The translations under genes were made by a program, and so were the position numbers. Positions 1 to 64,000 of a stretch of DNA of 64,000 nt are shown here, in pieces. The notes below the pieces were generated by a model. That model saw only the letters and a list, made by a program, of their open reading frames with translations. It was not told the origin of the DNA and ran no database searches. Source of the DNA: Sphingobacteriales bacterium (GTDB lineage Bacteria; Bacteroidota; Bacteroidia; Chitinophagales; CAIOSU01); assembly GCA_027483645.1 (NCBI GenBank), contig JAIXUD010000023.1, positions 1 to 64,000 on the forward strand, given 5' to 3'. Position 1 is the stretch's first letter. Each line of letters begins with the position of its first letter.

Positions 1-2446
1 CTGTTGCACCAGTAGCACCGTTAGCCCCTGCAATTCCGGTTGCGCCAGTAGCGCCAGTAGCGCCGTTGGCTCCTGCGATTCCAGTTGCGCCAGTAGCACC
101 AGTGGCACCGTTGGCTCCTGCAATTCCAGTTGCGCCAGTAGCACCAGTAGCGCCGTTAGCCCCTGCAATTCCTGTTGCTCCAGTTGCTCCCGTTGCTCCG
201 TTGGCTCCAGCAATTCCAGTAGCCCCTGTGGCGCCCGTTGCTCCTGTAGCTCCATTTGTTCCCGCATTACCGGTTGCACCTGTGGCTCCTGTTGCACCAT
301 TGGTTCCAGCGTTACCAGTTGCTCCTGTGGCGCCTGTAGCTCCATTTGTTCCCGCATTACCGGTTGCACCAGTTGCGCCCGTTGCGCCGTTGGCTCCAGC
401 AATTCCTGTTGCACCAGTAGCGCCAGTAGCGCCGTTGGCTCCAGCAATTCCTGTTGCGCCAGTTGCACCAGTAGCGCCGTTGGCTCCAGCAATTCCTGTT
501 GCACCAGTAGCGCCAGTTGCTCCGTTGGCTCCAGCAATTCCTGTTGCACCAGTTGCACCTGTCGCTCCTGCTATCCCAGTTGCGCCAGTTGCACCAGTAG
601 CGCCGTTAGCTCCAGCAATTCCTGTTGCGCCAGTTGCACCAGTAGCACCGTTTACTCCAGCAATTCCTGTTGCACCAGTTGCTCCGTTAGTTCCTGCAGT
701 TCCGGTTGCACCAGTTGGACCTGTCGGTCCTGTAGCGCCAACACCACCCGCGGTGCCTGTAGCACCAGTTGGGCCGGTTGGCCCCACGCTGCCGCCACTT
801 ATGGGCAGCACTACGTTATTACCTCCACTAATAGTAAGTATATTATTTGTACCATCCCAAGTGAGGGTTTGGTCATCGGTTGCGGGGTTGCCTTGTGGGC
901 CTGTTGCACCTGTTGCGCCGTTGGCTCCAGCTATTCCTGTTGCACCTGCTGGGCCAGTAGCTCCCGTAGCACCAGTCACTCCTGCAATTCCAGTTGCTCC
1001 TGTAGGGCCAGTAGCACCATCTGCGCCAGCGGGGCCCGCAGCACCTGTTGCACCATTAGCACCTGCGGTTCCTGTTGCTCCAGTTGCACCTGTCGGTCCT
1101 GTTGCGCCCACACCGCCCGCATTGCCTGTAGCACCAGTTGGGCCAGTTGGCCCCACGCTGCCGCCACTTATGGGCAGCACCACGTTATTGCCCCCACTAA
1201 TAGTAAGTATATTGTTTGTTCCATCCCAAGTTAAAGTCTGGTCATCGGTTGCGGGGTTGCCTTGTGGGCCTGTTGCACCTGTTGCGCCGTTGGCCCCAGC
1301 TATTCCTGTTGCACCAACTGGGCCAGTAGCTCCCGTGGCGCCCGTAGCACCATTGGCTCCTGCAATACCAGTCGCTCCGGTTGCCCCCGTGGTGCCTGTT
1401 GAACCTGTCGCACCAGTAGCTCCGTTAACACCTGCTTGGCCGGTAGCTCCCGTGGCACCTATAGCACCAGTGGTACCTGCAATACCAGTTGCTCCGGTTG
1501 CCCCTGTGGTGCCTGTTGCACCTGTCGCGCCTGTAGCTCCAGTAACGCCATTAACACCCGCTGTACCGGCAACACCAGCGGGGCCAGTTGATCCTGTAAC
1601 TCCTGTTGCACCAGTAGCTCCCGCTATTCCTGTTGCACCAACTGGGCCAGTAGCTCCCGTGGCGCCCGTAGCACCATTGGCTCCTGCAATACCAGTCGCC
1701 CCAGTTGCCCCCGTGGTGCCTGTTGAGCCATTGGCTCCAGCTAGTCCCGTTGCACCAGTCGCTCCAGTAGCTCCAGTAGCACCAGCTATTCCTGTTGCAC
1801 CAGTAGCGCCAGTTGCACCAGTAGCTCCATTCGGTCCAGCAACTCCAGTCGCCCCGGTTGCCCCGGTTGCTCCGCCTATTCCGGTTGCACCATTTAAGCC
1901 GGTAGCACCAGTAGCACCTGTTGCACCCGCGGGGCCGGTATTGGTAGGGATAATGATAAACCCATTGGTACCACTTAGCCTTATTGTGTCGTTTCTAATG
2001 GAGAGCGTCTGTATTTCGTTCGTTGGGTCAGTATCAGCATCATCAATAGCTTTTTGAGCTACCAAGGCATAGGGTACGCTCCAAAGCTTAAACTGCCCCA
2101 TAAGCGTGTAGGTACCATTGGCGTTTTCATCTACCTCGGTTTGCACCCATTGGTTGCCATTGGCCCAGTTTACACTTGTAAAACTGCCCGATACTACCGA
2201 GCCGTTACCAATTACTATGGAGAAAAGGCCATACTGATTGGTGGTAATTTTATGCGTTTCTACATAAACAGTAGGTTGCGCCACGCTGCTATCCACTAGG
2301 CTTATGCGCACGTTCATACCCTGATTGGGTAAAATTATACCTTGTGCATCTCTTACAACTGCTTGATATTGTATACCTTGGGGTACTTGGGCATTTGCCA
2401 CCAGAAAGGTTAGCAAAAAGCCACAAAGCATTAAAAATGGTTTCAT
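1..2446 (-). CDS. collagen-like repeat surface protein, 5' part (3' end outside window)
   Basis: Read on the minus strand from the ATG at 2446-2444, the frame stays open to the window edge (about 815 codons). The product starts with a signal peptide ([20 protein letters not shown]). A roughly 150-residue N-terminal domain follows that is common in Bacteroidota collagen-like or tail-fibre-like proteins ([16 protein letters not shown], later [12 protein letters not shown]). From about 1940 downward it is almost entirely Gly-X-Y triplets dominated by GAT, such as GATGATGANGAT. Two nearly identical non-collagenous inserts at about 790-895 and 1150-1260 contain [16 protein letters not shown]. It is probably an exported fibrous surface protein; related proteins often end in a chaperone or sorting domain that would lie outside the window. 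The plus-strand Pro/Ala/Val-rich frame here is only its antisense shadow. Confidence 0.88.
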
Positions 2447-2472
2447 AAATCTGTTTAGTGCGGGTTACAGAT

Positions 2473-2502
2473 AAAATTTGCTACTGGAAAATAGCAAATT
2501 TT
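2473..2502. promoter_or_regulatory. palindrome in divergent promoter region
   Basis: An 11-bp perfect inverted repeat (AAAATTTGCTA, 8-nt loop, TAGCAAATTTT) lies between the divergent starts of the collagen-like gene (2446) and the CHAP gene (2554). Both genes start here, so a terminator role is unlikely and an operator is the better guess. A TAnnTTTG box (TAGTTTTG, 2515-2522) suits transcription of the CHAP gene. Confidence 0.4.
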
Positions 2503-2553
2503 TCGATAGGTGGGTAGTTTTGGCAGCTAAGTATTTTTGCCTATAATAGCTTG

Positions 2554-3111
2554 ATGAAAAAGGTGCTTATTACTTTATTTGCATTAGGCTCGTTGATAGG
2601 GATAGCTGTCTTAATCAATTATTTATATATCGGCAAAGTGCTCGATGAGCACAATGGTGTACAGGTGCATTACAATGGTTGGAACATTGCGAAAAGCCAT
2701 GGCAAACACTACCATGCCGATGGCTATTACTTCGGCCATAAATGGCAGTGCGTGGAGTTTGTGAAACGCTATTATTATCTGCATCTAAATCACTCATTTC
2801 CTGATGGGTGGGGCCATGCTAAGGACTTTTTTGATATCGAGCTTGAACATGGCACATTTAATAAACGGCGGGGTTTGTATCAATACACTAACGGAGGAAA
2901 AGAACTTCCGAAACCCGATGACTTGCTTGTGTATAATAAAGGGAAATATGGTCATGTAGCCATTATAACCGAGGTGGGCGATGATTATGTAGAAATCATC
3001 CAGCAGAATGTTTTCCTAAAAACCAGAAAACGCTTGATGCTCAGGGATAGTAACGTTGATAGAGGGGTGAATGCACCAGTAGGGTGGCTGCGTTTGGTCA
3101 ACAGTCGATAG
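2554..3111 (+). CDS. CHAP-domain amidase/endopeptidase
   Basis: A 185-residue protein with an N-terminal membrane anchor or signal segment (KKVLITLFALGSLIGIAVLI) followed by a CHAP fold. The catalytic Cys is in WQCVEFVKRYYY and the catalytic His in YGHVAIITEV, the usual pair of Cys-His-dependent amidohydrolases that cut peptidoglycan stem peptides or glutathionylspermidine-like amides. The ATG at 2554 is preferred over an in-frame TTG one codon upstream. It stands alone, divergent from the collagen-like gene and convergent with the methyltransferase. The domain is clear; the physiological substrate is not known. Confidence 0.8.
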   Translation: MKKVLITLFALGSLIGIAVLINYLYIGKVLDEHNGVQVHYNGWNIAKSHGKHYHADGYYFGHKWQCVEFVKRYYYLHLNHSFPDGWGHAKDFFDIELEHGTFNKRRGLYQYTNGGKELPKPDDLLVYNKGKYGHVAIITEVGDDYVEIIQQNVFLKTRKRLMLRDSNVDRGVNAPVGWLRLVNSR

Positions 3112-3134
3112 TCGACAGTCCACGGTAAGAGAGT

Positions 3135-3740
3135 TTATAATTTAGCAAACAAACCAAAGCGAAAGTTCTGCACAGTGCCAAAGGGTGTGGCATGATTTTC
3201 AGTAAAGCAATCCAAGGAGTTAAAGGATTCTGCAAATACCCGCTTCATATCCTGTTCGTTATATCGGGACACCAATAGGCTACTGCATTTCTCTGGTCCG
3301 CTTTCGGAGAAGGTACCGATTACCAAATGCCCCTTTACGGCATTGCCTACTGTAGCGGCATAATGTTGGATATCCTCCGTTTCGGTGAGGAAATGAAAGG
3401 CTGCCCTGTCGTGCCAAACGGCATAGCTTCGCGCAGGCTTAAAGTCGCGGATGTCGCTTTCTATCCATTGCACCTCTTTGGCTTTTTCGCCCAAGCGGAC
3501 TTGCGCCCGCTTCAGAGCTTCACCAGAGATATCGAGTACCGTAATGTCGGTAAAGCCTAATTTCAACAAGTGATCAACCAATAAACTATCACCGCCGCCA
3601 ATATCAATGATGGCAGCATCCTTTGCTACGCCCGTTTTTAAAATCAAATCGATGGAAGTTTGCGGAATGGCTTGGGTCCAGCTCACCTCATGCGGCTGCT
3701 TAGTGCTAAATACCTTTTCCCAATGCTGTTTGCTGTCCAT
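3135..3740 (-). CDS. class I SAM-dependent methyltransferase
   Basis: A 201-residue Rossmann-type methyltransferase. Motif I is visible as IIDIGGGDSLLVDHLL and the post-I acidic strand as ITVLDISGEAL; the motif IV region is WHDRAAFHFLT. The start MDSKQHWEKVFSTKQPHEVSW is typical of small-molecule methyltransferases of the TehB/thiopurine-like class found widely in Bacteroidota. The substrate cannot be read from the sequence. It lies just upstream of the sulfur gene block on the same strand but about 160 nt from it, so operon membership is not established. Confidence 0.78.
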   Translation of the reverse strand: MDSKQHWEKVFSTKQPHEVSWTQAIPQTSIDLILKTGVAKDAAIIDIGGGDSLLVDHLLKLGFTDITVLDISGEALKRAQVRLGEKAKEVQWIESDIRDFKPARSYAVWHDRAAFHFLTETEDIQHYAATVGNAVKGHLVIGTFSESGPEKCSSLLVSRYNEQDMKRVFAESFNSLDCFTENHATPFGTVQNFRFGLFAKL

Positions 3741-3903
3741 AGTGTGTAGTTGATGTACGATGGTGTTATATGGTCGTCCCCGCTAAAATCGGGACAGACT
3801 GGAGACGCAATGTCCGTTACATGCTCGTTTGAAAACGAGGATGAGTATCCGCTAATTATCAATCTATCACATTTAGCAATAACTCGTAACCCGTTACTAA
3901 CTT

Positions 3904-4317
3904 TTAATGGGGCAATCGATCCTTCACCACACCGTAAAAGAAGGTGCCCAGTATAGCCATCAGTATGGCTAGGGCAAACATCCAATAACCGTAGCCAAGG
4001 CTTACAAACATGGGGCCGGGGCAGGCACCCGTCATGGCCCAACCGAGGCCGAATATGGTTCCGCCGAAAAGGTACCGTTTCCAGCCCTTTTCTTTGGGTT
4101 CGAATTTAATTGGGGTGCCGGTAACGTCTTTCAACTTGAATTTCTTGATGAGTGCTGTGCCGATGGCGCCCAACACCACCGCTACCCCAATAATGCCATA
4201 CATATGAAAGGCTTGGAAACGGAACATCTCCTGTATGCGGTACCACGATACGGCTTCGCTTTTGGCCATAATAATGCCGAAAAGGATGCCAACTAAAAGG
4301 AATTTTATGAGTTTCAT
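3904..4317 (-). CDS. YeeE/YedE (DUF6691) family sulfur transporter subunit
   Basis: A 137-residue membrane protein with four hydrophobic segments. The family signature WAMTGACPGPMFVSLGYG carries the conserved Cys that handles thiosulfate or sulfane sulfur in YeeE-type channels. It is the last gene of a minus-strand series, 9 nt after the larger YeeE/YedE gene, so the two are almost certainly co-transcribed and work as a split pair (PmpA/PmpB-like). With the neighbouring rhodanese and persulfide dioxygenase this points to uptake or export of sulfane-sulfur species. Substrate direction is inference. Confidence 0.82.
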   Translation of the reverse strand: MKLIKFLLVGILFGIIMAKSEAVSWYRIQEMFRFQAFHMYGIIGVAVVLGAIGTALIKKFKLKDVTGTPIKFEPKEKGWKRYLFGGTIFGLGWAMTGACPGPMFVSLGYGYWMFALAILMAILGTFFYGVVKDRLPH

Positions 4318-4326
4318 GGGTGGTGT

Positions 4327-4884
4327 TTAGAAAATTAAGGGTAATAGGAGGAAAGTGGTAACCAAGCCGCCAATAAAGAAGCCGATAACCGCGATAAGCG
4401 ACGGCAACTGCAAATTGCTAAGCCCGCTAATGGCGTGGCCCGAGGTGCAGCCACCTGCCCAGCGAGTACCGAAACCTACTAAGAAACCACCTAAAACTAC
4501 CAATACCAAGGTTGGCAATGTGGCTACTTGATTAAAGTCGAAAATTTCAGTTGGCTGAAGCCCTGTTGGGGCTGCTAGGCCCAGCTCGCCGAGATCTTGT
4601 ATGGTGGCTTCGGATATTTGCACAGCCTCGGTGGAGGTAAGGAAGTTGCCAGCAATGAAGCCGCCTATAACGGTACCTAACAAAAACACCAAACTCCACA
4701 TATAGGAGCGCCAATCGTAATCAAAAAACTTACTGTATTTACTTGCCCCGCAAGCTGCACAAATGTGCCGGAAGTTTGACGAAAAGCCGAAATTCTTTCC
4801 AAAGAAAACCAGCAGGAACATTACTGCTGAAATCGCCAGTCCGCTTACATACCACGGCCAAGGCTGACTTATAAATTGGTGCAT
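4327..4884 (-). CDS. YeeE/YedE family sulfur transporter subunit
   Basis: A 185-residue integral membrane protein beginning MHQFISQPWPWYVSGLAISA, with the family signature GTRWAGGCTSGHAISGLSNL and its conserved Cys. An extra CAACGASK segment near residue 45 gives two more cysteines. It is the partner of the 3904-4317 gene, from which it is separated by 9 nt. About 114 nt of repeat-rich spacer separates it from the upstream rhodanese gene, so transcription may or may not continue from there. Together the pair matches the two-gene YeeE/YedE arrangement common beside persulfide dioxygenases in Bacteroidota. Confidence 0.83.
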   Translation of the reverse strand: MHQFISQPWPWYVSGLAISAVMFLLVFFGKNFGFSSNFRHICAACGASKYSKFFDYDWRSYMWSLVFLLGTVIGGFIAGNFLTSTEAVQISEATIQDLGELGLAAPTGLQPTEIFDFNQVATLPTLVLVVLGGFLVGFGTRWAGGCTSGHAISGLSNLQLPSLIAVIGFFIGGLVTTFLLLPLIF

Positions 4885-4887
4885 CAG

Positions 4888-4994
4888 GTTATTAGTTATT
4901 GGTTATTGGTGAAATTGATATTTCTTATTAGTTAATGGTGAATGATTGATTTCGTATCATAATTTACCAATAACTAATCAACCAATAACCAATC
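4888..4994. repeat. dispersed ATTAGTTATTGGT inverted-repeat element
   Basis: The spacer between the YeeE and rhodanese genes consists largely of variants of ATTAGTTATTGGT facing each other (left part 4890-4910, inverted copies 4965-4994). The same family forms a perfect 25-bp inverted repeat at 18132-18342, so this is a dispersed non-coding element. No open frame was seen. Confidence 0.55.
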
Positions 4995-4998
4995 CACT

Positions 4999-5334
4999 TC
5001 ACGCAGGCCATGCGCCAATGCCGCCTGCCAAATTGTAAGTAGTGTAGCCTAATTGCTCCATCGTATCACAGGCTTGGCCACTGCGGTTGCCGCTGCGGCA
5101 ATATACAAAATATGTTTTATCCTTATCAAGCTTCTGCACATCGGCTTTAAAGCTGGGTGAGAAAAAGTTGATGTTCTTCGCCCCTTTCAGGTAGCCTCCA
5201 GCATATTCAGCGGGGGTGCGCACATCTAGCAGCAGGGCTTTGGGTATTTCTAGGTACTTGGCCTTAAAATCAGTGCCTGATAGATGGTTGGCTTTGCCGC
5301 CACCTGAAATCATATTAATGAGTTGTTGAAACAT
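4999..5334 (-). CDS. single-domain rhodanese sulfurtransferase
   Basis: A 111-residue protein made of one rhodanese domain. The active-site Cys loop is YFVYCRSGNRSGQA and the N-terminal CH2 motif is LLDVRTPAEYAGGYL. No signal peptide is seen, so it should act in the cytoplasm, moving sulfane sulfur between small thiols and protein cysteines. It lies about 100 nt downstream of the persulfide dioxygenase on the same strand, a standard pairing in which the rhodanese feeds or drains glutathione-like persulfide. Confidence 0.88.
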   Translation of the reverse strand: MFQQLINMISGGGKANHLSGTDFKAKYLEIPKALLLDVRTPAEYAGGYLKGAKNINFFSPSFKADVQKLDKDKTYFVYCRSGNRSGQACDTMEQLGYTTYNLAGGIGAWPA

Positions 5335-5436
5335 CGTTTTTGTTTTTACTAGTTACTTCTACCGCTTGCAAGGTGCACTGGTTGGCCGGTGTTATTCGCT
5401 GCCCACCGGCCAACCAATTATCGACACCTAATCGAA

Positions 5437-6846
5437 TTACTTCAAAGTGCTTGGACAAACGTAATCCGTCTTCGGCACATCGGTATTTTTAATGGCACCG
5501 TAACCACCTTCCACATTCACTAAGTTATTCCATCCGCGAGCTTTCAAAATAGAAGCTGCAATAACCGAGCGGTAGCCACCAGCGCAGTGCAAGTATAGCG
5601 TGCGGTCTTTCTTAAACTCGGCCAAATGCTGGTTAATGTAGTCTAGCGGCAGGTTAAGCGCCCCTTTTACATGTTCGCTTTGGTATTCGCCGGGTTTGCG
5701 TACATCCACCACTTCCAGCGTTTCGCCTTTAAAGCGCTCGCTAAATTCGGAAGCAGGAATAGACTCCAGTAAATCGATTTCTTTGCCTGCTGCTTCCCAT
5801 TCGCTAAAGCCCCCTTTTAGGTAGCCAATGGCATAATCATAGCCTACGCGGGCTAGGCGGGTTACCACCTCTTCCTCTCGGCCAGGCTCGGTAATGAGCA
5901 GTATAGGCTGTTTAATATCGGGTATCAAGGCCCCCACCCAAGGGGCAAAGCCACCATCTACCCCAATAGAGATAGAATTGGGCACGAAGCCTTTTACAAA
6001 CTGCTCGGGTTTTCGGGTATCCAGCACCAAGGCGCCGGTTTCGTTAGCTGCTGCCTCAAAGGCATCGGGGTCTAGGGCCTGTAGACCGCGCTCCAATACG
6101 TCATCGATGCTGTCGGCACCGTCCCTGTTCATCTTTACATTTAGTGGGAAGTAACTCGGCGGCGGTAACAGGCCATCGGTAACCTCCTTCACAAACTCCT
6201 GCTTGGTCATATCAGCACGCAAGGCGTAGTTGAATTTCTTTTGATTGCCAAGTGTATCCCAAGTTTCTTTACTCATGTTTTTGCCACAAGCAGAGCCAGC
6301 GCCATGAGCTGGGTAGACCAGTACGTCATCGGGCAGGGTCATTATTTTGTTGCGAAGGGAGTCATACAAATGGCCAGCTAGGTCTTCCACAGTAAGGTGG
6401 CTTTTGGCCGCCAAATCGGGTCTGCCTACATCGCCAATAAACAGCGTATCGCCTGTGAAGATGGCATACTCCTTACCCATCTTATCCACCAATAGGAAGG
6501 TGGTACTTTCCATCGTATGGCCAGGCGTGTGCAGTACCTTAATGGTAATGTCGCCTAATTGAAGTAGCTCACCATCTTGGGCTACATGCACATCAAACTT
6601 AGGTTGTGCGTTGGGGCCGAACACAATAGTTGCACCCGTTGCAGCCGCTAAATCTACATGGCCCGACACGAAATCTGCATGAAAGTGTGTCTCCAGTACG
6701 TACTTTATCTTAGCGCCGGCCTTTTGTGCTTTCTCCATATATGGTTGCACCTCGCGCAGCGGGTCGATGATGGCGGCTTCGCCATTGCTCTCAATGTAGT
6801 AAGCTCCTTGGGCTAAGCAGCCGGTATATATTTGTTCAACTTTCAT
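5437..6846 (-). CDS. MBL-fold persulfide dioxygenase with two rhodanese domains
   Basis: A 469-residue enzyme with an N-terminal metallo-beta-lactamase domain (about 1-230) and two rhodanese domains. The ETHE1/PDO-type iron ligands are visible: THFHADFVSGH, HTPGHTMEST and FTGDTLFIGDVGRPDL. The usual HxHxDH reads HFHADF; the sixth position is not an iron ligand in ETHE1, so activity is still expected. The first rhodanese domain (about 255-350) has no catalytic Cys (LLITEPGREEE), while the second (about 365-465) keeps it (LYLHCAGGYRS). The likely reaction is oxidation of low-molecular-weight persulfide to sulfite coupled to sulfur transfer. It is probably transcribed from a TAATTTTG box at 6879-6872, with a GTGAC-N4-GTTAC palindrome upstream. 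Confidence 0.88.
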   Translation of the reverse strand: MKVEQIYTGCLAQGAYYIESNGEAAIIDPLREVQPYMEKAQKAGAKIKYVLETHFHADFVSGHVDLAAATGATIVFGPNAQPKFDVHVAQDGELLQLGDITIKVLHTPGHTMESTTFLLVDKMGKEYAIFTGDTLFIGDVGRPDLAAKSHLTVEDLAGHLYDSLRNKIMTLPDDVLVYPAHGAGSACGKNMSKETWDTLGNQKKFNYALRADMTKQEFVKEVTDGLLPPPSYFPLNVKMNRDGADSIDDVLERGLQALDPDAFEAAANETGALVLDTRKPEQFVKGFVPNSISIGVDGGFAPWVGALIPDIKQPILLITEPGREEEVVTRLARVGYDYAIGYLKGGFSEWEAAGKEIDLLESIPASEFSERFKGETLEVVDVRKPGEYQSEHVKGALNLPLDYINQHLAEFKKDRTLYLHCAGGYRSVIAASILKARGWNNLVNVEGGYGAIKNTDVPKTDYVCPSTLK

Positions 6847-6871
6847 GGCAGGTTCTATTTGACTATTAGTA

Positions 6872-6879
6872 CAAAATTA
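6872..6879 (-). promoter_or_regulatory. Bacteroidota -7 promoter box of persulfide dioxygenase gene
   Basis: On the minus strand this reads TAATTTTG, matching the Bacteroidota sigma-ABfr -7 consensus TAnnTTTG. It lies 26 nt upstream of the start codon at 6846. No convincing -33 TTG was picked out. Confidence 0.45.
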
Positions 6880-6901
6880 AGGCTTGAGGTGTATGCGCAC
6901 A

Positions 6902-6915
6902 GTGACAAAAGTTAC
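6902..6915. promoter_or_regulatory. candidate Crp/Fnr-family operator upstream of persulfide dioxygenase
   Basis: GTGAC, four bases (AAAA), GTTAC: an inverted repeat with one mismatch, 56-69 nt before the start codon and just upstream of the -7 box. The same motif, perfect, stands before the TauE/SafE gene at 8318-8331. The block encodes one Crp/Fnr regulator, the obvious candidate to bind both. Confidence 0.5.
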
Positions 6916-6960
6916 ATTGAATTTTTATTATTTTGGGTAACATTTGCCGGGTGTTACGTT

Positions 6961-7004
6961 TTAAACCACAAAGTGCACTAAGGTATTACACAAAGAACAC
7001 TAAG
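6961..7004. repeat. left 44-nt inverted repeat flanking GxxExxY pseudogene
   Basis: It pairs with the reverse complement of 7412-7455 at 35 of 44 positions, with the conserved core AACCACAAAGT and CACTAAGG. The pair encloses only the GxxExxY gene, giving a compact unit of about 495 nt that resembles a non-autonomous mobile element. Confidence 0.7.
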
Positions 7005-7010
7005 AAAGTA

Positions 7011-7409
7011 ATGGATGTTACAAAACCTCTTACAGAAAACGATCTTAGTAAACTTTCTTTTGAAGCAGCCTTGAAAGTGCATAAGACTTTAGGGCCTGGA
7101 TTGTAAGAAAGTGCATATGAACACTGTTTGGTGCATGAACTACGAAAGCTAGGACTGCATGTACAACACCAGCATCCATTACCTTTAATCTATGAGGAGG
7201 TGCATCTTGAAACAGGCTATAGGATTGATATCTTGATTAATAACAAATTTATTATTGAAGTTAAAGCTGTTGAGGCGCTTAATGATGTTCACATGGCGCA
7301 AGTTCTTACCTATTTGAAATTAACTAAGTGCAAGCTAGGGTTTCTAATTAATTTTAATGTGGTATTGCTTAAGGATGGGGTTAAACGTGTTATAAATGGT
7401 TCTTTATAA
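7011..7409 (+). pseudogene. GxxExxY family gene interrupted by an in-frame stop
   Basis: From the ATG at 7011 the frame encodes a complete GxxExxY-type protein (about 132 codons) except for a TAA at 7104-7106. The text around the stop is HKTLGPGL-stop-ESAYEHCLVHEL. In this family the motif is G-L-L-E-S-x-Y, so the stop replaces the second Leu, as expected for a single TTA-to-TAA change inside the signature motif. The rest is intact: TGYRIDILINNKFIIEVKAVE has the restriction-endonuclease-like D-x-L...E-x-K pattern. A shorter product starting at the ATG at 7128 is possible but would lack the motif. Function of the family is unproven. Confidence 0.75.
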
Positions 7410-7411
7410 GT

Positions 7412-7455
7412 CTTAGTGCCCTTAGTGATTTTCCTTAGTGTACTTTGTGGTTAAA
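7412..7455. repeat. right 44-nt inverted repeat flanking GxxExxY pseudogene
   Basis: The partner of 6961-7004 in inverted orientation, beginning 3 nt after the stop of the GxxExxY frame. It also contains short direct CTTAGTG repeats. Confidence 0.7.
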
Positions 7456-7463
7456 TCAAACCA

Positions 7464-8279
7464 TCAACCCATCAACTCCTTAACCAGAATATAAACCCCC
7501 ATAACCAGCACAAACCACCCGAAGCCCGTTTTGAGCTTATCGGCACTTACCTTGCTAGCAATGCTGATGCCTACAAACGAGCCCAGTACTGCCAACGATG
7601 AAAAGATACCTAAGAGTTTCCAATCGATAGTTAATTCAGGGTTGCCCACATCGCCGGTAAAGCCGATGAGCGATTTGGCGGCGATGATGAGTAGCGAAGT
7701 GCCAATGGCTTTTTTCATATCCAACCCACTGAACAGCACCAGCGCTGGAATGATTAAGAATCCGCCCCCAGCACCTACTAAGCCCGTAAGTGTGCCTACT
7801 ACGGCACCTTCCAAAAGTATTGCTGGGTAGTTAAAATGGCGTTCGCCATCGGGGGTAAGTTTGGGCGGTTTAGGTTTTTGTTTCCGTATCATGGAGATGG
7901 AGGCGAACACCATCAGTAGGGCAAAAAGCAACATCAATAGCAAACCGCGAGTAAAATCAAAGTTGCCAATGCTGAACATCTCCTCTGGTATGGCGGGTAT
8001 TATTAACCTGCGTGTGGCGTAAACGGCCGCGATGCTTGGTATGCCGAAAATGATAGCGGTTTTTACATCCACCATTCCTTTACGTAAGTACACGCTGCCC
8101 CCTACCAAACTGGTAAGGCCTACAATAAACAGCGAGTAGGCCGTGGCCTCCACTGGCGGTATGCCAAGCATATACACCAGCACGGGCACGGTAAGTATGG
8201 AACCTCCGCCCCCGATAAGGCCTAGCGATATGCCGATAATAACTGCCGCTAAATAACCGAGTATAACCATTACCTCCAT
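7464..8279 (-). CDS. TauE/SafE family sulfite exporter
   Basis: A 271-residue polytopic membrane protein with two similar halves, each starting with a glycine-rich segment: GISLGLIGGGGSILTVPVLVY and VGTLTGLVGAGGGFLIIPALV. This is the TauE/SafE (DUF81) pattern of sulfonate or sulfite exporters. A charged cytoplasmic loop (RKQKPKPPKLTPDGERH) separates the halves. In this context it probably removes the sulfite made by the persulfide dioxygenase. It lies directly downstream of the Crp/Fnr gene, with a 14-nt palindrome in the gap. Confidence 0.86.
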   Translation of the reverse strand: MEVMVILGYLAAVIIGISLGLIGGGGSILTVPVLVYMLGIPPVEATAYSLFIVGLTSLVGGSVYLRKGMVDVKTAIIFGIPSIAAVYATRRLIIPAIPEEMFSIGNFDFTRGLLLMLLFALLMVFASISMIRKQKPKPPKLTPDGERHFNYPAILLEGAVVGTLTGLVGAGGGFLIIPALVLFSGLDMKKAIGTSLLIIAAKSLIGFTGDVGNPELTIDWKLLGIFSSLAVLGSFVGISIASKVSADKLKTGFGWFVLVMGVYILVKELMG

Positions 8280-8317
8280 AGTGAAAGCAAAGATGCGGGT
8301 TTGGTTATGGGTACATA

Positions 8318-8331
8318 GTGACTATTGTCAC
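8318..8331. promoter_or_regulatory. candidate Crp/Fnr-family operator upstream of tauE/safE gene
   Basis: A perfect inverted repeat GTGAC, TATT, GTCAC, lying 39-52 nt upstream of the TauE/SafE start and only 3 nt past the stop of the regulator gene. The architecture (five-base arms, four-base spacer) fits Fnr/Crp-type sites, and a near copy precedes the persulfide dioxygenase. Confidence 0.5.
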
Positions 8332-8333
8332 AC

Positions 8334-8981
8334 TTATAGCTTAAACTTATCAGGGTGGGCTATATCAATATAGTTTCGGTTGAGGGATACCAATCCACGC
8401 TGTTCCATTTTTTTCAACAACCTTGATATTACTTCGCGGCTGCTGTTAAGTTCTTCGGCTATTTGCTGATGCGATAACTCAATACGGGGGCCAAAAGTAT
8501 CCATATGCCGCTTGAGGTAGAACATTAAGCGCTCATCGAGACTTTTGAACGCAATACTATCCAATGTTTGCAGCAGTTCTTCAAAACGCGAGCGATAAGT
8601 GCCCACAATATAGCGGTACCAACTTTTGTATTGGCTGGCCCATTGCTCGGTTTGCTCAATAGGTAGCATAATAAGGGTGGACGCTTTTACGGCTTTGGCC
8701 ATTATCTGGCTCTTCTCTTGCCGAGTGGCGCATAGTAGGGTGAGGGCGCAAGCCTCGCCGGGCTCTAGATAGTACATCAAAAACTCATTGCCCTCGTCGT
8801 CCTCCCGGTAAACTTTTATCAGTCCATCAAGCAAAAGCATGCTGGAGCGGATGTATTGGCCGGTATTAATCAAAGTTTCTCCTTCCGCGGCTTCTTTGAT
8901 GGTTGCTGTTTCGTGGATAATGGCCAAGAGCTCGGGCTCCAGAATTGGGAAAATGCTTTTTAGAGTGGCAAGGGTTTCCAT
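8334..8981 (-). CDS. Crp/Fnr family transcriptional regulator
   Basis: A 215-residue regulator with an N-terminal cyclic-nucleotide-binding-type beta roll (about 20-120; GETLINTGQYIRSSMLLLDGLIKVY) and a C-terminal winged helix (about 150-205; LSHQQIAEELNSSREVISRLLKKMEQRGLV). There is no Cys-rich Fe-S N-terminus as in Fnr. It heads the sulfur block and probably senses a sulfur or redox signal and controls the downstream units, each of which has a shared palindrome. Effector and sign of regulation are inference. Confidence 0.87.
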   Translation of the reverse strand: METLATLKSIFPILEPELLAIIHETATIKEAAEGETLINTGQYIRSSMLLLDGLIKVYREDDEGNEFLMYYLEPGEACALTLLCATRQEKSQIMAKAVKASTLIMLPIEQTEQWASQYKSWYRYIVGTYRSRFEELLQTLDSIAFKSLDERLMFYLKRHMDTFGPRIELSHQQIAEELNSSREVISRLLKKMEQRGLVSLNRNYIDIAHPDKFKL

Positions 8982-9009
8982 AGTAAATTAAAGGTACCAA
9001 ATAATTTTT

Positions 9010-9024
9010 GGCACACCGTGTGCC
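9010..9024. promoter_or_regulatory. palindrome upstream of Crp/Fnr regulator gene
   Basis: GGCACAC, C, GTGTGCC: perfect 7-bp arms around one central base, 29-43 nt upstream of the regulator start. It differs from the GTGAC-N4-GTCAC motif of its putative targets, so it may bind another regulator or be autoregulatory. Confidence 0.35.
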
Positions 9025-9108
9025 TATAATGGTAGATTGTTCTATAGGGATTACGAAACGAACTTTTGGATATGGATAGCAAATATACTTTACCAAGTTT
9101 GATTACTG

Positions 9109-9414
9109 ATGCAGGAAGTTTTGGAGTTATTAGTAAGCCCGTACGAGATACGGAAAATCAGTGTTGACAACATTACCTTTGGTAGGGATGTTAAGATTGA
9201 AATAGAGCTTAATGGCAATGGTGTTGATTTGAAAACACTAGTGTTTGATGGAGTTAGCAGCATTAATTGTAACGCTGAGCACTACCATATACCAGGCAAG
9301 GGAATCATATCTACTCTAGACATTTCGGAAAAGAAATGGGCCGGTGTGAAATACCGCGTAGATATATTGGAAGATGCCCTCAGTTTCTATTGCAATACTA
9401 TTGAGATTAGGTAA
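9109..9414 (+). CDS. hypothetical protein (about 100 residues)
   Basis: A 101-residue soluble protein starting MQEVLELLVSPYEIRKISVD, with no recognised domain, signal peptide or membrane segment. The alternating hydrophobic/polar pattern (ITFGRDVKIEIELNGNGVDL and KYRVDILEDALSFYCNTIEIR) suggests an all-beta fold. It is a single gene, divergent from the regulator and followed within 30 nt by a strong intrinsic terminator, which supports its being transcribed. I do not recognise the family. Confidence 0.55.
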   Translation: MQEVLELLVSPYEIRKISVDNITFGRDVKIEIELNGNGVDLKTLVFDGVSSINCNAEHYHIPGKGIISTLDISEKKWAGVKYRVDILEDALSFYCNTIEIR

Positions 9415-9444
9415 TTGACACTTAATACGATTAGGTGTTTACAT

Positions 9445-9470
9445 GGGGCGCTGCAAAGCGCCCCTTTTTT
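9445..9470 (+). terminator. intrinsic terminator
   Basis: A perfect 8-bp GC stem (GGGGCGCT, GCAA loop, AGCGCCCC) followed by six T. It ends the 9109-9414 gene and lies before the convergent recQ stop. Confidence 0.85.
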
Positions 9471-9496
9471 ATGCCCTATAACGTAACATCAGCCTG

Positions 9497-11641
9497 TTAT
9501 TTAGCCATATGCTCTGCCACAATCAGCCGTATCTTGCCGGGCATTACAGTCTCTCCCAGCATTTCAAACACTGGTGCTATCTCGTCGGGTTTACCGCAAA
9601 GCTCCCATGCCTTCATAACCTTAGCGCGCTCTTCGTTAGTTAGCACCCTATCTAAGTCTAATTGGTGCCCTTCCTGTACCAAATGGGCTAGGTGGCCAAA
9701 CACCGTACCTTCGGCTATGGCTCGCTCTACGCCTATTTCAAAAGGGTTCTTGCCGGCTTCATATAGGTCCAGTGTTTGGAGGTATGTGCTCCCTTTTACC
9801 TTCTTTATACCAGTTTCGGTGGCATGTACCATGAATTTGCGTATAGATTGGGTAAATATTTCCCCATAGCGTTGCAATTTTTCCTGCCCCACTCCTGATA
9901 CGCTCTGTAGCTGAGTTTGCGTTACCGGCAGCTTAGTTACCATCTCTTTTAGTGTGGCATCTGAGAATACCACGTAGGCAGGTATCTGCTCCTCATCCGA
10001 TATTTGTTTACGTAACTGACGAAGGTGCTCAAACAGCGCTTTCTCGAACTGTTCTTGCTTGGTTACGCGAGGCTCGAAGCGACTACCAGGCCCATCTTCT
10101 TTCTTGGTGTTCCATTCCATACGGGCCAGGTGGATGGCTTTGCCGTTGCGCAGCACTTCGGTACTGGCTGGTGTAAGCTTCAGGGTATGGCCAGCATCAT
10201 AGGCTATTTCCAAATAACCCAATTGAATGAGTTGTTGTAGATAATATAGCCAGTCGTTGGTAGGGATCTCTCGCCCTGCACCGTAGGTTTTTATCTGGTC
10301 GTAGCCGTGCTCTATTATCTCCTTGCGTTGGGAGCCACGAAGTATGTCGGTAAGAAGGCTCATTCCTACCCGCTCATTTACGCGCGCTACTGCCGAAAGG
10401 GCTTTTTGCGCCAGCACTGTAGCATCAAAGTATTGTGGCGGGTTTTTGCATACGTCGCAGTTGCCGCAATTTTGGTCATGGTATTCGTTAAAGTAGTTTA
10501 GCAGTACCTTCCGGCGGCAAATTTTCGCTTCGGCATATTCTTGCATGCGCTTTAGCTTTTCCATTTGCATTTCCTTGCGGTCGTCGTCGGCAATAAAGCT
10601 GCGCAGCATTTCCAAATCGCCGTAGGCATAGAAGAGCAGGGTGTCGCTCGGCAACCCATCTCTGCCCGCTCTGCCAATCTCTTGATAGTAGCTCTCTATA
10701 TGTTTTGGTAAGTTATAGTGTACTACATACCGGACGTTGGATTTGTCGATACCCATCCCGAAGGCAATGGTAGCACAGATGACATCCACACGGTCGTTTA
10801 CAAAATGGTCCTGAACTTTGCCACGGTCATCGGGGCTTAGGCCAGCGTGGTAAGCGAGGGCTTTGATACCTTTTGCTTTGAATTTATCCGCAATCTCCTC
10901 TGTTGTTTTGCGGCTCAGGCAATATACAATTCCGGTATCGCCATGGCGCTTGCGAACAAACTCTAGCAACTGCTCAAAGCGCTGCCTTGCGGGGCGCACC
11001 TCCAGGCTTAGGTTGGGCCTATCGAAAGAGGAAATAAACTGCTCTGAATCTTGTAGGTTGAGTTGTTTTAGTATGTCTTGCCTAGTCAGCTTATCAGCCG
11101 TAGCTGTAAGTGCCACAAAGGGCGTGTTGGGGAAGTGCTCACGCATTTTGCCCAAGGCCGTGTACTCCGGCCGAAAATCATGCCCCCATTGCGAAATACA
11201 GTGCGCCTCATCAATGGCTATCAGGCTAATGGTTACTTGTTTTAACAGGCTTTCGGTGCGGCCTGTTAGTAGGCGCTCGGGTGCTAGGTATAGCAGTTTC
11301 AGCTTGCCTTCGCGCAGTTCTTTTTCAATATGCTGTTGTTCGCCGCCCGATTGGGTGCTGTTGAGGTATGCGGCATTGATACCGTTGGCCTTCAGGGCAT
11401 CCACTTGGTCTTTCATCAACGAAATCAATGGCGATATCACAATAGCTGTCCCTGGCATACAAAGGGCAGGCACTTGGTAACAAATGGATTTGCCGCCACC
11501 AGTAGGCATCAGCACCAAACAATCCTTCCCGCCGATAATGCGATCGATGATTTTCTCCTGCAACGGGCGAAAGGCATTGTAGCCAAAATATTTGGCAAGC
11601 GCCTCGTGTGGTTTTAGCGTTTGTGTGGCCGTTAATTCCAT
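9497..11641 (-). CDS. recQ: ATP-dependent DNA helicase RecQ
   Basis: A 714-residue 3'-5' helicase with the full RecQ layout. The helicase core (about 15-340) has Walker A MPTGGGKSICYQ and the DEAH box AIDEAHCISQWGHDFRPEY. The RQC domain (about 345-510) has zinc cysteines (ICRRKVLLNYF, NCGNCDVC). An HRDC domain lies near 530-610, followed by a helical tail. The protein unwinds branched DNA in recombination and fork restart. It is a single minus-strand gene, convergent with the 9109-9414 gene. Length and motifs are normal for the long Bacteroidota RecQ. Confidence 0.95.
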   Translation of the reverse strand: MELTATQTLKPHEALAKYFGYNAFRPLQEKIIDRIIGGKDCLVLMPTGGGKSICYQVPALCMPGTAIVISPLISLMKDQVDALKANGINAAYLNSTQSGGEQQHIEKELREGKLKLLYLAPERLLTGRTESLLKQVTISLIAIDEAHCISQWGHDFRPEYTALGKMREHFPNTPFVALTATADKLTRQDILKQLNLQDSEQFISSFDRPNLSLEVRPARQRFEQLLEFVRKRHGDTGIVYCLSRKTTEEIADKFKAKGIKALAYHAGLSPDDRGKVQDHFVNDRVDVICATIAFGMGIDKSNVRYVVHYNLPKHIESYYQEIGRAGRDGLPSDTLLFYAYGDLEMLRSFIADDDRKEMQMEKLKRMQEYAEAKICRRKVLLNYFNEYHDQNCGNCDVCKNPPQYFDATVLAQKALSAVARVNERVGMSLLTDILRGSQRKEIIEHGYDQIKTYGAGREIPTNDWLYYLQQLIQLGYLEIAYDAGHTLKLTPASTEVLRNGKAIHLARMEWNTKKEDGPGSRFEPRVTKQEQFEKALFEHLRQLRKQISDEEQIPAYVVFSDATLKEMVTKLPVTQTQLQSVSGVGQEKLQRYGEIFTQSIRKFMVHATETGIKKVKGSTYLQTLDLYEAGKNPFEIGVERAIAEGTVFGHLAHLVQEGHQLDLDRVLTNEERAKVMKAWELCGKPDEIAPVFEMLGETVMPGKIRLIVAEHMAK

Positions 11642-11796
11642 AATAACGTTTCTGTGTCTTATTAATTTGGTCGGTAAATATGCAAATTATTTTGGCAAAA
11701 ACAAATTTAAATTTAGACTCAAGGTACAAGACGCATGTTATATAGAAGGAGAATACCTTGCAATTAAGCGGTCTAGGTCAATAGGTTTACATTATC

Positions 11797-11875
11797 TAAA
11801 TTTTGAAGCAGTCTTGTGTCCTTCGACAAAAGCTCAGGATGACATTTCTTGCGTCTACAAATCTTGTGTCTAAAT
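11797..11875. repeat. dispersed repeats upstream of the polA transcription unit
   Basis: The 270-nt gap 11642-11911 holds TTTTGAAGCAGTCTTGTGTC (from 11799), a CCTTCGACAAAAGCTCAGG segment like repeats seen in many genomes, and two more (T)CTTG[TC]GTCTA copies. An inverted counterpart of the first segment lies at 15127-15153, so the repeats bracket the AhpD-like/polA unit. No gene was seen here. Confidence 0.5.
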
Positions 11876-11911
11876 TCCGTACTTTAGACAGCCCAAATTA
11901 CGACAGATTTT

Positions 11912-12262
11912 ATGAGCGATTTAGTAAAGGAATTCAACGACTACCGTAGCCGTACCAACGACTTGATACTGAGCAAGGACAACTTGGTGATGAAGCGCAT
12001 ATATAACCTCGATACCCAAAGCTATGCCCCGGGTGCACTGGGCGTGGATACCAAGGAAATGCTGGGATTAGTGAGCAGTATGGTGCTGCGTTGCGACGAT
12101 TGCATCAAGTACCACCTGGGCAAATGCTATGAGGTTGGCCTTACCACCGAACAGATTTATGAAGTATTTGCGATAGCGAACCTAGTAGGGGGCACTATCG
12201 TTATCCCCCATACCCGCCGCGCTGCCGAATACTGGGAAGCGCTAAACGAACAACCTAAATGA
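11912..12262 (+). CDS. carboxymuconolactone decarboxylase (AhpD-like) family protein
   Basis: A 116-residue all-helical protein with the AhpD-type redox centre CDDCIKYHLGKC (CxxC followed by His), as in peroxidase-reductase members of the carboxymuconolactone decarboxylase family. It begins MSDLVKEFNDYRSRTNDLIL. Its stop overlaps the polA start by 4 nt (ATGA), implying translational coupling. This pairing with polA recurs in Bacteroidota as far as I recall; the functional link is unknown. A peroxide or thiol-related role is inferred from the family only. Confidence 0.83.
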   Translation: MSDLVKEFNDYRSRTNDLILSKDNLVMKRIYNLDTQSYAPGALGVDTKEMLGLVSSMVLRCDDCIKYHLGKCYEVGLTTEQIYEVFAIANLVGGTIVIPHTRRAAEYWEALNEQPK

Positions 12263-15108
12263 GCACTACTACCGATAAGAAGCTGTTTCTGCTGGATGCC
12301 TATGCCTTGATTTACCGCGCCTATTTCGCGCTCAACAGCTCGGCCAAAGGCACAACAGGCTTCCACAATTCAAAAGGATTCAACACCAGCACCGTGTATG
12401 GTTTTACCAATACGCTGCTAGACCTTTTGCAGAAGGATAAGCCCACGCACATAGCCGTAGTGTTTGATGCGCCTGGCCAAACGGACCGCGCCGTGGCCCA
12501 CGATTTTTATAAGGCGAACCGCCAGGAAATGCCTGACGATATACGCAGCAGCATTCCCATAATAAAGGATTTAATTAAAGCATTCCATATCCCTACTTTG
12601 GAATTGGCCGGTTATGAGGCGGATGACATCATCTGCACCATTGCCAAGCAAGCTGAGCGCGATGGTTACCAAGTGTATATGGTAACGCCGGATAAAGACT
12701 TTGGCCAAGCCGTAAGCGAGAACATCTGCATCTATAAACCAGCCTACAAAGGCGGTGGATTTGATAAGATGGGTACGCAAGATGTGCTGGATAAATGGGG
12801 CATCAATCGTGTGGACCAAGTAATCGACATCCTTGGCCTGATGGGCGATGCGGTGGACAACATACCCGGCGTGCCGGGCGTAGGCGAAAAGACTGCTGCC
12901 AAGCTGTTGCAGGAGTTTGATACCATGGAGGGCATCTATGAGAACCTTGACAAGGTGAAAGGCAAGCTGAAAGAAAACCTGGAGACTTACAAAGAACAGG
13001 CTTTCATATCCAAGCACTTGGCTACCATTATTTGCGATGTGCCTATTACAGTTGACGAAGAGCAACTGGTGTTGAGCCCGCCGGATAAAGAGGCTTTGAT
13101 GGCCATCTTTGCCGAGTTGGAGTTCCGCACTATGGGCAAGCGTGTATTTGGTGATGAGTGGACCGTGAACCAACCCGCCACGCCTGCTAGCGCAAGCAAT
13201 ACCAACAGCAAGCCCCAAAGCCAACTTGATCTGTTTGGTGGCGAAGCAACTAGCTACGCCCCGCCAGTAACGGCCATTAAGCCCGAAAAGATTGGCCAAA
13301 ACATACACAATACCGCGCACGAGTATCTATTGATGGATACGCATGAGAAGCGGAAGGAGCTGATTCAGCTATTGAGCAAGCAAAAGTTGTTCTCCTTTGA
13401 TACCGAGACTACCGCTATTGATGCCAACGATTGCGAAATGGTAGGCATGTCGTTCAGTATTGAGGCAGGGAAGGGATATTATGTGCCCTTATCGGAAAAT
13501 CAAGACGACTGTAAAGCAGTGCTGGAAGAATTTAGGCCGCTGCTAGAGAACCCGAAGATTGGAAAGATTGGCCAAAACATAAAGTACGATATACTGGCGC
13601 TGAAATGGTGCGGCATTACCCTGCAAGGCGAGCTGTTCGATACCATGTTGGCGCACTACTTGCTTGACCCTGAGAGCCGCCACAATATGGATGTGCTGGC
13701 CGAGAACTACTTGGGCTATACGCCGGTTTCAATTACCGAATTGATTGGTAAAAAAGGCAAGGACCAAGGCACCATGCGCGATGTGGAAGTGGAACTTGTG
13801 AAGGAATATGCTGCTGAGGATGCCGACATCACCCTCCAACTGAAAGAGAAATTTGACCCCCTGATTAAGGAGCAAAAGCAAGAAGAGCTTTTCCATAAGA
13901 TTGAGACGCCACTAGTGTATGCCCTTGCCGAAATGGAATACAACGGTATATTGGTGGACCGCGACTTCCTAGCCATTTATAGCAAAGAGTTGGGAGAGGA
14001 TATTGCCATATTGCAAGAAACTATTTTTACCCAAGCGGGTACGAAGTTTAATATCGATTCGCCGAAGCAGTTGGGTGATGTATTGTTCTTGAAAATGAAC
14101 ATACCGTATGCCGGTAAAAAAACCAAGACGGGCCAATACTCCACGGGCGAGGACATTTTGAGCCGCTTGGAGCACGAGCACCCTATCTGTAGCGAGATAT
14201 TGAACTACCGCGAGTTGGTAAAGCTGAAATCAACCTACGTGGATGCTTTGCCGCTGTTGATTAATAAGAAGTCTGGCCGCATACACTCCAGCTTCAACCA
14301 AGCGGTTGCGGCTACTGGTCGTTTAAGCTCGCAGAACCCGAACCTACAGAACATCCCCATTCGCACGGAGAAGGGTCGCCGTATCCGCAGGGCGTTCATA
14401 CCAAGAGATGCCGACCACGTGCTACTTTCAGCGGATTATAGCCAAATAGAACTACGCTTGGTGGCCGACATCAGTAAAGATGAAGCGATGCTGGATGCTT
14501 TTAACAAAGGCTTGGACATTCACACTGCTACCGCGGCCAAGGTATACAACGTGCCGCTAGAGGAAGTGACCAAAGAACAACGCCGCAACGCCAAAGCCGT
14601 AAATTTTGGTATTGCCTATGGTACCACGGCTTTCGGCCTAAGCCAGAACCTCAACATCCCACGCCGCGAAGCGCAGGATTTGATTGATGCTTACTTTAAG
14701 GAGTATCATGGCCTAAAGCGCTACATGAGCACTGCCGTAATGGATGCCCGCGAAACTGGCTATGCGCTCACGCTAAAAGGGCGTAGGCGCTACTTGCCTG
14801 ACATCCATAGCGGCAACCAAACCGTTCGCGCCCATGCGGAGCGCAACGCGGTAAACGCCCCCATACAGGGTACCGCTGCCGATATGATCAAAATTGCGAT
14901 GGTTGATATCCACCGCGAAATTGAGAAGCAAGGCCTCCGTTCACGCATGGTGCTGCAAGTACATGACGAATTGGTGTTCGACGTGCATAAAGATGAAGTA
15001 GAAATCCTAAAGCCGATTGTAGAAACCAACATGCGCAATGCCCTAAAACTGAATGTACCGATAGTGGTAGAAATGGGCGTGGGGGATAATTGGTTGGAAG
15101 CGCATTAA
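12259..15108 (+). CDS. polA: DNA polymerase I
   Basis: A 949-residue family-A polymerase with all three domains. The 5'-nuclease (about 1-300) shows YEADDIICTIA and DAVDNIPGVPGVGEKTA. The 3'-5' exonuclease (about 345-530) keeps the Exo I acidic pair (FSFDTETTAID), so proofreading is likely. Polymerase motifs are A (DYSQIELRLVADIS), B (RRNAKAVNFGIAYG) and C (VLQVHDELVFDV). It functions in Okazaki-fragment processing and repair. Its start overlaps the AhpD-like gene by 4 nt. Repeats that are inverted relative to each other flank the unit on both sides. Confidence 0.97.
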   Translation: MSTTTDKKLFLLDAYALIYRAYFALNSSAKGTTGFHNSKGFNTSTVYGFTNTLLDLLQKDKPTHIAVVFDAPGQTDRAVAHDFYKANRQEMPDDIRSSIPIIKDLIKAFHIPTLELAGYEADDIICTIAKQAERDGYQVYMVTPDKDFGQAVSENICIYKPAYKGGGFDKMGTQDVLDKWGINRVDQVIDILGLMGDAVDNIPGVPGVGEKTAAKLLQEFDTMEGIYENLDKVKGKLKENLETYKEQAFISKHLATIICDVPITVDEEQLVLSPPDKEALMAIFAELEFRTMGKRVFGDEWTVNQPATPASASNTNSKPQSQLDLFGGEATSYAPPVTAIKPEKIGQNIHNTAHEYLLMDTHEKRKELIQLLSKQKLFSFDTETTAIDANDCEMVGMSFSIEAGKGYYVPLSENQDDCKAVLEEFRPLLENPKIGKIGQNIKYDILALKWCGITLQGELFDTMLAHYLLDPESRHNMDVLAENYLGYTPVSITELIGKKGKDQGTMRDVEVELVKEYAAEDADITLQLKEKFDPLIKEQKQEELFHKIETPLVYALAEMEYNGILVDRDFLAIYSKELGEDIAILQETIFTQAGTKFNIDSPKQLGDVLFLKMNIPYAGKKTKTGQYSTGEDILSRLEHEHPICSEILNYRELVKLKSTYVDALPLLINKKSGRIHSSFNQAVAATGRLSSQNPNLQNIPIRTEKGRRIRRAFIPRDADHVLLSADYSQIELRLVADISKDEAMLDAFNKGLDIHTATAAKVYNVPLEEVTKEQRRNAKAVNFGIAYGTTAFGLSQNLNIPRREAQDLIDAYFKEYHGLKRYMSTAVMDARETGYALTLKGRRRYLPDIHSGNQTVRAHAERNAVNAPIQGTAADMIKIAMVDIHREIEKQGLRSRMVLQVHDELVFDVHKDEVEILKPIVETNMRNALKLNVPIVVEMGVGDNWLEAH

Positions 15109-15447
15109 CGTTAGACACAAGATGCTAGACACAAGATTCAAGACTGCTTCAAATTGTAAGCACGTCATTGCGAGGAATGACTTTGCCGATTTTTCATCGG
15201 CATTGGAATGACGAAGCAATCCCATGCGTTCGGTGTTGTGTAATTAGGTCCTTGGTAATATGCGCCTTATGCTTCGGTGCAGGGGATTACTGCCAAGGCA
15301 GTGAGAAAAGTTGCTTCAGGCCATTAGAGTTTATTTCAAACTGCAACATTATCCAAGCCCTCGCAATGACGCCGTTTTTTTGAGTGCGCCTACTTATTAA
15401 AACCTTACCTCATAAATTCCAGTCTTGTGTCTTGTGTCTTATGTCTT
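15109..15447. repeat. nested repeat element between polA and pdeM
   Basis: This 339-nt gap has no credible gene. Its outer parts are AGACACAAG-type repeats (15114-15153) and inverted CTTGTGTCT copies (15424-15453). Inside, a 12-bp inverted repeat, CGTCATTGCGAG (15163-15174) and CTCGCAATGACG (15360-15371), encloses 185 nt with a small hairpin (GCCGAT...ATCGGC, 15185-15201) and an ACGAAGCAATC motif resembling REP-like elements of many genomes. It looks like a MITE or REP inserted in a repeat-prone spacer. Confidence 0.6.
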
Positions 15448-16077
15448 GTGTCTCAAGAAAACCTCCTCCTCCATCCCTGCAAAGCCATTTGGTGGGAGCG
15501 GGAGGGTGCGCTATTGATTGCGGATCCGCATTTCGGGAAGGTGGCGCATTTCCGTAGGGCGGGGATAGCGGTGCCGGAGAAAGCGGGCGAGCGGGATTGG
15601 GAAGTGCTACACCACTTGCTTAGCGATTTCCCGCAAGCAAAAGAAGTCATCTTTCTAGGGGACCTGTTCCACAGCGATATGACCCCCGATTGGCGCATAT
15701 TCGAGGATATGCTGGCGCATTATGCGCACATACAGTTTACACTTGTATTGGGCAACCATGATATTATGCCAAAGTCTGTTTACCATCAAACTGGCATGCA
15801 TATTATTAAGGAGCAGTTGGTGCGCCCACCGTTTATTATTAGCCATCATCCGATGATTGAGGTACCTGAAGGCTTTTACAACCTCGCTGGCCACATACAC
15901 CCAGGGGTAACATTGCAAGGCAAAGGCAGGCAGTTTCTTACCTTGCCGTGTTTCTTCTTTGGTGAGAAGGGGGGTATATTGCCTGCTTTCGGGCACTTTA
16001 CGGGTTTGTATCGCTTAAGGCCGGTTGAGGGCGATAAAGTGTTTGTGGTATCAAGAGAAAGTGTTCTCCCAGTCTGA
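15448..16077 (+). CDS. pdeM: ligase-associated DNA damage response endonuclease PdeM
   Basis: A calcineurin-like phosphoesterase of about 209 residues with the complete metal motif set: LLIADPHFGK, FLGDLFHS, LVLGNHD, IISHHPM and LAGHIHPG. This is the PdeM family, usually found with a helicase-ligase-exonuclease damage-response module; here the partners are not adjacent. The frame extends upstream to 15427, but that stretch is the dispersed CTTGTGTCT repeat, so the GTG at 15448 is a reasonable start. Its last 27 nt overlap the convergent antiporter gene. Confidence 0.84.
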   Translation: MSQENLLLHPCKAIWWEREGALLIADPHFGKVAHFRRAGIAVPEKAGERDWEVLHHLLSDFPQAKEVIFLGDLFHSDMTPDWRIFEDMLAHYAHIQFTLVLGNHDIMPKSVYHQTGMHIIKEQLVRPPFIISHHPMIEVPEGFYNLAGHIHPGVTLQGKGRQFLTLPCFFFGEKGGILPAFGHFTGLYRLRPVEGDKVFVVSRESVLPV

Positions 16078-18126
16078 TGTCTCGGTTACTTGCTGTTGCT
16101 CAGGGTATAGGACAATGAAGTTCTTCTTTTGGAAGGATTTGATCAAGATGCCGGGTACATTATCCATATGGTCGTTATAGGATAGAAACCCTTGGCGCGA
16201 CTGAACGATAATTAGTAAGTCATTTTGGCCATAGTTATTGGCCTCATTAGCAAAGTCATCCCATTTTTTAGTGGTGTGGTATTCCGCATCCAAGATGGGC
16301 TTGGTGGTAAGGTTTACTTCCTCTATGCCCTTCAACACCTTTTCATCGCCCCTGAACCTGATTTTTGCACCCGTTTGTTGAGCAAGGTGTTTTATGGCCC
16401 TCATCCAGCGTTCCTTAGCCGGCTCCAAGTGGGCATTGGGCGGCAGTATAATATTGATGTAGCCAATGGTAGCAACGGGCACGGTTATATGGCATACCAT
16501 TATCATAAGCGAGGTGCCAGAAAGCAGTTTGTCCAATACGGTACCAAATAGCCTATCTCTAGCGGATAGCTTAGGGCTCCACCCCATGATCATTTTACTG
16601 ATGTTGAGCTCCTTAAGCGAACGGGTTACCCCGCTGGCAATGCTTAAGTCTATCCTTGATACTATTTCTACTTTGGCATCCATGCTGGCACCGTGTTTCT
16701 CGGCTTTCTCTAGCAGGCGTTTGTTGTTCATCACCCTATCCTTGGCCTCATCATCATCTAGTACCACCGAGAGCGCATAAATCGGCTCCTGCGAATCAGG
16801 GCTGCGAACCATACTGGCTAGGTCAAGCAATGGCAATACGCTTTCTGGGTTGGCGACAGGTATCAAAATGCGGTCGGGCACTTCGGGTGTTGCTGCCAAT
16901 TGCTGACCTTGGGCAAGCGCTATTTTTCGGCCTGTGCTTTCTGTAACAAAGCTACTTACCAAGCAAGTAACTAGTATAACCAAAATGGTACCGTTCAAGG
17001 CGGCTTCGCTCAGCATCCGGCTGCCATCGGGCAGTATTAGGTTATAGCCTACCAATACTATGGCCAAGGTTGCCGCCGCATGTGCGCTAGTAAGGCCAAA
17101 CAGCAGGTTGCGCTCGGTTGAGGTATACTTGAATATCTTTTGGGTAACGAAAGCTGCCATCCATTTGGTACTGATGGCTACTATCACCAGTGTTCCCGCA
17201 AATTTTAAGGCATCTAGATCTTTAATAATTACCGTCACATCCACTATCATCCCTACGCCAATCAAAAAGAAAGGGATAAATAGGTTGTTGCCCACAAACT
17301 CAATACGGTTCATCAATGGTGACGTATGCGGTATCAATCTATTTAGCGCCAAGCCTGCCAAAAACGCCCCGATAATGGCTTCCACGCCCGCCAGCTCAGC
17401 TAAGAATGCTGCCAGAAACACCACGCCCAACACAAATAAATACTGCGAGCCACCCTGCCCCGCTTGGTTTCGGAAGAACCATTGGGTTACCCGTGGTACT
17501 ATCCATACCATAATGAACACAAATACCGCCAAGGAGCCAATAAGTTTAACCCAAAACATAGCATCCAAATTACCCTTTGCGGAGTTAGATACCACGGCCA
17601 ATACTAAAAGCACCAAAGTATCGGTAACGATGGTGCCGCCAATGGCGACGGTAACTATTTCGTTTCTATTTATACCCAAGCGCCCCACAATGGGGTAGGA
17701 GACCAAGGTGTGCGAGGAGAACATACTGGCGAGCAATAATGCTCCTGCAAACTCTAACCCTAGAAAGTAATAAGTAACCAGCGTACCAATGGTAATGGGT
17801 ATGATAAACGTGGCCGCCCCGAAGGTAAGGCTCTTGTTTTTCGACCGCTTGAAGTCGTTCATATCCACTTCGAGCCCAGCCAAGAACATGATGTACAGCA
17901 AACCTACCTTGCCAAAAAGGCTGATACTGGCATCGTTGGAGAGTACCCCGAAACCATGCGGCCCAAGCAATACGCCCGCTATAATCATCCCGATGATGCC
18001 GGGTATACGGAGCCTGCCAAGTATCAATGGCGAAAGGAGGGTGATTGCCAAGATAATCAGGAATATTACCACAGGATCCTTCATGGGCAGTGAAAGATCG
18101 AGCAGGAATAGTATGTTGTCGTTCAT
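16051..18126 (-). CDS. cation:proton antiporter (CPA2) with C-terminal regulatory region
   Basis: A 691-residue inner-membrane protein. Residues 1-400 contain about twelve hydrophobic segments of the Na+/H+ exchanger fold (LRIPGIIGMIIAGVLLGPHG, FLAGLEVDMNDFKRSK, GVEAIIGAFLAGLALNRL). Residues 420-690 are cytoplasmic and resemble one or two universal-stress-like alpha/beta domains (RILIPVANPESVLPLLDLA; KMIMGWSPKLSARDRLFG). It probably exchanges Na+ or K+ for protons. The 3' end overlaps the convergent pdeM 3' end by 27 nt. Confidence 0.88.
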   Translation of the reverse strand: MNDNILFLLDLSLPMKDPVVIFLIILAITLLSPLILGRLRIPGIIGMIIAGVLLGPHGFGVLSNDASISLFGKVGLLYIMFLAGLEVDMNDFKRSKNKSLTFGAATFIIPITIGTLVTYYFLGLEFAGALLLASMFSSHTLVSYPIVGRLGINRNEIVTVAIGGTIVTDTLVLLVLAVVSNSAKGNLDAMFWVKLIGSLAVFVFIMVWIVPRVTQWFFRNQAGQGGSQYLFVLGVVFLAAFLAELAGVEAIIGAFLAGLALNRLIPHTSPLMNRIEFVGNNLFIPFFLIGVGMIVDVTVIIKDLDALKFAGTLVIVAISTKWMAAFVTQKIFKYTSTERNLLFGLTSAHAAATLAIVLVGYNLILPDGSRMLSEAALNGTILVILVTCLVSSFVTESTGRKIALAQGQQLAATPEVPDRILIPVANPESVLPLLDLASMVRSPDSQEPIYALSVVLDDDEAKDRVMNNKRLLEKAEKHGASMDAKVEIVSRIDLSIASGVTRSLKELNISKMIMGWSPKLSARDRLFGTVLDKLLSGTSLMIMVCHITVPVATIGYINIILPPNAHLEPAKERWMRAIKHLAQQTGAKIRFRGDEKVLKGIEEVNLTTKPILDAEYHTTKKWDDFANEANNYGQNDLLIIVQSRQGFLSYNDHMDNVPGILIKSFQKKNFIVLYPEQQQVTETSDWENTFS

Positions 18127-18131
18127 TGGTT

Positions 18132-18342
18132 ATTAGTTATTGGTTGATTGGTTATTGGTGGAGACCATTACCAAAAAATACACCAATGTTTCTTTGTAAA
18201 AGCTCAAAATAGAAAACCTCGTAAGAATAACCAACAAGAATTTATCGTTGGTTGTTAGTTATCAGTAACCAATAACCAGTTAACTAATAACTAATCAACC
18301 ATTTAAACGGTATGGCTAATAACCAATCAACCAATAACTAAT
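18132..18342. repeat. MITE-like element with perfect 25-bp inverted repeats
   Basis: 18132-18156 and 18318-18342 are exact reverse complements (core ATTAGTTATTGGTTGATTGG). A further inverted, diverged copy lies at about 18266-18300. The 161 nt between the arms has no gene. The same sequence family fills the spacer at 4888-4994. It lies between the antiporter and DUF423 genes. Confidence 0.72.
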
Positions 18343-18351
18343 CAACTAACG

Positions 18352-18804
18352 TCATGGTTCATCCAACAACCTATCGCCGTTGGGGCCTAGTTTCTTTTTG
18401 AAACGCTGCACCTTGGCGTATTGGAAACCATACCAAGCGAGTATAAACCAGCCGACAATTAAAAACAAACCGCCCACGGGGGTGATAGGGCCTAGAAATT
18501 CTTTCCAAGAGGCAATGCCCATTACATTTTTAGTAGAAAGCAGGTACAATGAGCCAGAGAACAGCAGAATGCCATCGATATACGCATAAGCCGCCATGCG
18601 CAGCATCTTCGATTCGTCTCTAGCATACAGTATGGCTATAAATACCAGCACTATTGTATGGTAAAAATGGTACTGATTTGCGGTTTCGAAAGTAGCCCGC
18701 TCTTGTGTTGTAAGCACCTCGCTTAGGGCATGTGCACCAAAAGCACCCAGCCCTACGGCCAGTAAACCAGAAATTCCTGCTATTCCAAGTAGTCTATTAT
18801 ACAC
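18352..18804 (-). CDS. DUF423 family membrane protein
   Basis: A 150-residue protein with four transmembrane segments and the DUF423 (YgdD-like) signature near the N-terminus: GLLAVGLGAFGAHALSE, followed by FETANQYHFYHTIVL. The C-terminal tail is basic then acidic (QRFKKKLGPNGDRLLDEP). The family function is not established. It is a single gene, divergent from the beta-propeller protein. Confidence 0.88.
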   Translation of the reverse strand: MYNRLLGIAGISGLLAVGLGAFGAHALSEVLTTQERATFETANQYHFYHTIVLVFIAILYARDESKMLRMAAYAYIDGILLFSGSLYLLSTKNVMGIASWKEFLGPITPVGGLFLIVGWFILAWYGFQYAKVQRFKKKLGPNGDRLLDEP

Positions 18805-18860
18805 AACCGAGCGTTGACTTTATTTAGCCTATATAGGAAACTTACTGTAATGTAAACCCT

Positions 18861-18868
18861 TAGTTTTG
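18861..18868 (+). promoter_or_regulatory. Bacteroidota -7 promoter box
   Basis: TAGTTTTG matches TAnnTTTG and lies 24 nt before the ATG at 18892, placing transcription start a few bases upstream of the gene. Confidence 0.45.
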
Positions 18869-18891
18869 TAAAGTTAAGGTAATTCAGGTTA

Positions 18892-21522
18892 ATGAAACGT
18901 TACATTACGATAGTACTGTTAGTTGTAGTTCTTGGAGGAGCCCTCGGTTTTTTCTTCTATGCCTTTTGGCGTAAAACCCAAGCGCGCCCGTTAGAACATG
19001 CGCTGTTGCAAAGTACGTCATTTTACTTAAGCACCACAGATGCGCTCGAAAACTTTCCAGCGCTGCGCAATATGCCTTATGGGCAAGAGGTTTACGCATT
19101 ACCCGTTTTTGATAAGCTAGAGAAGCAATTGGCTGCTTTTGATAGCGTGCTGCGCTCCACTGGCTACACACTAGGCGGCACCCGCATGATTGCCTCCCTA
19201 TACGCTACCAATGCCGAAGCGTTTGATTGGTTGTTTCTAGTGGATGGCAGCGATGCCGATGCCAAAGCCTTACTGCGGAAATTGACCGACATACCCGGTG
19301 CCAAGGTAAGCGAGCGCATCTACAAAGATGAAACCGTACTGGATATTATAATGCCTGGTGAAACGGTACCATTCTCATGCGCCTCCCTCAACGGAATATT
19401 GATGGGCAGTTTTTCGGCATTTTTGGTTGAGGAAGGCATAGTGCAACTGAGGGAGAAGGAGCCATTGGAAGAAACCGACCACCGATACCGAAAAATTAGC
19501 AGCCTTACCAACCACGAGGCGGGGCTTTCCATTTTCATCAACCCAAACGCTTTAAACGTACTGGGTAAGCAGGTAATAGATGAGCAGCGCTCGCCCTTGT
19601 TGCAGCATTTGGGCGAGTTTAGCTCTTGGATTGCGCTGGATGTGAACTTCCGTAGTGGTGGTATTTTGCTGGGTGGCTATTCATTACCCGATAGTACGGG
19701 CATTTTATCAACCCTCACCCAAAACGCTACGCAGCAGTTTGCTTTTGAAAAGGTGCTTCCCATTAATACCGCCTACTTTGTGGCGCAAGAGATTGAGTTG
19801 GACTTGGAAAACCCAGGCCCGGCATCCACCTATCTTAACGGCTGGTTGCAACCCTTTGCGTGCTACGGTTTGGTAGAGCCGCTGGATAATAATTACAGTT
19901 CGGAGTGGTTTTTGGTAATGCCCGTAACTGATGAGCAGATAGCCCGCGAATCGCTAGCGGAAATGGCCAGTGCCAATGGAGTAGCTGTTGTGCAAGATAG
20001 CAACACTGTTGGCCAGTTGACCAATGGCGATGCCTTGGTGCAAACTCTCGGCTTGGGCGCATGGTTACCGTTGAGCAACCCCTTTTACTCGGTTCAAAAC
20101 GGCCATGCTTACTTTGCGAATGATGCCAATACGCTGAAAGAGATTCTGCGTAAAGTAGGAGCGGGGCTTTCGCTGGCCAGTAACCCAATTTATGTGAGCT
20201 TTGCCCAAGAAGTAAGCAGCACCAACAGCCTATATATTTACCTGAACCCTAACCGGATGGGGGCCTTTTTGCCATCGCTGTTGCTAAACAACATTACCGA
20301 AGGCAAGGGCAGCGAGTACAAGAATTTCAACCCCATTGGCCTGCAGTTCAATTATGACGACGGCGTATTCTTTACCATCGCCCTATTGCAATACCGCACC
20401 GGTGGCGAGCCGGTAATTGATGAAGTGGTGCCTACGGATACCCTATCGCCCGCATCCAACCTTTTGGCGTGGAGCATAGAGCTGGATGCGCAACTAGTGG
20501 GTAAGCCGCACTTGGTTACCAACCACAACACGGGCGAGCTGGAGGTATTTGCACAAGATGCCGACCACAACATTTACCTCATAAACAAAGCGGGTAAAAT
20601 ACTTTGGAAGAAGCAGATTGATGGGGCCATTATGGGCCAAGTTTACCAAGTGGATTTGTACAAAAACAGCAAGCTGCAACTGCTCTTCAACACCCAACAG
20701 AAACTGCACCTGATAGACCGTAACGGCAACAATGTAGAGCAGTTCCCGGTAATGTTGGCGGCTAAGGCGGTGAACGGCCTGTTTTTGATGGACGATGGTA
20801 AAAGGAACTACCAGTACTTTGTGGCTTGCGACAACTACAAAGTATATGGCTACACCGAAAATGCCAAGCCCCTGCAAGGCTGGAACCCCAAGCCACGCGT
20901 AGGCACCATACCATTTGCACTACAGTATACCGAGAGCGCAGGGCTGGGCTATTTGATCATGACGAATGTGGACGGCACGTTGCTATACTATAATAAAAAC
21001 GGGGAACGCCACGAGAAACCCGTAAGGCTTGAGGCGACTTTCAACCAGCCGTTTTACGTACACAAGCAGGGCAAAAGCTTTACCCTGATTAATGCTAGCA
21101 ACGACAAGAACCTATTTAGGGTAGATGCCAAGGGTGTAAGTAAGGAAACCGCTATTGCTGGTGTAGCCGATTACTACCACTTTACCTGCGCCATGGCGGA
21201 TAGTACTTTGCAATATATTTTTGTAGGCAAGGATAAGGTGACCTTTACCTCGCCCGATTTGGTAACCGTGGCCACGTTCGCCCCCACCCAACCGCTTGAC
21301 ATGCAAGGGCAGGTGTTTAAAACCAAAGCAGGTACATATCTAGCCCTCACTAGTGCGGGAGGTAATGAAATCTATTTGGTAGATATAGCTGGCCAACTGG
21401 TTCAGGGCTTCCCATTAAAAGGCAATACGCAAGTAGCCGCTGGGCCGTTGTTTGATGCCGATAAGGTTACCATAGTAGTAGGCGATGCGGCGGGCAATTT
21501 GAATGCATACCGTTTGCCTTAA
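18892..21522 (+). CDS. membrane-anchored protein with C-terminal PQQ-like beta-propeller
   Basis: An 876-residue protein. One N-terminal transmembrane anchor (residues 4-26, TIVLLVVVLGGALGFFFYAF) precedes a region of about 500 residues I do not recognise, built of alternating strands. The last 330 residues are WD/PQQ-like propeller blades, with motifs such as NIYLINKAGKILWKKQIDG, GTLLYYNKNGERHEKPVR and IYLVDIAGQLVQGFPLKG. It probably faces the periplasm. Similar large proteins in Bacteroidota are mostly hypothetical. It is transcribed alone behind a TAGTTTTG box. Confidence 0.7.
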   Translation: MKRYITIVLLVVVLGGALGFFFYAFWRKTQARPLEHALLQSTSFYLSTTDALENFPALRNMPYGQEVYALPVFDKLEKQLAAFDSVLRSTGYTLGGTRMIASLYATNAEAFDWLFLVDGSDADAKALLRKLTDIPGAKVSERIYKDETVLDIIMPGETVPFSCASLNGILMGSFSAFLVEEGIVQLREKEPLEETDHRYRKISSLTNHEAGLSIFINPNALNVLGKQVIDEQRSPLLQHLGEFSSWIALDVNFRSGGILLGGYSLPDSTGILSTLTQNATQQFAFEKVLPINTAYFVAQEIELDLENPGPASTYLNGWLQPFACYGLVEPLDNNYSSEWFLVMPVTDEQIARESLAEMASANGVAVVQDSNTVGQLTNGDALVQTLGLGAWLPLSNPFYSVQNGHAYFANDANTLKEILRKVGAGLSLASNPIYVSFAQEVSSTNSLYIYLNPNRMGAFLPSLLLNNITEGKGSEYKNFNPIGLQFNYDDGVFFTIALLQYRTGGEPVIDEVVPTDTLSPASNLLAWSIELDAQLVGKPHLVTNHNTGELEVFAQDADHNIYLINKAGKILWKKQIDGAIMGQVYQVDLYKNSKLQLLFNTQQKLHLIDRNGNNVEQFPVMLAAKAVNGLFLMDDGKRNYQYFVACDNYKVYGYTENAKPLQGWNPKPRVGTIPFALQYTESAGLGYLIMTNVDGTLLYYNKNGERHEKPVRLEATFNQPFYVHKQGKSFTLINASNDKNLFRVDAKGVSKETAIAGVADYYHFTCAMADSTLQYIFVGKDKVTFTSPDLVTVATFAPTQPLDMQGQVFKTKAGTYLALTSAGGNEIYLVDIAGQLVQGFPLKGNTQVAAGPLFDADKVTIVVGDAAGNLNAYRLP

Positions 21523-21537
21523 AGGGCGGTGTGTTTT

Positions 21538-21683
21538 CCCTCACCTAGCCTCTCCCAGAGGGAGAGAGACTTACGCCTCCTCGCCTTCGGCAAGAACATT
21601 TAATTAAATTCCCTTGAAAAACATAACAAACCGAAGGTGAGGCATATAAAGTCCCTCTCCCTCTGGGAGAGGCTAGGTGAGGG
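21538..21683. repeat. MITE-like element with 34-nt terminal inverted repeats
   Basis: 21538-21571 and 21650-21683 are inverted copies matching at 33 of 34 positions (core CCTCACCTAGCCTCTCCCAG, with AGAGGGAGAG). The total unit is 146 nt. The right arm runs into the ung coding region and contains its stop codon (TAG, 21675-21673). This class of CCCTCACC...AGAGGGAGAGGG palindrome occurs in many bacterial genomes. Confidence 0.8.
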
Positions 21684-22374
21684 ATGTTTCTAAAACCCTC
21701 CAATCAATCGCTTCCTGCCCTTGCTGCTGCAATAATTTGTTTGTTTTGCTGAAATGCTTACAACCCAAAAAGCCTCTATGTGCACTTAACGGTGATGGAT
21801 GTGGTGCGGTGAGGATGGTGTGCTTGCTTTCTTCAATCAATACCGACTTGTCCATCGCGAATTTTCCCCACAGCAAAAATACCAATCCTTCGCGCTTGGC
21901 GGATAGCGTGCGGATGACCGCATCGGTAAAATGGCCCCAGCCTATCTTAGCATGGCTGGCGGGTTGTCCATCGCGAACGCTGAGCACGGCATTGAGCAAC
22001 AGCACACCTTGTTTAGCCCAATGCTCTAAGTTGCCGTGGGCCGGCATGGGTAGGCCAAGGTCGCCGTGGAGTTCTTTAAAGATGTTTACCAACGACGGCG
22101 GTGCTGGCACCCCTAATTGCACGCTAAAGCATAAGCCATGCGCTTGCCCTGGGCCATGGTATGGGTCTTGGCCCAGTATAACCACCTTTACCTTATCAAA
22201 AGGCGTAAGGTTAAAGGCATTGAAAACAAGTGGGCTGGGTGGGTAAACAGTCTGTCCAGCAGCCTTTTCCTGCACCAAAAATTCTTCAATCTTAGCAAAG
22301 TAAGGTTTACCAAGCTCATCTTGCAGCACGGCCTGCCAAGTTGGTTCAATTGAAGGGATGACGGTGGTGGGCAT
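21673..22374 (-). CDS. ung: uracil-DNA glycosylase
   Basis: A family 1 UDG. The water-activating loop is VILGQDPYHGPGQAHGLCFS, the DNA-minor-groove loop is APHPSPLSAHRGFLGCKHFS, and the Gly-rich loop is LLLNAVLSVRDGQPASHA. It removes uracil from DNA as the first step of base excision repair. The frame could start ten codons further upstream (22404), but MPTTVIPSIEPTW at 22374 fits family length better. The last codons (Ser-Leu-Thr-stop) lie inside the inverted repeat at 21650-21683, so the element seems to have supplied the C-terminus. Confidence 0.95.
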   Translation of the reverse strand: MPTTVIPSIEPTWQAVLQDELGKPYFAKIEEFLVQEKAAGQTVYPPSPLVFNAFNLTPFDKVKVVILGQDPYHGPGQAHGLCFSVQLGVPAPPSLVNIFKELHGDLGLPMPAHGNLEHWAKQGVLLLNAVLSVRDGQPASHAKIGWGHFTDAVIRTLSAKREGLVFLLWGKFAMDKSVLIEESKHTILTAPHPSPLSAHRGFLGCKHFSKTNKLLQQQGQEAIDWRVLETSLT

Positions 22375-22463
22375 ACTACTGCTTTGTGTAAGCAATAGTA
22401 ACACATCGAGCGCTCACATGCAACTAAAAACGTGATATATATATCTTCACATAAAATAGGCAC

Positions 22464-23852
22464 ATGAACCACCTTTACACCACTATCCTCATAGGCTTTG
22501 CCTTGTTGTTACCATTATGCAGTCAAGCCCAGTTTACCTTTAACCAAGATTGTGATAACGCTATTTCCCTGTGCAACGGGCGGTATGTATTTCCCTATGC
22601 ATTTGCAGGCCAAGGGCAGGCAAACGATTTGGACTCGGTAGAAACCTGTTTGCCCGCTGGGGAAACTAATAGTAGTTGGTACAAGCTTAAATTTAGCAGC
22701 AGCGGTTTTTTGGCATTTACCATTACTCCTCTAAATAGTACGGATTTTAATTTTGCCTTGTTCAATATTACTGGTCAATCGTGCACCAGTATCCGCGACA
22801 GCGCCAATCTGCTGCGCCGCTGCAGTTATGCGGCCACGCTTGGGGTGGCTACAGGAATGAACAGCACAAGTACCGATACGGTTGCAACGGTAAGCGGCGA
22901 AAGTTTTTTGCAATGGCTAGCGGTGGACTCAGGCGATGTACTTGCTTTGATGGTTTCACGCACTAGCCTCAACAGTTCAGGCTTTATTCTCGATTTTGAT
23001 GGTACTACCGCTACCATGGTAGTAGATGAGCCTTTGCAAGTTGAGGAGGCGTTTACGGCCATCTGTACCGATAACTTACTCACTGAGGTCTACTTCAACC
23101 AACCCATTGATAGCAATAGTTTCTCTAGCGATTTCTCGGAGCTAGTAATGATCGATAATACTGGCGATACCCTTACCATCTCAGGCATTGATTTCGATTC
23201 GGTACCCAACAAACTTTTTATAGCCACCCAAAAACCGGCTTACGTAATCGATTCGGTGCAGTTGTTTTATCATACGGGCAGTGATGGCAACACGATTGGT
23301 GCGGCTTGCAGCAGCCAATACATAGCTGCTGGTAGCTATCCATTCAGTAGCCTATTCAATTACATCGGCACAGGGGGTTTTGCGGTAAGCAATGCGGGCA
23401 GTTTCCATAGCTTTCAATCGTTAGCAAATAATGTGCCTTTTGTAACCTGGTATGTTGATGGGGCCTTGGCGGTGCGCCAGCAAGCTAGTGTGCCGTTCAA
23501 TAAAAACATCCAGGTCAATCAATCATACCGTATATGTATGGTTGCAGAGCTGGGATGCAACAAAGACAGCACTTGCCAAACCGTTACTTACCTGGGCGTA
23601 GGGGTTGAGGAGGTAGCTGCCGATATGGTACAGTTGTACCCTAACCCTGCTACTGATATAGTTACCATAAGCACCCCCACCACGGCCGAGCGCATTGAAG
23701 TGATAGATATGAAGGGCCAACTGTTATTTAGCGAAGTACCTACTACCAACCAACATTTGCTTAATACCTCACTGTTGCCCAACGGTATTTGCATTGTGCG
23801 GGTAAGTACAAATCAGGGTGTGGCTCACAAAAAGCTGGTAGTAGCACATTGA
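22464..23852 (+). CDS. secreted T9SS-sorted protein
   Basis: A 462-residue protein with a signal peptide (NHLYTTILIGFALLLPLCSQAQ) and a C-terminal type A T9SS sorting domain (VQLYPNPATDIVTISTP, ending VAHKKLVVAH). The N-terminal module is characteristic (QDCDNAISLCNGRYVFPYAF, then SSWYKLKFSSSGFLAFTITP), and it shares this and the C-terminus with the next gene. It should be exported by the Sec system, moved across the outer membrane by the type IX machinery and attached at the surface or released. An extra PKD-like segment lies before the sorting domain. No enzyme signature was seen. Confidence 0.85.
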   Translation: MNHLYTTILIGFALLLPLCSQAQFTFNQDCDNAISLCNGRYVFPYAFAGQGQANDLDSVETCLPAGETNSSWYKLKFSSSGFLAFTITPLNSTDFNFALFNITGQSCTSIRDSANLLRRCSYAATLGVATGMNSTSTDTVATVSGESFLQWLAVDSGDVLALMVSRTSLNSSGFILDFDGTTATMVVDEPLQVEEAFTAICTDNLLTEVYFNQPIDSNSFSSDFSELVMIDNTGDTLTISGIDFDSVPNKLFIATQKPAYVIDSVQLFYHTGSDGNTIGAACSSQYIAAGSYPFSSLFNYIGTGGFAVSNAGSFHSFQSLANNVPFVTWYVDGALAVRQQASVPFNKNIQVNQSYRICMVAELGCNKDSTCQTVTYLGVGVEEVAADMVQLYPNPATDIVTISTPTTAERIEVIDMKGQLLFSEVPTTNQHLLNTSLLPNGICIVRVSTNQGVAHKKLVVAH

Positions 23853-23901
23853 TAAAACAATTGCAGGTATTGATTATATTTACACAGATAAAAAAGGCAG
23901 C

Positions 23902-25044
23902 ATGAAATACGTTTTACCTATCTTTCTTTTTCTTTCGCTGGCCAATCAAACCTTTGCACAGCTGCCTCAGCAAGACTGTATAGATGCCATCAGCTTATGT
24001 AATGGTCGGAATGAATTCCCTTACAATTACGATGGCTTCGGCGAATCTGAGGAATTATTAACATCTCCTGGATTGTGCTTAATTACTGGCGAGAATAATA
24101 CCTCGTGGTATCGAATGGAATTTAACACATCTGGTCAACTCGTGTTTTCAATCATCCCTTACAGCACTATTGATGACTATGATTTTGCACTTTTTGATTT
24201 AACCACCCAAAGTTGCGCTGATATCCCTACTGGCGACGCACCTTCGGTTCGTTGCAACTTTGCGGTTACCCCAGGCGTGGCTACAGGTATTGGTGTAGGT
24301 GGCACTGGTGTAAGCCAAGGCCCAAATGGTACGGATTTTCTACTCCCCATGTCAGTTGATTCTGGGGATGTGCTTTACTTGGTGGTGGATAATTTTACCT
24401 CAAACGGCCAAGGTTTTATTATAGATTTTAACGGCACCACGGCCAATATGGTTAACAACAACAGCCTGACGGTTGGTATTGGCAGATTAAGTGTGGTTTC
24501 TGATACTGTTAAGGTTGCCCTCACGTTCAACCAGCCGGTTAATTGTAGTTCTATATCCAATGATTTTAGTGAATTTGTGGTGATTGATAACAAAGGGAAT
24601 ACTTTGGATATTGTTTCGGTGGAGTGCGATAGTGCTGCGGTAGTTCTGGTTATAATTGCCATTAAGCCTGCCACTACGGTGAGCATTAGCTCGGTAGAGG
24701 TACAAATACAAGGGGGCTTGGATGGCAATACGATTGTTGCAAGTTGCAATGCAAGCGAGGTGAATGCCGGTACTATAAACGTAATCGCCGGGCTAAATAC
24801 CATAGATATTAAGGGTAGTGTTAACCTATACCCTAACCCAGCGCAGGGCGAAGTAACGATAACCGCCCCCTATGCCATGGAACAGATAGCAATACTTGAC
24901 TTAAATGGCAAGGTATTGTTGACTGAAACAACCGCCGCAACACAGCATACGCTAACCACGACAGGGTTGGATAATGGTATATACCTTTTACGGATAACCA
25001 CCTTGAAAGGGAGCGCTATCAAAAAGTTGGTAGTGGCCCATTGA
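23902..25044 (+). CDS. secreted T9SS-sorted protein, paralogue of upstream gene
   Basis: A 380-residue paralogue of the preceding protein, 49 nt downstream. The signal peptide is KYVLPIFLFLSLANQTFAQ. The shared module begins QDCIDAISLCNGRNEFPYNY and NTSWYRMEFNTSGQLVFSII. The T9SS domain begins VNLYPNPAQGEVTITAPYAM and ends IKKLVVAH. It lacks about 80 residues (PKD-like region) present in the upstream copy. The pair is a tandem duplication that has diverged and is probably one transcription unit. Confidence 0.85.
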   Translation: MKYVLPIFLFLSLANQTFAQLPQQDCIDAISLCNGRNEFPYNYDGFGESEELLTSPGLCLITGENNTSWYRMEFNTSGQLVFSIIPYSTIDDYDFALFDLTTQSCADIPTGDAPSVRCNFAVTPGVATGIGVGGTGVSQGPNGTDFLLPMSVDSGDVLYLVVDNFTSNGQGFIIDFNGTTANMVNNNSLTVGIGRLSVVSDTVKVALTFNQPVNCSSISNDFSEFVVIDNKGNTLDIVSVECDSAAVVLVIIAIKPATTVSISSVEVQIQGGLDGNTIVASCNASEVNAGTINVIAGLNTIDIKGSVNLYPNPAQGEVTITAPYAMEQIAILDLNGKVLLTETTAATQHTLTTTGLDNGIYLLRITTLKGSAIKKLVVAH

Positions 25045-25246
25045 GTGTTGTATATAAGGCAAAGTGTAGATTGTTAATCATATTTATTGGCACCCGCAAC
25101 TACCATTGCGTTTATTACTGCCGATTTATCACAGGCCTTTATCTGGTGCGTATGGCTTACCAGCATGGCATAGCCGTGCAAAAGCTGCAAGTGATACATT
25201 GATAGCGGAAATACGCGGTGATTTTCTTACTTTTACGAGATAATAT

Positions 25247-25320
25247 GGACGCGTAGCTCAGCTGGATAGAGCATCTACCTTCTAAGTAGACGGTCGTGGG
25301 TTCGAATCCCGCCGCGTTCA
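25247..25320 (+). tRNA. tRNA-Arg (anticodon TCT)
   Basis: The cloverleaf is clear. The acceptor stem GGACGCG pairs with CGCGTTC (one G-U), the discriminator is A, and CCA is not encoded. The D-arm contains AGCTCAGCTGGATAGAGC. The anticodon stem TCTAC/GTAGA closes the loop CTTCTAA, so the anticodon is TCT (reads AGA). The T-arm is GTGGGTTCGAATCCCGC. It marks the boundary between backbone genes and the metal-resistance island, so it is a plausible island attachment site. Confidence 0.96.
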
Positions 25321-25328
25321 CACTGCCC

Positions 25329-25368
25329 ATCCCCAAACGCTTGCACCGCAACGCTTTGGGGATTTTTG
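25329..25368 (+). terminator. intrinsic terminator of tRNA-Arg
   Basis: ATCCCCAAA (25329-25337) pairs with TTTGGGGAT (25355-25363), followed by a short T run, immediately after the tRNA. Confidence 0.75.
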
Positions 25369-25448
25369 TTTTGGGTTACATGCGGTTTTACATGCGGTAT
25401 TCTTGAATTGGTAAGCGAAATTATTGTATGTGGGGGGGATGATGTATG

Positions 25449-25474
25449 AACCTCTGTAAGGATTGACAAAGGTT
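25449..25474. repeat. dif-like 26-nt inverted-repeat site S1
   Basis: AACCTCTGTA, centre AGGATT, GACAAAGGTT. It lies between the tRNA-Arg and the first metal-resistance gene. This is the only member outside the 36-60 kb segment and a close match to site S10. Confidence 0.5.
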
Positions 25475-25574
25475 AAATCTACAAATCATATCTAATCACC
25501 CTTATCAGAATTTACAGTTGAATGGGAGTGGAAGCCCAATTTTATCCGTATTTTTATATCCTAAACATTCCCAA

Positions 25575-25913
25575 ATGAAAAAGATCATCTTCATAATTTC
25601 CATGGTAATCCTTGGCATCGCTGCCCATGCGCAAACTGCTAAAATTACCGTGCAGACCAAGATTTACTGTAGCCATTGTAACGAGTGCGGCGATTGCAAA
25701 CCCAACATCACTAAGCACATTTCTGAATTAAAGGGCATTGAGAAAGTGGAAATGGACACCAAGAAAATGACTATTACCGTTACTTACGATGCCAAACAAA
25801 CCACTCCGGCAGCTATCCGCACCGCTATATCAAAATCAGGATACGATGCCGACGATGTAAAAGCTGACCCGAACGCCTATGCATCTTTGGACGGGTGCTG
25901 TAAAAAGAAATAA
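25575..25913 (+). CDS. periplasmic heavy-metal-associated (HMA) domain protein
   Basis: A 112-residue protein with signal peptide KKIIFIISMVILGIAAHAQ, then one HMA ferredoxin-like domain whose metal loop is expanded and Cys-rich (YCSHCNECGDCKPNITKHI). The fold continues with SELKGIEKVEMDTKKMTITV and ends in a DGCCKKK tail. The start at 25575 is chosen because the signal peptide begins there; the frame is open 19 codons further. It is probably a periplasmic metal chaperone, perhaps for Cu(I) or Hg(II), feeding the adjacent efflux pump. It converges on the pump genes across a bidirectional terminator. Confidence 0.82.
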   Translation: MKKIIFIISMVILGIAAHAQTAKITVQTKIYCSHCNECGDCKPNITKHISELKGIEKVEMDTKKMTITVTYDAKQTTPAAIRTAISKSGYDADDVKADPNAYASLDGCCKKK

Positions 25914-25935
25914 TCTTCACTTGATCTAGCAACAA

Positions 25936-25967
25936 AAAAGAGGGCCGCAAATATGCCGCCCTCTTTT
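25936..25967. terminator. bidirectional intrinsic terminator
   Basis: AAAAGAGGGC (25936-25945) pairs with GCCCTCTTTT (25958-25967). The A-rich left and T-rich right flanks let it serve both the HMA gene and the convergent RND adaptor gene. Confidence 0.82.
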
Positions 25968-25987
25968 GTTAAGCAAAACTTTATCTG

Positions 25988-27307
25988 TTAATGCGCATGG
26001 CCTTCTCCCTGATTGGTCATTTTAGCAAGCACGAAAAACGCCCCGCTAACTACTACCTTACTATTTGCTGGGATGTCCTTCAGTAGCGTAATCTCGCTAT
26101 AGCCTACATCGGTGGTTCCTTTGCGCACGGGAATCCTTTCAAAGGTTATGCCTTCTTCCGCATGTGCCGTTTCCTCGCTATGGTCATCCGATGCTTCCCC
26201 TTCTTCATGCTCGTGGGTCGCTTCGCCCTCTTCGTGCTTATGGCCTGCCTCGTTTTCGTCATGCCCGTGTTCGCCGTGTGCATCCTCCGCAACCTTGTCG
26301 GTAACTATAAAGATATAATCCTGCCCCTCATAGTTTACGATGGCATCCGTAGGAACGGCATCCAGGGTGGTACTTTCCAAGCTTACCGAAGCGGTAATGC
26401 TCATGCCGTCAATCAATCCTGTTTTGTCTCCCTTTACATCCGCATGCACGGCTACGGCGTTGCTGCTCTCTTCAAACGAGTTGCTGATACCGTAAATAAC
26501 CGCATCATATTCTTTGCCCGGATTGTTGGTCAGGGTGAAGTGGATGGTTTGCCCTACTTGCAGTTTCGGCAGGTCTTTTTCGTAAACGGTTAGGTCAAGA
26601 TGTAATTGGCTGTTGTCCACTATCTCCACCACGGGAGTGTTGGCATCCGCATAGCTGCCGATATTTGCCCAAACATTGCTGACCGTGCCGTTGATAGGAC
26701 TTTTGATGTTTATCGTAGATTGGATATTGGCGCTTGTAAGCGAAGCGGTGGAAACACCTACCAATTCCAGCTGCTTTTGCAAGCTGGCCTGCCTAATTTT
26801 AAGATTCTTGAGTTCCGCTTCGGCATTCTGGTAATTCTTTAACGCCCCGGCGTTTCCTTCCTTCAGCTCCCTTTGGCGTTGGAATTCCGATTCGGCCAAG
26901 CTTGCCTGTGAAGAAACACTGAGGTATTCCTCTTGCATGGTGATAAAGGCCATATTGGTAACGGTTGCCAATATCTGTCCCTTCTTCACCTTATTGCCGG
27001 GTTGGGTAAGAATGGTTTGTACCACACCGCCCAAAAGAGAAGTTACCACTGCCTTGTTTTGGTTAGGTACTTTTAGTAGGCCGTTGGCTTTCAATGTTGC
27101 GGTAAGCTGCTTTTTTTCAATGGTTCCTAATTCCACCTGAATGGATTTAATCTGCTCGGCGGTGAGCGATACCGTAGTGGTGGACTCTTCTTCATGTCCG
27201 CCGTGCTCATGCCCGTGGCCTTCCTCCGAGGTTTCGGTTTTATTTCCGCAATTTGAAAGCAGCAAACTCGCTGCCGCGATCAATATTAAAATGAATATCC
27301 TGTTCAT
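25988..27307 (-). CDS. RND efflux periplasmic adaptor (CusB/CzcB-like), His-rich
   Basis: A 439-residue membrane-fusion lipoprotein (lipobox LLLSNC after a hydrophobic leader). Its order is N-terminal His/Glu-rich stretch (EEGHGHEHGGHEEES), barrel-sandwich and coiled-coil hairpin (about 85-190), beta-barrel (HLDLTVYEKDLPKLQVGQ) and membrane-proximal domain. A long acidic His-rich loop (HGEHGHDENEAGHKHEEGE and following) interrupts the latter at about 345-385. The adaptor links the inner-membrane pump to the outer membrane and may pass metal to it. It follows the pump gene by 9 nt, so the two form one operon. Confidence 0.9.
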   Translation of the reverse strand: MNRIFILILIAAASLLLSNCGNKTETSEEGHGHEHGGHEEESTTTVSLTAEQIKSIQVELGTIEKKQLTATLKANGLLKVPNQNKAVVTSLLGGVVQTILTQPGNKVKKGQILATVTNMAFITMQEEYLSVSSQASLAESEFQRQRELKEGNAGALKNYQNAEAELKNLKIRQASLQKQLELVGVSTASLTSANIQSTINIKSPINGTVSNVWANIGSYADANTPVVEIVDNSQLHLDLTVYEKDLPKLQVGQTIHFTLTNNPGKEYDAVIYGISNSFEESSNAVAVHADVKGDKTGLIDGMSITASVSLESTTLDAVPTDAIVNYEGQDYIFIVTDKVAEDAHGEHGHDENEAGHKHEEGEATHEHEEGEASDDHSEETAHAEEGITFERIPVRKGTTDVGYSEITLLKDIPANSKVVVSGAFFVLAKMTNQGEGHAH

Positions 27308-27316
27308 GGTCTTATC

Positions 27317-30300
27317 TTATTTGCCTATGAGTGAGTTAATGTAAATAACAGACTGGTTGAGTTGGTTTACCGCCTGTAGGTGCCCCAAATGTACATCGAT
27401 GGCGGTCTGTAGCGCCTGTAGGTATTCGATGTACTCAATATCGCCGCTCTTAAATCCAACAGTTGCCGTGTTGATAATGATTTCCACATTCGGCAAGGCC
27501 ACTGTTTCGTAATAGTTGTACTGCGATAGGTGTTGTGTGTATTGCTGCACGGCGTTGTTCAATTGGGTACGAAGCACGACAGCTCCGTTCTCGGCTTCCT
27601 TTTGCAACGATTGTTCCTGATACTTCAGCGCGTTTATCTTGGCCGTGTTGCTAAAGAAGGTAATGGGTAAACCAATACCAATGTTTACCCCTTGAAACCT
27701 TTTGCTGCCATCAAAGCTTACATCTTGACCATTAATGTTCTGTGTGCCGATAAGAGATTGGTTGAAGTAGCCGATATTAAACTCCGGCAGCGTTGCCGCA
27801 ACCTCCAGCTTCTTGCTTTGCGCCGCAACCAATGCATCCTGATATAGCATCTTCAAGGCTGGATTATCCCTAATAAGTGAAGTGTCCAGTGCTGCACCTA
27901 ATGCCATAGGTTTAAATGTGCCGTTATCTACTACCATAAAATCCTCAGCAATGTTCATCAGGGTTTTAAGCCAAGCATAAGCAATGCCGTACTCGGTTCT
28001 GTTTTGTTGGAGCAATAGCAATACTTGGCCTCGCTTGGTTTCGGCGGTTGTTTTTCCAAGCAGGTTGGTTTCACCAGAACGGTAACGCAGGTCGGCGGCT
28101 TTTACAAAGTCGTTCAATAAGCTATCGAGCCTTACCAATTGTTTTTGCGAGTAAAATAAATACTGCAACTGATAGTAGTTGGATTGCACTTCAGCTTTTA
28201 ACTGATTGGCCGTAACCTGCCTTTGTAATTCGCTACTCTCCAATGCCGCTTTGTACATACCCGACTTGGCTACATAATAAGTAGGGAAGGGGATACTCTG
28301 CGAAATCTGGAAAGCCTTATCGTTGTTTATACTATTGTATTGGCCGTACTGGAAGTTGAAAGAGGTTTTGGGCAGCTCAAACGCCGACCTTTTCATGGCG
28401 GTGGCCGATTGCACGTTCAATTGTTCCGCATGAAAGCCCAAGTTGTTTTGTAAGGCTAAGGCTACTGCTTCTTCCACGGTAATTGGCTTCGGCGCTGTTT
28501 GGGCGCTTAAATTGCCTGCTGCGAACGAAAGCAGCACTACTATTGCCAGTACCGAAACATTGGGCAAGGCTTTGCGTTTGCTGGAAAAGAGTAGGTAAAG
28601 CAACGGCAACACGAACAATGTAAGGAAGGTAGCTGATATAAGCCCACCGATGACCACCGTTGCCAAAGGCTTCTGCACCTCGGCACCTGCGCTATGCGAA
28701 AGAGCCATAGGCAAAAAGCCCAACGAAGCTACCGTAGCAGTCATCAATACGGGGCGCAAACGCATCTTCGTACCTTCCCTGATTCTTTGCAGGATATCGG
28801 TCATACCTTCTTTCTCCAACTGGTTGAAAGTACCAATCAGCACAATGCCATTAAGCACGGCTACGCCGAATAGCGCAATAAAACCGATACCCGCCGAAAT
28901 GCTGAAAGGCATATCGCGAAGTACCAGCGCAAACACCCCGCCGATGGCCGACATTGGGATGGCGGTGTAAATAAGCATTGCCTGCTTTGCCGAATTAAAC
29001 GTGAAGTACAGTAACATAAAGATGAGTATTAGCGCAGCGGGCACGGCAATCATCAGCCTTTTGGATGCCGCTTGCAGGTTTTCAAATGTTCCGCCATAGG
29101 TGTAGTAATAGCCTTCGGGAAGTTTCACATCGTCCAGTTTGGCCTGTATGTCCTCAACAACGCTAGCTACGTCGCGGTCTTTTACGTTGAAGCCCACTAC
29201 TATTCGGCGCTTGCCATCCTCACGGCTTATCTGCGCGGGGCCAAGGCCCATTTGCACATCGGCTACTTGCGATAAGGGTATCTGCGTTCCATTGTGTAGG
29301 GGGATAAACAAGCGGCTTACGTCCGTAATATCCTTGCGGTAATTACTGTCTAGCCTTACCACCAAATCAAACTTGCGCTCGTTCTCGAATACCACGCCAG
29401 CAACACCACCTGCAAAGGCAGTGCTTACAATGTGGTTAACACCTTCAATATCCAACCCGTAATGCGCTATTTGTGCGCGGTTGTACTTAATAGTGATTTG
29501 TGGCAACCCCGCAACGCGTTCAACCATGGGTTCGGTGGCGCCTTCAACACTGCTTACGATGCCGCTTACCTTATTGGCATATACCAACAGGGTATCCATA
29601 TTCTCACCGAAAATTTTAACCGCGACATCCTGACGAATACCCGTCATAAGTTCGTTAAATCGCATTTGGATTGGTTGGTTTTTCTCGAAGAACACACCTG
29701 GTATTATTTCCAGTTTCTCCAACATCTCATCGGCCAGTTCGGTATAGGTTATATCCCTTTCCCAATCCTCTTGCGGTTTCAGGATAATCATCAAATCCGA
29801 GGCTTCGGGCGGCATAGGGTCGGTAGGCACTTCCGCGCTTCCCGTTTTGCCCACTACCATTCTTACCTCCGGAAATTCCTTTATCAGGCGCGATACCTGC
29901 ATGGAAGTTTCGAGGCTTTGCGACAACGAAGTGCCTTGGGGCAATATGCAGTGAAAGGCAAAATCGCCTTCTTGTAAAGTGGGGATGAACTCACCACCCA
30001 TCCTTGAGAATATAACCACGGAAACAATAAACACTAAAACGGTAACTGTTACTACCATTGCCTTAACGCGGATGGCTTTTTCCAGTAGTGGTGCATATAA
30101 CCGTTGCGCTGCGTTCATCAGCCTGTCGCTAAGTGTTTGTTTGTGCGAAACTGATTTCGGCAAAAACAGCGCGCACATCATCGGAATGTAGGTAAGGGAA
30201 AGTATCAACGCTCCGAAAATGGCAAAGCCTACCGTTTGCGCCATCGGCCTGAACATCTTCCCCTCAATGCCTACCAAGGTAAGGATGGGAATGTACACAA

Positions 30301-31672
30301 TCAGAATAATTATCTCACCGAAAGCTGCACTGCTTCTTATCTTGGAAGCGGATAGGAATACTTCATGATCCATCTCTTGCTGAGTGAGCTTTCCCAGGGT
30401 TCTTCTCAATCCTAAGTGGTGCATGGTAGCTTCCACAATTATTACCGCACCATCCACTATCAGCCCGAAATCAATCGCTCCAAGGCTCATTAGGTTGGCG
30501 CTCACGCCAAACACGTTCATCATACCCAATGCAAAAAGCATGGACAATGGAATAGCGGAAGCCACAATAAGGCTCGCACGCAGATTTCCGAGAAATACAA
30601 TGAGTACGAAGATTACGATAAGAGCGCCTTCAATGAGGTTTTTCTCTACCGTGAAGATGGCACGGTTCACCAAATCCGTCCTATCCAAATATGGCTCAAT
30701 TGTAATATCTGGCGGCAACGATTTTTGGATGACCGCCATTTTATCCTTCACGAGGCTTACCACATCAAAACTGTTGGCACCCTTGAGCATCATCACCACA
30801 CCGCCCACGGCATCCACTTCGCCATTATAAGTCATGGCACCATACCTAATGGCGCTGCCAAATCGTACTTCTGCTACATTTTTGATAAGCACGGGAATAC
30901 CGCCGGGGCTGACTTTTACCACAATGTTCCTAATGTCCTCAAAGGAAGTTATCAAGCCTACGCCACGGATGAAATAAGCATTCGGCTTCTTATCGATATA
31001 GGCGCCTCCTGTGTTCTCGTTGTTTTTCTCCAAGGCTGTAAAAATCTCCGGCACGGTTACGCCCATGGCCACTAAACGGTCGGGGTTAATGGCTACTTCA
31101 TATTGCTTAAGCTGACCGCCAAAGCTGTTTACCTCGGCAATGCCCGGCGTTCCGTATAATTGCCGGGCTACTATCCAATCCTGCATCGTGCGCAGGTCGC
31201 TGGCGTTGTATTTGTCTTCGCTGCCTTTCTTGGGGTGGATGATGTATTGATACACCTCGCCTAAACCTGTGCTGACGGGAGCAAGCTCCGGTGTTCCAGC
31301 ACCTGAGGGCATTTGGCTTTCCGCTTCTTTTAACCGCTCGTTGATAAGCTGACGGGCGAAGTAAATATCCACATCATCCTCAAAAACCACTGTAACTACG
31401 GATAGCCCGAAGCGAGAAATGCTTCTCAGTTCTACCAGATCGGGTAGGTTCGCTATGCTTTGTTCGATAGGGTACGTGACCAGTTGCTCTACCTCTTGGC
31501 TGGCAAGCGTGGGGCACGACGTTATAATCTGTACTTGATTATTAGTAATGTCCGGCAGGGCATCTATTGATAGTTGGGTAATACTCCAAACGCCCCAGAT
31601 AATTAGCGCAAGGGTCATGAGCCCAACGATGAACTTGTTCTTTATGCTGAACGCAATGATGTTATCTAACAT
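27317..31672 (-). CDS. CusA/CzcA heavy-metal RND pump fused to TolC-like outer-membrane factor
   Basis: A 1451-residue fusion. Residues 1-1040 are an HME-RND pump: N-terminal TM1, porter motifs such as ISRFGLSVVTVVFEDDVD, and the TM4 acidic region LGAIDFGLIVDGAVIIVEA. At about 1050-1075 a second signal-peptide-like segment (VLAIVVLLSFAAGNLSAQ) is followed by an outer-membrane efflux protein domain (ITVEEAVALALQNNLGFHAE, long coiled coils) to the end. Such fusions occur in Bacteroidota. The internal signal-like segment suggests the outer-membrane part may be cleaved after export. The likely substrates are Cu(I) or Ag(I) (CusA type), or Zn/Co/Cd; this is not decided here. Confidence 0.92.
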   Translation of the reverse strand: MLDNIIAFSIKNKFIVGLMTLALIIWGVWSITQLSIDALPDITNNQVQIITSCPTLASQEVEQLVTYPIEQSIANLPDLVELRSISRFGLSVVTVVFEDDVDIYFARQLINERLKEAESQMPSGAGTPELAPVSTGLGEVYQYIIHPKKGSEDKYNASDLRTMQDWIVARQLYGTPGIAEVNSFGGQLKQYEVAINPDRLVAMGVTVPEIFTALEKNNENTGGAYIDKKPNAYFIRGVGLITSFEDIRNIVVKVSPGGIPVLIKNVAEVRFGSAIRYGAMTYNGEVDAVGGVVMMLKGANSFDVVSLVKDKMAVIQKSLPPDITIEPYLDRTDLVNRAIFTVEKNLIEGALIVIFVLIVFLGNLRASLIVASAIPLSMLFALGMMNVFGVSANLMSLGAIDFGLIVDGAVIIVEATMHHLGLRRTLGKLTQQEMDHEVFLSASKIRSSAAFGEIIILIVYIPILTLVGIEGKMFRPMAQTVGFAIFGALILSLTYIPMMCALFLPKSVSHKQTLSDRLMNAAQRLYAPLLEKAIRVKAMVVTVTVLVFIVSVVIFSRMGGEFIPTLQEGDFAFHCILPQGTSLSQSLETSMQVSRLIKEFPEVRMVVGKTGSAEVPTDPMPPEASDLMIILKPQEDWERDITYTELADEMLEKLEIIPGVFFEKNQPIQMRFNELMTGIRQDVAVKIFGENMDTLLVYANKVSGIVSSVEGATEPMVERVAGLPQITIKYNRAQIAHYGLDIEGVNHIVSTAFAGGVAGVVFENERKFDLVVRLDSNYRKDITDVSRLFIPLHNGTQIPLSQVADVQMGLGPAQISREDGKRRIVVGFNVKDRDVASVVEDIQAKLDDVKLPEGYYYTYGGTFENLQAASKRLMIAVPAALILIFMLLYFTFNSAKQAMLIYTAIPMSAIGGVFALVLRDMPFSISAGIGFIALFGVAVLNGIVLIGTFNQLEKEGMTDILQRIREGTKMRLRPVLMTATVASLGFLPMALSHSAGAEVQKPLATVVIGGLISATFLTLFVLPLLYLLFSSKRKALPNVSVLAIVVLLSFAAGNLSAQTAPKPITVEEAVALALQNNLGFHAEQLNVQSATAMKRSAFELPKTSFNFQYGQYNSINNDKAFQISQSIPFPTYYVAKSGMYKAALESSELQRQVTANQLKAEVQSNYYQLQYLFYSQKQLVRLDSLLNDFVKAADLRYRSGETNLLGKTTAETKRGQVLLLLQQNRTEYGIAYAWLKTLMNIAEDFMVVDNGTFKPMALGAALDTSLIRDNPALKMLYQDALVAAQSKKLEVAATLPEFNIGYFNQSLIGTQNINGQDVSFDGSKRFQGVNIGIGLPITFFSNTAKINALKYQEQSLQKEAENGAVVLRTQLNNAVQQYTQHLSQYNYYETVALPNVEIIINTATVGFKSGDIEYIEYLQALQTAIDVHLGHLQAVNQLNQSVIYINSLIGK

Positions 31673-31766
31673 TGGTCAAATCGGTTTAATGAAATTAACA
31701 TATCCGCTTATGGCACGTAATGCCGCAAGTGATGGTACCCTGAACGAACAGGGCCGATAAAATCAA

Positions 31767-32102
31767 TTAACCGAGTTTTGGCGGTTGCCAAATACCGAAG
31801 GCGAAATCCTGAGGCGGGGATTGCTTGTAGAATGTAACTTTTTCAGCCACAGCTATAGCGGGAACGAATGATAATAAACTTTGGACGTGAACGGTAGTTA
31901 TTTGACCGCAGCAAGTACAGCTGCAAAATGGCGAGCACGTTTCCGTGTGCTGCTCGTTATGTTCTTCATTATGGTCATTATGTGCGGTATCGCTCAATTC
32001 AGTATAGGCCGACAGCATATCACCACAGCCTCCTTCGTCACCACAGGGTAGCAAGGATAGGGTAAGAAGATAACAACCAAATATGAGGGTGAATATTTTC
32101 AC
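31767..32102 (-). CDS. DUF6660-like small exported Cys/His-rich protein
   Basis: A 111-residue protein with signal peptide KIFTLIFGCYLLTLSLLPC, then a Cys/His-rich stretch (AHNDHNEEHNEQHTETCSPFCSCTCCGQ) and a C-terminal hydrophobic segment ending FAFGIWQPPKLG. The pattern matches the small DUF6660-type proteins that precede CusA operons in Bacteroidota. Metal binding is suggested by composition only. It lies 94 nt upstream of the pump gene on the same strand and is probably the first gene of that operon. Confidence 0.7.
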   Translation of the reverse strand: MKIFTLIFGCYLLTLSLLPCGDEGGCGDMLSAYTELSDTAHNDHNEEHNEQHTETCSPFCSCTCCGQITTVHVQSLLSFVPAIAVAEKVTFYKQSPPQDFAFGIWQPPKLG

Positions 32103-32123
32103 GATCCAAAGCTAAGTAAAAAA

Positions 32124-32828
32124 ATGATACAGGTAAAAACCTGTTTTTATTGCAACTTTATCCTTTATTCTTGGAATAACTTTTGTTCCTTGCATATAAA
32201 CATCGCACTAGTGGTTAGTATTGTTACCGCAACTATATTATTAAGTCTTACCCATGCGTTGATACCCAACCACTGGATGCCCTTGGTGGCTGTAGCGAAA
32301 TCGGAGCATTGGACAAGAAGGGAGTTGTTCCGGGTAGCCCTGCTATCCGCTTCGGCGCATGTGCTGGGCACGGTTTTGCTCGGTATTTTGCTTGGCTTTA
32401 TCGGGGTTAAGCTCGCTATGAAGTTTGATGAAATGACGCATTTGGTTGCTCCCTTGGTGCTCATCATCTTCGGCATTATATATTTCTCCATAAACTTGCC
32501 TCATCACCACCATACGGAAAACCAAGAAGTGGCTGCCTATAAACGGAGCAAATCACGCTGGCTCTGGCTATTTGTAATGATGATGTTCCTGTCTCCGTGC
32601 CTTGAAGTAGAAGGATTGTTCCTGTCGGCTGGTACGTATGGCACACCTCAGGTGATGGTAATGGCAGGGATTTATGCTTTCGTAAGCATTAGCAGTATCG
32701 TTTTATTCGTAATGATGGTACATCGGGGGATTAGGTTCTTGCAAACGGATTTCTTTGAAAAACATGAAAAACGCATAACAGGATTAATCTTGATTATTGT
32801 AGGCATCATCACATTTTTTATCCATTAA
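32124..32828 (+). CDS. polytopic membrane protein, UreH/HupN-like metal transport family
   Basis: Up to 234 residues with about six membrane segments. The signature SLTHALIPNHWMPLVAVAKSEHW opens the first conserved region. A His cluster (LPHHHHTE) lies in a loop and the motif MMFLSPCLEVEGLFLSAG in the fourth segment. The layout resembles UreH-like or HoxN-like metal or CcdA-like membrane proteins, but I cannot settle which. The ATG at 32124 gives a leader with two Cys; a GTG at 32211 would start just before the first conserved segment. It is followed by the P-type ATPase after 12 nt. Confidence 0.65.
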   Translation: MIQVKTCFYCNFILYSWNNFCSLHINIALVVSIVTATILLSLTHALIPNHWMPLVAVAKSEHWTRRELFRVALLSASAHVLGTVLLGILLGFIGVKLAMKFDEMTHLVAPLVLIIFGIIYFSINLPHHHHTENQEVAAYKRSKSRWLWLFVMMMFLSPCLEVEGLFLSAGTYGTPQVMVMAGIYAFVSISSIVLFVMMVHRGIRFLQTDFFEKHEKRITGLILIIVGIITFFIH

Positions 32829-32840
32829 CAAACCGTACCG

Positions 32841-34796
32841 ATGTCAAAAGAATGTTGCTCCACGGAGCCAGAAAAAACAGCACCAGTTGAAGACCAGCCG
32901 CACAACCATGACGAAGTTTTAACGGGTACGGGCACGGTAGAAAATACCAGCATATGGAAAGAGCACTGGCCCTTATTGCTGGCCACTGCATTTCTCTTGG
33001 TAATGATGGTTTTGGAATATGCGGCGAAATTGGAGCTATCCCTTTGGCCCAATCTCATTATTTACGGCGTGGCCTATTTGCTTGCGGGCTTTAACGTGCT
33101 TTACATGGCCTTCATCAAAGCCAAACGGTTCGACTTTTTCAACGAGTTCTTTCTGATGAGCGTAGCTACTATCGGGGCATTTGCCATCGGCTCGTACAGC
33201 GAAGGCGTGGCCGTGATGATATTCTATTCCATTGGCGAATGGTTTCAGGATGCGGCGGTCAACCGGGCCAAAAGAAGCATCAAGGCATTGCTGGATATCA
33301 GGCCGGACGAAGTGACCGTACTTAGAAACGGTATAGTACAGGTGGTAAATGCAAAAACCATACAGGTTGATGAAATCATACAGGTAAAGGCCGGGGAAAA
33401 AGTAGCGCTGGACGGGGAATTGCTCTCGGAAAAAGCTTCCTTTAATACTGCCGCGCTTACCGGGGAAAGCAAACCTGACACCAAGGCAAAGGGTGAACAG
33501 GTTTTTGCGGGCATGATAAACTTGAATACCGTATCAGAGATACAGGTGAAGGCACTGTTTAAGGATAGCAAGCTAAGCAAGATATTGGAAATGGTGCAGG
33601 ATGCCACTGCCAGAAAATCGAAAACACAATTGTTCATCAGCCGCTTTGCAAAAATTTATACTCCTATCGTGTTTGCACTAGCACTGGCGGTTTGCCTATT
33701 GCCGTACTTCTTCGTAGAACCGTATGTTTTTACGGAGTGGTTCTATCGGGCTTTGGTATTCTTGGTTATAAGCTGTCCATGTGCATTGGTCGTATCCATT
33801 CCGCTCGGTTACTTTGGTGGTATAGGGCTGGCCTCTCGAAATGGCATATTGTTCAAAGGCTCCAACTTCTTGGATGTGGTTACCAAGGTGAATACAGTGG
33901 TAATGGATAAGACGGGAACCTTGACCAAAGGCGTGTTCAAAGTGCAGCAAGTGGTAACAGTTGGCCTGGACAAAAAGGAGTTTCTGGAAATCACAGCGGC
34001 ATTGGAGCAAAATTCCACCCATCCGATTGCAAAGGCCGTTGTTGAATATACGGGCGATAACGCGTTAAAGGCGGCAGGCGTGGAAGAAATATCAGGCCAC
34101 GGATTGAAGGGTACGGTAAACGGTAAAACCGTACTAGCGGGGAACGCTAAACTGCTCACTAAATTCAGCATCAGCTATCCAAGGGAAATAGAAGCTTTGG
34201 TAGATACGGTAGTAGTGGTGGCCATTGACGGAAAGTATGCGGGATACGTTACCATAGCGGATGAAATCAAGGAAGATGCGAAAGAAGCCATCGCAAAACT
34301 CCACGGCTTGAAAATTCAGACGGTAATGCTCTCGGGCGATAAACAAACGGTAGTATCAAAAGTAGCTAAGGAGCTGGGTATTGATATGGCCTATGGCGAT
34401 TTGCTTCCCGAGGGAAAAGTGGAAAAGGTGCAGGCGCTTAAAGACCAAGGCAAGATACTTGCATTTGCTGGCGACGGCGTGAACGATGCCCCAGTAGTGG
34501 CCTTGGCCGATGCGGGCATAGCTATGGGCGGTTTGGGCAGTGATGCCACCGTAGAAACCGCGGATATTGTTATCCAAAACGACCAGCCTTCCAAAATAGT
34601 AGCTGCAATCAGGATCGGGAAGATTACGCGCAACATCGTCTGGCAGAACATTACACTAGCTATGGTGGTAAAGATAGCGGTGCTAGTATTAGGTGCAGGC
34701 GGTATTGCTACACTTTGGGAAGCCGTGATAGCCGACGTAGGCGTCGCCCTACTGGCAATACTAAATGCGGTAAGGATACAAAGGATGAAGCTATAA
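32841..34796 (+). CDS. heavy-metal translocating P1B-type ATPase
   Basis: A 651-residue metal-exporting ATPase. The N-terminus has no HMA fold, only CC and a short His/Asp region (KECCSTEPEKT, HNHDEV). Motifs are the actuator LTGESKPD, TM6 CPC (ISCPCALVVSIPLGYFGG), phosphorylation DKTGTLTKG, the HP motif (NSTHPIAKA) and hinge GDGVNDAPVVALADAG. The last segment (VIADVGVALLAILNAVRI) has the Asp typical of Zn/Cd/Pb exporters (ZntA/CadA class) rather than CopA. It is co-directional with the upstream membrane protein, 12 nt away, and probably in one operon. Confidence 0.92.
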   Translation: MSKECCSTEPEKTAPVEDQPHNHDEVLTGTGTVENTSIWKEHWPLLLATAFLLVMMVLEYAAKLELSLWPNLIIYGVAYLLAGFNVLYMAFIKAKRFDFFNEFFLMSVATIGAFAIGSYSEGVAVMIFYSIGEWFQDAAVNRAKRSIKALLDIRPDEVTVLRNGIVQVVNAKTIQVDEIIQVKAGEKVALDGELLSEKASFNTAALTGESKPDTKAKGEQVFAGMINLNTVSEIQVKALFKDSKLSKILEMVQDATARKSKTQLFISRFAKIYTPIVFALALAVCLLPYFFVEPYVFTEWFYRALVFLVISCPCALVVSIPLGYFGGIGLASRNGILFKGSNFLDVVTKVNTVVMDKTGTLTKGVFKVQQVVTVGLDKKEFLEITAALEQNSTHPIAKAVVEYTGDNALKAAGVEEISGHGLKGTVNGKTVLAGNAKLLTKFSISYPREIEALVDTVVVVAIDGKYAGYVTIADEIKEDAKEAIAKLHGLKIQTVMLSGDKQTVVSKVAKELGIDMAYGDLLPEGKVEKVQALKDQGKILAFAGDGVNDAPVVALADAGIAMGGLGSDATVETADIVIQNDQPSKIVAAIRIGKITRNIVWQNITLAMVVKIAVLVLGAGGIATLWEAVIADVGVALLAILNAVRIQRMKL

Positions 34797-34845
34797 CCGA
34801 ACTGTATTATTAGATAAATGGGTTTATAATCTAAAGAGGTTGGTC

Positions 34846-35388
34846 ATGAAAAAGAAACCGCTTATCGTTATAACTGCCCTAATATTTACCCTTGCCATCT
34901 TAACCTTGGGGTATGTTTCTTTTGGGTTTTTCACTACCCTTATCTTCACTTCAGGATTTCTAGGTGGTTTTATCCTTTGGATGATAGTACCCACCGTTAC
35001 AAGCTTTGCACCTATTAAAGTTCCGTACTGGCTCACGTTAGTAGCATTCATCATCCATCGGGTTGAGGAAAAGGTTTGCGGGTTTTTTGATGCGCTTTCA
35101 AAAATGACAGATGTTCCAACCCCTGAAATCCTTTCATGGCAGATTATCCTGCTCGTTCTAACATCAGTTGGTGCATGGCTACTTGTTCCGATTCTTATGA
35201 AGCGAGGCTACCAATTTGGACAATATTTAGCTTGGACGTTTTTCGCTGCGATGGGTATTACAGAACTAGCCCATTTTATCTTTCCATTTTTCGTGGACGG
35301 GCCTTACCAATATTTTCCAGGTATGGCTAGCGTCGTTATACTGGCGCCTTTGGCATGGTGGGGTATGTGGAAGTTATCTAGACATTGA
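34846..35388 (+). CDS. HXXEE-motif membrane protein
   Basis: A membrane protein of about 180 residues with five or six hydrophobic segments. The HXXEE motif is visible as IHRVEEKVCGFFDA and a second charged-in-membrane motif as AMGITELAHFIFPFF. The family has no established function; it recurs near metal and stress genes. The ATG at 34846 is used rather than a TTG two codons before. It follows the P-type ATPase by 49 nt on the same strand and is the last cargo gene before the recombinase segment. Confidence 0.65.
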   Translation: MKKKPLIVITALIFTLAILTLGYVSFGFFTTLIFTSGFLGGFILWMIVPTVTSFAPIKVPYWLTLVAFIIHRVEEKVCGFFDALSKMTDVPTPEILSWQIILLVLTSVGAWLLVPILMKRGYQFGQYLAWTFFAAMGITELAHFIFPFFVDGPYQYFPGMASVVILAPLAWWGMWKLSRH

Positions 35389-35470
35389 TAGCTTTTATCT
35401 TTATTGCTGTATTTATCTTCTTCCAAGTCACGGTTGCTTTTGAGTCGATACCTTAATATGATTCATGCTT

Positions 35471-35495
35471 GTCCCACTTTTGCTGTTAGTGGGAC
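35471..35495. other. hairpin near left edge of accessory segment
   Basis: GTCCCACT, a 9-nt loop, AGTGGGAC: a perfect 8-bp stem followed by CTTTAATATTT. It may terminate the ATPase/HXXEE transcript. It resembles the dif-like sites only loosely and lacks their TGTC/GACA core. The remaining gap 35389-35651 shows no gene. Confidence 0.45.
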
Positions 35496-35651
35496 TTTAA
35501 TATTTCTTCCAAAACCAAGTACTGCAATGCTTTAGTGAAACCAGCGGAAACCACTTCACTTTTTTAGTCCCATTTACATCCTGAAAGCCCCGTAAACGCA
35601 ACAAAGTCGTAACCGTCTGCTATCTTCGGCTAGTACCAACACAAGTTGATT

Positions 35652-36251
35652 ATGGGTGCCAAGAACAGCCATACTGCCACATCGGGTCTGGACTGGAACG
35701 CAATGTTAGGGTTATTGCATAGGTTAAAGAAAGACGGCCACTACCGGGAGTACCTCTTCATCGGCTGTGGGTGCTATTTCGGGTTGCGGGCAAGTGACTT
35801 GCTCTCGTTAAAATGGTCGGATGTTTCAGCAGACGGCCAAGTATCCGATGGGTTTCACATCGAAGAGCGCAAGACTGGCAAGCGGCGCCACATCACCATC
35901 AACCCATCGGTAAAAGAATCGCTTGAGCTAGTGAAGGCCCTCCTTATCAAATCCGGTAAGTTCAGCGACGATGCTTACTTGTTCCCTAATCGCTGGGGCA
36001 ACCCGCTTACCATATCCTACGTCAACAAGCGGCTTCACTTCCTATTTGCTAAGTACCAGGTGAAGGCACAAAACCCCTCTACCCATACCCTTCGCAAAAC
36101 CTTTGGCAAGCGGGTATGGGAGATGGATAACCGATCAGAACGCAGTCTCGTTTACCTGTCAGAGATTTTTGGCCACTCTTCCACGGCCATCACCCGGAAG
36201 TATATCGGCATCACACAACAGGTGATAGCTGATGTTTACATGAACCTTTAA
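35652..36251 (+). CDS. short tyrosine recombinase, catalytic domain only
   Basis: About 199 residues with all catalytic positions: Arg in FGLRASDLLSLKW, Lys in ERKTGKRRHITI, His-x-x-Arg in THTLRKTFGK, His in IFGHSSTAI and the nucleophile Tyr in TRKYIGI. It lacks the N-terminal SAM-like core-binding domain and arm domain of normal integrases, a size and layout like the FimB/FimE invertases. The ATG at 35652 is preferred to a TTG at 35646. It stands at the left edge of the accessory segment next to 26-nt dif-like sites (S3 begins 11 nt after its stop), which are obvious candidate substrates. That link is inference. Confidence 0.82.
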   Translation: MGAKNSHTATSGLDWNAMLGLLHRLKKDGHYREYLFIGCGCYFGLRASDLLSLKWSDVSADGQVSDGFHIEERKTGKRRHITINPSVKESLELVKALLIKSGKFSDDAYLFPNRWGNPLTISYVNKRLHFLFAKYQVKAQNPSTHTLRKTFGKRVWEMDNRSERSLVYLSEIFGHSSTAITRKYIGITQQVIADVYMNL

Positions 36252-36261
36252 CCTTCCCTAC

Positions 36262-36287
36262 CACTTCTGTCTTTACTAACAAAAGTG
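36262..36287. repeat. dif-like site S3
   Basis: CACTTCTGTC, centre TTTACT, AACAAAAGTG. The pairing extends outward (CTAC...GTAG). It begins 11 nt after the short recombinase stop. Confidence 0.55.
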
Positions 36288-36345
36288 GGTAGTTAACCTT
36301 CTGGTCCATTGCAACTACATCACCAGAATATTTGAACACCCCTGC

Positions 36346-36371
36346 AACTTATGTCATGATTGACAGAAGTA
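36346..36371. repeat. dif-like site S4
   Basis: AACTTATGTC, centre ATGATT, GACAGAAGTA. It lies between the recombinase and the 3' end of the polymerase-like gene. Confidence 0.6.
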
Positions 36372-36394
36372 CCTCAACATACAATTAGTATATG

Positions 36395-37756
36395 TCAGCA
36401 CAGCATCTTTGAGGTGAGGGTGGGGGGCTCAACACCCATTTCCTTGAACGATTTCTCTATTACAAGTATTGCCGTTTCAAGAGATCGAGCCGGTACGATT
36501 AATGAATCATGGATAGTAGCAACTGGTCCAATGCCAGCTTCCATCAGGGCAGGTATGATGTAGTTAAACATCATTCGTGATTCTGCACGCTGCATCAAAA
36601 GCGGCAACAACTTATGTTTCCTGAACTTTTGGTAAGACTTCATGGTGCTGTCTTTTAAGAAATCCTTAATAGGCTCTAGCTCATCAGCCTTCAAATTCCT
36701 GAGGTGGGTGAACAACTTATCGACTTTAGGATACTTTTTCTTGAATATACGTGCTACTACCTTGGCTTTACTGTCTACCACCACCCTATTGCGGTACATC
36801 ACACCTTGGAAGAATAGTATCTTAGCCTCATCGCGTTTGATTTTTAATTCACTAGCGAAGGAATCATAGGTATGGCCGCTTACACAATCCCTAATGAAAC
36901 CGGCATCACTGTGCTCGGGCAGGTACTTCTGTATTACCATAAATTCCTGGGGCAACAAAACCTGGGCAATGCTTCGCTGCAACGCAATGGAAGCGAAGTA
37001 GGGCTGGCTATTCGCAATGTCGATAATATTCAGTGAACCTTCTCCCTCGAACTTGAGCGCAGGCCTGAGTTCCTTTTTCAAATTGGTGAGCCAAGAGTGC
37101 AACCGATAACCGAACTTGTCAAACACAAATTGGTGCGACAGGTTGTCAATTAAGTGTTCATTGCAGTCACGCTTATTCGCTGGCAGCAATTGGATTATTG
37201 GTTTGGCCCTATTGATGTCGAGTTGAAGTCGGCCCAGGGATGTGACCAAGTAATCTATTACAGCTTCCAGTAAGCCAAGAGGGTTGCTTTGTTGTATTAA
37301 AACGGTCCCGTCATTGAAAACGTCACGGGTTGCCAGAATGGACTTGATTGTCCTGGCATCAGTTATTGTGTGTTCTGTAAAAGTTAGTTGGCCCTCTATC
37401 GGTGGTATAAACCTGTATTGCTTACTTCTTTTGCCTGGCAAGTAGCTTTCGTTTCCCTCTTCGTTTAACCTAACCTCTATAATTCCATGAACCACAAGCA
37501 AGGCTACGTAACCAGAATAATTGCTTGAACCGATAGCTTTTAAAATCCGTGAGTTTACCGTGAACCATTCGGATGGTTCCATGTACTTGCCATCTTTATG
37601 CTTGGCCTTGCGCTTTGCGTTTATGTAGGCCAGGAAAAACTGGTGCGCTACGGCGGATAACCTGTCGGGGATAAACCTTGTACCTTCAACTAAGTTGTTA
37701 GCTGAATGCATTCCATTTGGTAGCTTAACTTTTAATTGAGTTATCCTTTGTTCCAC
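36395..37756 (-). CDS. divergent family-A DNA polymerase-like replication protein
   Basis: A 453-residue protein without an obvious named family. The C-terminal half carries the three palm motifs of family-A polymerases in order. Motif A is NIIDIANSQPYFASIA (Asp246). Motif B is KRDEAKILFFQGVMYRNR (Arg308, Lys312, Phe316, Tyr321). Motif C is VATIHDSLIVPA (His416, Asp417), preceded by a helix like that before motif C in PolI (AESRMMFNYIIPALMEAG). No exonuclease domain is present. Residues 60-115 look like a winged helix (VNSRILKAIGSSNYSGYVAL). It could replicate the element or repair gaps after transfer. The assignment rests on motifs read by eye. Confidence 0.6.
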   Translation of the reverse strand: MEQRITQLKVKLPNGMHSANNLVEGTRFIPDRLSAVAHQFFLAYINAKRKAKHKDGKYMEPSEWFTVNSRILKAIGSSNYSGYVALLVVHGIIEVRLNEEGNESYLPGKRSKQYRFIPPIEGQLTFTEHTITDARTIKSILATRDVFNDGTVLIQQSNPLGLLEAVIDYLVTSLGRLQLDINRAKPIIQLLPANKRDCNEHLIDNLSHQFVFDKFGYRLHSWLTNLKKELRPALKFEGEGSLNIIDIANSQPYFASIALQRSIAQVLLPQEFMVIQKYLPEHSDAGFIRDCVSGHTYDSFASELKIKRDEAKILFFQGVMYRNRVVVDSKAKVVARIFKKKYPKVDKLFTHLRNLKADELEPIKDFLKDSTMKSYQKFRKHKLLPLLMQRAESRMMFNYIIPALMEAGIGPVATIHDSLIVPARSLETAILVIEKSFKEMGVEPPTLTSKMLC

Positions 37757-37792
37757 ACGGATGATATCCTCTAGGAACCACTTTGTTGCAAC

Positions 37793-37828
37793 AAAAAAAA
37801 AAGCGGGTGCCCCTTAAGGAACACCCGC
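37793..37828 (-). terminator. intrinsic terminator
   Basis: On the minus strand GCGGGTG pairs with CACCCGC and is followed by ten T. It ends the 37854-38561 gene and separates it from the polymerase-like gene. Confidence 0.85.
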
Positions 37829-37853
37829 CACCGGAAAGCGCACACCTAACCGC

Positions 37854-38561
37854 CTAAACGTTCTCTATCACATATCCCAGTTCTTTCGCCCTAGCTAGGA
37901 AGGGGACGATATTGGTCGCCGTGAACTGGCTGCACACCGCAACGGTATTGTCCGCAAGCTTGATACGGTGTTCCTCTTTCAGGAAGAAGCGGTCCCGGTT
38001 GCCGTAATACTTCTTTGCCTTCTCCAGTTCTTGGAAAATGCCGAATCGGTGCAACAGTTCATCGGGGAACGCCTCTTTCAGTTGGTCATGGGTGATACCG
38101 GGGTTATCGGCCACATGCCGGCTTACCACAGCCCTTACCAATGGTCCTTTGCCCAAGGTCTGGCCGTTGAACAGGAATTTACCGTTGTCCCTTCCTTTTG
38201 GCTTGGGCTTGGCTTCTTCTTCACCTGTTTCTTCACCCGCCTCACTGTTCTCAATAACGTTGCCCAAGTTAAGTTCATCGTTTAAGGCTGTTTCAGGAGC
38301 CTCTGGCGAGTCCTGTTTTTCAGGTCTTGGCTCAGCGTCTATCTCGATTACCGTGTCGATAGGGTCGTCGTCATACACTTCCTGGCCGCCTACAAGGGAC
38401 AGTTCGTGCTGGTCGTTTTCTTCCAATACTGGGATTTCCTTCAATTCATCAATAGCCGTTCGCAAGGCCTTGCCTTTGAGCTTTGTTACCTTACCAATTG
38501 CGGCTTCGGTAGAATTTGGGTTATCCCGAACAAATGCGATGATTAATGCTTTCGCGTCCAT
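37854..38561 (-). CDS. hypothetical protein with acidic linker and conserved C-terminal domain
   Basis: About 235 residues. An N-terminal helical segment (MDAKALIIAFVRDNPNSTEA, winged-helix-like) is joined by a long Glu/Pro-rich linker (about 70-140) to a compact C-terminal domain (about 145-235: FNGQTLGKGPLVRAVVSRHV, then FPDELLHRFGIFQELEKA, ending VPFLARAKELGYVIENV). I have seen this C-terminal pattern in other hypothetical proteins but cannot name it. The frame runs 23 codons further upstream (38630); that extension is Arg-rich and less protein-like, so the ATG at 38561 is preferred. Its own terminator follows. Confidence 0.6.
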   Translation of the reverse strand: MDAKALIIAFVRDNPNSTEAAIGKVTKLKGKALRTAIDELKEIPVLEENDQHELSLVGGQEVYDDDPIDTVIEIDAEPRPEKQDSPEAPETALNDELNLGNVIENSEAGEETGEEEAKPKPKGRDNGKFLFNGQTLGKGPLVRAVVSRHVADNPGITHDQLKEAFPDELLHRFGIFQELEKAKKYYGNRDRFFLKEEHRIKLADNTVAVCSQFTATNIVPFLARAKELGYVIENV

Positions 38562-38683
38562 ACTCGTTGTTGTTTTGGTACGAAGCGAGTTTAGCCGTTT
38601 CCGGCGGAACCGGAAAATCGAAACCTCCATAAACAGGGCATTTTAGCGTTTTTTAGCGTTTCGGTAGCTTTAACCTTTGGGGT

Positions 38684-40198
38684 TTACTTGACAATGGCCT
38701 CAAGAAGGTTGATAGACTGTTTCAAATCACCTTGGTTATATTTGGACCGTGCTTCTGATAACTGGGCCTTATGTTTTGCGATAGGGTCTTTGGCATCCGT
38801 TAAATCCACCAACTCGTAAAAGAGCTGCTCGATGTCATTGTTCGGGTAGTTGTAAGCGTTTGGTTGGAAGCTGAAAGTACCCTTTCCGATATTCCCGGCT
38901 TGGATGTATTTCAACATTTGGATAATCTGCCGCTCTAGCAATCTTGATCCGCTGATGTTGTCCATTCCGTCGAAGGCAGATTTTAATGTACCATCTTCAC
39001 TATAGTATACACCAGAGTCCAAGTCGCCTCGCTCATAATACTCCTCGTCCGACTTGTTACCAGAGGGGTAATAGCCTGTCCATTTGCCGTCTTTCTTCCC
39101 GTTGACAGCGATACCCTCAATGGTCAGGTTTCCTTTATCGTCATACCCTTTATAAGGACCGTTCGGCATCCCATTAGCGAACGTTTGCTCTGTCTTTATC
39201 TTACCGTTCTCATGGTATTCCTTGCTGCTGCCTGTTTTGATGCCATTGTTGTAGTTACTTTCAGATTGCAACTGGCCACTGCTATAATAGAATAGGCACC
39301 TTCCGTTCAATTTATCGGGGTTCTCCGAAACTAGACTGCCTTCAAACTGCTTGGTGCCGTTGAGATAATAATCACCTACGGGCCCAGAAGGTTTACCGGC
39401 TGCATCGTATGATATGGTCCTGAAATAAGCGAATTCGGATTCCACTATCGTTTCGTGCCAGTCCTTATCAAAGTAATACTTCCAAGGGCCGGTCTTTTTT
39501 CCTTGGGTATATTGGCCACTTGTCAGTACCTTCCCCGAATCGGATTGGCTGTACAGAACCCATTTACCATCTAGTTGTCCCTGCTTATAGTTTTCTTCAA
39601 GGACTATATGGCCACCACAGGTATACTCGCGGTACTGGCCATTCAATTTTCCATCGGCATAGTTGGTCTCTTTGTACGTTTTGCCCGAAGGATAGTAATA
39701 GATTATATGCCTGCCGGCCGTAGGCTTGACCTCTTCACCGGCTACATAATTTTTTGTAACCTTGAAGTACCGGCAATTATCCGGTAGCTTTGAATTTCCG
39801 AACATCTGTATGACGGTCCATTCACCTTCTCTTTTGCCGTTGGCATAATTGCCTTGGTCGGTTATTACACCGTCCGCATTATAATATATGGCCGCGCCCG
39901 ACAGAATGCCTTCCTTAAAGTTCTCTTTCTTCCACAGCCATCTTTTACCGCCACCTTGGAAAGTGGAGTATTCCAGGCATTGCCCGTGCTTTTGGCCATT
40001 TACATAGTTAAACTCCTTCACCACGATTCCTTCGCTGTCGTATTCTTTATATGCCCCATGCGGCTCGCCAGCGGCATTGACGATATAGCTTTTATGCGGC
40101 TTTGTCTGAAGGTAGTCGTAATAGGTTTTTACCGTCTTTTGGGCATTGGCACTCAGTCCTAAGATTACAAGGCCCAAAGTAAGGATGATACTTTTCAT
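38684..40198 (-). CDS. exported MORN-variant repeat protein (YwqK-like)
   Basis: A 504-residue protein with signal peptide KSIILTLGLVILGLSANAQ followed by about 15 tandem YwqK/MORN-variant repeats of roughly 22 residues, each like NGKREGEWTVIQ or GKLNGQYREYTCGGHIVLEEN. The last 90 residues are helical (IAKHKAQLSEARSKYNQGDL). The family is often labelled antitoxin component YwqK without proof in Bacteroidota; no toxin is adjacent. It is probably a periplasmic or outer-membrane protein of unknown role. Confidence 0.82.
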   Translation of the reverse strand: MKSIILTLGLVILGLSANAQKTVKTYYDYLQTKPHKSYIVNAAGEPHGAYKEYDSEGIVVKEFNYVNGQKHGQCLEYSTFQGGGKRWLWKKENFKEGILSGAAIYYNADGVITDQGNYANGKREGEWTVIQMFGNSKLPDNCRYFKVTKNYVAGEEVKPTAGRHIIYYYPSGKTYKETNYADGKLNGQYREYTCGGHIVLEENYKQGQLDGKWVLYSQSDSGKVLTSGQYTQGKKTGPWKYYFDKDWHETIVESEFAYFRTISYDAAGKPSGPVGDYYLNGTKQFEGSLVSENPDKLNGRCLFYYSSGQLQSESNYNNGIKTGSSKEYHENGKIKTEQTFANGMPNGPYKGYDDKGNLTIEGIAVNGKKDGKWTGYYPSGNKSDEEYYERGDLDSGVYYSEDGTLKSAFDGMDNISGSRLLERQIIQMLKYIQAGNIGKGTFSFQPNAYNYPNNDIEQLFYELVDLTDAKDPIAKHKAQLSEARSKYNQGDLKQSINLLEAIVK

Positions 40199-40239
40199 GA
40201 TGTTTAAGTTTTAGTTCGATGCGAGTATAGCCGGTTCCG

Positions 40240-40262
40240 CCGACAGGGAAACTGCCTGTCGG
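40240..40262. other. hairpin between the lipoprotein and MORN-variant genes
   Basis: CCGACAGG and CCTGTCGG form an 8-bp stem, 42 nt upstream of the MORN-repeat gene start and 33 nt past the lipoprotein stop. It could be an operator or an attenuator; no T run follows. Confidence 0.4.
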
Positions 40263-40294
40263 TAACTTTTACAACCGGTAAGCGGTTTGAGGCT

Positions 40295-41059
40295 TTATTG
40301 GGCAAGTTCCATGGCACCCTTGGCAAACTTGGTCTGCACTTCCATGAACTTCGACAATTGCGGAGGGGTAAGGATGTCACCAGCGCTTTCTAGCTGCTCG
40401 CTCAACCGTTGTGCCTCTTCCATTGCGGCGGTATATTCGGATAGGGCCGAGACATCACCACTGTTGGCCTTCTTGGCAAGCCTGAGGTAGTTATCGGTGA
40501 ACTTTTCATAATCAGCTATGATCTTGTCCCAGTTTTCATTGCCAGTTAGTTTGCTAGCGTTACTTGTAATACTCGAAGTCGTATTCTCTTCCGCAACATA
40601 TTCGGTAGCGTTGGTGTTGATATAAAAGCTCTCTAGCTGCAAATCCGAGAAGTTCTCTATCCTTGCTTGGTAAGAGAACGTGAAAAAACCACTCTCGCCT
40701 TGCTCAAGTAGTTTTTCGATGTCGGCGCTACCCCCGTTAAAGCTAAAGCTTCCACCAAAGCTGGGCGGGTTGCCGCCCTTTTCCAGTAATTGAATGCTGA
40801 TGGGGTTCATGGTAAGGTTGTAAACCTCTGTAAACTTCTTGCCGGTCGTAGCCTTGCTTTTGAGCTTCACCGATATCGAATAGTGATAATCGTTTTTCTT
40901 TACGAACTTATAGGTGCCAGGCTCCACCTCGATATAGTCCTTCATCCCGCCCTTAACACTGGGATTGGCAGGGGAAAGCTCGAACTCGGTTTTTTCACTG
41001 GCGCATGAATTAAATAAAAACGGTAAAAGCGCAATCAAGAAATAGGTAGTTGTTTTCAT
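40295..41059 (-). CDS. hypothetical lipoprotein
   Basis: A 254-residue protein with leader KTTTYFLIALLPFLFNSCAS (lipobox Cys at about residue 19). A beta-rich middle (about 25-150) is followed by a C-terminal helical hairpin (AMEEAQRLSEQLESAGDIL, QLSKFMEVQTKFAKGAMELA). No domain is recognised. It lies 96 nt upstream of the MORN-repeat gene on the same strand and may share its transcript; the two could act together at the envelope. Confidence 0.7.
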   Translation of the reverse strand: MKTTTYFLIALLPFLFNSCASEKTEFELSPANPSVKGGMKDYIEVEPGTYKFVKKNDYHYSISVKLKSKATTGKKFTEVYNLTMNPISIQLLEKGGNPPSFGGSFSFNGGSADIEKLLEQGESGFFTFSYQARIENFSDLQLESFYINTNATEYVAEENTTSSITSNASKLTGNENWDKIIADYEKFTDNYLRLAKKANSGDVSALSEYTAAMEEAQRLSEQLESAGDILTPPQLSKFMEVQTKFAKGAMELAQ

Positions 41060-41248
41060 TTTTTTTGGGTTGGTTCGATAATTGATTTTTCAAATATGGC
41101 TAACACGTTCGACAAAATAGCCGAGCATTCAATGTTTATAGTCCACAGGAATCACACCGTTCAAACCGTTCAAACAGCTCGAATAATTGTTTCCAGTTAA
41201 ATAGTCCATAAAGCCCGCTGTATTGCGCCATAAGCTAATTTCGGCTTT

Positions 41249-41797
41249 ATGCTATCGAAGGTCATCAAGGAAAGGCTGGAACAAAAACTGGGGCACACCG
41301 TGCGCTATCCAAAGGACTGCGATATGCTGGCGGCCGATATTGCCAAGGTGTGTAAATGCCAGCTTAGCGGCAGCACCATGAAAAGGCTCTTCGGCTTTGT
41401 AAAAGGTGGCGGACAGCCTAGGCTCTATACGCTCGACCTGCTCAGTAACTATCTCGGCCACGGTAAATGGGAAGATTTACTGGCCTCGCTAACCGGCCAA
41501 CGGCCTATTCAATCATCCGAAATTGAACACCTGGATATTAACAAGGCCAAAACCGGCAGCACCATAATTATCACGTACGCGCCTGCACGTGAGGTAACTT
41601 TGGAAGTAGTGGAAAAAGGCCGGTTGCGACTGATAGAATCCAACGAACCACTATTGGAAGGTGTCGAAACGGTAAAGTGTACAGAAGTCAAGCTTCACTA
41701 TCCGCTATATCTAGAAATACCTGGTAAGGCATTCGGTGTTTGGCTGGCACAGATAAGTGGCGTTACGTCCATCAAAACCGCGAAACTGGACACATAA
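41249..41797 (+). CDS. hypothetical protein with N-terminal DNA-binding-like helices
   Basis: A 182-residue protein. The N-terminal 85 residues are helical, with a pattern recurrent in Bacteroidota hypotheticals (LSGSTMKRLFGFVKGGGQPR, YTLDLLSNYLGHGKWEDLL) that looks like a helix-turn-helix recognising unit. The C-terminal part (about 100-182) is a small beta domain. The final codons and following bases (from 41782) recur at 51175, just after dif-like site S7. It is a single gene, divergent from the lipoprotein. Confidence 0.6.
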   Translation: MLSKVIKERLEQKLGHTVRYPKDCDMLAADIAKVCKCQLSGSTMKRLFGFVKGGGQPRLYTLDLLSNYLGHGKWEDLLASLTGQRPIQSSEIEHLDINKAKTGSTIIITYAPAREVTLEVVEKGRLRLIESNEPLLEGVETVKCTEVKLHYPLYLEIPGKAFGVWLAQISGVTSIKTAKLDT

Positions 41798-41804
41798 TAG
41801 TGGG
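41782..41804 (+). repeat. 23-nt direct repeat, copy A
   Basis: It begins GAAACTGGACACATAATAG and is identical to 51175-51197; weaker similarity continues (AAGGGGGC, then GGATT...CGCACC). It covers the last codons of the 41249-41797 gene. The rest of the gap 41798-42111 has no gene: T/C-rich repeats, a TGGGTTAGGCC motif (about 41930) also present at 55557 and 56099, and site S5. Confidence 0.7.
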
Positions 41805-41979
41805 TGGGAAGGGGGCGGGGCGATTTACTACTATTAATACTATTAAGGGGATTACCCAGCTTACGCACCTACCTAGCCTAACCCAGCAATTACATGAGTA
41901 TTCGATAGGTATACAGTCAAGTCAGTTAAGTGGGTTAGGCCAGTTGATGCACAATTACCATATCTAGGTCAAGGGGTAC

Positions 41980-42005
41980 AACTTCTGTCGAAACTGACAG
42001 AAGTT
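41980..42005. repeat. dif-like site S5 (best palindrome)
   Basis: AACTTCTGTC, centre GAAACT, GACAGAAGTT: perfect 10-bp arms, 11 bp counting the outer C/G. It lies upstream of the MZA-type defence operon. Confidence 0.7.
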
Positions 42006-42111
42006 GATTACCGGGTTCACTATGGATTTAAATGAAGTTGGAATTTTCTTTATTAAATTGCAAATTTGAGAGTAGGTATAATTTTATCCCTTTAACTCGA
42101 ATTTACTAGCA

Positions 42112-43554
42112 ATGCATCTTACAAGTGAAAGGGGCGCTGTAAACGCTGAAATTATTAATCCAAGTGTTAAGAATTTTATTGCCTCTTTAAGGGATATAGG
42201 GTACTCATTTGAAGTCGCGGTGTCTGACTTGATAGATAATAGTATAACGGCGGAGGCAACAGAAATTAAAATTCACACAGTTTCCAATCCCCAGTTAACG
42301 TTTAGTTTACTTGATAACGGAACTGGGATGACGGAAAGCGAATTAGTTGAAGCCATGCGCTTAGCTTCAAAAGATCCAAGAAACAAAAGAGCAAAAAACG
42401 ATTTAGGCAGATTCGGTTTAGGATTAAAAACGGCCTCTTTTTCACAAGGTAGGAAGCTAACAGTAGTTTCGAAAAAGCAAGGAATTGTGTCTGTTAGACA
42501 ATGGGATTTAGATTATGTATATGAGAAAGATGAATGGTACCTAATTACGCCCGTGGATTATGAAAAACTACCGTTAGCTGCTGATCTGTTTCTATTAAAA
42601 CAAGGCACATTAATTTGCTGGCAAAATATAGACAGAATTAATAATGACGCATTGTCAGGTATTATTGAACGTTTAAGGAAGCATTTGTCTCTTGTGTTTC
42701 ATCGTTATTTAGAGGGTCTTGAAATGCAGAAATCTTTAAAAATAATTATCAATGACAATCCATTAATCCCCTTTAATCCATTCAATCTAAATCATCCAGC
42801 AACCCAGCAAACTGCTAGTGAAAAGATTAAGATATTTGGATCAACGATTACCATTCAACCATACATATTACCCCACCATTCAAAATTATCCCAACAAGAG
42901 TACGAGTTGTACGCTACAGAAGAAGGGTACATAAAATCTCAAGGCTTTTACTTGTATAGGCAGAATCGAATACTTATATACGGCACTTGGTGGGGGATGC
43001 ACAGAGCCTTAGATGCCCACAAGCTTGTGCGAATCAAAATTGATATCCCAAATGACATGGACACTCATTGGGGCATTGATATAAAAAAGTCTATCGCGCG
43101 TCCTGCGGAAGAGATAAAGAATGATCTTAAGAGAATTATTAAACAAGTTACTGAAAGAGGTTCTAAACCGTTTACTGGTAGAGGTCGAAAAATTGAAGAT
43201 AAGTCTATTGTACAGTTTTGGGAAGTTCGTCCATTAAACAATGATTTTCGCTTTGCTATCAATGAGCAACATCCTTTATTTCAAGACCTAACTAAAAGTC
43301 TTTCTGAGGACACCCTAGAAAAATTGCTCTTTTATCTTAAGGGGGTGCAAGCATACTTACCATTAGAGGCAATACAATTTAACTTGCAGAAGAATCCGCA
43401 TTTAATTAACCAAAATTCTGCATTGACTGAAATGGAGATAATTGAAGTTGCAAAGAAACTTCTCTCCGCTGGGTTATCCGAAGAATACATACGAAATTTA
43501 CTGAAAACAGAAATTTTTTCTAGCCATAAACACCTTTTCCAAAATGGATACTAA
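42112..43554 (+). CDS. MORC/MutL-like GHKL ATPase of MZA-type defence locus
   Basis: A 480-residue GHKL ATPase. The N box is FEVAVSDLIDNSITA (Asp39, Asn43), the G1 box LLDNGTGM (68-74), and the G2 lid LGRFGLGLKTASFSQGR (98-113). The transducer-like region follows with an S5 fold. This is the MutL/MORC-type member described in restriction-like clusters with Z1, DUF4420 and AIPR (Iyer and colleagues; later the MZA system). It probably clamps or senses DNA and drives the complex. It is the first gene of the operon; its last 11 nt overlap the Z1 gene. The operon is visibly A+T-richer than its neighbours. Confidence 0.88.
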   Translation: MHLTSERGAVNAEIINPSVKNFIASLRDIGYSFEVAVSDLIDNSITAEATEIKIHTVSNPQLTFSLLDNGTGMTESELVEAMRLASKDPRNKRAKNDLGRFGLGLKTASFSQGRKLTVVSKKQGIVSVRQWDLDYVYEKDEWYLITPVDYEKLPLAADLFLLKQGTLICWQNIDRINNDALSGIIERLRKHLSLVFHRYLEGLEMQKSLKIIINDNPLIPFNPFNLNHPATQQTASEKIKIFGSTITIQPYILPHHSKLSQQEYELYATEEGYIKSQGFYLYRQNRILIYGTWWGMHRALDAHKLVRIKIDIPNDMDTHWGIDIKKSIARPAEEIKNDLKRIIKQVTERGSKPFTGRGRKIEDKSIVQFWEVRPLNNDFRFAINEQHPLFQDLTKSLSEDTLEKLLFYLKGVQAYLPLEAIQFNLQKNPHLINQNSALTEMEIIEVAKKLLSAGLSEEYIRNLLKTEIFSSHKHLFQNGY

Positions 43555-46243
43555 CAGCTATCAGGCAGTTAAAGCATTTATTTTTAATAAACTTAGCAAG
43601 GTTGAAGCACCTTTACCATATAAGAAAATTGATGAAGAGATAGAAAATATAAAAAAGGTGATTGCCACAATAGGACTTGAAACCTTTGCCCAAATACTGT
43701 CTATTGATCAGTTATGTGAATTGGAAGATCAGGACTGGCTGCGTCTTTCCAAGGAATTGGAAGAGCACTTCGATGTAAAAATGCAAAATGGAATATTAAT
43801 TCAAGGTAATGAACAACGTGATAGAGATACCACTTGGTGGACTAGCATAGAAAAACAAAAAGCAAAAAACTATTATTGGAACAGATATCACGATTATTTA
43901 TCGAAGTCACTTTCACCGGATGTTATTAAAACCATCGATGTTGACACGGATATAGTGATGAATAATCTTGAAAATCCCTATGCACAAAGCTTTTCACGAT
44001 ATGGGATGGTTGTTGGGCATGTGCAGTCAGGAAAAACTGGAAATTATTCAGCTTTAGTATGTAAGGCTGCTGATGCAGGTTACAAGTTTATTGTAGTCAT
44101 AGCAGGGGGCATCAACAACTTAAGAAACCAGACGCAGGAACGTTTAAATGAATCATTTATTGGTCAAACTAACGGTGCGCAAGTTGGTGCCGGCAAGGGA
44201 AATTCTAGCAAGGATACTATGCCTTTAAGCTTAACCACGGTAGAAAGAGATTTTAATAAACAAGATGCAGATAGGCTTTCGCAAGGGTTAAATTTTGATA
44301 ACATCAGTGTACCTATCTTATTGGTAATTAAAAAGCACACCAGAACTTTAGAAAATGTAATTGATTGGCTTCAAAAACAATATAAAAATCAAGTTGTCCA
44401 TCATGCAATGCTTGTTATTGATGATGAATCGGATTATGCTTCAATTAATACAAAGGAAGAAGAAGATCCAACTGCAATAAATAAAAAGTTAAGGAAATTA
44501 TTGAGTCTGTTTCAAAAAAGCGCATATGTTGCTTATACCGCTACCCCTTATGCAAATATTTTTATAGATCATAAAGCAGAAAGTAATGATTTAGGTAGAG
44601 ACCTTTTTCCAAAGGATTTTATTTATGCACTGGATGCACCATCGAACTACTTCGGAGCAAGAAAAATATTTATCGACACTAATAATGCACATTTAGTCCC
44701 TATATCCGACTATGGTGAAAACATACCTTCAGATCATAGAAAAGACCATGTGATAAAACAATTGCCTAACACCCTACTGGAAGCAATTCGTCATTTCCTT
44801 TTAAATATTAGTATTAGGAGCTTAAGAGGGCAAAGGGACAAACACAATAGCATGTTGATTCATGCAACCAGATTCACAGATGTTCATAAATTATTGGGGA
44901 AACAAGTTGAAGACTATCTAACTCTTTTAAGAGAAGAGATTGTCTCCTATGGCAAACTTCCTGATGCCGTTGTTCATGGTAAATTGATCAAGGATATTCA
45001 GGATACTTTCAATAAAAACCATGTGGGGGTTGAATTTAAATGGGAAAAAGTAATTTCAATTTTATCTGACTTAATCGAAACTGTCGTAGTTCGAGAGGTG
45101 CATCAAAAGACATCGGTTCCTCTCGAATACAGAAAAGATTTTGTCACAAATGCTATTGTGGTAGGTGGAACTAGTTTATCTAGAGGATATACCCTGGAAG
45201 GTTTAAGTGTTAGTTATTTTTTAAGAAATACAGTTTTCTATGATACACTTATGCAAATGGGCCGATGGTTTGGTTATAGACAGGGATATGAAGACTTATG
45301 TCGTATTTATATGCCTGATGAGCGAATAACTGATTTTGCCGATATAATAAGGGCCACAGAAGATTTGTTTCAAGATTTTAAATTAATGGCCGAAAACAAA
45401 CGAACACCTAATGATTTTGGTTTGGCAGTACAACAAAATCCTAGTAGTGCTCTTCAAATTACAGCGCGCAACAAACAAAAAAATGTAAAAGATTTTGTAT
45501 TCTCAATGCAGTTGGATGGGCAAGCAAAAGAAACTAGCTATCTAAGAAGTGAGTCAAAGGACATTGAGCATAATATCAATGCAATTAAAAGGCTTTTAGA
45601 TGTTTTACCTGTTCAAAATGCTAATGAAGGTAGTTATGTTTGGCGAGCAGTCAATAAAGATAAAATTAACATATTTTTAAAAGATTTTAGGACGTTTGAT
45701 AATGATAGGATAGGTTTACTTACTCGGATGCCTATTTCATTTATCGAAAAGTATGTTGAAGAAAGAGATACCGATTGGGATATTGCTTTATATAATGGTA
45801 GTGGTAATGAGTTTATTCACAAGGGTATCAAAATAAACAAAGAACTAAGGCAATTTCAATTCAAAGAAAAAGGTAGACTTGCCTCGAAGTATTATGAAGT
45901 ATTAAACAGGCAAGTTTCATCGGGAAATGCAGAATCTATAACAATTGAAGATCCTGTTTTAAAGAAAAGAATTGGAAATAACCGGAGAGCAGCCAGACAG
46001 GCTCTTGCAAGGCCCTTATTAATGTTACATATTCTGGAGCAAAGGTTTCCATTAGAAACTAATAATGAATCTGAGCTATCAGCACCGACCAGTATTATCC
46101 CTGTAAAGGAAATTGCGGCATTTGGAGTAAGTTTTCCAGGGAGTGTGCTTAGCGTTAATACGACAGTAACACTTAAGATAAACACGGTTTATTATCAGAA
46201 TTTACTAGATGAACAGGAATTAGAAGCTGAATATGATGACTAA
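43544..46243 (+). CDS. Z1-domain ATPase/helicase-like protein
   Basis: An 899-residue P-loop protein of the Z1 family. The Walker A is GHVQSGKTGNY (158-168), Walker B VIDDESDYASI, then AYTATPYANIFID and a superfamily-2-like C-terminal lobe (GGTSLSRGYTLEGL, LMQMGRWFGYRQGY). It is expected to translocate on or remodel DNA in the defence complex. It overlaps the gene before and the gene after by 11 nt each, so the stoichiometry is probably translation-coupled. Confidence 0.9.
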   Translation: MDTNSYQAVKAFIFNKLSKVEAPLPYKKIDEEIENIKKVIATIGLETFAQILSIDQLCELEDQDWLRLSKELEEHFDVKMQNGILIQGNEQRDRDTTWWTSIEKQKAKNYYWNRYHDYLSKSLSPDVIKTIDVDTDIVMNNLENPYAQSFSRYGMVVGHVQSGKTGNYSALVCKAADAGYKFIVVIAGGINNLRNQTQERLNESFIGQTNGAQVGAGKGNSSKDTMPLSLTTVERDFNKQDADRLSQGLNFDNISVPILLVIKKHTRTLENVIDWLQKQYKNQVVHHAMLVIDDESDYASINTKEEEDPTAINKKLRKLLSLFQKSAYVAYTATPYANIFIDHKAESNDLGRDLFPKDFIYALDAPSNYFGARKIFIDTNNAHLVPISDYGENIPSDHRKDHVIKQLPNTLLEAIRHFLLNISIRSLRGQRDKHNSMLIHATRFTDVHKLLGKQVEDYLTLLREEIVSYGKLPDAVVHGKLIKDIQDTFNKNHVGVEFKWEKVISILSDLIETVVVREVHQKTSVPLEYRKDFVTNAIVVGGTSLSRGYTLEGLSVSYFLRNTVFYDTLMQMGRWFGYRQGYEDLCRIYMPDERITDFADIIRATEDLFQDFKLMAENKRTPNDFGLAVQQNPSSALQITARNKQKNVKDFVFSMQLDGQAKETSYLRSESKDIEHNINAIKRLLDVLPVQNANEGSYVWRAVNKDKINIFLKDFRTFDNDRIGLLTRMPISFIEKYVEERDTDWDIALYNGSGNEFIHKGIKINKELRQFQFKEKGRLASKYYEVLNRQVSSGNAESITIEDPVLKKRIGNNRRAARQALARPLLMLHILEQRFPLETNNESELSAPTSIIPVKEIAAFGVSFPGSVLSVNTTVTLKINTVYYQNLLDEQELEAEYDD

Positions 46244-47180
46244 TTCTACTAACAACCCTTGGAATAGTATACACAATTCCGCTAAAAGGAGAGTGGATGC
46301 CAAGCATAGGTTTAATATATTTTGGCTCGTTAATGAAAAAGGGAAGTATGGATTAGCGATAATTTTGGATAACCTATATGGTAATTACGAGTTTATTGAT
46401 CATATTAAGGGTGTCTCGATAATTAGGAAGCTTAACAAAAACAGCCCAGGTGAAATATACCTGGTTGTAAACAGAAATGAAGACTGGGAGATATTTTTAG
46501 CATTATGCTTGGATCTAATTCAAGTATCCGCAAAGTGCGAAACTGCTGAAAGATTAATTAAACATGTAAATGGGAGGTTGAAGCGGTGGCAACTATTTTT
46601 AAGCAATGATAATCGTTTAACCCTGTCTTTGCAGAAGCAAATGGGTTTACTGGCAGAGCTAATTGTTTTACGTGATTTAGTTATGCCTTCTTTCCCAATT
46701 TCTTATGGTCTAAATAGCTGGGTTGGTGCAGATTATGACAAACAGGATTTTGCCCTTTCTAATTCTACCTTGGAGGTCAAATCTTACATAACCACTAAAG
46801 GAGAAATCGTAAAAATTTCTTCCTTGCATCAACTTGAGGATCTACGACCTCTTTTTTTGGTTGCTATCGGATTTACAATCAATCCACAAGGAATTTCTAT
46901 ATTAGATGTAATCCATGAAATCAATGAAGAAATTAATGAAGATGACTTTGAAAGCAAGGAAATATTTGACAACAAACTTGCCGCATATGGATATATCGAT
47001 GGAGTTACACCTGAACCATTCTATCAATTCACTTCAGATGCTATTAATGCATATAAGGTAATTGAAGGCTTTCCAAGAATACTGTCTAATGATGTGAAAC
47101 CACAAATATTATCCGTTGAATATACCATTGATCTTCGTCGTTGCTTAGAATTTAGGTTAGAGTTGAATTCCATTTTTTAA
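46233..47180 (+). CDS. DUF4420 (PD-(D/E)XK-like) putative nuclease
   Basis: A 315-residue protein with the DUF4420 pattern: helix QKQMGLLAELIVLRDL, then WVGADYDKQDFAL and STLEVKSYITTKGEIVKI. The E...D...ExK spacing is that of a restriction-endonuclease-like fold. It is probably the DNA-cleaving component of the defence locus. The start overlaps the Z1 gene by 11 nt; a second ATG is the next codon. The AIPR gene begins 12 nt after its stop. Confidence 0.83.
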   Translation: MMTNSTNNPWNSIHNSAKRRVDAKHRFNIFWLVNEKGKYGLAIILDNLYGNYEFIDHIKGVSIIRKLNKNSPGEIYLVVNRNEDWEIFLALCLDLIQVSAKCETAERLIKHVNGRLKRWQLFLSNDNRLTLSLQKQMGLLAELIVLRDLVMPSFPISYGLNSWVGADYDKQDFALSNSTLEVKSYITTKGEIVKISSLHQLEDLRPLFLVAIGFTINPQGISILDVIHEINEEINEDDFESKEIFDNKLAAYGYIDGVTPEPFYQFTSDAINAYKVIEGFPRILSNDVKPQILSVEYTIDLRRCLEFRLELNSIF

Positions 47181-47192
47181 ACAATCAAAAGT

Positions 47193-49232
47193 ATGTCCAG
47201 TTTAGTAGATTTTCATGAAGACTTTATACAGTCTATATTAAGCGACGCGGAAAGCAGGGGTATCATGAAGCCTGAGTCCTTCTTTGAAATAGTTTGTCAA
47301 GAGCTGGTAAATGTTGGTGATTTAACTAGCGATTATTCTTCTGCAGAATACATCAAACGTGGTATGGAAGTATATGGCTATGATTATGACAGCGAAAGAA
47401 AGATTCTGACTTTGTTAAGCCACCACTTTTTTCAAGAGGAAGTATTACAGACATTGACTTTAGGCCAAATTGAAACTAAGTTTAACCGGTTAAAAGGTTT
47501 TTTCACAAAATGCTCGGAAGGTTTTTATAACACGCTGGAGGAAACGTCCGAAGCATTCTCAATGGCGTACAACATTTACAAACATATTGAGAAGGGTAAT
47601 ATTACCAAAGTGAAATTAATGGTATTAACTGATGGTAGGGCATCACGAAATTTAACAGAGCTTCCTTCGGAAATCATTAAATCTATCCAGTATGAGTATA
47701 GAGTAATCGATATTGAATACTTATATAAAATTTACGAATCGTCTTCTAAAACTGCTGAATTTGACATTGATGTTAATATGAAGTGCTTACAAGTAAATGA
47801 TGAAAATGATTCTTACCAATCTTATCTATCGGTTATTAGTGGTGACTTACTAGTTCAGATATATGAGGCGCATGGTCAACGTCTTTTTGAACAAAACGTG
47901 CGTACTTTCCTACAGTTCAGAGGCAACGTAAATAAAGGGTTAAAAAATACTATTGAATGGAAACCAGAAATGTTTTTTGCTTATAACAACGGAATTACGG
48001 CAACCGCTACCTCGGTAGATTTAGACTTAGATGGAAACATAAAAAAAATTAAAAACTTCCAGATTGTAAATGGCGGTCAAACTACTTCTGCCATTTATGC
48101 TGCGAAGAAAAATTCCAACCTCTCGGTTTCAAAAATTGCGGTGCAAATGAAACTATCTGTTGTAAAAAGACAGGAACAGCAAGATGAATTTGTTTCAAAG
48201 GTGGCTGAATACGCCAACACTCAAAATAAAATCAATAACTCTGATTTCTTTTCGAATAGTCCTTTCCATAAGGATATGAAGGACTATGCAAACCGGATAT
48301 TTGCTCCTGCTGTCGGAGGTTCGCAAAGAAGAACACATTGGTTCTATGAAAGAGTACGAGGAGAGTACTTAAACTCACAAGCGTATTTACGTCCTGATGA
48401 AAAAAGAAAATTCCTTCTAGAAAATCCCAAAGCTCAAGTTATAGATAAAACCCTTCTTTCAAAGACCGAAATTGCATGGGGACTACGACCAGATATTGTT
48501 TCAAAAGGGGCTCAGGAAAGCTTTAAAAAATTCGCTGAAGAAATTACCGATACACTAGAAAAGGATGATTTAGCTATTACAGAATCTTATTTTAAGGATG
48601 CTGTTTGCCGAGTAATCCTTTTCAGAGAGGTAGAAAAAATGATAACGAGAGCATCGTGGTATGATGGTGGATTTAGAGCTCAAACTGTTGCATATACCAT
48701 CGCTTATCTTTCGGCTCTGGTAAAACATTCCACATGGCATTTAAATTTTAATTTAATCTGGGAGACGCAAGCTATTCCTGAAAATCTGAAAAGCATCTTG
48801 GAAGTTATTGCTGAGAATGTGTATCAAAAAATAACTCGCCCCCCAAGTGGATATGCCAACGTTTCCCAGTGGACAAAAAATGCTGGTTGTTGGGATAAGG
48901 TAAAAGATATTGATATTGATGTAGAATTTAGCCCTGAGTTATTGACTGCACCTCAAGAAAGGCAATATATTAAGAAGGAAAGCAAACAAGTCAAAAGCGT
49001 TGATAAAGGAATCGATGTACAAATTTTTGTTGTTAACGTTAATACAGATGATTGGATTAGACTCTTTGACTACTACAATTCATTTAAATCAAACACCATA
49101 ATCAATCCTACTCAATTAGAAATTCTCAGGAAGATGTCATGCCGAAGCATCACCTTACCGTCAGAAAAGCAATCCAAAATTCTGTATGATTTATATGTCA
49201 ATGCAAAAAAAGAAGGCTTAGCGGTGTCATAA
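47193..49232 (+). CDS. AIPR-family protein
   Basis: A 679-residue protein with the AIPR (abortive infection phage resistance) core: MFFAYNNGITATATSVDL and FQIVNGGQTTSAIYAAKK, then QMKLSVVKRQEQQDEFVSKV and EYANTQNKINNSDFF. AIPR proteins occur in phage-defence loci with Z1 and MORC ATPases. Biochemical function is unclear; a DNA- or modification-recognition role is possible. It is the fourth gene of the operon, 92 nt before the methyltransferase. Confidence 0.88.
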   Translation: MSSLVDFHEDFIQSILSDAESRGIMKPESFFEIVCQELVNVGDLTSDYSSAEYIKRGMEVYGYDYDSERKILTLLSHHFFQEEVLQTLTLGQIETKFNRLKGFFTKCSEGFYNTLEETSEAFSMAYNIYKHIEKGNITKVKLMVLTDGRASRNLTELPSEIIKSIQYEYRVIDIEYLYKIYESSSKTAEFDIDVNMKCLQVNDENDSYQSYLSVISGDLLVQIYEAHGQRLFEQNVRTFLQFRGNVNKGLKNTIEWKPEMFFAYNNGITATATSVDLDLDGNIKKIKNFQIVNGGQTTSAIYAAKKNSNLSVSKIAVQMKLSVVKRQEQQDEFVSKVAEYANTQNKINNSDFFSNSPFHKDMKDYANRIFAPAVGGSQRRTHWFYERVRGEYLNSQAYLRPDEKRKFLLENPKAQVIDKTLLSKTEIAWGLRPDIVSKGAQESFKKFAEEITDTLEKDDLAITESYFKDAVCRVILFREVEKMITRASWYDGGFRAQTVAYTIAYLSALVKHSTWHLNFNLIWETQAIPENLKSILEVIAENVYQKITRPPSGYANVSQWTKNAGCWDKVKDIDIDVEFSPELLTAPQERQYIKKESKQVKSVDKGIDVQIFVVNVNTDDWIRLFDYYNSFKSNTIINPTQLEILRKMSCRSITLPSEKQSKILYDLYVNAKKEGLAVS

Positions 49233-49324
49233 AACATCACTGCCGAAGCTAATAATCAATTATTGTACTTATTTTTAGTGTTTTTTGATAATATTTTTTC
49301 GACAATTGCAAAGACCAACTAATA

Positions 49325-50386
49325 GTGGAAGTCACTAATCGCATCGGAGTAGACATTTTCAGTGGTGCTGGCGGCTTAAGTTTAGGCGCTGAAATGGCTG
49401 GTATTAAAATAGCTATAGCCGTTGAAAGAGATACTGCTGCCGCTAAAACATTCGCCAAAAACCACCCTAATGCACAAGTAATTTGTGAAGATATCACTCA
49501 AATTGATCCGCTAAATTTCGTAAAGAAAAATCCTTTCATAGTATTTGGCGGTCCTCCTTGTCAAGGCTTTTCGTTATCGAATACAAAAACAAGAACGTCC
49601 GATAACATCAATAATTCTCTATTCTTGGAATTTGTCCGCTTTGTAAAAGTTTTAAAGCCAAAATGGTTTCTATTTGAAAATGTTGAAGGAATTAAATATT
49701 TTAATAAGGGCAAAACAGTCCAAGAAATCAAAGACTGTTTTAGAGAAATTGGTTATGTAACTACGGAAGATGTGTTGTATGCATCAGATTATGGCGTCCC
49801 TCAACATCGCAATCGTTTCTTTATGGTCGGAAATCGACTAGATATTGATTTTAAATTTCCTAGGAAGTATAATTCAAAAGTTTGTGTAAATGACGCCATT
49901 TCGGACCTACCCGATTTGCAAAATGGCGATAGCTTTATGGAATTGCCATATAAAGATGGTATTCAGGATGTGAGTACTTATGCAAAAGCCATGCGAAAAA
50001 AATCCGATCGCTCGAAGCAAAATTTTGTTTCTAAAAACATGGATTATATTCTGGAACGCTATAAATACATTAAGCAAGGAGAGAATTGGAGAGCCATACC
50101 ATCAAATTTAATGCAAAACTACGCTAATGTTGAAAATTGTCATAGTGGCATATATAAACGTTTAGATGCTTCATTACCTTCGGTCGTTATCTCTAATTAC
50201 AGAAAGAATATGCTAATACATCCTAATCAAGATAGAGGATTATCGGTTAGGGAAGCAGCGCGTTTGCAAAGTTTTCCAGATGATTTCATTTTTGAAGGAA
50301 GCCTAATGCATATTCAGCAGCAAATTGGTAATGCAGTACCACCGTTATTAGCAAAAGCAATTTTTAAAAAAATCTTGTCATACTGA
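49325..50386 (+). CDS. DNA cytosine-5 methyltransferase of defence locus
   Basis: A 353-residue C5-methyltransferase with motif I GVDIFSGAGGLSLGAEMAG, catalytic motif IV VFGGPPCQGFS (Cys79), motif VI FLFENVEGI, motif VIII-like DYGVPQHRNRFFMVG and motif X QQIGNAVPPLLAKAI. It probably protects host DNA from the linked nuclease; recognition specificity cannot be read. The start is a GTG (49325); no better in-frame ATG lies upstream. It is the last gene of the locus. Confidence 0.9.
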   Translation: MEVTNRIGVDIFSGAGGLSLGAEMAGIKIAIAVERDTAAAKTFAKNHPNAQVICEDITQIDPLNFVKKNPFIVFGGPPCQGFSLSNTKTRTSDNINNSLFLEFVRFVKVLKPKWFLFENVEGIKYFNKGKTVQEIKDCFREIGYVTTEDVLYASDYGVPQHRNRFFMVGNRLDIDFKFPRKYNSKVCVNDAISDLPDLQNGDSFMELPYKDGIQDVSTYAKAMRKKSDRSKQNFVSKNMDYILERYKYIKQGENWRAIPSNLMQNYANVENCHSGIYKRLDASLPSVVISNYRKNMLIHPNQDRGLSVREAARLQSFPDDFIFEGSLMHIQQQIGNAVPPLLAKAIFKKILSY

Positions 50387-50523
50387 TATTTAACTGTCGG
50401 TATTATCGTGTGTGCATGCATAAGTTGATTTGGTCAACCCTAGCAACACTTAACACCCCGGCCTTGCTTCCAATACTCTATTTTCATTCGGACTCGCCAG
50501 AACAGCCCATAGTAACCCGTTTC

Positions 50524-50549
50524 AACTTCTGTCTGTTTTAACAGAAGTT
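50524..50549. repeat. dif-like site S6
   Basis: AACTTCTGTC, centre TGTTTT, AACAGAAGTT. It closes the defence module on the right and overlaps the stop codon of the convergent 50548-51093 gene. Confidence 0.65.
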
Positions 50550-51093
50550 ACACTACTTCAAATGTCTGATGTAATGCATCCTCAAGTTCTATTGTGCCTT
50601 CATAGAACCCGCTCCATACTTCTGGAGGGCTATAAACGCACAAGGCATCAAGTTTTCTTATAAAATCATCCGGCTTATCTGTTATTTCCGCTAACGCCCG
50701 GTAGTAGCTATTGTGGTTGTCCTTAGCACTATTGATTAATGCAGGATGTTCGATAATCCTTGCTAAGTTAATAGTATCAAGGATCAAGCGAAGGCGCTTC
50801 TGCGTGTGTTCAGTTTCCCTAACAAAATAGGTGAGTTCTTCCACTGGCAAATCCTCTAGTACATATACATGTATACTCTGAGGATTCTTTAGCATTGTCA
50901 GATAGTAATCCTCAAGCCCATGCCACACTAAGTACTTGCCAGTATCTTGTTTTACCACTATAGGATACATCAAGAAGTCAGCGAACTCAAAGAAGTCGGG
51001 GTCTTTAGCATAGTATTCAAATTGCGTGTGGTATTTCTGAGGTTCTACCATAGAGACCGGCAGTACCTGCTTACTTATTTTATAGCTTTCCAT
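50548..51093 (-). CDS. ParB-like domain protein (small)
   Basis: A 181-residue protein. The first 100 residues resemble the ParB/sulfiredoxin N-terminal fold (YPIVVKQDTGKYLVWHGLED, then IHVYVLEDLPVEELTYFVRE). The C-terminal part is helical with an acidic end. It forms a loose group with the proteins at 52381, 53557 and 57148. It is alone between sites S6 and S7, i.e. a one-gene module. A DNA-binding or nuclease role is possible but not shown. Confidence 0.5.
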   Translation of the reverse strand: MESYKISKQVLPVSMVEPQKYHTQFEYYAKDPDFFEFADFLMYPIVVKQDTGKYLVWHGLEDYYLTMLKNPQSIHVYVLEDLPVEELTYFVRETEHTQKRLRLILDTINLARIIEHPALINSAKDNHNSYYRALAEITDKPDDFIRKLDALCVYSPPEVWSGFYEGTIELEDALHQTFEVV

Positions 51094-51148
51094 GTACTAT
51101 TTATCTCGGCTAAAAATTGAGGTGCCGGTGCATTCGTGCTAGTTGTTG

Positions 51149-51174
51149 AACCTCTATTAATACTGACAAAGGTT
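51149..51174. repeat. dif-like site S7
   Basis: AACCTCTATT, centre AATACT, GACAAAGGTT. The left arm is diverged. It is immediately followed (51175) by the 23-nt repeat shared with 41782. Confidence 0.5.
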
Positions 51175-51197
51175 GAAACTGGACACATAATAGTGGG
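51175..51197 (+). repeat. 23-nt direct repeat, copy B
   Basis: Identical to 41782-41804, starting at the first base after site S7. No coding capacity for the 41249-type protein remains upstream of it, so it looks like the detached tail of such a module. The remainder of the gap 51094-51434 shows no gene. Confidence 0.65.
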
Positions 51198-51434
51198 CAG
51201 CAAGGGGGCCGGGGGCAAACAACTATTAAGAACAATAAAAAGGATTAAGGGGATTTCGCATCAAAGAGGATTACCGGGCTTAACGCACCGAAAGTGGATT
51301 ACCAAGAAGTCATTGTTATATCAGCTAAGCGTGTACGCCCTTTAACCTTCAAACTACAATTGCAGGTTTGGGCAAATATCAATATTGAACAAAAAATACG
51401 ATTCTTGGCTTTATTGAGGTTATTGGTAAATACC

Positions 51435-52013
51435 TTAAACCGTTCTTAAACTTGGCTCTATGTACTTTATACCTAACCATTCAAAGAATTCTTTTTCTGA
51501 CAGCCAAGCGGGCGGTAACTTGTAGTCTTTATTCACTACGACCCAATTAGCGCTCTTTTTCTTGCAATCAGAAATTTTCCGTAGGCCATCAGGTGTCCCA
51601 CACCATCCTTTCTTTAACCAACTTGTAGCGATAACCTTATGTGAGTAATCGGAAGGTCCGGTTCGAATGGCCAACTGCCTGTAGTAATCCACTTGTTGCG
51701 GAATGAATAAATCTAGGGCAATGCCTTCTTTGAGCCCAATTCTGAGATACCTTCCCTCTTTGGGACACCCTTTTTCAATGACCCCTAAGCCCTCGACTGC
51801 ATGAACAAAACCTTGTGTTCTTTTTCGGCCCGCTTCTTCGCCAAAAACATCCAAGATGGGTCTGGTGCTAGGCAAACAGATGATCTCAATGTCTTTAGGA
51901 TTCTGTTTGCCCCTTCTTATTGATCCAGCAATCTCGATTACATCACAATGTGGTGCCAATGTTTCTTTGATAGTAATAGCTATTGAAATAGCTTGTTGAA
52001 AGTCCATAGTCAT
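51435..52013 (-). CDS. stand-alone PolX-like nucleotidyltransferase
   Basis: A 192-residue protein of the Pol-beta superfamily. The motif IEIAGSIRRGKQNPKDIEII holds the GS and the first catalytic Asp; a second acidic strand, IALDLFIPQ, carries the third Asp. RTGPSDYSHKVIATSWLKKG is the segment that follows the palm in family-X polymerases. It lacks the helix-hairpin-helix, lyase and PHP domains of bacterial PolX, so it is a minimal nucleotidyltransferase. It lies as a single gene between sites S7 and S8. It may be a repair polymerase, a template-independent transferase or a toxin-type enzyme. Confidence 0.72.
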   Translation of the reverse strand: MTMDFQQAISIAITIKETLAPHCDVIEIAGSIRRGKQNPKDIEIICLPSTRPILDVFGEEAGRKRTQGFVHAVEGLGVIEKGCPKEGRYLRIGLKEGIALDLFIPQQVDYYRQLAIRTGPSDYSHKVIATSWLKKGWCGTPDGLRKISDCKKKSANWVVVNKDYKLPPAWLSEKEFFEWLGIKYIEPSLRTV

Positions 52014-52170
52014 CTAAGTTTATACAGTTTTATATTATTGCAGAATCCCTTCGTTTCGGGAAGTTTAAATGCGGTTGAGTCTATGGTATAGTCTATAGAG
52101 AGGCACCGAAACTTAAAGATGTATTATCCTAAACCTCGCATAGCGAAAGACCACATCCCAATATGAAGCT

Positions 52171-52187
52171 GTTTTCGTGAGCCGTGG
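52171..52187 (+). repeat. GTTTTCGCCAGCCGTGG-family repeat (copy a)
   Basis: GTTTTCGTGAGCCGTGG, two mismatches from the exact 17-mer. It is followed by AGGCCTTGCCGTAAG as in copies b and c. Its start is 94 nt before site S8. The gap 52014-52380 holds no gene, only this module and a terminator. Confidence 0.6.
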
Positions 52188-52264
52188 CGCTACATGACGC
52201 CCAGGCCTTGCCGTAAGCACCCTAAACGGGTCAGGACTCACCAAAACCCGCGCACGGTTAAAAG

Positions 52265-52290
52265 AACTTATGTCGTTTCCGACAGAAGTC
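52265..52290. repeat. dif-like site S8
   Basis: AACTTATGTC, centre GTTTCC, GACAGAAGTC. Confidence 0.6.
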
Positions 52291-52330
52291 GTACTGGTTT
52301 AGTTTCAACTTTCTTCGCGAGCAAAACAAA

Positions 52331-52364
52331 GCCCCGGCAATCACTAATAGTGACTAGCGGGGGC
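52331..52364 (-). terminator. terminator of ParB-like gene
   Basis: On the minus strand a long interrupted hairpin (GCCCCCGCTAGTCACTA pairing with TAGTGATTGCCGGGGC), followed by TTTGTTTTG, just past the 52381 stop. Confidence 0.65.
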
Positions 52365-52380
52365 ACCAAAAACAAAAGTA

Positions 52381-53022
52381 TTAAGTGGCCGACAATTCTT
52401 CGTCGTTATCGTCTTCATCTGCCAGTGCCTCAATGTGAGCTTGGTACAGGCTCAGGTTGCCAGCGCTTACCCGCGTTATGAGGTCGTCCCTATCCAGCCA
52501 ATAAAGGTCGGCGACCATCCTGACCTCTCGCTCATCCTCTATTAGTGTCTCGGCCAGGAATGTTATCAGGCCTTCCCTGCTGCCGTCGTCGTTGCGTGCA
52601 TAGAACAAAGGTCCACCTTCATCGTACAGCGCCAATAGCTGTGCCAGCGTCCGTGTCCGGCTGGTCTCTGGCAGCGCCTCGCGGTTTAGAATCCTCTTGA
52701 TTGCCTCGAGGTTGCCGTAATCCACGTACAGTATCAATCCTTGCAGTTCGTCCTGACCTGCGATAACGGCATCGCGGAAGGACGATATGTTACCGATAAG
52801 GTCGAACATCCCTGTATCCGTATCCGGAATCAGCACGGGGTAGTTCCTATAACGGCCTGATTTGAGGCAGGGCTCCAAGATAACATCAACGTTAGCCTTG
52901 ACCGGATGGGCCAGGGTCGTGTTAAGGCTAATCATCTTAAGAGGTATGGTAAGATCGGGTACCACCGCTATCCCTGTTCTTTCTTCGCCCAGCTTGGCTA
53001 GGCCATTTCTTGTTTCAACCAT
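52381..53022 (-). CDS. ParB-like domain protein, paralogue 1
   Basis: A 213-residue protein with a ParB-like central core (YPVLIPDTDTGMFDLIGNIS, FRDAVIAGQDELQGLILYVD), then KRILNREALPETSRTRTLAQ, FYARNDDGSREGLITFLAE and an acidic tail (DEDDNDEE). It is a clear paralogue of the 53557 gene: NREALP, DDGSxE and the acidic tail align. The 5' leaders of the two genes are also similar (TACTATCGAGTTTAGCAG at 53066-53083), supporting this start. It is alone between S8 and S9. The role is unknown; a specificity factor or DNA-binding adaptor for the methyltransferases is one guess. Confidence 0.6.
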   Translation of the reverse strand: MVETRNGLAKLGEERTGIAVVPDLTIPLKMISLNTTLAHPVKANVDVILEPCLKSGRYRNYPVLIPDTDTGMFDLIGNISSFRDAVIAGQDELQGLILYVDYGNLEAIKRILNREALPETSRTRTLAQLLALYDEGGPLFYARNDDGSREGLITFLAETLIEDEREVRMVADLYWLDRDDLITRVSAGNLSLYQAHIEALADEDDNDEELSAT

Positions 53023-53190
53023 GATTATTGTTTTAAAAGGTTTGATAAATTACCATCGAAGTGGTACTATCGAGTTTAGCAGAGATGATTGACAAAAGGT
53101 AATGTCACTTAAAAAAACTTCCTGGGTCTGTCATCTGAAACCGCTTCTGATTAACCTGGTTATTGCCGAGCACGGTCTAGAAAATAGGAT

Positions 53191-53207
53191 GTTTTCGCCA
53201 GCCATGT
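53191..53207 (+). repeat. GTTTTCGCCAGCCGTGG-family repeat (copy b)
   Basis: GTTTTCGCCAGCCATGT, two mismatches from the 17-mer. It is followed by GGGCCTTGCTGTAGATACTC. It starts 96 nt before S9, and similarity to copy c runs on for about 220 nt. The gap 53023-53556 has no credible gene. Confidence 0.65.
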
Positions 53208-53286
53208 TGCGACATATTGCGAGGGCCTTGCTGTAGATACTCTTATACCGTTTAGATAGGCCGGGATTGACGATACAAGACCGGAA

Positions 53287-53312
53287 CACTTCTGTGAGGT
53301 CTCACAGAAGTT
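53287..53312. repeat. dif-like site S9
   Basis: CACTTCTGTG, centre AGGTCT, CACAGAAGTT. Pairing extends into the centre, giving an 11-bp stem (53288-53311). Confidence 0.6.
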
Positions 53313-53477
53313 ATATTGACCACAATATCTCTTCCTTGACCTTGACACGATGAATGTAATGTCTAGCCGGCGTGGAATGTACCTCTAATCTAGGCCTTTA
53401 ATGTGGCCCTGAAGTGTGTTTCAAAAACAGATTCTAAATACCTCTGAACTCTAAAATTCAATAGCCCAAATAAGAAG

Positions 53478-53503
53478 GACCTCTGTCGGATTTGACAAAG
53501 GTC
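53478..53503. repeat. dif-like site S10
   Basis: GACCTCTGTC, centre GGATTT, GACAAAGGTC. Only one base per arm fails to pair. It lies 53 nt downstream of the stop of the second ParB-like paralogue. Confidence 0.6.
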
Positions 53504-53556
53504 CAAGTTCTTTTTCAAGTCGCTAGACGATAGCCTTTCATTGCGTCTTATATTCA

Positions 53557-54210
53557 TTACTCTTCATCACCTTCTAATTCATCGTTGGCCCTGTATTCTT
53601 CATCCTCTTCCGCAGTAGCTTCATCAAAAGCCTCATGGATGCCAATTTCCCCCTCGTACAACAACTCTTTTAAGTCATCTCTATTTCGCCAATGGATGCC
53701 GGTGGCGCTTAATATCTTCTCGACATCCTCATTGAGTAAGGCCGCAAGAAAATCGTAAAGCGCTTCTTGACTACCGTCGTCCTGCCTAACAAAAAATCCC
53801 TGACCCATTCGACCATAGAAATCTATCAACTTGAACAATGTTTCATAATGTTCTCTCAGTGGTAAAGCTTCCCTATTAAGCGCCCTGCGAAAAGCAGGGA
53901 TCAATGCTGGATCTAGATTGACCACTACCGCTGGTAACGTTGCTGTGCCGGTTTGAATTGCTTCTTTAAAAATGTGCACGTTACCAATTAGGTAATATCC
54001 CCCAGACTCATCGGGGACCAAAACCGCCAATTTGTTGTATTCATAAAATCTTTTACCTAGTCCTAGCAAGCACTGTAAGTCCGCGGTAACAGGATATGCA
54101 GTTGGCATAGCAAGACGGATTTCGTTAACCGCCACTGTAGTTATGTAGGCCAGGCCCTCAGGCTCAACAGATAATCCCAAATTCTCAAGTAACTTTTTCA
54201 CTTTTTTCAT
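53557..54210 (-). CDS. ParB-like domain protein, paralogue 2
   Basis: About 217 residues from MKKVKKLLENLGLSVEPEG. The core resembles paralogue 1: LAVLVPDESGGYYLIGNVH, FKEAIQTGTATLPAVVVNLD, RRALNREALPLREHYETLF, FFVRQDDGSQEALYDFLA and the acidic end (EEDEEYRANDELEGDEE). The frame is open 37 codons further (54321), but that stretch overlaps a leader conserved with paralogue 1 (TTATCGAGTTTAGCAG), so 54210 is the better start. It is the single gene of the S10-S11 module. Confidence 0.6.
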   Translation of the reverse strand: MKKVKKLLENLGLSVEPEGLAYITTVAVNEIRLAMPTAYPVTADLQCLLGLGKRFYEYNKLAVLVPDESGGYYLIGNVHIFKEAIQTGTATLPAVVVNLDPALIPAFRRALNREALPLREHYETLFKLIDFYGRMGQGFFVRQDDGSQEALYDFLAALLNEDVEKILSATGIHWRNRDDLKELLYEGEIGIHEAFDEATAEEDEEYRANDELEGDEE

Positions 54211-54396
54211 GTTTTTGAATTTAAAGGTTTCAATAATCACCATCTCAATGGTATTATCGAGTTTAGCAGGTAACCGCGACAAAAGGGAACTACTCTTAAA
54301 AAAACTTCCGGGTGCTGCCATAAAAATCCACTTCCAATGGACTTAGCTGTTACTCGGCCAAGCCGAACCGGTTAGGCATGAATCAGAAATAAGGAT

Positions 54397-54413
54397 GTTT
54401 TCGCCAGCCGTGG
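54397..54413 (+). repeat. GTTTTCGCCAGCCGTGG repeat (copy c, exact)
   Basis: An exact 17-mer, 96 nt before S11. It is followed by GGGGCCTTGCTGTAAGTACT, closely matching copy b. Confidence 0.7.
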
Positions 54414-54492
54414 TACGTAATATGACGGGGGCCTTGCTGTAAGTACTCTTATGCCATTTGGACTGGTCAGGATTGACCATACACGACCGATA

Positions 54493-54518
54493 CACTTTTG
54501 TCAAGATTTACAGAAGTC
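54493..54518. repeat. dif-like site S11
   Basis: CACTTTTGTC, centre AAGATT, TACAGAAGTC. Confidence 0.55.
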
Positions 54519-54613
54519 ATATCGACAATAACATCTCTTTTACCTTGGCCTGATGAAGCAACACTTAACCGACTTGGATGTACCATAGGATTAGACCGTT
54601 GAAAGTGTGATCA

Positions 54614-54790
54614 GGTGCGTGAAGGGGGTATCCCTATAAGGTGCTTTAAGGTTAAGTCCTGTTCATTACACCTTTAGACTAGGTAAATGTATAGAATGGG
54701 TTAACTCTGCCTATCTAAGATCTTAATAGATATTAAACCAGGGATTTTACACATAATTTTTTATGCGCCGGCTAGGTATTTTGTTTCGGA
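54614..54790 (+). repeat. long leader repeat, copy 1
   Basis: It runs from GGTGCGTGAAG through AGATCTTAATAG and ACACATAATTTTTTATGC to GGTATTTTGTTTCGG. It aligns with 55522-55731. It stands upstream of the 55015 gene, so it may hold that gene's promoter. The whole gap 54211-55014 otherwise has no gene. Confidence 0.6.
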
Positions 54791-55014
54791 TTTAACGCTA
54801 ACAAATCGCTAACAACTTTGAATAAAATAACTTCTTCCCCGACTGCCAAAAATTGTATGTTCGGAAGTGGCCAGCTTGCTTGACCAAGCTCAAATTACAA
54901 GCCAGAGACAGGAAGACACTAATTACCCAGAGGCAAAACGAAGAAAAAGGAAACGAATTGCTTCCCAATGGACGGTATGTTTGCCATCTTCGCTACACTA
55001 CAAACCAAAGATAC

Positions 55015-55287
55015 ATGCCTATGGAAACATTCAAACCCGCAGACGGAATGACAATAGAGGAATTGTGGGAAGCGAAAATGAAGATACTTATGAAGTACGA
55101 TGTACTTGAAATATACGAGGACGATGGTACCGTAGCGGGTAAATCAGGCTGGGATGATTTGCAAGAGATGTTGCAATACTATCTAGAAAGGGAGGAGTAC
55201 CGGTACTGTGCGGTGATAAAGAAAAAGATTAAAAGGTACGAGCGTATGTGGCCGGCAGCAGAAAAAAATATAACCAGCGCATCTTAA
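55015..55287 (+). CDS. small hypothetical acidic/helical protein
   Basis: About 90 residues, starting MPMETFKPADGMTIEELWEA, then KMKILMKYDVLEIYEDDGTV and a helical C-terminus (LQEMLQYYLEREEYRYCAVI, KKKIKRYERMWPAAEKN). No family is recognised. The frame is open upstream to 54853, but that part is not protein-like. The stop codon overlaps the left arm of site S12. It is the only gene of the S11-S12 module. Confidence 0.5.
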   Translation: MPMETFKPADGMTIEELWEAKMKILMKYDVLEIYEDDGTVAGKSGWDDLQEMLQYYLEREEYRYCAVIKKKIKRYERMWPAAEKNITSAS

Positions 55288-55311
55288 CTTCTGTCAACTA
55301 TGACAAGAGTC
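55286..55311. repeat. dif-like site S12
   Basis: AACTTCTGTC, centre AACTAT, GACAAGAGTC. It overlaps the stop of the preceding gene. Confidence 0.55.
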
Positions 55312-55322
55312 CGCAACGGGCT

Positions 55323-55409
55323 GTTTTCGTAGGCCATGGTGACACCAAAACAATTTGATAGGTTTGCGACAGACGGTCATTGTTTGAACTTGCCACGGCT
55401 GGCGAAAAC
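55323..55409. repeat. GTTTTCGCCAGCCGTGG repeats in inverted pair (copies d)
   Basis: A degenerate forward copy (GTTTTCGTAGGCCATGG, 55323-55339) faces an exact copy on the minus strand (55393-55409), so the 87-nt interval could fold as a long hairpin. Confidence 0.6.
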
Positions 55410-55451
55410 GAACCCAAAGGATTAATTGTTCACTTAGGCATCAAGACAAGC

Positions 55452-55477
55452 CTCTTATGTCTGTCCTGACAAAGGTT
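55452..55477. repeat. dif-like site S13 (weak left arm)
   Basis: CTCTTATGTC, centre TGTCCT, GACAAAGGTT. Confidence 0.4.
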
Positions 55478-55521
55478 AAACCCAACAGTTTACTTACTTG
55501 ATTTTAATTGTTAGGCGAGTC

Positions 55522-55731
55522 GGTGCGTGAAGCGTTACAAGACAGTAAAAGAGATTACTGGGTTAGGCCATTATACAAGATTAGTGTACTACTTCTGTTA
55601 ACCCATTAAATCCTATAAGGCTAGGTAAGTGGGTTAACGCTGCTGTCTTAAGATCTTAATAGTTATAAAACCAGGAGTTTCACACATAATTTCTTATGCA
55701 CGAGGCAGGTATTTTGTTTCGACTACGGTGC
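55522..55731 (+). repeat. long leader repeat, copy 2
   Basis: A second copy of the 54614-54790 leader (GGTGCGTGAAG, AGATCTTAATAG, ACACATAATTTCTTATGC, GGTATTTTGTTTCG). It includes a half dif-like site (TACTTCTGTT, 55590-55599). No gene follows it, so this module appears empty. The gap 55288-56180 (893 nt) contains only repeats and a terminator. Confidence 0.6.
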
Positions 55732-55905
55732 ACCAATTACGCTAAATAATTACTAAAAAATTAAAATATCCTTAACGAACTGCCAAAAGTTGTTGGTACA
55801 GCAAATGAATGGCAACCACCAAACTATGATTACCCTCGCGGCATACGATTGCAGTTAATCGTATCAATACTGGCGCTGCTGCTTCTATCTTTTTAGAATG
55901 AGACC

Positions 55906-55922
55906 GTTTTCGCCAGCCGTGG
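55906..55922 (+). repeat. GTTTTCGCCAGCCGTGG repeat (copy e, exact)
   Basis: An exact 17-mer. The sequence after it drifts from copies a-c (GGGAGCCTTATTGTTGATGC) and no 26-nt site was found within 120 nt. Confidence 0.65.
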
Positions 55923-56122
55923 CACATCCTTGCGCGGGAGCCTTATTGTTGATGCACATATAAATTATCGGTCCACCGAGGCTTACCTAAACAACCCGAG
56001 GCTTTCGTTCCATGCAGCTTACCCGCTAAAGGGCACTGTGGTGGAAGATTTCGAAGTGCCGAGCCTCGGGAAACAGCATGCAACGGATAACGTGAGCGGT
56101 GGGTTAGGCCCAATTTAAAAGA

Positions 56123-56162
56123 AAAAGCCTTGGAACCTACTGCCCAAGGTTCCAAGGCTTTT
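56123..56162 (-). terminator. intrinsic terminator of methyltransferase gene
   Basis: A perfect 16-bp stem (AAAAGCCTTGGAACCT and AGGTTCCAAGGCTTTT) with an 8-nt loop, directly after the 56181 stop on the minus strand. Confidence 0.88.
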
Positions 56163-56180
56163 ACTAAAATTTGCAAGTGT

Positions 56181-57128
56181 TTATTGCAGTGCCAACATGT
56201 TTGTAGAAGGTAGCTGCATTGCAGGTATCAGGATTTGTTCCTTGATGTACTTTGCCAGGTAGTACATAAGCATAGGTGGTACAGCATTGCCGATCAACTT
56301 GTGTTTTTGCGCTGGGGTACCTTCAAGTTTAAAATCGGCTGGAAACGTACTGAACTTAAGCATCAGGTGGTCAAAATGAGAAAAGGGTTGCCATTCGCCA
56401 TCAACGAAAACAAAGATACCTTCGGTCGCAGTGATGGTCGTGAGGAAGTCATCCGGAAATTTTGATGTCTTCTTGCTCTGTCCAACCCTAAGCTGTTTAA
56501 CCTCTGGAGCGATGCTGCCAATCCTTAAAGCATCGAAATCAGTTGTTACGGGTATGATTTCAGGGGCAGCAAAGAAGATTGACTTATGTATCCCTATGAA
56601 TATTATTCGCTCCCGACTGGTAGGAACTTCGAAGTGTAAGCAATTTACCTTATATGCGAATATAATATATTCTGTCAACTGCTCAGTGAAACGTCGCTTG
56701 ATCTCATTCATAATCGAGGTCATATTATCAGAAAACATACCTGGTACGTTCTCTATAAGAAAAACCTTTGGGGTTACGCCTTCGATCAAATCGATGGATT
56801 TTAGGAAAAGGCCATTACGTGGGTCGAGAGGGTCAGTTTTTCCGGCGGCCTCGCTAAAGCCTTGGCAGGGGGCGGTTATTACCAGTAAATCTAAGGCAAG
56901 CTTACCGTATAAAAGCGCCCGGCTCATCAACAAATTTGCGGTTAACTCATAGATATCCATTTCCCACACGGGGGTACCTAGATTCAGTTGGAAGTTTTTT
57001 ATCGCAATTTTGTCGTATTCGACTGCGAGTAATTCCCTGTAGCCCGCCATTAGCAGTCCCAAACTGGAACCGCCCACGCCGGCGAATAATACGATTGCTG
57101 TTGGCAATAATGATTCTAATGATTGCAT
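56181..57128 (-). CDS. DNA cytosine-5 methyltransferase (orphan)
   Basis: A 315-residue C5-methyltransferase: motif I VLFAGVGGSSLGLLMAGYRE, motif IV VITAPCQGFSEAAGK (Cys88), motif VI VFLIENVPGMF, VIII-like EVPTSRERIIFIG and motif X KHKLIGNAVPPML. It is shorter than the enzyme at 49325 and only distantly similar. No nuclease is adjacent. It lies 19 nt downstream of the ParB-like gene at 57148, so the two are co-transcribed, a pairing that occurs on mobile elements. It may protect the element from host restriction or mark its DNA. Confidence 0.85.
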   Translation of the reverse strand: MQSLESLLPTAIVLFAGVGGSSLGLLMAGYRELLAVEYDKIAIKNFQLNLGTPVWEMDIYELTANLLMSRALLYGKLALDLLVITAPCQGFSEAAGKTDPLDPRNGLFLKSIDLIEGVTPKVFLIENVPGMFSDNMTSIMNEIKRRFTEQLTEYIIFAYKVNCLHFEVPTSRERIIFIGIHKSIFFAAPEIIPVTTDFDALRIGSIAPEVKQLRVGQSKKTSKFPDDFLTTITATEGIFVFVDGEWQPFSHFDHLMLKFSTFPADFKLEGTPAQKHKLIGNAVPPMLMYYLAKYIKEQILIPAMQLPSTNMLALQ

Positions 57129-57147
57129 TTTTTCTTGTTTTTAAAGG

Positions 57148-57855
57148 TTAAAAATTACGGCTGTGAGAATAGATTAGCCTGTTGCCGTGCATGACAATCC
57201 TTGGTGTATCGTATGTACTGCAAAGCGGGCAGCTGTGTATGCTGAGGTCCATCTGTTCAACACCGGGCGATTTTGGCTCTGGCTTACACTTCATCTTTCG
57301 GACCTGTGATGCCATAGCTGACAGTGTAGGCCCGTTTTTGGAACCGTCTATAGTTTTTAATTGGTCCTCATCGAAACCCGCAACGGTCATGATGTCCCTG
57401 ACTTCCCAGTCCTTCATGTTCAGTTGTCTGGCAATCCTTTTGCGAGTGTTGATCACCTCTTCGTCAGTCAAATCTGTGCGTTTCCCTTGACGGCTTTCGG
57501 TTATCTCCAATTCCTTCTTGATCTCTTGCGCTTTTTCGTAGTAGGTCCTACTGCGCTTTTGGTTGCTGTCCAAGATATAGGTGTCCTCTTCCTCATCGGG
57601 CAGATCCAGAATAATCTCTACTTCGATTTCTTCCCACCCTAACTCAAGCGCTGCAAGTAGCCTCCGCCAGCCGGATATGACAACGAGCTTGCCATCAATC
57701 TCTTTTACTTTGACCTTTTCCTTTAAAGGTCTTTTGCGCATACTATCTACCAGATCTTGTACCGAAGCATACTGGTAGAGCTCGCCCAAAGTTGGATGTT
57801 GGGATAACATGAACAGGCTAACTATAGCCGTCTTCGTTTGATATTGTCTTTGCAT
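57148..57855 (-). CDS. ParB-like nuclease-domain protein
   Basis: A 235-residue protein and the clearest ParB-like member here: SVQDLVDSMRKRPLKEKVKV, EIDGKLVVISGWRRLLAALELGWEEI and LPDEEEDTYILDSNQKRSRT match the ParB N-terminal fold with its GxRR motif. A KorB/HTH-like segment follows (TRKRIARQLNMKDWEVRDIM). The C-terminus has a CPLC...H pattern (SIHSCPLCSTYDTPRIVMHG) that may bind zinc. It probably binds DNA and acts with the co-transcribed methyltransferase. Confidence 0.75.
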   Translation of the reverse strand: MQRQYQTKTAIVSLFMLSQHPTLGELYQYASVQDLVDSMRKRPLKEKVKVKEIDGKLVVISGWRRLLAALELGWEEIEVEIILDLPDEEEDTYILDSNQKRSRTYYEKAQEIKKELEITESRQGKRTDLTDEEVINTRKRIARQLNMKDWEVRDIMTVAGFDEDQLKTIDGSKNGPTLSAMASQVRKMKCKPEPKSPGVEQMDLSIHSCPLCSTYDTPRIVMHGNRLIYSHSRNF

Positions 57856-57998
57856 AACGTTTGATTTTGTTATGGCAAAGCTCGTGAAGTTTGCAGCGCA
57901 GAATGCGGATTACTAAGTTAGTTATTAAGGAAATTAGTATTGCGTTAGAAGGTGTGAATAGACACGGATTTCAAGGCCTTAAAGGTACCGCCAACAGT

Positions 57999-58994
57999 TT
58001 AAGTAGCATTTGCTATGTTCAAATTGAAATGCTTGGTATACGCGTTCTCTCCAAGTAGAGTTATGAGGTAGTCTACGTTTGAGTTGTTAATTTCAAAATT
58101 TAAGAATTCGCAAACCACTTTAACCATTTGGGCTTTTTTCTCTCCAAATTTCTTTAACGGCAAATACCCTGCCTCATCTAATGCCGTCAAAAACCCAGCC
58201 AGCACTGGTATATCGCTAGTACGGGTGCCTTCCCATGAATATCGGCCTCTGGACAGTTTCTTAATAATTTGATGGCTTTTTCCTTTTGGGTCTTGAAAAT
58301 GTTCAGTGTGGCTGTAATAATTGCATATACGGATAAAACTTTGGTAGTGCTGGCCCGGGAAAATTTGCTTGATCGTAAGCCTCTTGGCTTTACGGGGTTT
58401 ATATTTTGCTCTTTGTTTGGGAATCTGCCTTAGTTCTCTTTCAATGATTCCTGTAATTATTTCAGCGTGTTCGGATAAATCTGCGAAAAAGAGATCAAAC
58501 ACATGTTCCGTATGTACTAATCTCTCCTTAAAACCATTGGGAAGTGGAAAAGAAGAAGCTCTTACCATTATTGTACTGCCTTCATGCAAAGGCTCACGTC
58601 TGTATATTTTACCAGGCTGAAAGGCTAACTTCATCTCTTCCTCGAATCCTTCCCTGTCCAATTGCTCTAAAAACACAACAATCCTATCAAGCATCAGCTT
58701 TTTAATCTTTGCGATAGTTTTGTGGGATTCATAAGTGACACAGATTTGCTTAAGTGCGCTTATCAGTCCCTTGATAAGCCTATCCCATTGCTTGTACCAT
58801 TTGTGAAGGGCTGGATATTCTAGGTCAATTATACTACGAAGGTGAGCGATCCCAAGGTTATAACCTAGTGTAGCATCGCTCAATGTTATTGCTTCGGCAA
58901 AGATTACAGTATCACCTTGTCCCTCAAGATGTTCGAGTAAATTATCCACAGCATTGAATGCGGCCAGTTTTACATCCCTTAAACGTCCTGCCAT
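57999..58994 (-). CDS. hypothetical protein of mobile-element type
   Basis: A 331-residue, largely helical, basic protein with no named domain. Residues 190-225 are Lys/Arg-rich (KQRAKYKPRKAKRLTIKQIF). The C-terminal part (SDIPVLAGFLTALDEAGYLP, then VVCEFLNFEINNSNVDYLIT) recalls hypothetical proteins near Bacteroidota integrases, as far as I can judge from memory. It lies between the ParB-like and excisionase-like genes, 97 nt downstream of the latter's stop. Confidence 0.6.
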   Translation of the reverse strand: MAGRLRDVKLAAFNAVDNLLEHLEGQGDTVIFAEAITLSDATLGYNLGIAHLRSIIDLEYPALHKWYKQWDRLIKGLISALKQICVTYESHKTIAKIKKLMLDRIVVFLEQLDREGFEEEMKLAFQPGKIYRREPLHEGSTIMVRASSFPLPNGFKERLVHTEHVFDLFFADLSEHAEIITGIIERELRQIPKQRAKYKPRKAKRLTIKQIFPGQHYQSFIRICNYYSHTEHFQDPKGKSHQIIKKLSRGRYSWEGTRTSDIPVLAGFLTALDEAGYLPLKKFGEKKAQMVKVVCEFLNFEINNSNVDYLITLLGENAYTKHFNLNIANAT

Positions 58995-59091
58995 TTAAAC
59001 TATCATTTACGCAAAAGATAAAAACATTGTTTGGGATTTTTAAACGGTGTCTAGAAGACCTGAGCAAACTTTTTGAAAGACCTTTATTATT

Positions 59092-59376
59092 TCAAGAAAC
59101 TCTTTTTAAAAAATCTTCCAAAGCGGCCTTATCCCACAACGCTCGACGCCCTACCCTGAATGGTTTCGGTAATTTGCCCGATTTGATATGGTTGTGGATT
59201 GTTTGCCGCGAACATTTCAGGTAGCTTGAAAGGGTTTCTATAGTCATTACCTCGCTTTCTTGGCGCTGTGGCGGGGTTGGCTTGTTCGCCTTCTCGATTT
59301 CTCTTGATAGCTCTTCCCTGATCAGCAACCGTAACTGGCCCACTGTTAAAGTCACCAACATCTGTTCGTTGTTCAT
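59092..59376 (-). CDS. excisionase-type helix-turn-helix protein
   Basis: About 94 residues. The C-terminal half is a MerR/Xis-like winged helix: VMTIETLSSYLKCSRQTIHN, HIKSGKLPKPFRVGRRALWD, KAALEDFLKRVS. The N-terminal part is a helix (GQLRLLIREELSREIEKANK). This is the small HTH protein that accompanies Bacteroidota integrases and controls excision direction. MNNEQM at 59376 is taken as start; ten more codons are open upstream. It is divergent from the integrase gene, about 220 nt apart. Confidence 0.8.
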   Translation of the reverse strand: MNNEQMLVTLTVGQLRLLIREELSREIEKANKPTPPQRQESEVMTIETLSSYLKCSRQTIHNHIKSGKLPKPFRVGRRALWDKAALEDFLKRVS

Positions 59377-59469
59377 CGCTCTACGTGTGCTTGTGTAATC
59401 AGGCAACTATTGGTTGCCGTCGAAATGGTTAGGATAAGTATAGCCAATAACCGGTTTGAGAGGACAACC

Positions 59470-59495
59470 CACCTTTGTTAATAAAGACAGAAGTT
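59470..59495. repeat. dif-like site S15
   Basis: CACCTTTGTT, centre AATAAA, GACAGAAGTT. It lies between the excisionase-like gene and the integrase gene. Confidence 0.5.
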
Positions 59496-59598
59496 GAACA
59501 GCAACCAATGTTTGATTATTAGGCGCGCCATGAGTCAACCAAACAATACCCATTCGCGACAATCTGCTATACTCGATATATTAATCTTGTAGGCGAGC

Positions 59599-60858
59599 AT
59601 GGCGAACATCACATTCTTTTTGGAGAAACGTAAGGACAAATCTGGCAAGGTCAAGATTAAGAACGTGCCTATCCACCTGTACTTCACCTTCAACGCACAT
59701 AGGCTGCTCTTTTATACCGGGGAGCGCATCGATGCCGACAAGTGGGACGTAAGAAAAGAACAGGTAAAAGCGGGCGTAACCGGGCGCGCTGAGATCAATC
59801 TGTTGCTTCAGAGCCAAGCAGAGTTCCTGTTAAAGACTTACAGGGAAGCGCTCATCACCAATACCACCATTTCCTCCGAGTATATCAAGTCGAAGTTTAA
59901 CGAGTACAAGTACCACTCCCTTCCAAAGGAAGACAAGGGCATGATGCACCTGATGGATGAATGGATAGAAATAAAGAAAAGGACCATCAGCCACGGTTAT
60001 TACAAGCACCTGTTGGTATTAAGGAACCATATTAGGAATTTCGTCAAGGGCACCGGGGCAAGGGCAGATTTCAACGATATCGACCTTGCTTGGATGGAAT
60101 CGTTACAAGGTTACTTGGTAGGGCAGGGGGACACGCATAATACGGTATCCAACATCATCCAGAAATTCAAGACGTTCTTGAACCACGCGGCCAAGAACGG
60201 ACACAACAAGAACGTGCGTTACAAAGATTACAAGATTTCGTGGAAGAAGGGCGAGGTTATCTACCTGACTTGGGAAGAGCTGCTTGCTTTCTACCAGACA
60301 CCCATGCCGAGCGTAACCCTGGAACAGGTGAGGGATGTGTTCAGCTTTGCTTGCTTCTCTGGCATGCGCTACGGCGACCTTAGAAACCTCACGAAGGATT
60401 CCGTGCACGAGGACCACATCAGGTACAACATGGCCAAGACGAGACAACAGCTTAACCATACGATACCCCTGAACGACTACAGCAAGGAAATACTAGGGAA
60501 GTATAGAGACTATCCTGGCAAGAAAGCCTTACCGGTAATATCCAACCAGAAGATGAACGATTACCTCAAGGAAGTGGGCAAGGTTGCCGGTCTTGACTAT
60601 CCGATAACGGTGGTGCGCATTAGGGGTTCGGAAAGAATAGTAATCACCAAGCCGAAATACGAGTGGCTGACCTCGCACGTGGGCAGGAAAACCTTTATAA
60701 CCAACGCCCTGCAAAAGGGTATCATTGCCGAGGTAGTAATGGGCATATCGGGCCATGCAGACACCAAATCGTTCAAGCATTACTTTACCATATCAGAAGA
60801 GCACAAAAGCCGCGAGATGTCACGCCACTTTTCGAGAGAATTTACTATCAAGGAATAG
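59599..60858 (+). CDS. tyrosine-type site-specific integrase (Bacteroidota type)
   Basis: A 419-residue integrase of the family carried by Bacteroidota conjugative and mobilisable elements. An N-terminal arm-binding region (about 1-105) is followed by a SAM-like core domain (about 110-205; TISHGYYKHLLVLRNHIRNF). The catalytic domain has Arg in SGMRYGDLRNLT, Lys in AKTRQQLNHTIPL, the His/Arg segment SHVGRKTFITNAL, His in GISGHADTKSFKHY, and Tyr in that same segment. It probably mobilises the island or the inner segment. It lies at the right edge of the accessory segment. Confidence 0.93.
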   Translation: MANITFFLEKRKDKSGKVKIKNVPIHLYFTFNAHRLLFYTGERIDADKWDVRKEQVKAGVTGRAEINLLLQSQAEFLLKTYREALITNTTISSEYIKSKFNEYKYHSLPKEDKGMMHLMDEWIEIKKRTISHGYYKHLLVLRNHIRNFVKGTGARADFNDIDLAWMESLQGYLVGQGDTHNTVSNIIQKFKTFLNHAAKNGHNKNVRYKDYKISWKKGEVIYLTWEELLAFYQTPMPSVTLEQVRDVFSFACFSGMRYGDLRNLTKDSVHEDHIRYNMAKTRQQLNHTIPLNDYSKEILGKYRDYPGKKALPVISNQKMNDYLKEVGKVAGLDYPITVVRIRGSERIVITKPKYEWLTSHVGRKTFITNALQKGIIAEVVMGISGHADTKSFKHYFTISEEHKSREMSRHFSREFTIKE

Positions 60859-60942
60859 GATAGTAGTGTGTTGCGCGTGGTGGGTAAATGAATGCAGCCT
60901 GCGTAATGAATGAACCTACCGCAGCCCCAATTCCGGAGCGTA

Positions 60943-61003
60943 GGTTTTGGATTAGGGATAGAAGCGGAATACTTCATGGAAGATTGCAGCGGATAGCCCG
61001 ACC
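60943..61003 (+). ncRNA. candidate Flavo-1-like structured RNA
   Basis: The segment GGGATAGAAGCGGAATA ... GCAGCGGATAGCCCGACC resembles a conserved Bacteroidota intergenic structure remembered as the Flavo-1 motif. GGTT/GACC and GGG/CCC can pair around it, and a short inverted repeat (AACCTAC, GTAGGTT) overlaps its start. It is assigned from memory of the pattern only. The rest of the gap 60859-61144 shows no gene. Confidence 0.4.
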
Positions 61004-61144
61004 TGAAAGGAAAGCCTAGATTAGATATCGTTCTTTAAAACAGTACCAATCTGTAAATGTTACAAGGAAAGATGAAAATGTTGTAACTATGTTACGTAAT
61101 GTAATACCTATCTTGTTTTTTATTTCAACATTTGAAGCTCTGCC

Positions 61145-61759
61145 ATGAAAAATCCGGTTTATTACATACTATTTCTTGTTGGAGCCGTATCGCTAGGCTC
61201 TTGCAGTAAAGAGGCCGCAAAGGATGAAGTTGAAAATACTACAAGTTTAGCTGAAATGGCATCTGCCGCAGAAAAAATGATGGAGTACAACCACCATTTG
61301 GAAAATACCACCCATACCGATTCTATCCATCATTACGACAGCCTATACCATCATTACGATTCTGTATATACCCATCATCACAATACGTATCATCACGGAG
61401 ATACCACGCATCATCATGACGGCTTCTCACATCATGATGATGCACTGATTGATTCTATCCATCATGCGCACCATCCGCACCACCCAACAACCCATGAAGT
61501 TGAAGACCTAGCAGCTCATCACCACATGGAGGTATTCCTGCACAACATGGATTTGTACAACGATTCTTTGGCACACACTACCGATCCCCACCATTTGCAT
61601 ACCTATGATAGTCTGTACCATGTAAATGAGCACGAGTACCATGTATACCATACGCAATATCACCACGGAGATACAACACACCATCACAGCAACTTCAGCC
61701 ATACCAGTGATACCCAACACGATGCCATTCATCAGCAACATCTGAGCGTACACCCATAA
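61145..61759 (+). CDS. His-rich lipoprotein, putative metal-binding
   Basis: A 204-residue protein with leader KNPVYYILFLVGAVSLGSC (lipobox Cys19). The mature part is extraordinarily His-rich and contains two related blocks: HYDSLYHHYDSVYTHHHN, then TYHHGDTTHHHDGFSHHDD (about 55-100), and TYDSLYHVNEHEYHVYHT, then QYHHGDTTHHHSNFSHTSD (about 150-195). It is probably a periplasmic metal sponge of the copper/silver region. It is the first gene of the right-hand metal cluster. Confidence 0.8.
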   Translation: MKNPVYYILFLVGAVSLGSCSKEAAKDEVENTTSLAEMASAAEKMMEYNHHLENTTHTDSIHHYDSLYHHYDSVYTHHHNTYHHGDTTHHHDGFSHHDDALIDSIHHAHHPHHPTTHEVEDLAAHHHMEVFLHNMDLYNDSLAHTTDPHHLHTYDSLYHVNEHEYHVYHTQYHHGDTTHHHSNFSHTSDTQHDAIHQQHLSVHP

Positions 61760-61811
61760 TTAAAACCGAACTCTTCGGTGGGTTAATAAAAAAGTGTAAC
61801 TTGTCCATTAC

Positions 61812-62198
61812 GTGAAAAGAATCGGCCTCATCTGTTTGTGTGTTTTCTACCTGGTCATTACCACGGGAGTTAATCTCACCATTCACTTTTGTGGAGGGCA
61901 GATTAAATCTGTGGGCTTTTTGCAGGAAGAAAAAAAGCGATGCTGCGGAAACAAGGCTATGCCCGTGGGCTGTTGTCAGGATGAAGCTGTGCTAGTACAG
62001 CTAAAAGCTGCACATACGCTAATAGATGCTATTCCGATATCCTTCGAAAATACAGTTTCAGATTCACACTCATATCTCTTCCAGCAAGAGAGACCTTCTT
62101 CAATTTTTATTTCCACCGCGTCATTAAGTAATAACCATTCACCCCCCGGGGTCCCGACACAGCCTCTATACATTCTGCATAGGGTTTTTATCATTTGA
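61812..62198 (+). CDS. HYC_CC_PP family protein
   Basis: A 128-residue exported protein starting at GTG (KRIGLICLCVFYLVITTGVN leader). It shows the family pattern in order: HFCGG, RCCGNKAMPVGCCQDE and a C-terminal SPPGVP. The Cys-rich part suggests metal binding. Family members sit in Bacteroidota copper-resistance clusters; function is unproven. It lies 52 nt after the His-rich lipoprotein gene. Confidence 0.83.
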   Translation: MKRIGLICLCVFYLVITTGVNLTIHFCGGQIKSVGFLQEEKKRCCGNKAMPVGCCQDEAVLVQLKAAHTLIDAIPISFENTVSDSHSYLFQQERPSSIFISTASLSNNHSPPGVPTQPLYILHRVFII

Positions 62199-62278
62199 GA
62201 GTCATGAATGGACGCTGATATTGCGTTTTGCTGGGCAGGATCTGCGCAGTTATTATTTATAAACTCAAACCCAATCAA

Positions 62279-62638
62279 ATGAAAACACTACGGAATCTCA
62301 TAATTATATGTTCACTGATAATCTTTATCGCCGCCTGTAACTCTGCTCCTCAAAATTCCAAAACCGAAATTTTTAAAGTTTGGGGCAATTGCGGCATGTG
62401 CAAAAAAACCATTGAAGGAAGCATTGTAATGCCTGGGATTGTCCAAGCGAATTGGAATGAGGACACGAAGCTTATTGAAGTCGTTTACGATAGCACTAAA
62501 ACGAACCTGGATGAGCTTAAGCAAAGTATAGCAGGCGTAGGATACGACACGGAAGAATATGCAGGTAATGATGAGGCCTATGCAAACCTTCCTGGCTGTT
62601 GCCAGTATGAGCGCAGGTCGCAAGCATCTAAGCCTTGA
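62279..62638 (+). CDS. HMA-domain lipoprotein (metal chaperone)
   Basis: A 119-residue protein with lipobox leader (IICSLIIFIAACNS) and one HMA domain with the metal loop VWGNCGMCKKTIEGSIVMP. The C-terminal tail is like that of the 25575 protein (GNDEAYANLPGCCQYE versus NAYASLDGCC). The ATG at 62279 is chosen at the start of the leader. It is probably an envelope Cu chaperone or sensor partner; the AraC-type regulator gene begins 4 nt after its stop. Confidence 0.82.
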   Translation: MKTLRNLIIICSLIIFIAACNSAPQNSKTEIFKVWGNCGMCKKTIEGSIVMPGIVQANWNEDTKLIEVVYDSTKTNLDELKQSIAGVGYDTEEYAGNDEAYANLPGCCQYERRSQASKP

Positions 62639-62642
62639 GCCT

Positions 62643-63206
62643 ATGAAACTGCATATTAAGAATATGGTGTGCGACCGGTGTAAAATGGTCGTAACTGCCG
62701 AACTTGAAAAGCTTGGCATCATTGTGTCAGAAATGGAATTGGGGGAAGTAGTTGTTGACGACTCAACCAATGATGCACAACTAGCTGAAGCAAAAAAATC
62801 CCTTGAACGTGTTGGCTTCCAGTTACTGGACGACCAAAAGCAAAAACTTGTAGAGGGGGTGAAAAATGTAGTTGTCGAGATGATACATTATCAAAAAGGC
62901 AATGACTTGCATCTTAACCATTCAAACATAATTGCTGCAAAGCTCAATAAGGATTATACCTATCTCAGCAATCTCTTTTCTGAAATTGAAGGCACTACAA
63001 TTGAGAAGTATATTATCAGCCAACGAATAGAACGAGCGAAAGAACTTTTGGAATATGGTGAACAGTCGCTTACTGAAATTGCGAATGAATTAGGGTATAG
63101 CAGCGTGGCCTATCTTTCTAACCAGTTTAAAAAAATTACTGGATATACACCGAGTGTATATAAGGCACAAACCAGCGAAAAACGTAAGCCTTTGGATAAA
63201 ATCTAG
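62643..63206 (+). CDS. AraC-family regulator with N-terminal HMA-like domain
   Basis: A 187-residue protein. Residues 1-70 form a small HMA-like alpha/beta domain with a CxxC in place (KLHIKNMVCDRCKMVVTAEL). Residues 85-180 are an AraC/XylS double helix-turn-helix (LNKDYTYLSNLFSEIEGTTI, LTEIANELGYSSVAYLSNQF, KKITGYTPSVYK). This combination suggests direct metal sensing through the CxxC. The in-frame start 28 codons upstream would overlap the HMA gene; the ATG at 62643, 4 nt after that gene's stop, is preferred. It probably regulates the metal cluster. Confidence 0.84.
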   Translation: MKLHIKNMVCDRCKMVVTAELEKLGIIVSEMELGEVVVDDSTNDAQLAEAKKSLERVGFQLLDDQKQKLVEGVKNVVVEMIHYQKGNDLHLNHSNIIAAKLNKDYTYLSNLFSEIEGTTIEKYIISQRIERAKELLEYGEQSLTEIANELGYSSVAYLSNQFKKITGYTPSVYKAQTSEKRKPLDKI

Positions 63207-63346
63207 ACTGTAAATTTTACAACGTTATCGAATAATTGTATAATTTTTTCCAGATGTCTTGGAACAGAAATTGCTTCTACTGAAGCAATTCGCATTCCCT
63301 TGCACAAAGTAGCTGCGCGATATTTACTAACGTTAAATCATAGAAT

Positions 63347-63832
63347 ATGGAACATCAACACACATCACATGCAGCAAAGAGCCATGCAAACCACTACGAG
63401 AAATTAGCTCTAATGGCTGCGCTGTCCTTTGTTTCAATGTACATACTTATGTACGCAATGGTAGATACGTTTGCCAACGTTTATAATAACGTAAATCAAT
63501 TTTACATGGCTGGCCTCATGTCCTCACCCATGGTGGTCATTGAAGTTCTGTTAATGAGCTCTATGTATTCAAACAGAAAGGCTAATGCGCTCATTATTGT
63601 TCTTACCATACTTGCTGGCATTGGTTTTTTTATGGGTATTAGACAACAAGTTGCTGTTTCAGATACGCAGTTCCTAAAGTCAATGATCCCTCACCACGCA
63701 GCAGCGATATTAATGTGCGAACAAACCGATCTTACTGACCCCCATCTCAAGAAATTATGTAATGACATAGTTACGAATCAACAAGCTGAAATAAACCAGA
63801 TGAAAGCTAAATTGACGGAGCTCGGGAATTAA
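63347..63832 (+). CDS. DUF305 domain membrane protein
   Basis: A 161-residue protein. A His-rich N-terminus (EHQHTSHAAKSHANHYEK) precedes three membrane helices (LALMAALSFVSMYILMYAM, then GLMSSPMVVIEVLLMSSMY, then ALIIVLTILAGIGFFMGI). A DUF305 four-helix segment follows with FLKSMIPHHAAAILMCEQ and NDIVTNQQAEINQMKAKL. DUF305 proteins with HH and M residues accompany copper resistance genes. The 140-nt gap upstream suggests its own promoter. Confidence 0.83.
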   Translation: MEHQHTSHAAKSHANHYEKLALMAALSFVSMYILMYAMVDTFANVYNNVNQFYMAGLMSSPMVVIEVLLMSSMYSNRKANALIIVLTILAGIGFFMGIRQQVAVSDTQFLKSMIPHHAAAILMCEQTDLTDPHLKKLCNDIVTNQQAEINQMKAKLTELGN

Positions 63833-63895
63833 CCTAGAATAGCTTAGGAACAGAACAGTATTAATATCCATTATTTAACCAATAAACTCTATGCT

Positions 63896-64000
63896 ATGAA
63901 CACTTATCTTAAGTACGGTTCCATTCTTATTCTTTTAGTGATCGGCATCGTTGCCCTTGTTTCATGTAATAAGAATAATGGCGACAATAACGTCTTCCAA
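63896..64000 (+). CDS. lipoprotein, 5' end only
   Basis: 35 codons up to the window edge: leader MNTYLKYGSILILLVIGIVA, then a lipobox (LVSC) and a polar start (NKNNGDNN). The ATG at 63896 is used; an ATG 5 nt earlier meets a stop after two codons. The product cannot be named from this part. It continues the metal cluster direction. Confidence 0.6.
   Translation, partial: MNTYLKYGSILILLVIGIVALVSCNKNNGDNNVFQ

Follow-up and report, generated by a model that had tools for sequence, protein, structure and literature searches.

A repeat resembling half of an integrase attachment site recurs in a tRNA-Arg island that may consist of swappable gene units

Results

The analyzed stretch of 64,000 nucleotides (the window; Sphingobacteriales bacterium, assembly GCA_027483645.1, contig JAIXUD010000023.1, positions 1–64,000) carries an island whose left border is a tRNA-Arg (TCT) gene (25247–25321, plus strand). 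Approximately 55 kb downstream of this gene are split into 15 intervals by 16 copies of a palindromic core of 26 nt with the approximate sequence AACYTCTGTC-N6-GACARARGTT. The core nearest to tRNA-Arg (25449–25474) has the direct repeats TTACATGCGG-TT-TTACATGCGG 51 nt outside it (25376–25397), and pieces of tRNA-Arg and of its downstream sequence reappear to the right of core 80823. The core at 41980–42005 is a perfect 10-N6-10 palindrome, and those at 51149–51174 and 55452–55477 are weak, the latter with 6 of 10 arm pairs. Read on the plus strand, the N6 spacers of all 16 cores differ; that of core 68059 read on the minus strand equals that of core 25449.

The core at 59470–59495 separates an excisionase-like gene encoding a 104-aa HTH_17 protein (59092–59406, minus strand; HTH_17 41.7 bits, cut-off 27; phrog_66) from the gene of a 419-aa tyrosine integrase (59599–60858, plus strand), which begins 103 nt from this core and is the proposed owner of the sites. 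The integrase matches the PF17293 arm-binding domain (23.1 bits with a cut-off of 22.6, a narrow pass), and scores above the cut-offs for the PF13102 SAM-like (53.9 bits) and PF00589 catalytic (39.6 bits) domains. A smaller tyrosine recombinase of about 198 aa, with little beyond the catalytic domain, is encoded at 35646–36251 (plus strand); the core at 36262–36287 lies 10 nt past its stop codon, and a different palindrome is found upstream of the gene at 35469. Thirteen of the 15 core-to-core intervals contain no tyrosine-recombinase match. One interval, between cores 41980 and 50524, is a unit of several genes, about 8 kb long, occupied by an MzaBCDE-like operon (42112–50386, plus strand), with homologues of MzaB, MzaC, MzaD, and MzaE and a C5 cytosine methylase. 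Two other units carry paralogous minus-strand genes without family match (52381–53022 and 53557–54321), whose proteins are 33% identical over 187 aligned columns. No transposase was present among the Pfam matches of the 20 ORFs scanned between 40.3 and 63.8 kb.

The first-pass annotation had listed copies of a 17-mer in this array, and all of them are present: 3 exact ones (54397 and 55906 on the plus strand, 55393–55409 on the minus strand) and 3 variants (52171 and 53191 with 2 mismatches each, 55323 with 4). With at most 3 mismatches, 5 matches were found versus 0.14 expected in shuffles. The 17-mer forms one end of a block of approximately 100 nt and lies 94 to 98 nt from a core. The start-to-core distances of 94, 96, and 96 nt given earlier for 3 pairs (a, b, and c) were reproduced and, with this spacing set as a test, it was kept at 97 to 98 nt in 3 further linked copies. 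The repeated composite of about 120 nt that had been proposed from 3 pairs is now represented by 6, at cores 50524, 52265, 53287, 54493, 68059, and, reversed, 55286.

Composite a (52165–52290, plus strand) comprises a 17-mer with 2 mismatches (52171–52187), GGCCTTGCCGTAAG, and core 52265–52290; composite b (53185–53312, plus strand), a 17-mer likewise with 2 mismatches (53191–53207), GGCCTTGCTGTAGA, and core 53287–53312; and composite c (54391–54518, plus strand), the exact 17-mer at 54397–54413, GGCCTTGCTGTAAG, and core 54493–54518. GGCCTTGCTGTAAG alone is not significant (12 matches versus 6.3 expected, with as many as 12 in 6 of 100 shuffles). In pair d, beyond the window, a 17-mer with 3 mismatches lies at 97 nt from core 68059. 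Composite e (50421–50549, plus strand; core 50524–50549) retains GGCCTTGC, and its decayed 17-mer at 50427, 97 nt from the core, has 6 mismatches, barely fewer than the chance level of 7 to 9 beside other cores; this pair was accepted because the whole block was recovered when left out of the profile (E 3.8e-07). Composite f (55286–55415, minus strand) is the reversed one: the exact minus-strand 17-mer (55393–55409) is 98 nt from the core on its other side (55286–55311). It faces the 4-mismatch 17-mer at 55323 on the plus strand, as had been claimed for this gap, and the unit 55286–55452 is therefore a rough inverted repeat. A seventh block, g (55900–56003, plus strand), consists of the exact 17-mer at 55906–55922 and the accessory block, and at the place where its core would be expected none is recognisable. 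The composite is one-sided and of fixed distance, and is oriented by its core and not by the genes; 5 of the 6 linked composites share one orientation. The block is missing at 10 of the 16 cores, among them 36346–36371, 53478–53503, and core 59470, which adjoins the integrase.

All 7 blocks were recovered by leave-one-out profiles, with E values from 2.6e-18 to 3e-6, and nothing else in 120 kb was hit. Across the genome, the 17-mer with at most 3 mismatches occurs at 32 places versus 15 for the reversed control; in loci covering 30 of these 32 places, the block profile gave only weak matches outside the 7 array places (E 0.05 to 1.2), and 2 places outside the array that were inspected by eye resemble coding sequence. 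A search by DNA similarity in 60 genomes found the composite in the source genome alone, at 2 places. Beside cores of related genomes (described below), the 17-mer was absent within 4 mismatches at 11 cores of G140, G144, and G162, and within 6 mismatches at 2 cores of G637, so the block is known from this island alone. Exact 17-mers in 2 public viral contigs and a perfect core in 1 were regarded as chance matches, the inspected stretches being without an array.

Other sequences also recur beside cores. A second repeated module lies to the right of core 54493 (54697–54788), with other copies at 55630–55721 and at 67780–67932 of contig C17. One-sided blocks of another kind also exist: the 200 nt to the right of core 80823 contain a tandem GCATGTAA repeat and, on contig C1, align with 200 nt that lie to the left of a core-like site. 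Among 58 core flanks compared, matches scoring at least 19 in the 50–68 kb array of the source genome (G000) pair left flanks with left flanks (in the null, a score of 18 was reached in 0.1% of pairs and the maximum was 21); the exceptions are the right flanks of b and c and the 55286/55452 unit.

Cores are clustered on a single contig in G000 and in G140, G144, G162, and G637. Only such clusters carry weight, single core matches being no more frequent than in controls (13 of 396 genomes including the source genome, versus 16 for the reversed pattern; in a second count 4 of 395, again including it, versus 6). Between G140 and G144, homology switches at two cores or at most about 25 nt from them. 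At cores 20991/21097, the right flanks match across all 150 nt and the left flanks remain below a score of 16; under laxer scoring, homology begins 24 nt to the left of the core. A shared stretch of 176 nt (83.5%) starts at cores 20436/10331; beyond it, the two genomes have no DNA similarity. The tRNA gene on contig C133 of G144 is a tRNA-Asp, not the tRNA-Arg of G000.

Integrase and HTH genes adjoin cores in these relatives as well. Integrases with SAM-like and catalytic domains were found in G162, where the stop codon overlaps a core by 2 nt, in G637, at 427 nt from a core with an HTH_17 gene between them (27.0 bits, at the cut-off), and in G144, at 3.5 kb from a core and preceded by an HTH-like gene. 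PF17293 is above cut-off in the G000, G162, and G637 integrases and below it in that of G144 (20.0 versus 22.6 bits). The HTH genes before the G144 and G162 integrases fall short of most Pfam cut-offs or barely reach them, with MerR_1 just over and just under its cut-off and HTH_17 below. The array contig of G140 contains no relative of the 419-aa integrase. Among 396 genomes of the order, the source genome alone has a close relative (E <= 1e-75, with up to 4 best candidates scored per genome); at 1e-30, relatives were found in 4 of 40 genomes, source genome included. None of 80 loci with integrase relatives (34–40% identity) has a core cluster, and 3 (L058, L083, and L119) have a single weak core match. 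In 42 of these loci, listed by hand, 10-N6-10 palindromes near the integrase recurred in 7 and had no common sequence.

Discussion

We propose, with moderate confidence, that the composite is half of an attachment site with an accessory arm, and that the island has grown by repeated integration of units. The first-pass annotation had suggested a complete recombination site with an accessory element. This suggestion is supported by the fixed spacing, the core-bound orientation, the breakpoints, and the neighboring integrases; the composite is nevertheless likelier half a site than a complete one, and 10 of the 16 cores are without the block. The palindrome would be the core, where strand cleavage and exchange by a tyrosine integrase take place, and the block of about 95 nt that ends in the 17-mer would be a one-sided accessory arm, bound by the arm-binding domain of the integrase and/or by the excisionase-like HTH protein, such binding fixing the spacing. 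Repeated integration of units at cores downstream of tRNA-Arg would then have built the island, and since the units would have kept their arm, arms would recur at unit ends irrespective of the gene inside. The 419-aa integrase, or a relative of it, probably acts on these cores; the 17-mer may be a protein-binding arm site, with either of these proteins as its putative binder, and the units that lack an integrase have presumably moved in trans. Several observations count against this reading: the block is missing at 10 cores, including core 59470, and the arm model predicts arms beside the integrase; the N6 spacers are unequal, which canonical integrases are not known to tolerate and CTnDOT-type ones partly do; the G140 array contig has no relative of the integrase; the 80 loci with integrase relatives show no core cluster; single core matches elsewhere do not exceed controls; the HTH genes of G144 and G162 score poorly; and the small recombinase also adjoins the array in G000 and G140.

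It is rather unlikely that the 198-aa recombinase owns the array in the manner of an integron, with the composite as a complete attC-like cassette site. Apart from the position of its stop codon next to core 36262, homologues 62–64% identical occur in two genomes with the same core in their arrays, G140 and G144, and its upstream double palindrome has a similar spacing of 91 to 96 nt in 6 of 13 loci, counts that are not independent because the half-sites were picked by eye from those same stretches. This upstream palindrome, AAGTCCYACTT-N7/8-AAGTGGGACTT in G140 and G144 and looser in G000, is however unlike the array core and varies between homologues, as expected of a private site. Despite its cores, G162 lacks a homologue at E <= 1e-40, and none was found on the G637 contig, the only one covered in that genome. 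The best plasmid and phage relatives (<60% identity) are annotated solely as integrases or tyrosine-type/site-specific recombinases. Compared with integron models, the 198-aa recombinase has no integrase_gron match and scores 46.7 bits with NF040815 (cut-off 220); the 419-aa integrase likewise has no integrase_gron match and scores 37.0 bits. De novo palindrome families at 14 small-recombinase loci were array-like in G000 alone, a search that missed the G140 array because its cores are too dissimilar to one another.

It seems quite unlikely to us that the block is a promoter or 5′ leader with which the units bring their own expression signal. The promoter module suggested earlier fits 3 of the 7 blocks: a, b, and c lie about 157 to 185 nt upstream of minus-strand genes, the distance for c depending on a chosen start at 54211 (the ORF-list start at 54321 puts the gene 75 nt away). 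In G140 and G144, a different core-side block also reaches the start codon of the next genes, with starts read by eye. The other 4 blocks do not fit. Block e follows the stop of the plus-strand methylase, whose gene is convergent. On the relevant side and strand, neither f nor g has an ORF of at least 100 aa within 500 nt, and the only one at d is 105 aa long and overlaps a MITE-like repeat. The fact that block orientation tracks the core and not the genes argues against a general promoter.

We give little credence to a structured RNA, also raised in the first-pass annotation, or to a single-stranded hairpin site. Pairing is possible between the 17-mer and a segment some 64 nt further downstream (86% of cells versus at most 59% when slid), both pairing arms are altered together in copy a, and 7 of 29 pairs of the consensus fold still pair with both sides changed. 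However, 188 of 500 column shuffles reach the paired fraction and 102 of 500 the covariation score, the covariation term of the consensus fold is unfavourable, and in most copies the arm pairing exceeds shuffled partners only mildly. Folds are weak (z-scores of −0.2 to −2.9 for ten RNA strands, three below −2; −1.0 to −2.7 for DNA, two below −2), and the inverted symmetry of the block fits two inverted protein sites equally. At gathering thresholds, Rfam matches tRNA alone in the window, which together with the shuffle-level pair counts argues against a structured RNA.

Finally, repeats arising as mere by-products of unit duplication and decay, without site function, are highly improbable: composites b and c flank paralogous genes and are alike in sequence to the left and to the right of the core, and units 55452 and 67354 resemble gene-less copies of each other, but a, d, and e keep their spacing despite flanking other content, and the b/c DNA is 78% identical over 155 nt including the core versus 33% for the encoded proteins.

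Because the repeat resembles half of an integrase attachment site, the island may be made up of gene units that can be exchanged, including an anti-virus operon. If this is true, one integrase lets these bacteria gain or lose single genes and a defence operon as discrete units, core plus block provide a sequence handle for unit borders, cargo, and hosts, and how an arm-dependent integrase handles many cores with unequal spacers becomes testable. More tentatively, and as a possibility we would lean against, this could be a second platform for cassette capture, analogous to integrons but of independent origin in Bacteroidota, in which an arm-domain integrase and its excisionase stockpile small integrase-free units, one defence operon among them, at degenerate palindromic cores, a standard arm of about 100 nt on each unit allowing the same enzyme to move it in trans at double-stranded, arm-assisted sites. 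Among the matches listed from the open-licence literature, titles and abstract openings mention no such array in Bacteroidota, which is a weak absence.

The attachment-half reading can be compared with three known systems. Integrons likewise have an array of units parted by palindrome-bearing sites, and the block-bearing sites here are about 120 nt long and mostly in one orientation. An integron attC site folds as a conserved single-strand hairpin; the block here has inverted symmetry, with covariation not above shuffles. Neither array recombinase comes near the integron-integrase model cut-off, and one unit here is multi-gene and about 8 kb long. Tandem-accreted tRNA islands share the tRNA border, the tRNA pieces at the far end, and the repeated internal attachment-like sites, whereas the units here are many and small and 6 sites have a one-sided accessory block. 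CTnDOT, NBU1, and SGI1 are integrative elements of the IntCTnDOT subgroup (PMC8138268), and SGI1 is known to form tandem arrays (PMC2297512). As judged from sequence, the island resembles this subgroup in its arm-binding-domain tyrosine integrase, its excisionase-like partner gene, and its core with accessory sequence; it differs in that many units consist of one gene, or of an operon, and include no tyrosine recombinase, that core spacers are unequal, and that its arm sites are putative.

A 17-mer block lies at a fixed distance from six palindromic cores

The fixed-distance repeat described in the first-pass annotation is confirmed and extended. In the window (bases 1–64000 of contig C17, 185,043 bases, of the source genome G000), the 17-mer GTTTTCGCCAGCCGTGG was placed 5 times at up to 3 mismatches against 0.14 expected, at 52171, 53191, 54397, and 55906 on the plus strand and at 55393–55409 on the minus strand; a variant at 55323 has 4 mismatches. 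The 26-nt sites (cores, named by start coordinate) are imperfect 10-N6-10 palindromes. When up to 2 mismatches were allowed, the looser core pattern AACYTNTGTNNNNNNNNACANARGTT located 16 cores in 120 kb of C17, from 25449 to 80823, and gave no match in five base shuffles. The spacings first given from 17-mer start to core, 94 nt (52265, copy a), 96 nt (53287, b), and 96 nt (54493, c), were the same when re-measured. Core 68059 (d, outside the window) has a 17-mer copy with 3 mismatches at 97 nt, core 50524 (e) one with 6 mismatches at 97 nt, and core 55286 (f) the exact minus-strand 17-mer on its right side, 98 nt away. This gives 6 linked pairs, 5 in the same orientation and 1 reversed; a seventh block (g, 55906) stands without a core. 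An inverted repeat inside the block consists of GTTTTCGCCAGCC and, downstream of it, a segment resembling GGACTGGCCAGGATTGAC.

Leave-one-out profiles of the core-free block, in which any six copies were used to find the seventh, recovered every copy (E 2.6e-18 to 3e-6) and, up to E 10, nothing else across the 120 kb, with the place of f also matched weakly on the opposite strand. A profile built only from the three copies first reported (a, b, and c) recovered 50422, 55904, and 67957 and missed the reversed copy f. Pairwise block scores, core excluded, were reached by 0 of 300 shuffles for 15 of the 21 pairs; e against d, f, and g was unconvincing alone (12, 79, and 11 of 300 shuffles, respectively).

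The composite is most likely half of an attachment site

The proposal that the composite of block and core is a complete recombination site with an accessory element is partly supported, but 10 of the 16 G000 cores, including that adjoining the large integrase (59470), lack the block, and the composite is more likely half a site. Most probably, it represents half of an attachment site, a core with its accessory arm, located where units end in an accreted island. Flank homologies scoring at least 19 in the 50–68 kb array join left with left, with two exceptions: b and c also have approximately 90 nt in common on the right flank, and the 55286–55452 unit matches its own reverse complement. Across 155 nt that include the core, b and c have 78% DNA identity, although the proteins of the genes beside them are just 33% identical. 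The composite behaves as part of the site rather than as gene furniture.

A second repeated module occurs to the right of cores (54697–54788, 55630–55721, and C17 67780–67932). The 55452 and 67354 units look like miniature units lacking genes, bounded on one side by this module and on the other by the 17-mer block. A MITE-like inverted repeat of approximately 170 nt with AAGCTGTTTCAAA-type ends (C17 67615–67786) splits a unit. Cores 36262 and 59470 are 90% identical over 31 nt when one is read in reverse orientation, as if they were the edges of an inverted segment.

A promoter module, also proposed initially, agrees with the position of blocks a, b, and c, which lie upstream of genes on the minus strand. 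Block e, however, comes directly after the stop codon of a methylase gene on the plus strand, and near blocks d, f, and g no convincing gene was seen on the matching side and strand. In the relatives G140 and G144, a different block extends, as judged by eye, to the start codon of the following genes, and therefore may have a role in expression there. Three blocks similar to one another (G144 C62 18987–19071, G140 C15 20488–20572, and G144 C133 10215–10304) end near the start codons of following genes; two of these three carry a hairpin-like CGC-AGGTA-GCG motif with a paired flanking change (by eye). The option of a structured RNA is not supported: Rfam gave no family except a tRNA in the whole window, RNA folds of ten strands had z-scores of -0.2 to -2.9 (3 of 10 below -2; 2 of 10 for DNA folds), and the pairing of the proposed stem (86% of cells) was equalled by column shuffles.

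Related arrays in other genomes

With one mismatch allowed, the strict core pattern occurs in 13 of 396 genomes of the order, own included, versus 16 for a reversed-pattern control (hand count of the table). It is present twice on one contig in G140 and G162, besides G000. The looser pattern, for which chance predicts up to 0.2 per contig, gave five cores on G140 C15, four over two contigs in G144, and two in G162. Of 395 genomes sampled at class level, 4, own included, gave an exact match to it, versus 6 control genomes; one of these 4, G637, carries two clear cores plus a third, weaker match, and there one core is followed by an HTH_17 gene and then an integrase.

Homology between the unit common to G140 (core 20991) and G144 C62 (core 21097) starts at the core, or 24 nt earlier with laxer scoring, and the sequence across the core on the other side is unrelated. 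Two G140/G144 units open with a common core and block, 83.5% identical over 176 nt, after which similarity is lost. Cargo is also common to G000 and G162, which belong to different taxonomic families: the gene at 41249–41797 lies 182 nt before core 41980, and its 182-aa product has 43% identity with a protein of G162 encoded by a gene that ends approximately 50 nt from core 10043; 37854–38630 has a G162 relative at 40%. No copy of the 17-mer was found within 4 mismatches at the 11 cores of G140, G144, and G162, or within 6 at the 2 of G637, and by DNA similarity the composite occurs, among 60 genomes, in G000 alone. At window positions 56181–57855, a methylase gene has a DNA match on the G140 array contig, as does, weakly (E 0.02), a ParB-like gene, with the order of the two conserved.

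Candidate enzymes and island borders

The tyrosine recombinase domain (PF00589) is matched twice on C17, and 13 of the 15 core-to-core intervals have no match. The large integrase (419 aa, 59599–60858) has arm-binding (narrowly over the cut-off), SAM-like, and catalytic domains and is arranged head to head with an HTH gene for an excisionase-like protein of 104 aa, with core 59470 in between. Relatives with 24–29% identity are located at cores in G162 and G637; in G144, the relative is 3.5 kb from a core and has an arm domain score under the cut-off. The small recombinase (35646–36251) is 62–64% identical to G140 and G144 homologues. Among 13 homologue loci (G295 left out; half-sites chosen by eye from the same stretches), 12 have an upstream 11-N7/8-11 palindrome of a sequence other than the array core, and 6 a second, wider one (11-N18-11 or similar) 91–96 nt further. 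The half-site sequence varies with the protein (window copy at 35469). We read the upstream palindrome as a putative private site of the small recombinase and favor, with moderate confidence, the large integrase as the array enzyme.

On the left, tRNA-Arg (25247–25321) precedes core 25449; to the right of core 80823, tRNA-Arg pieces recur at 81031 and 81065 and a piece of post-tRNA sequence at 81159. TTACATGCGS-TT-TTACATGCGS repeats occur in both outer flanks (25376 and 80880). The borders are consistent with an island grown by repeated integration; its cargo includes an MzaBCDE-like operon with a methylase. The 200 nt to the right of 80823, which align with sequence on the left of a core-like site on another contig (G000 C1 250216), are a further type of one-sided accessory block. 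We infer that a protein would bind the arm and that units would move in trans. Among known systems, integrases of the CTnDOT type show partial tolerance of differing overlaps, and the anatomy of integron attC sites served for comparison with the composite.
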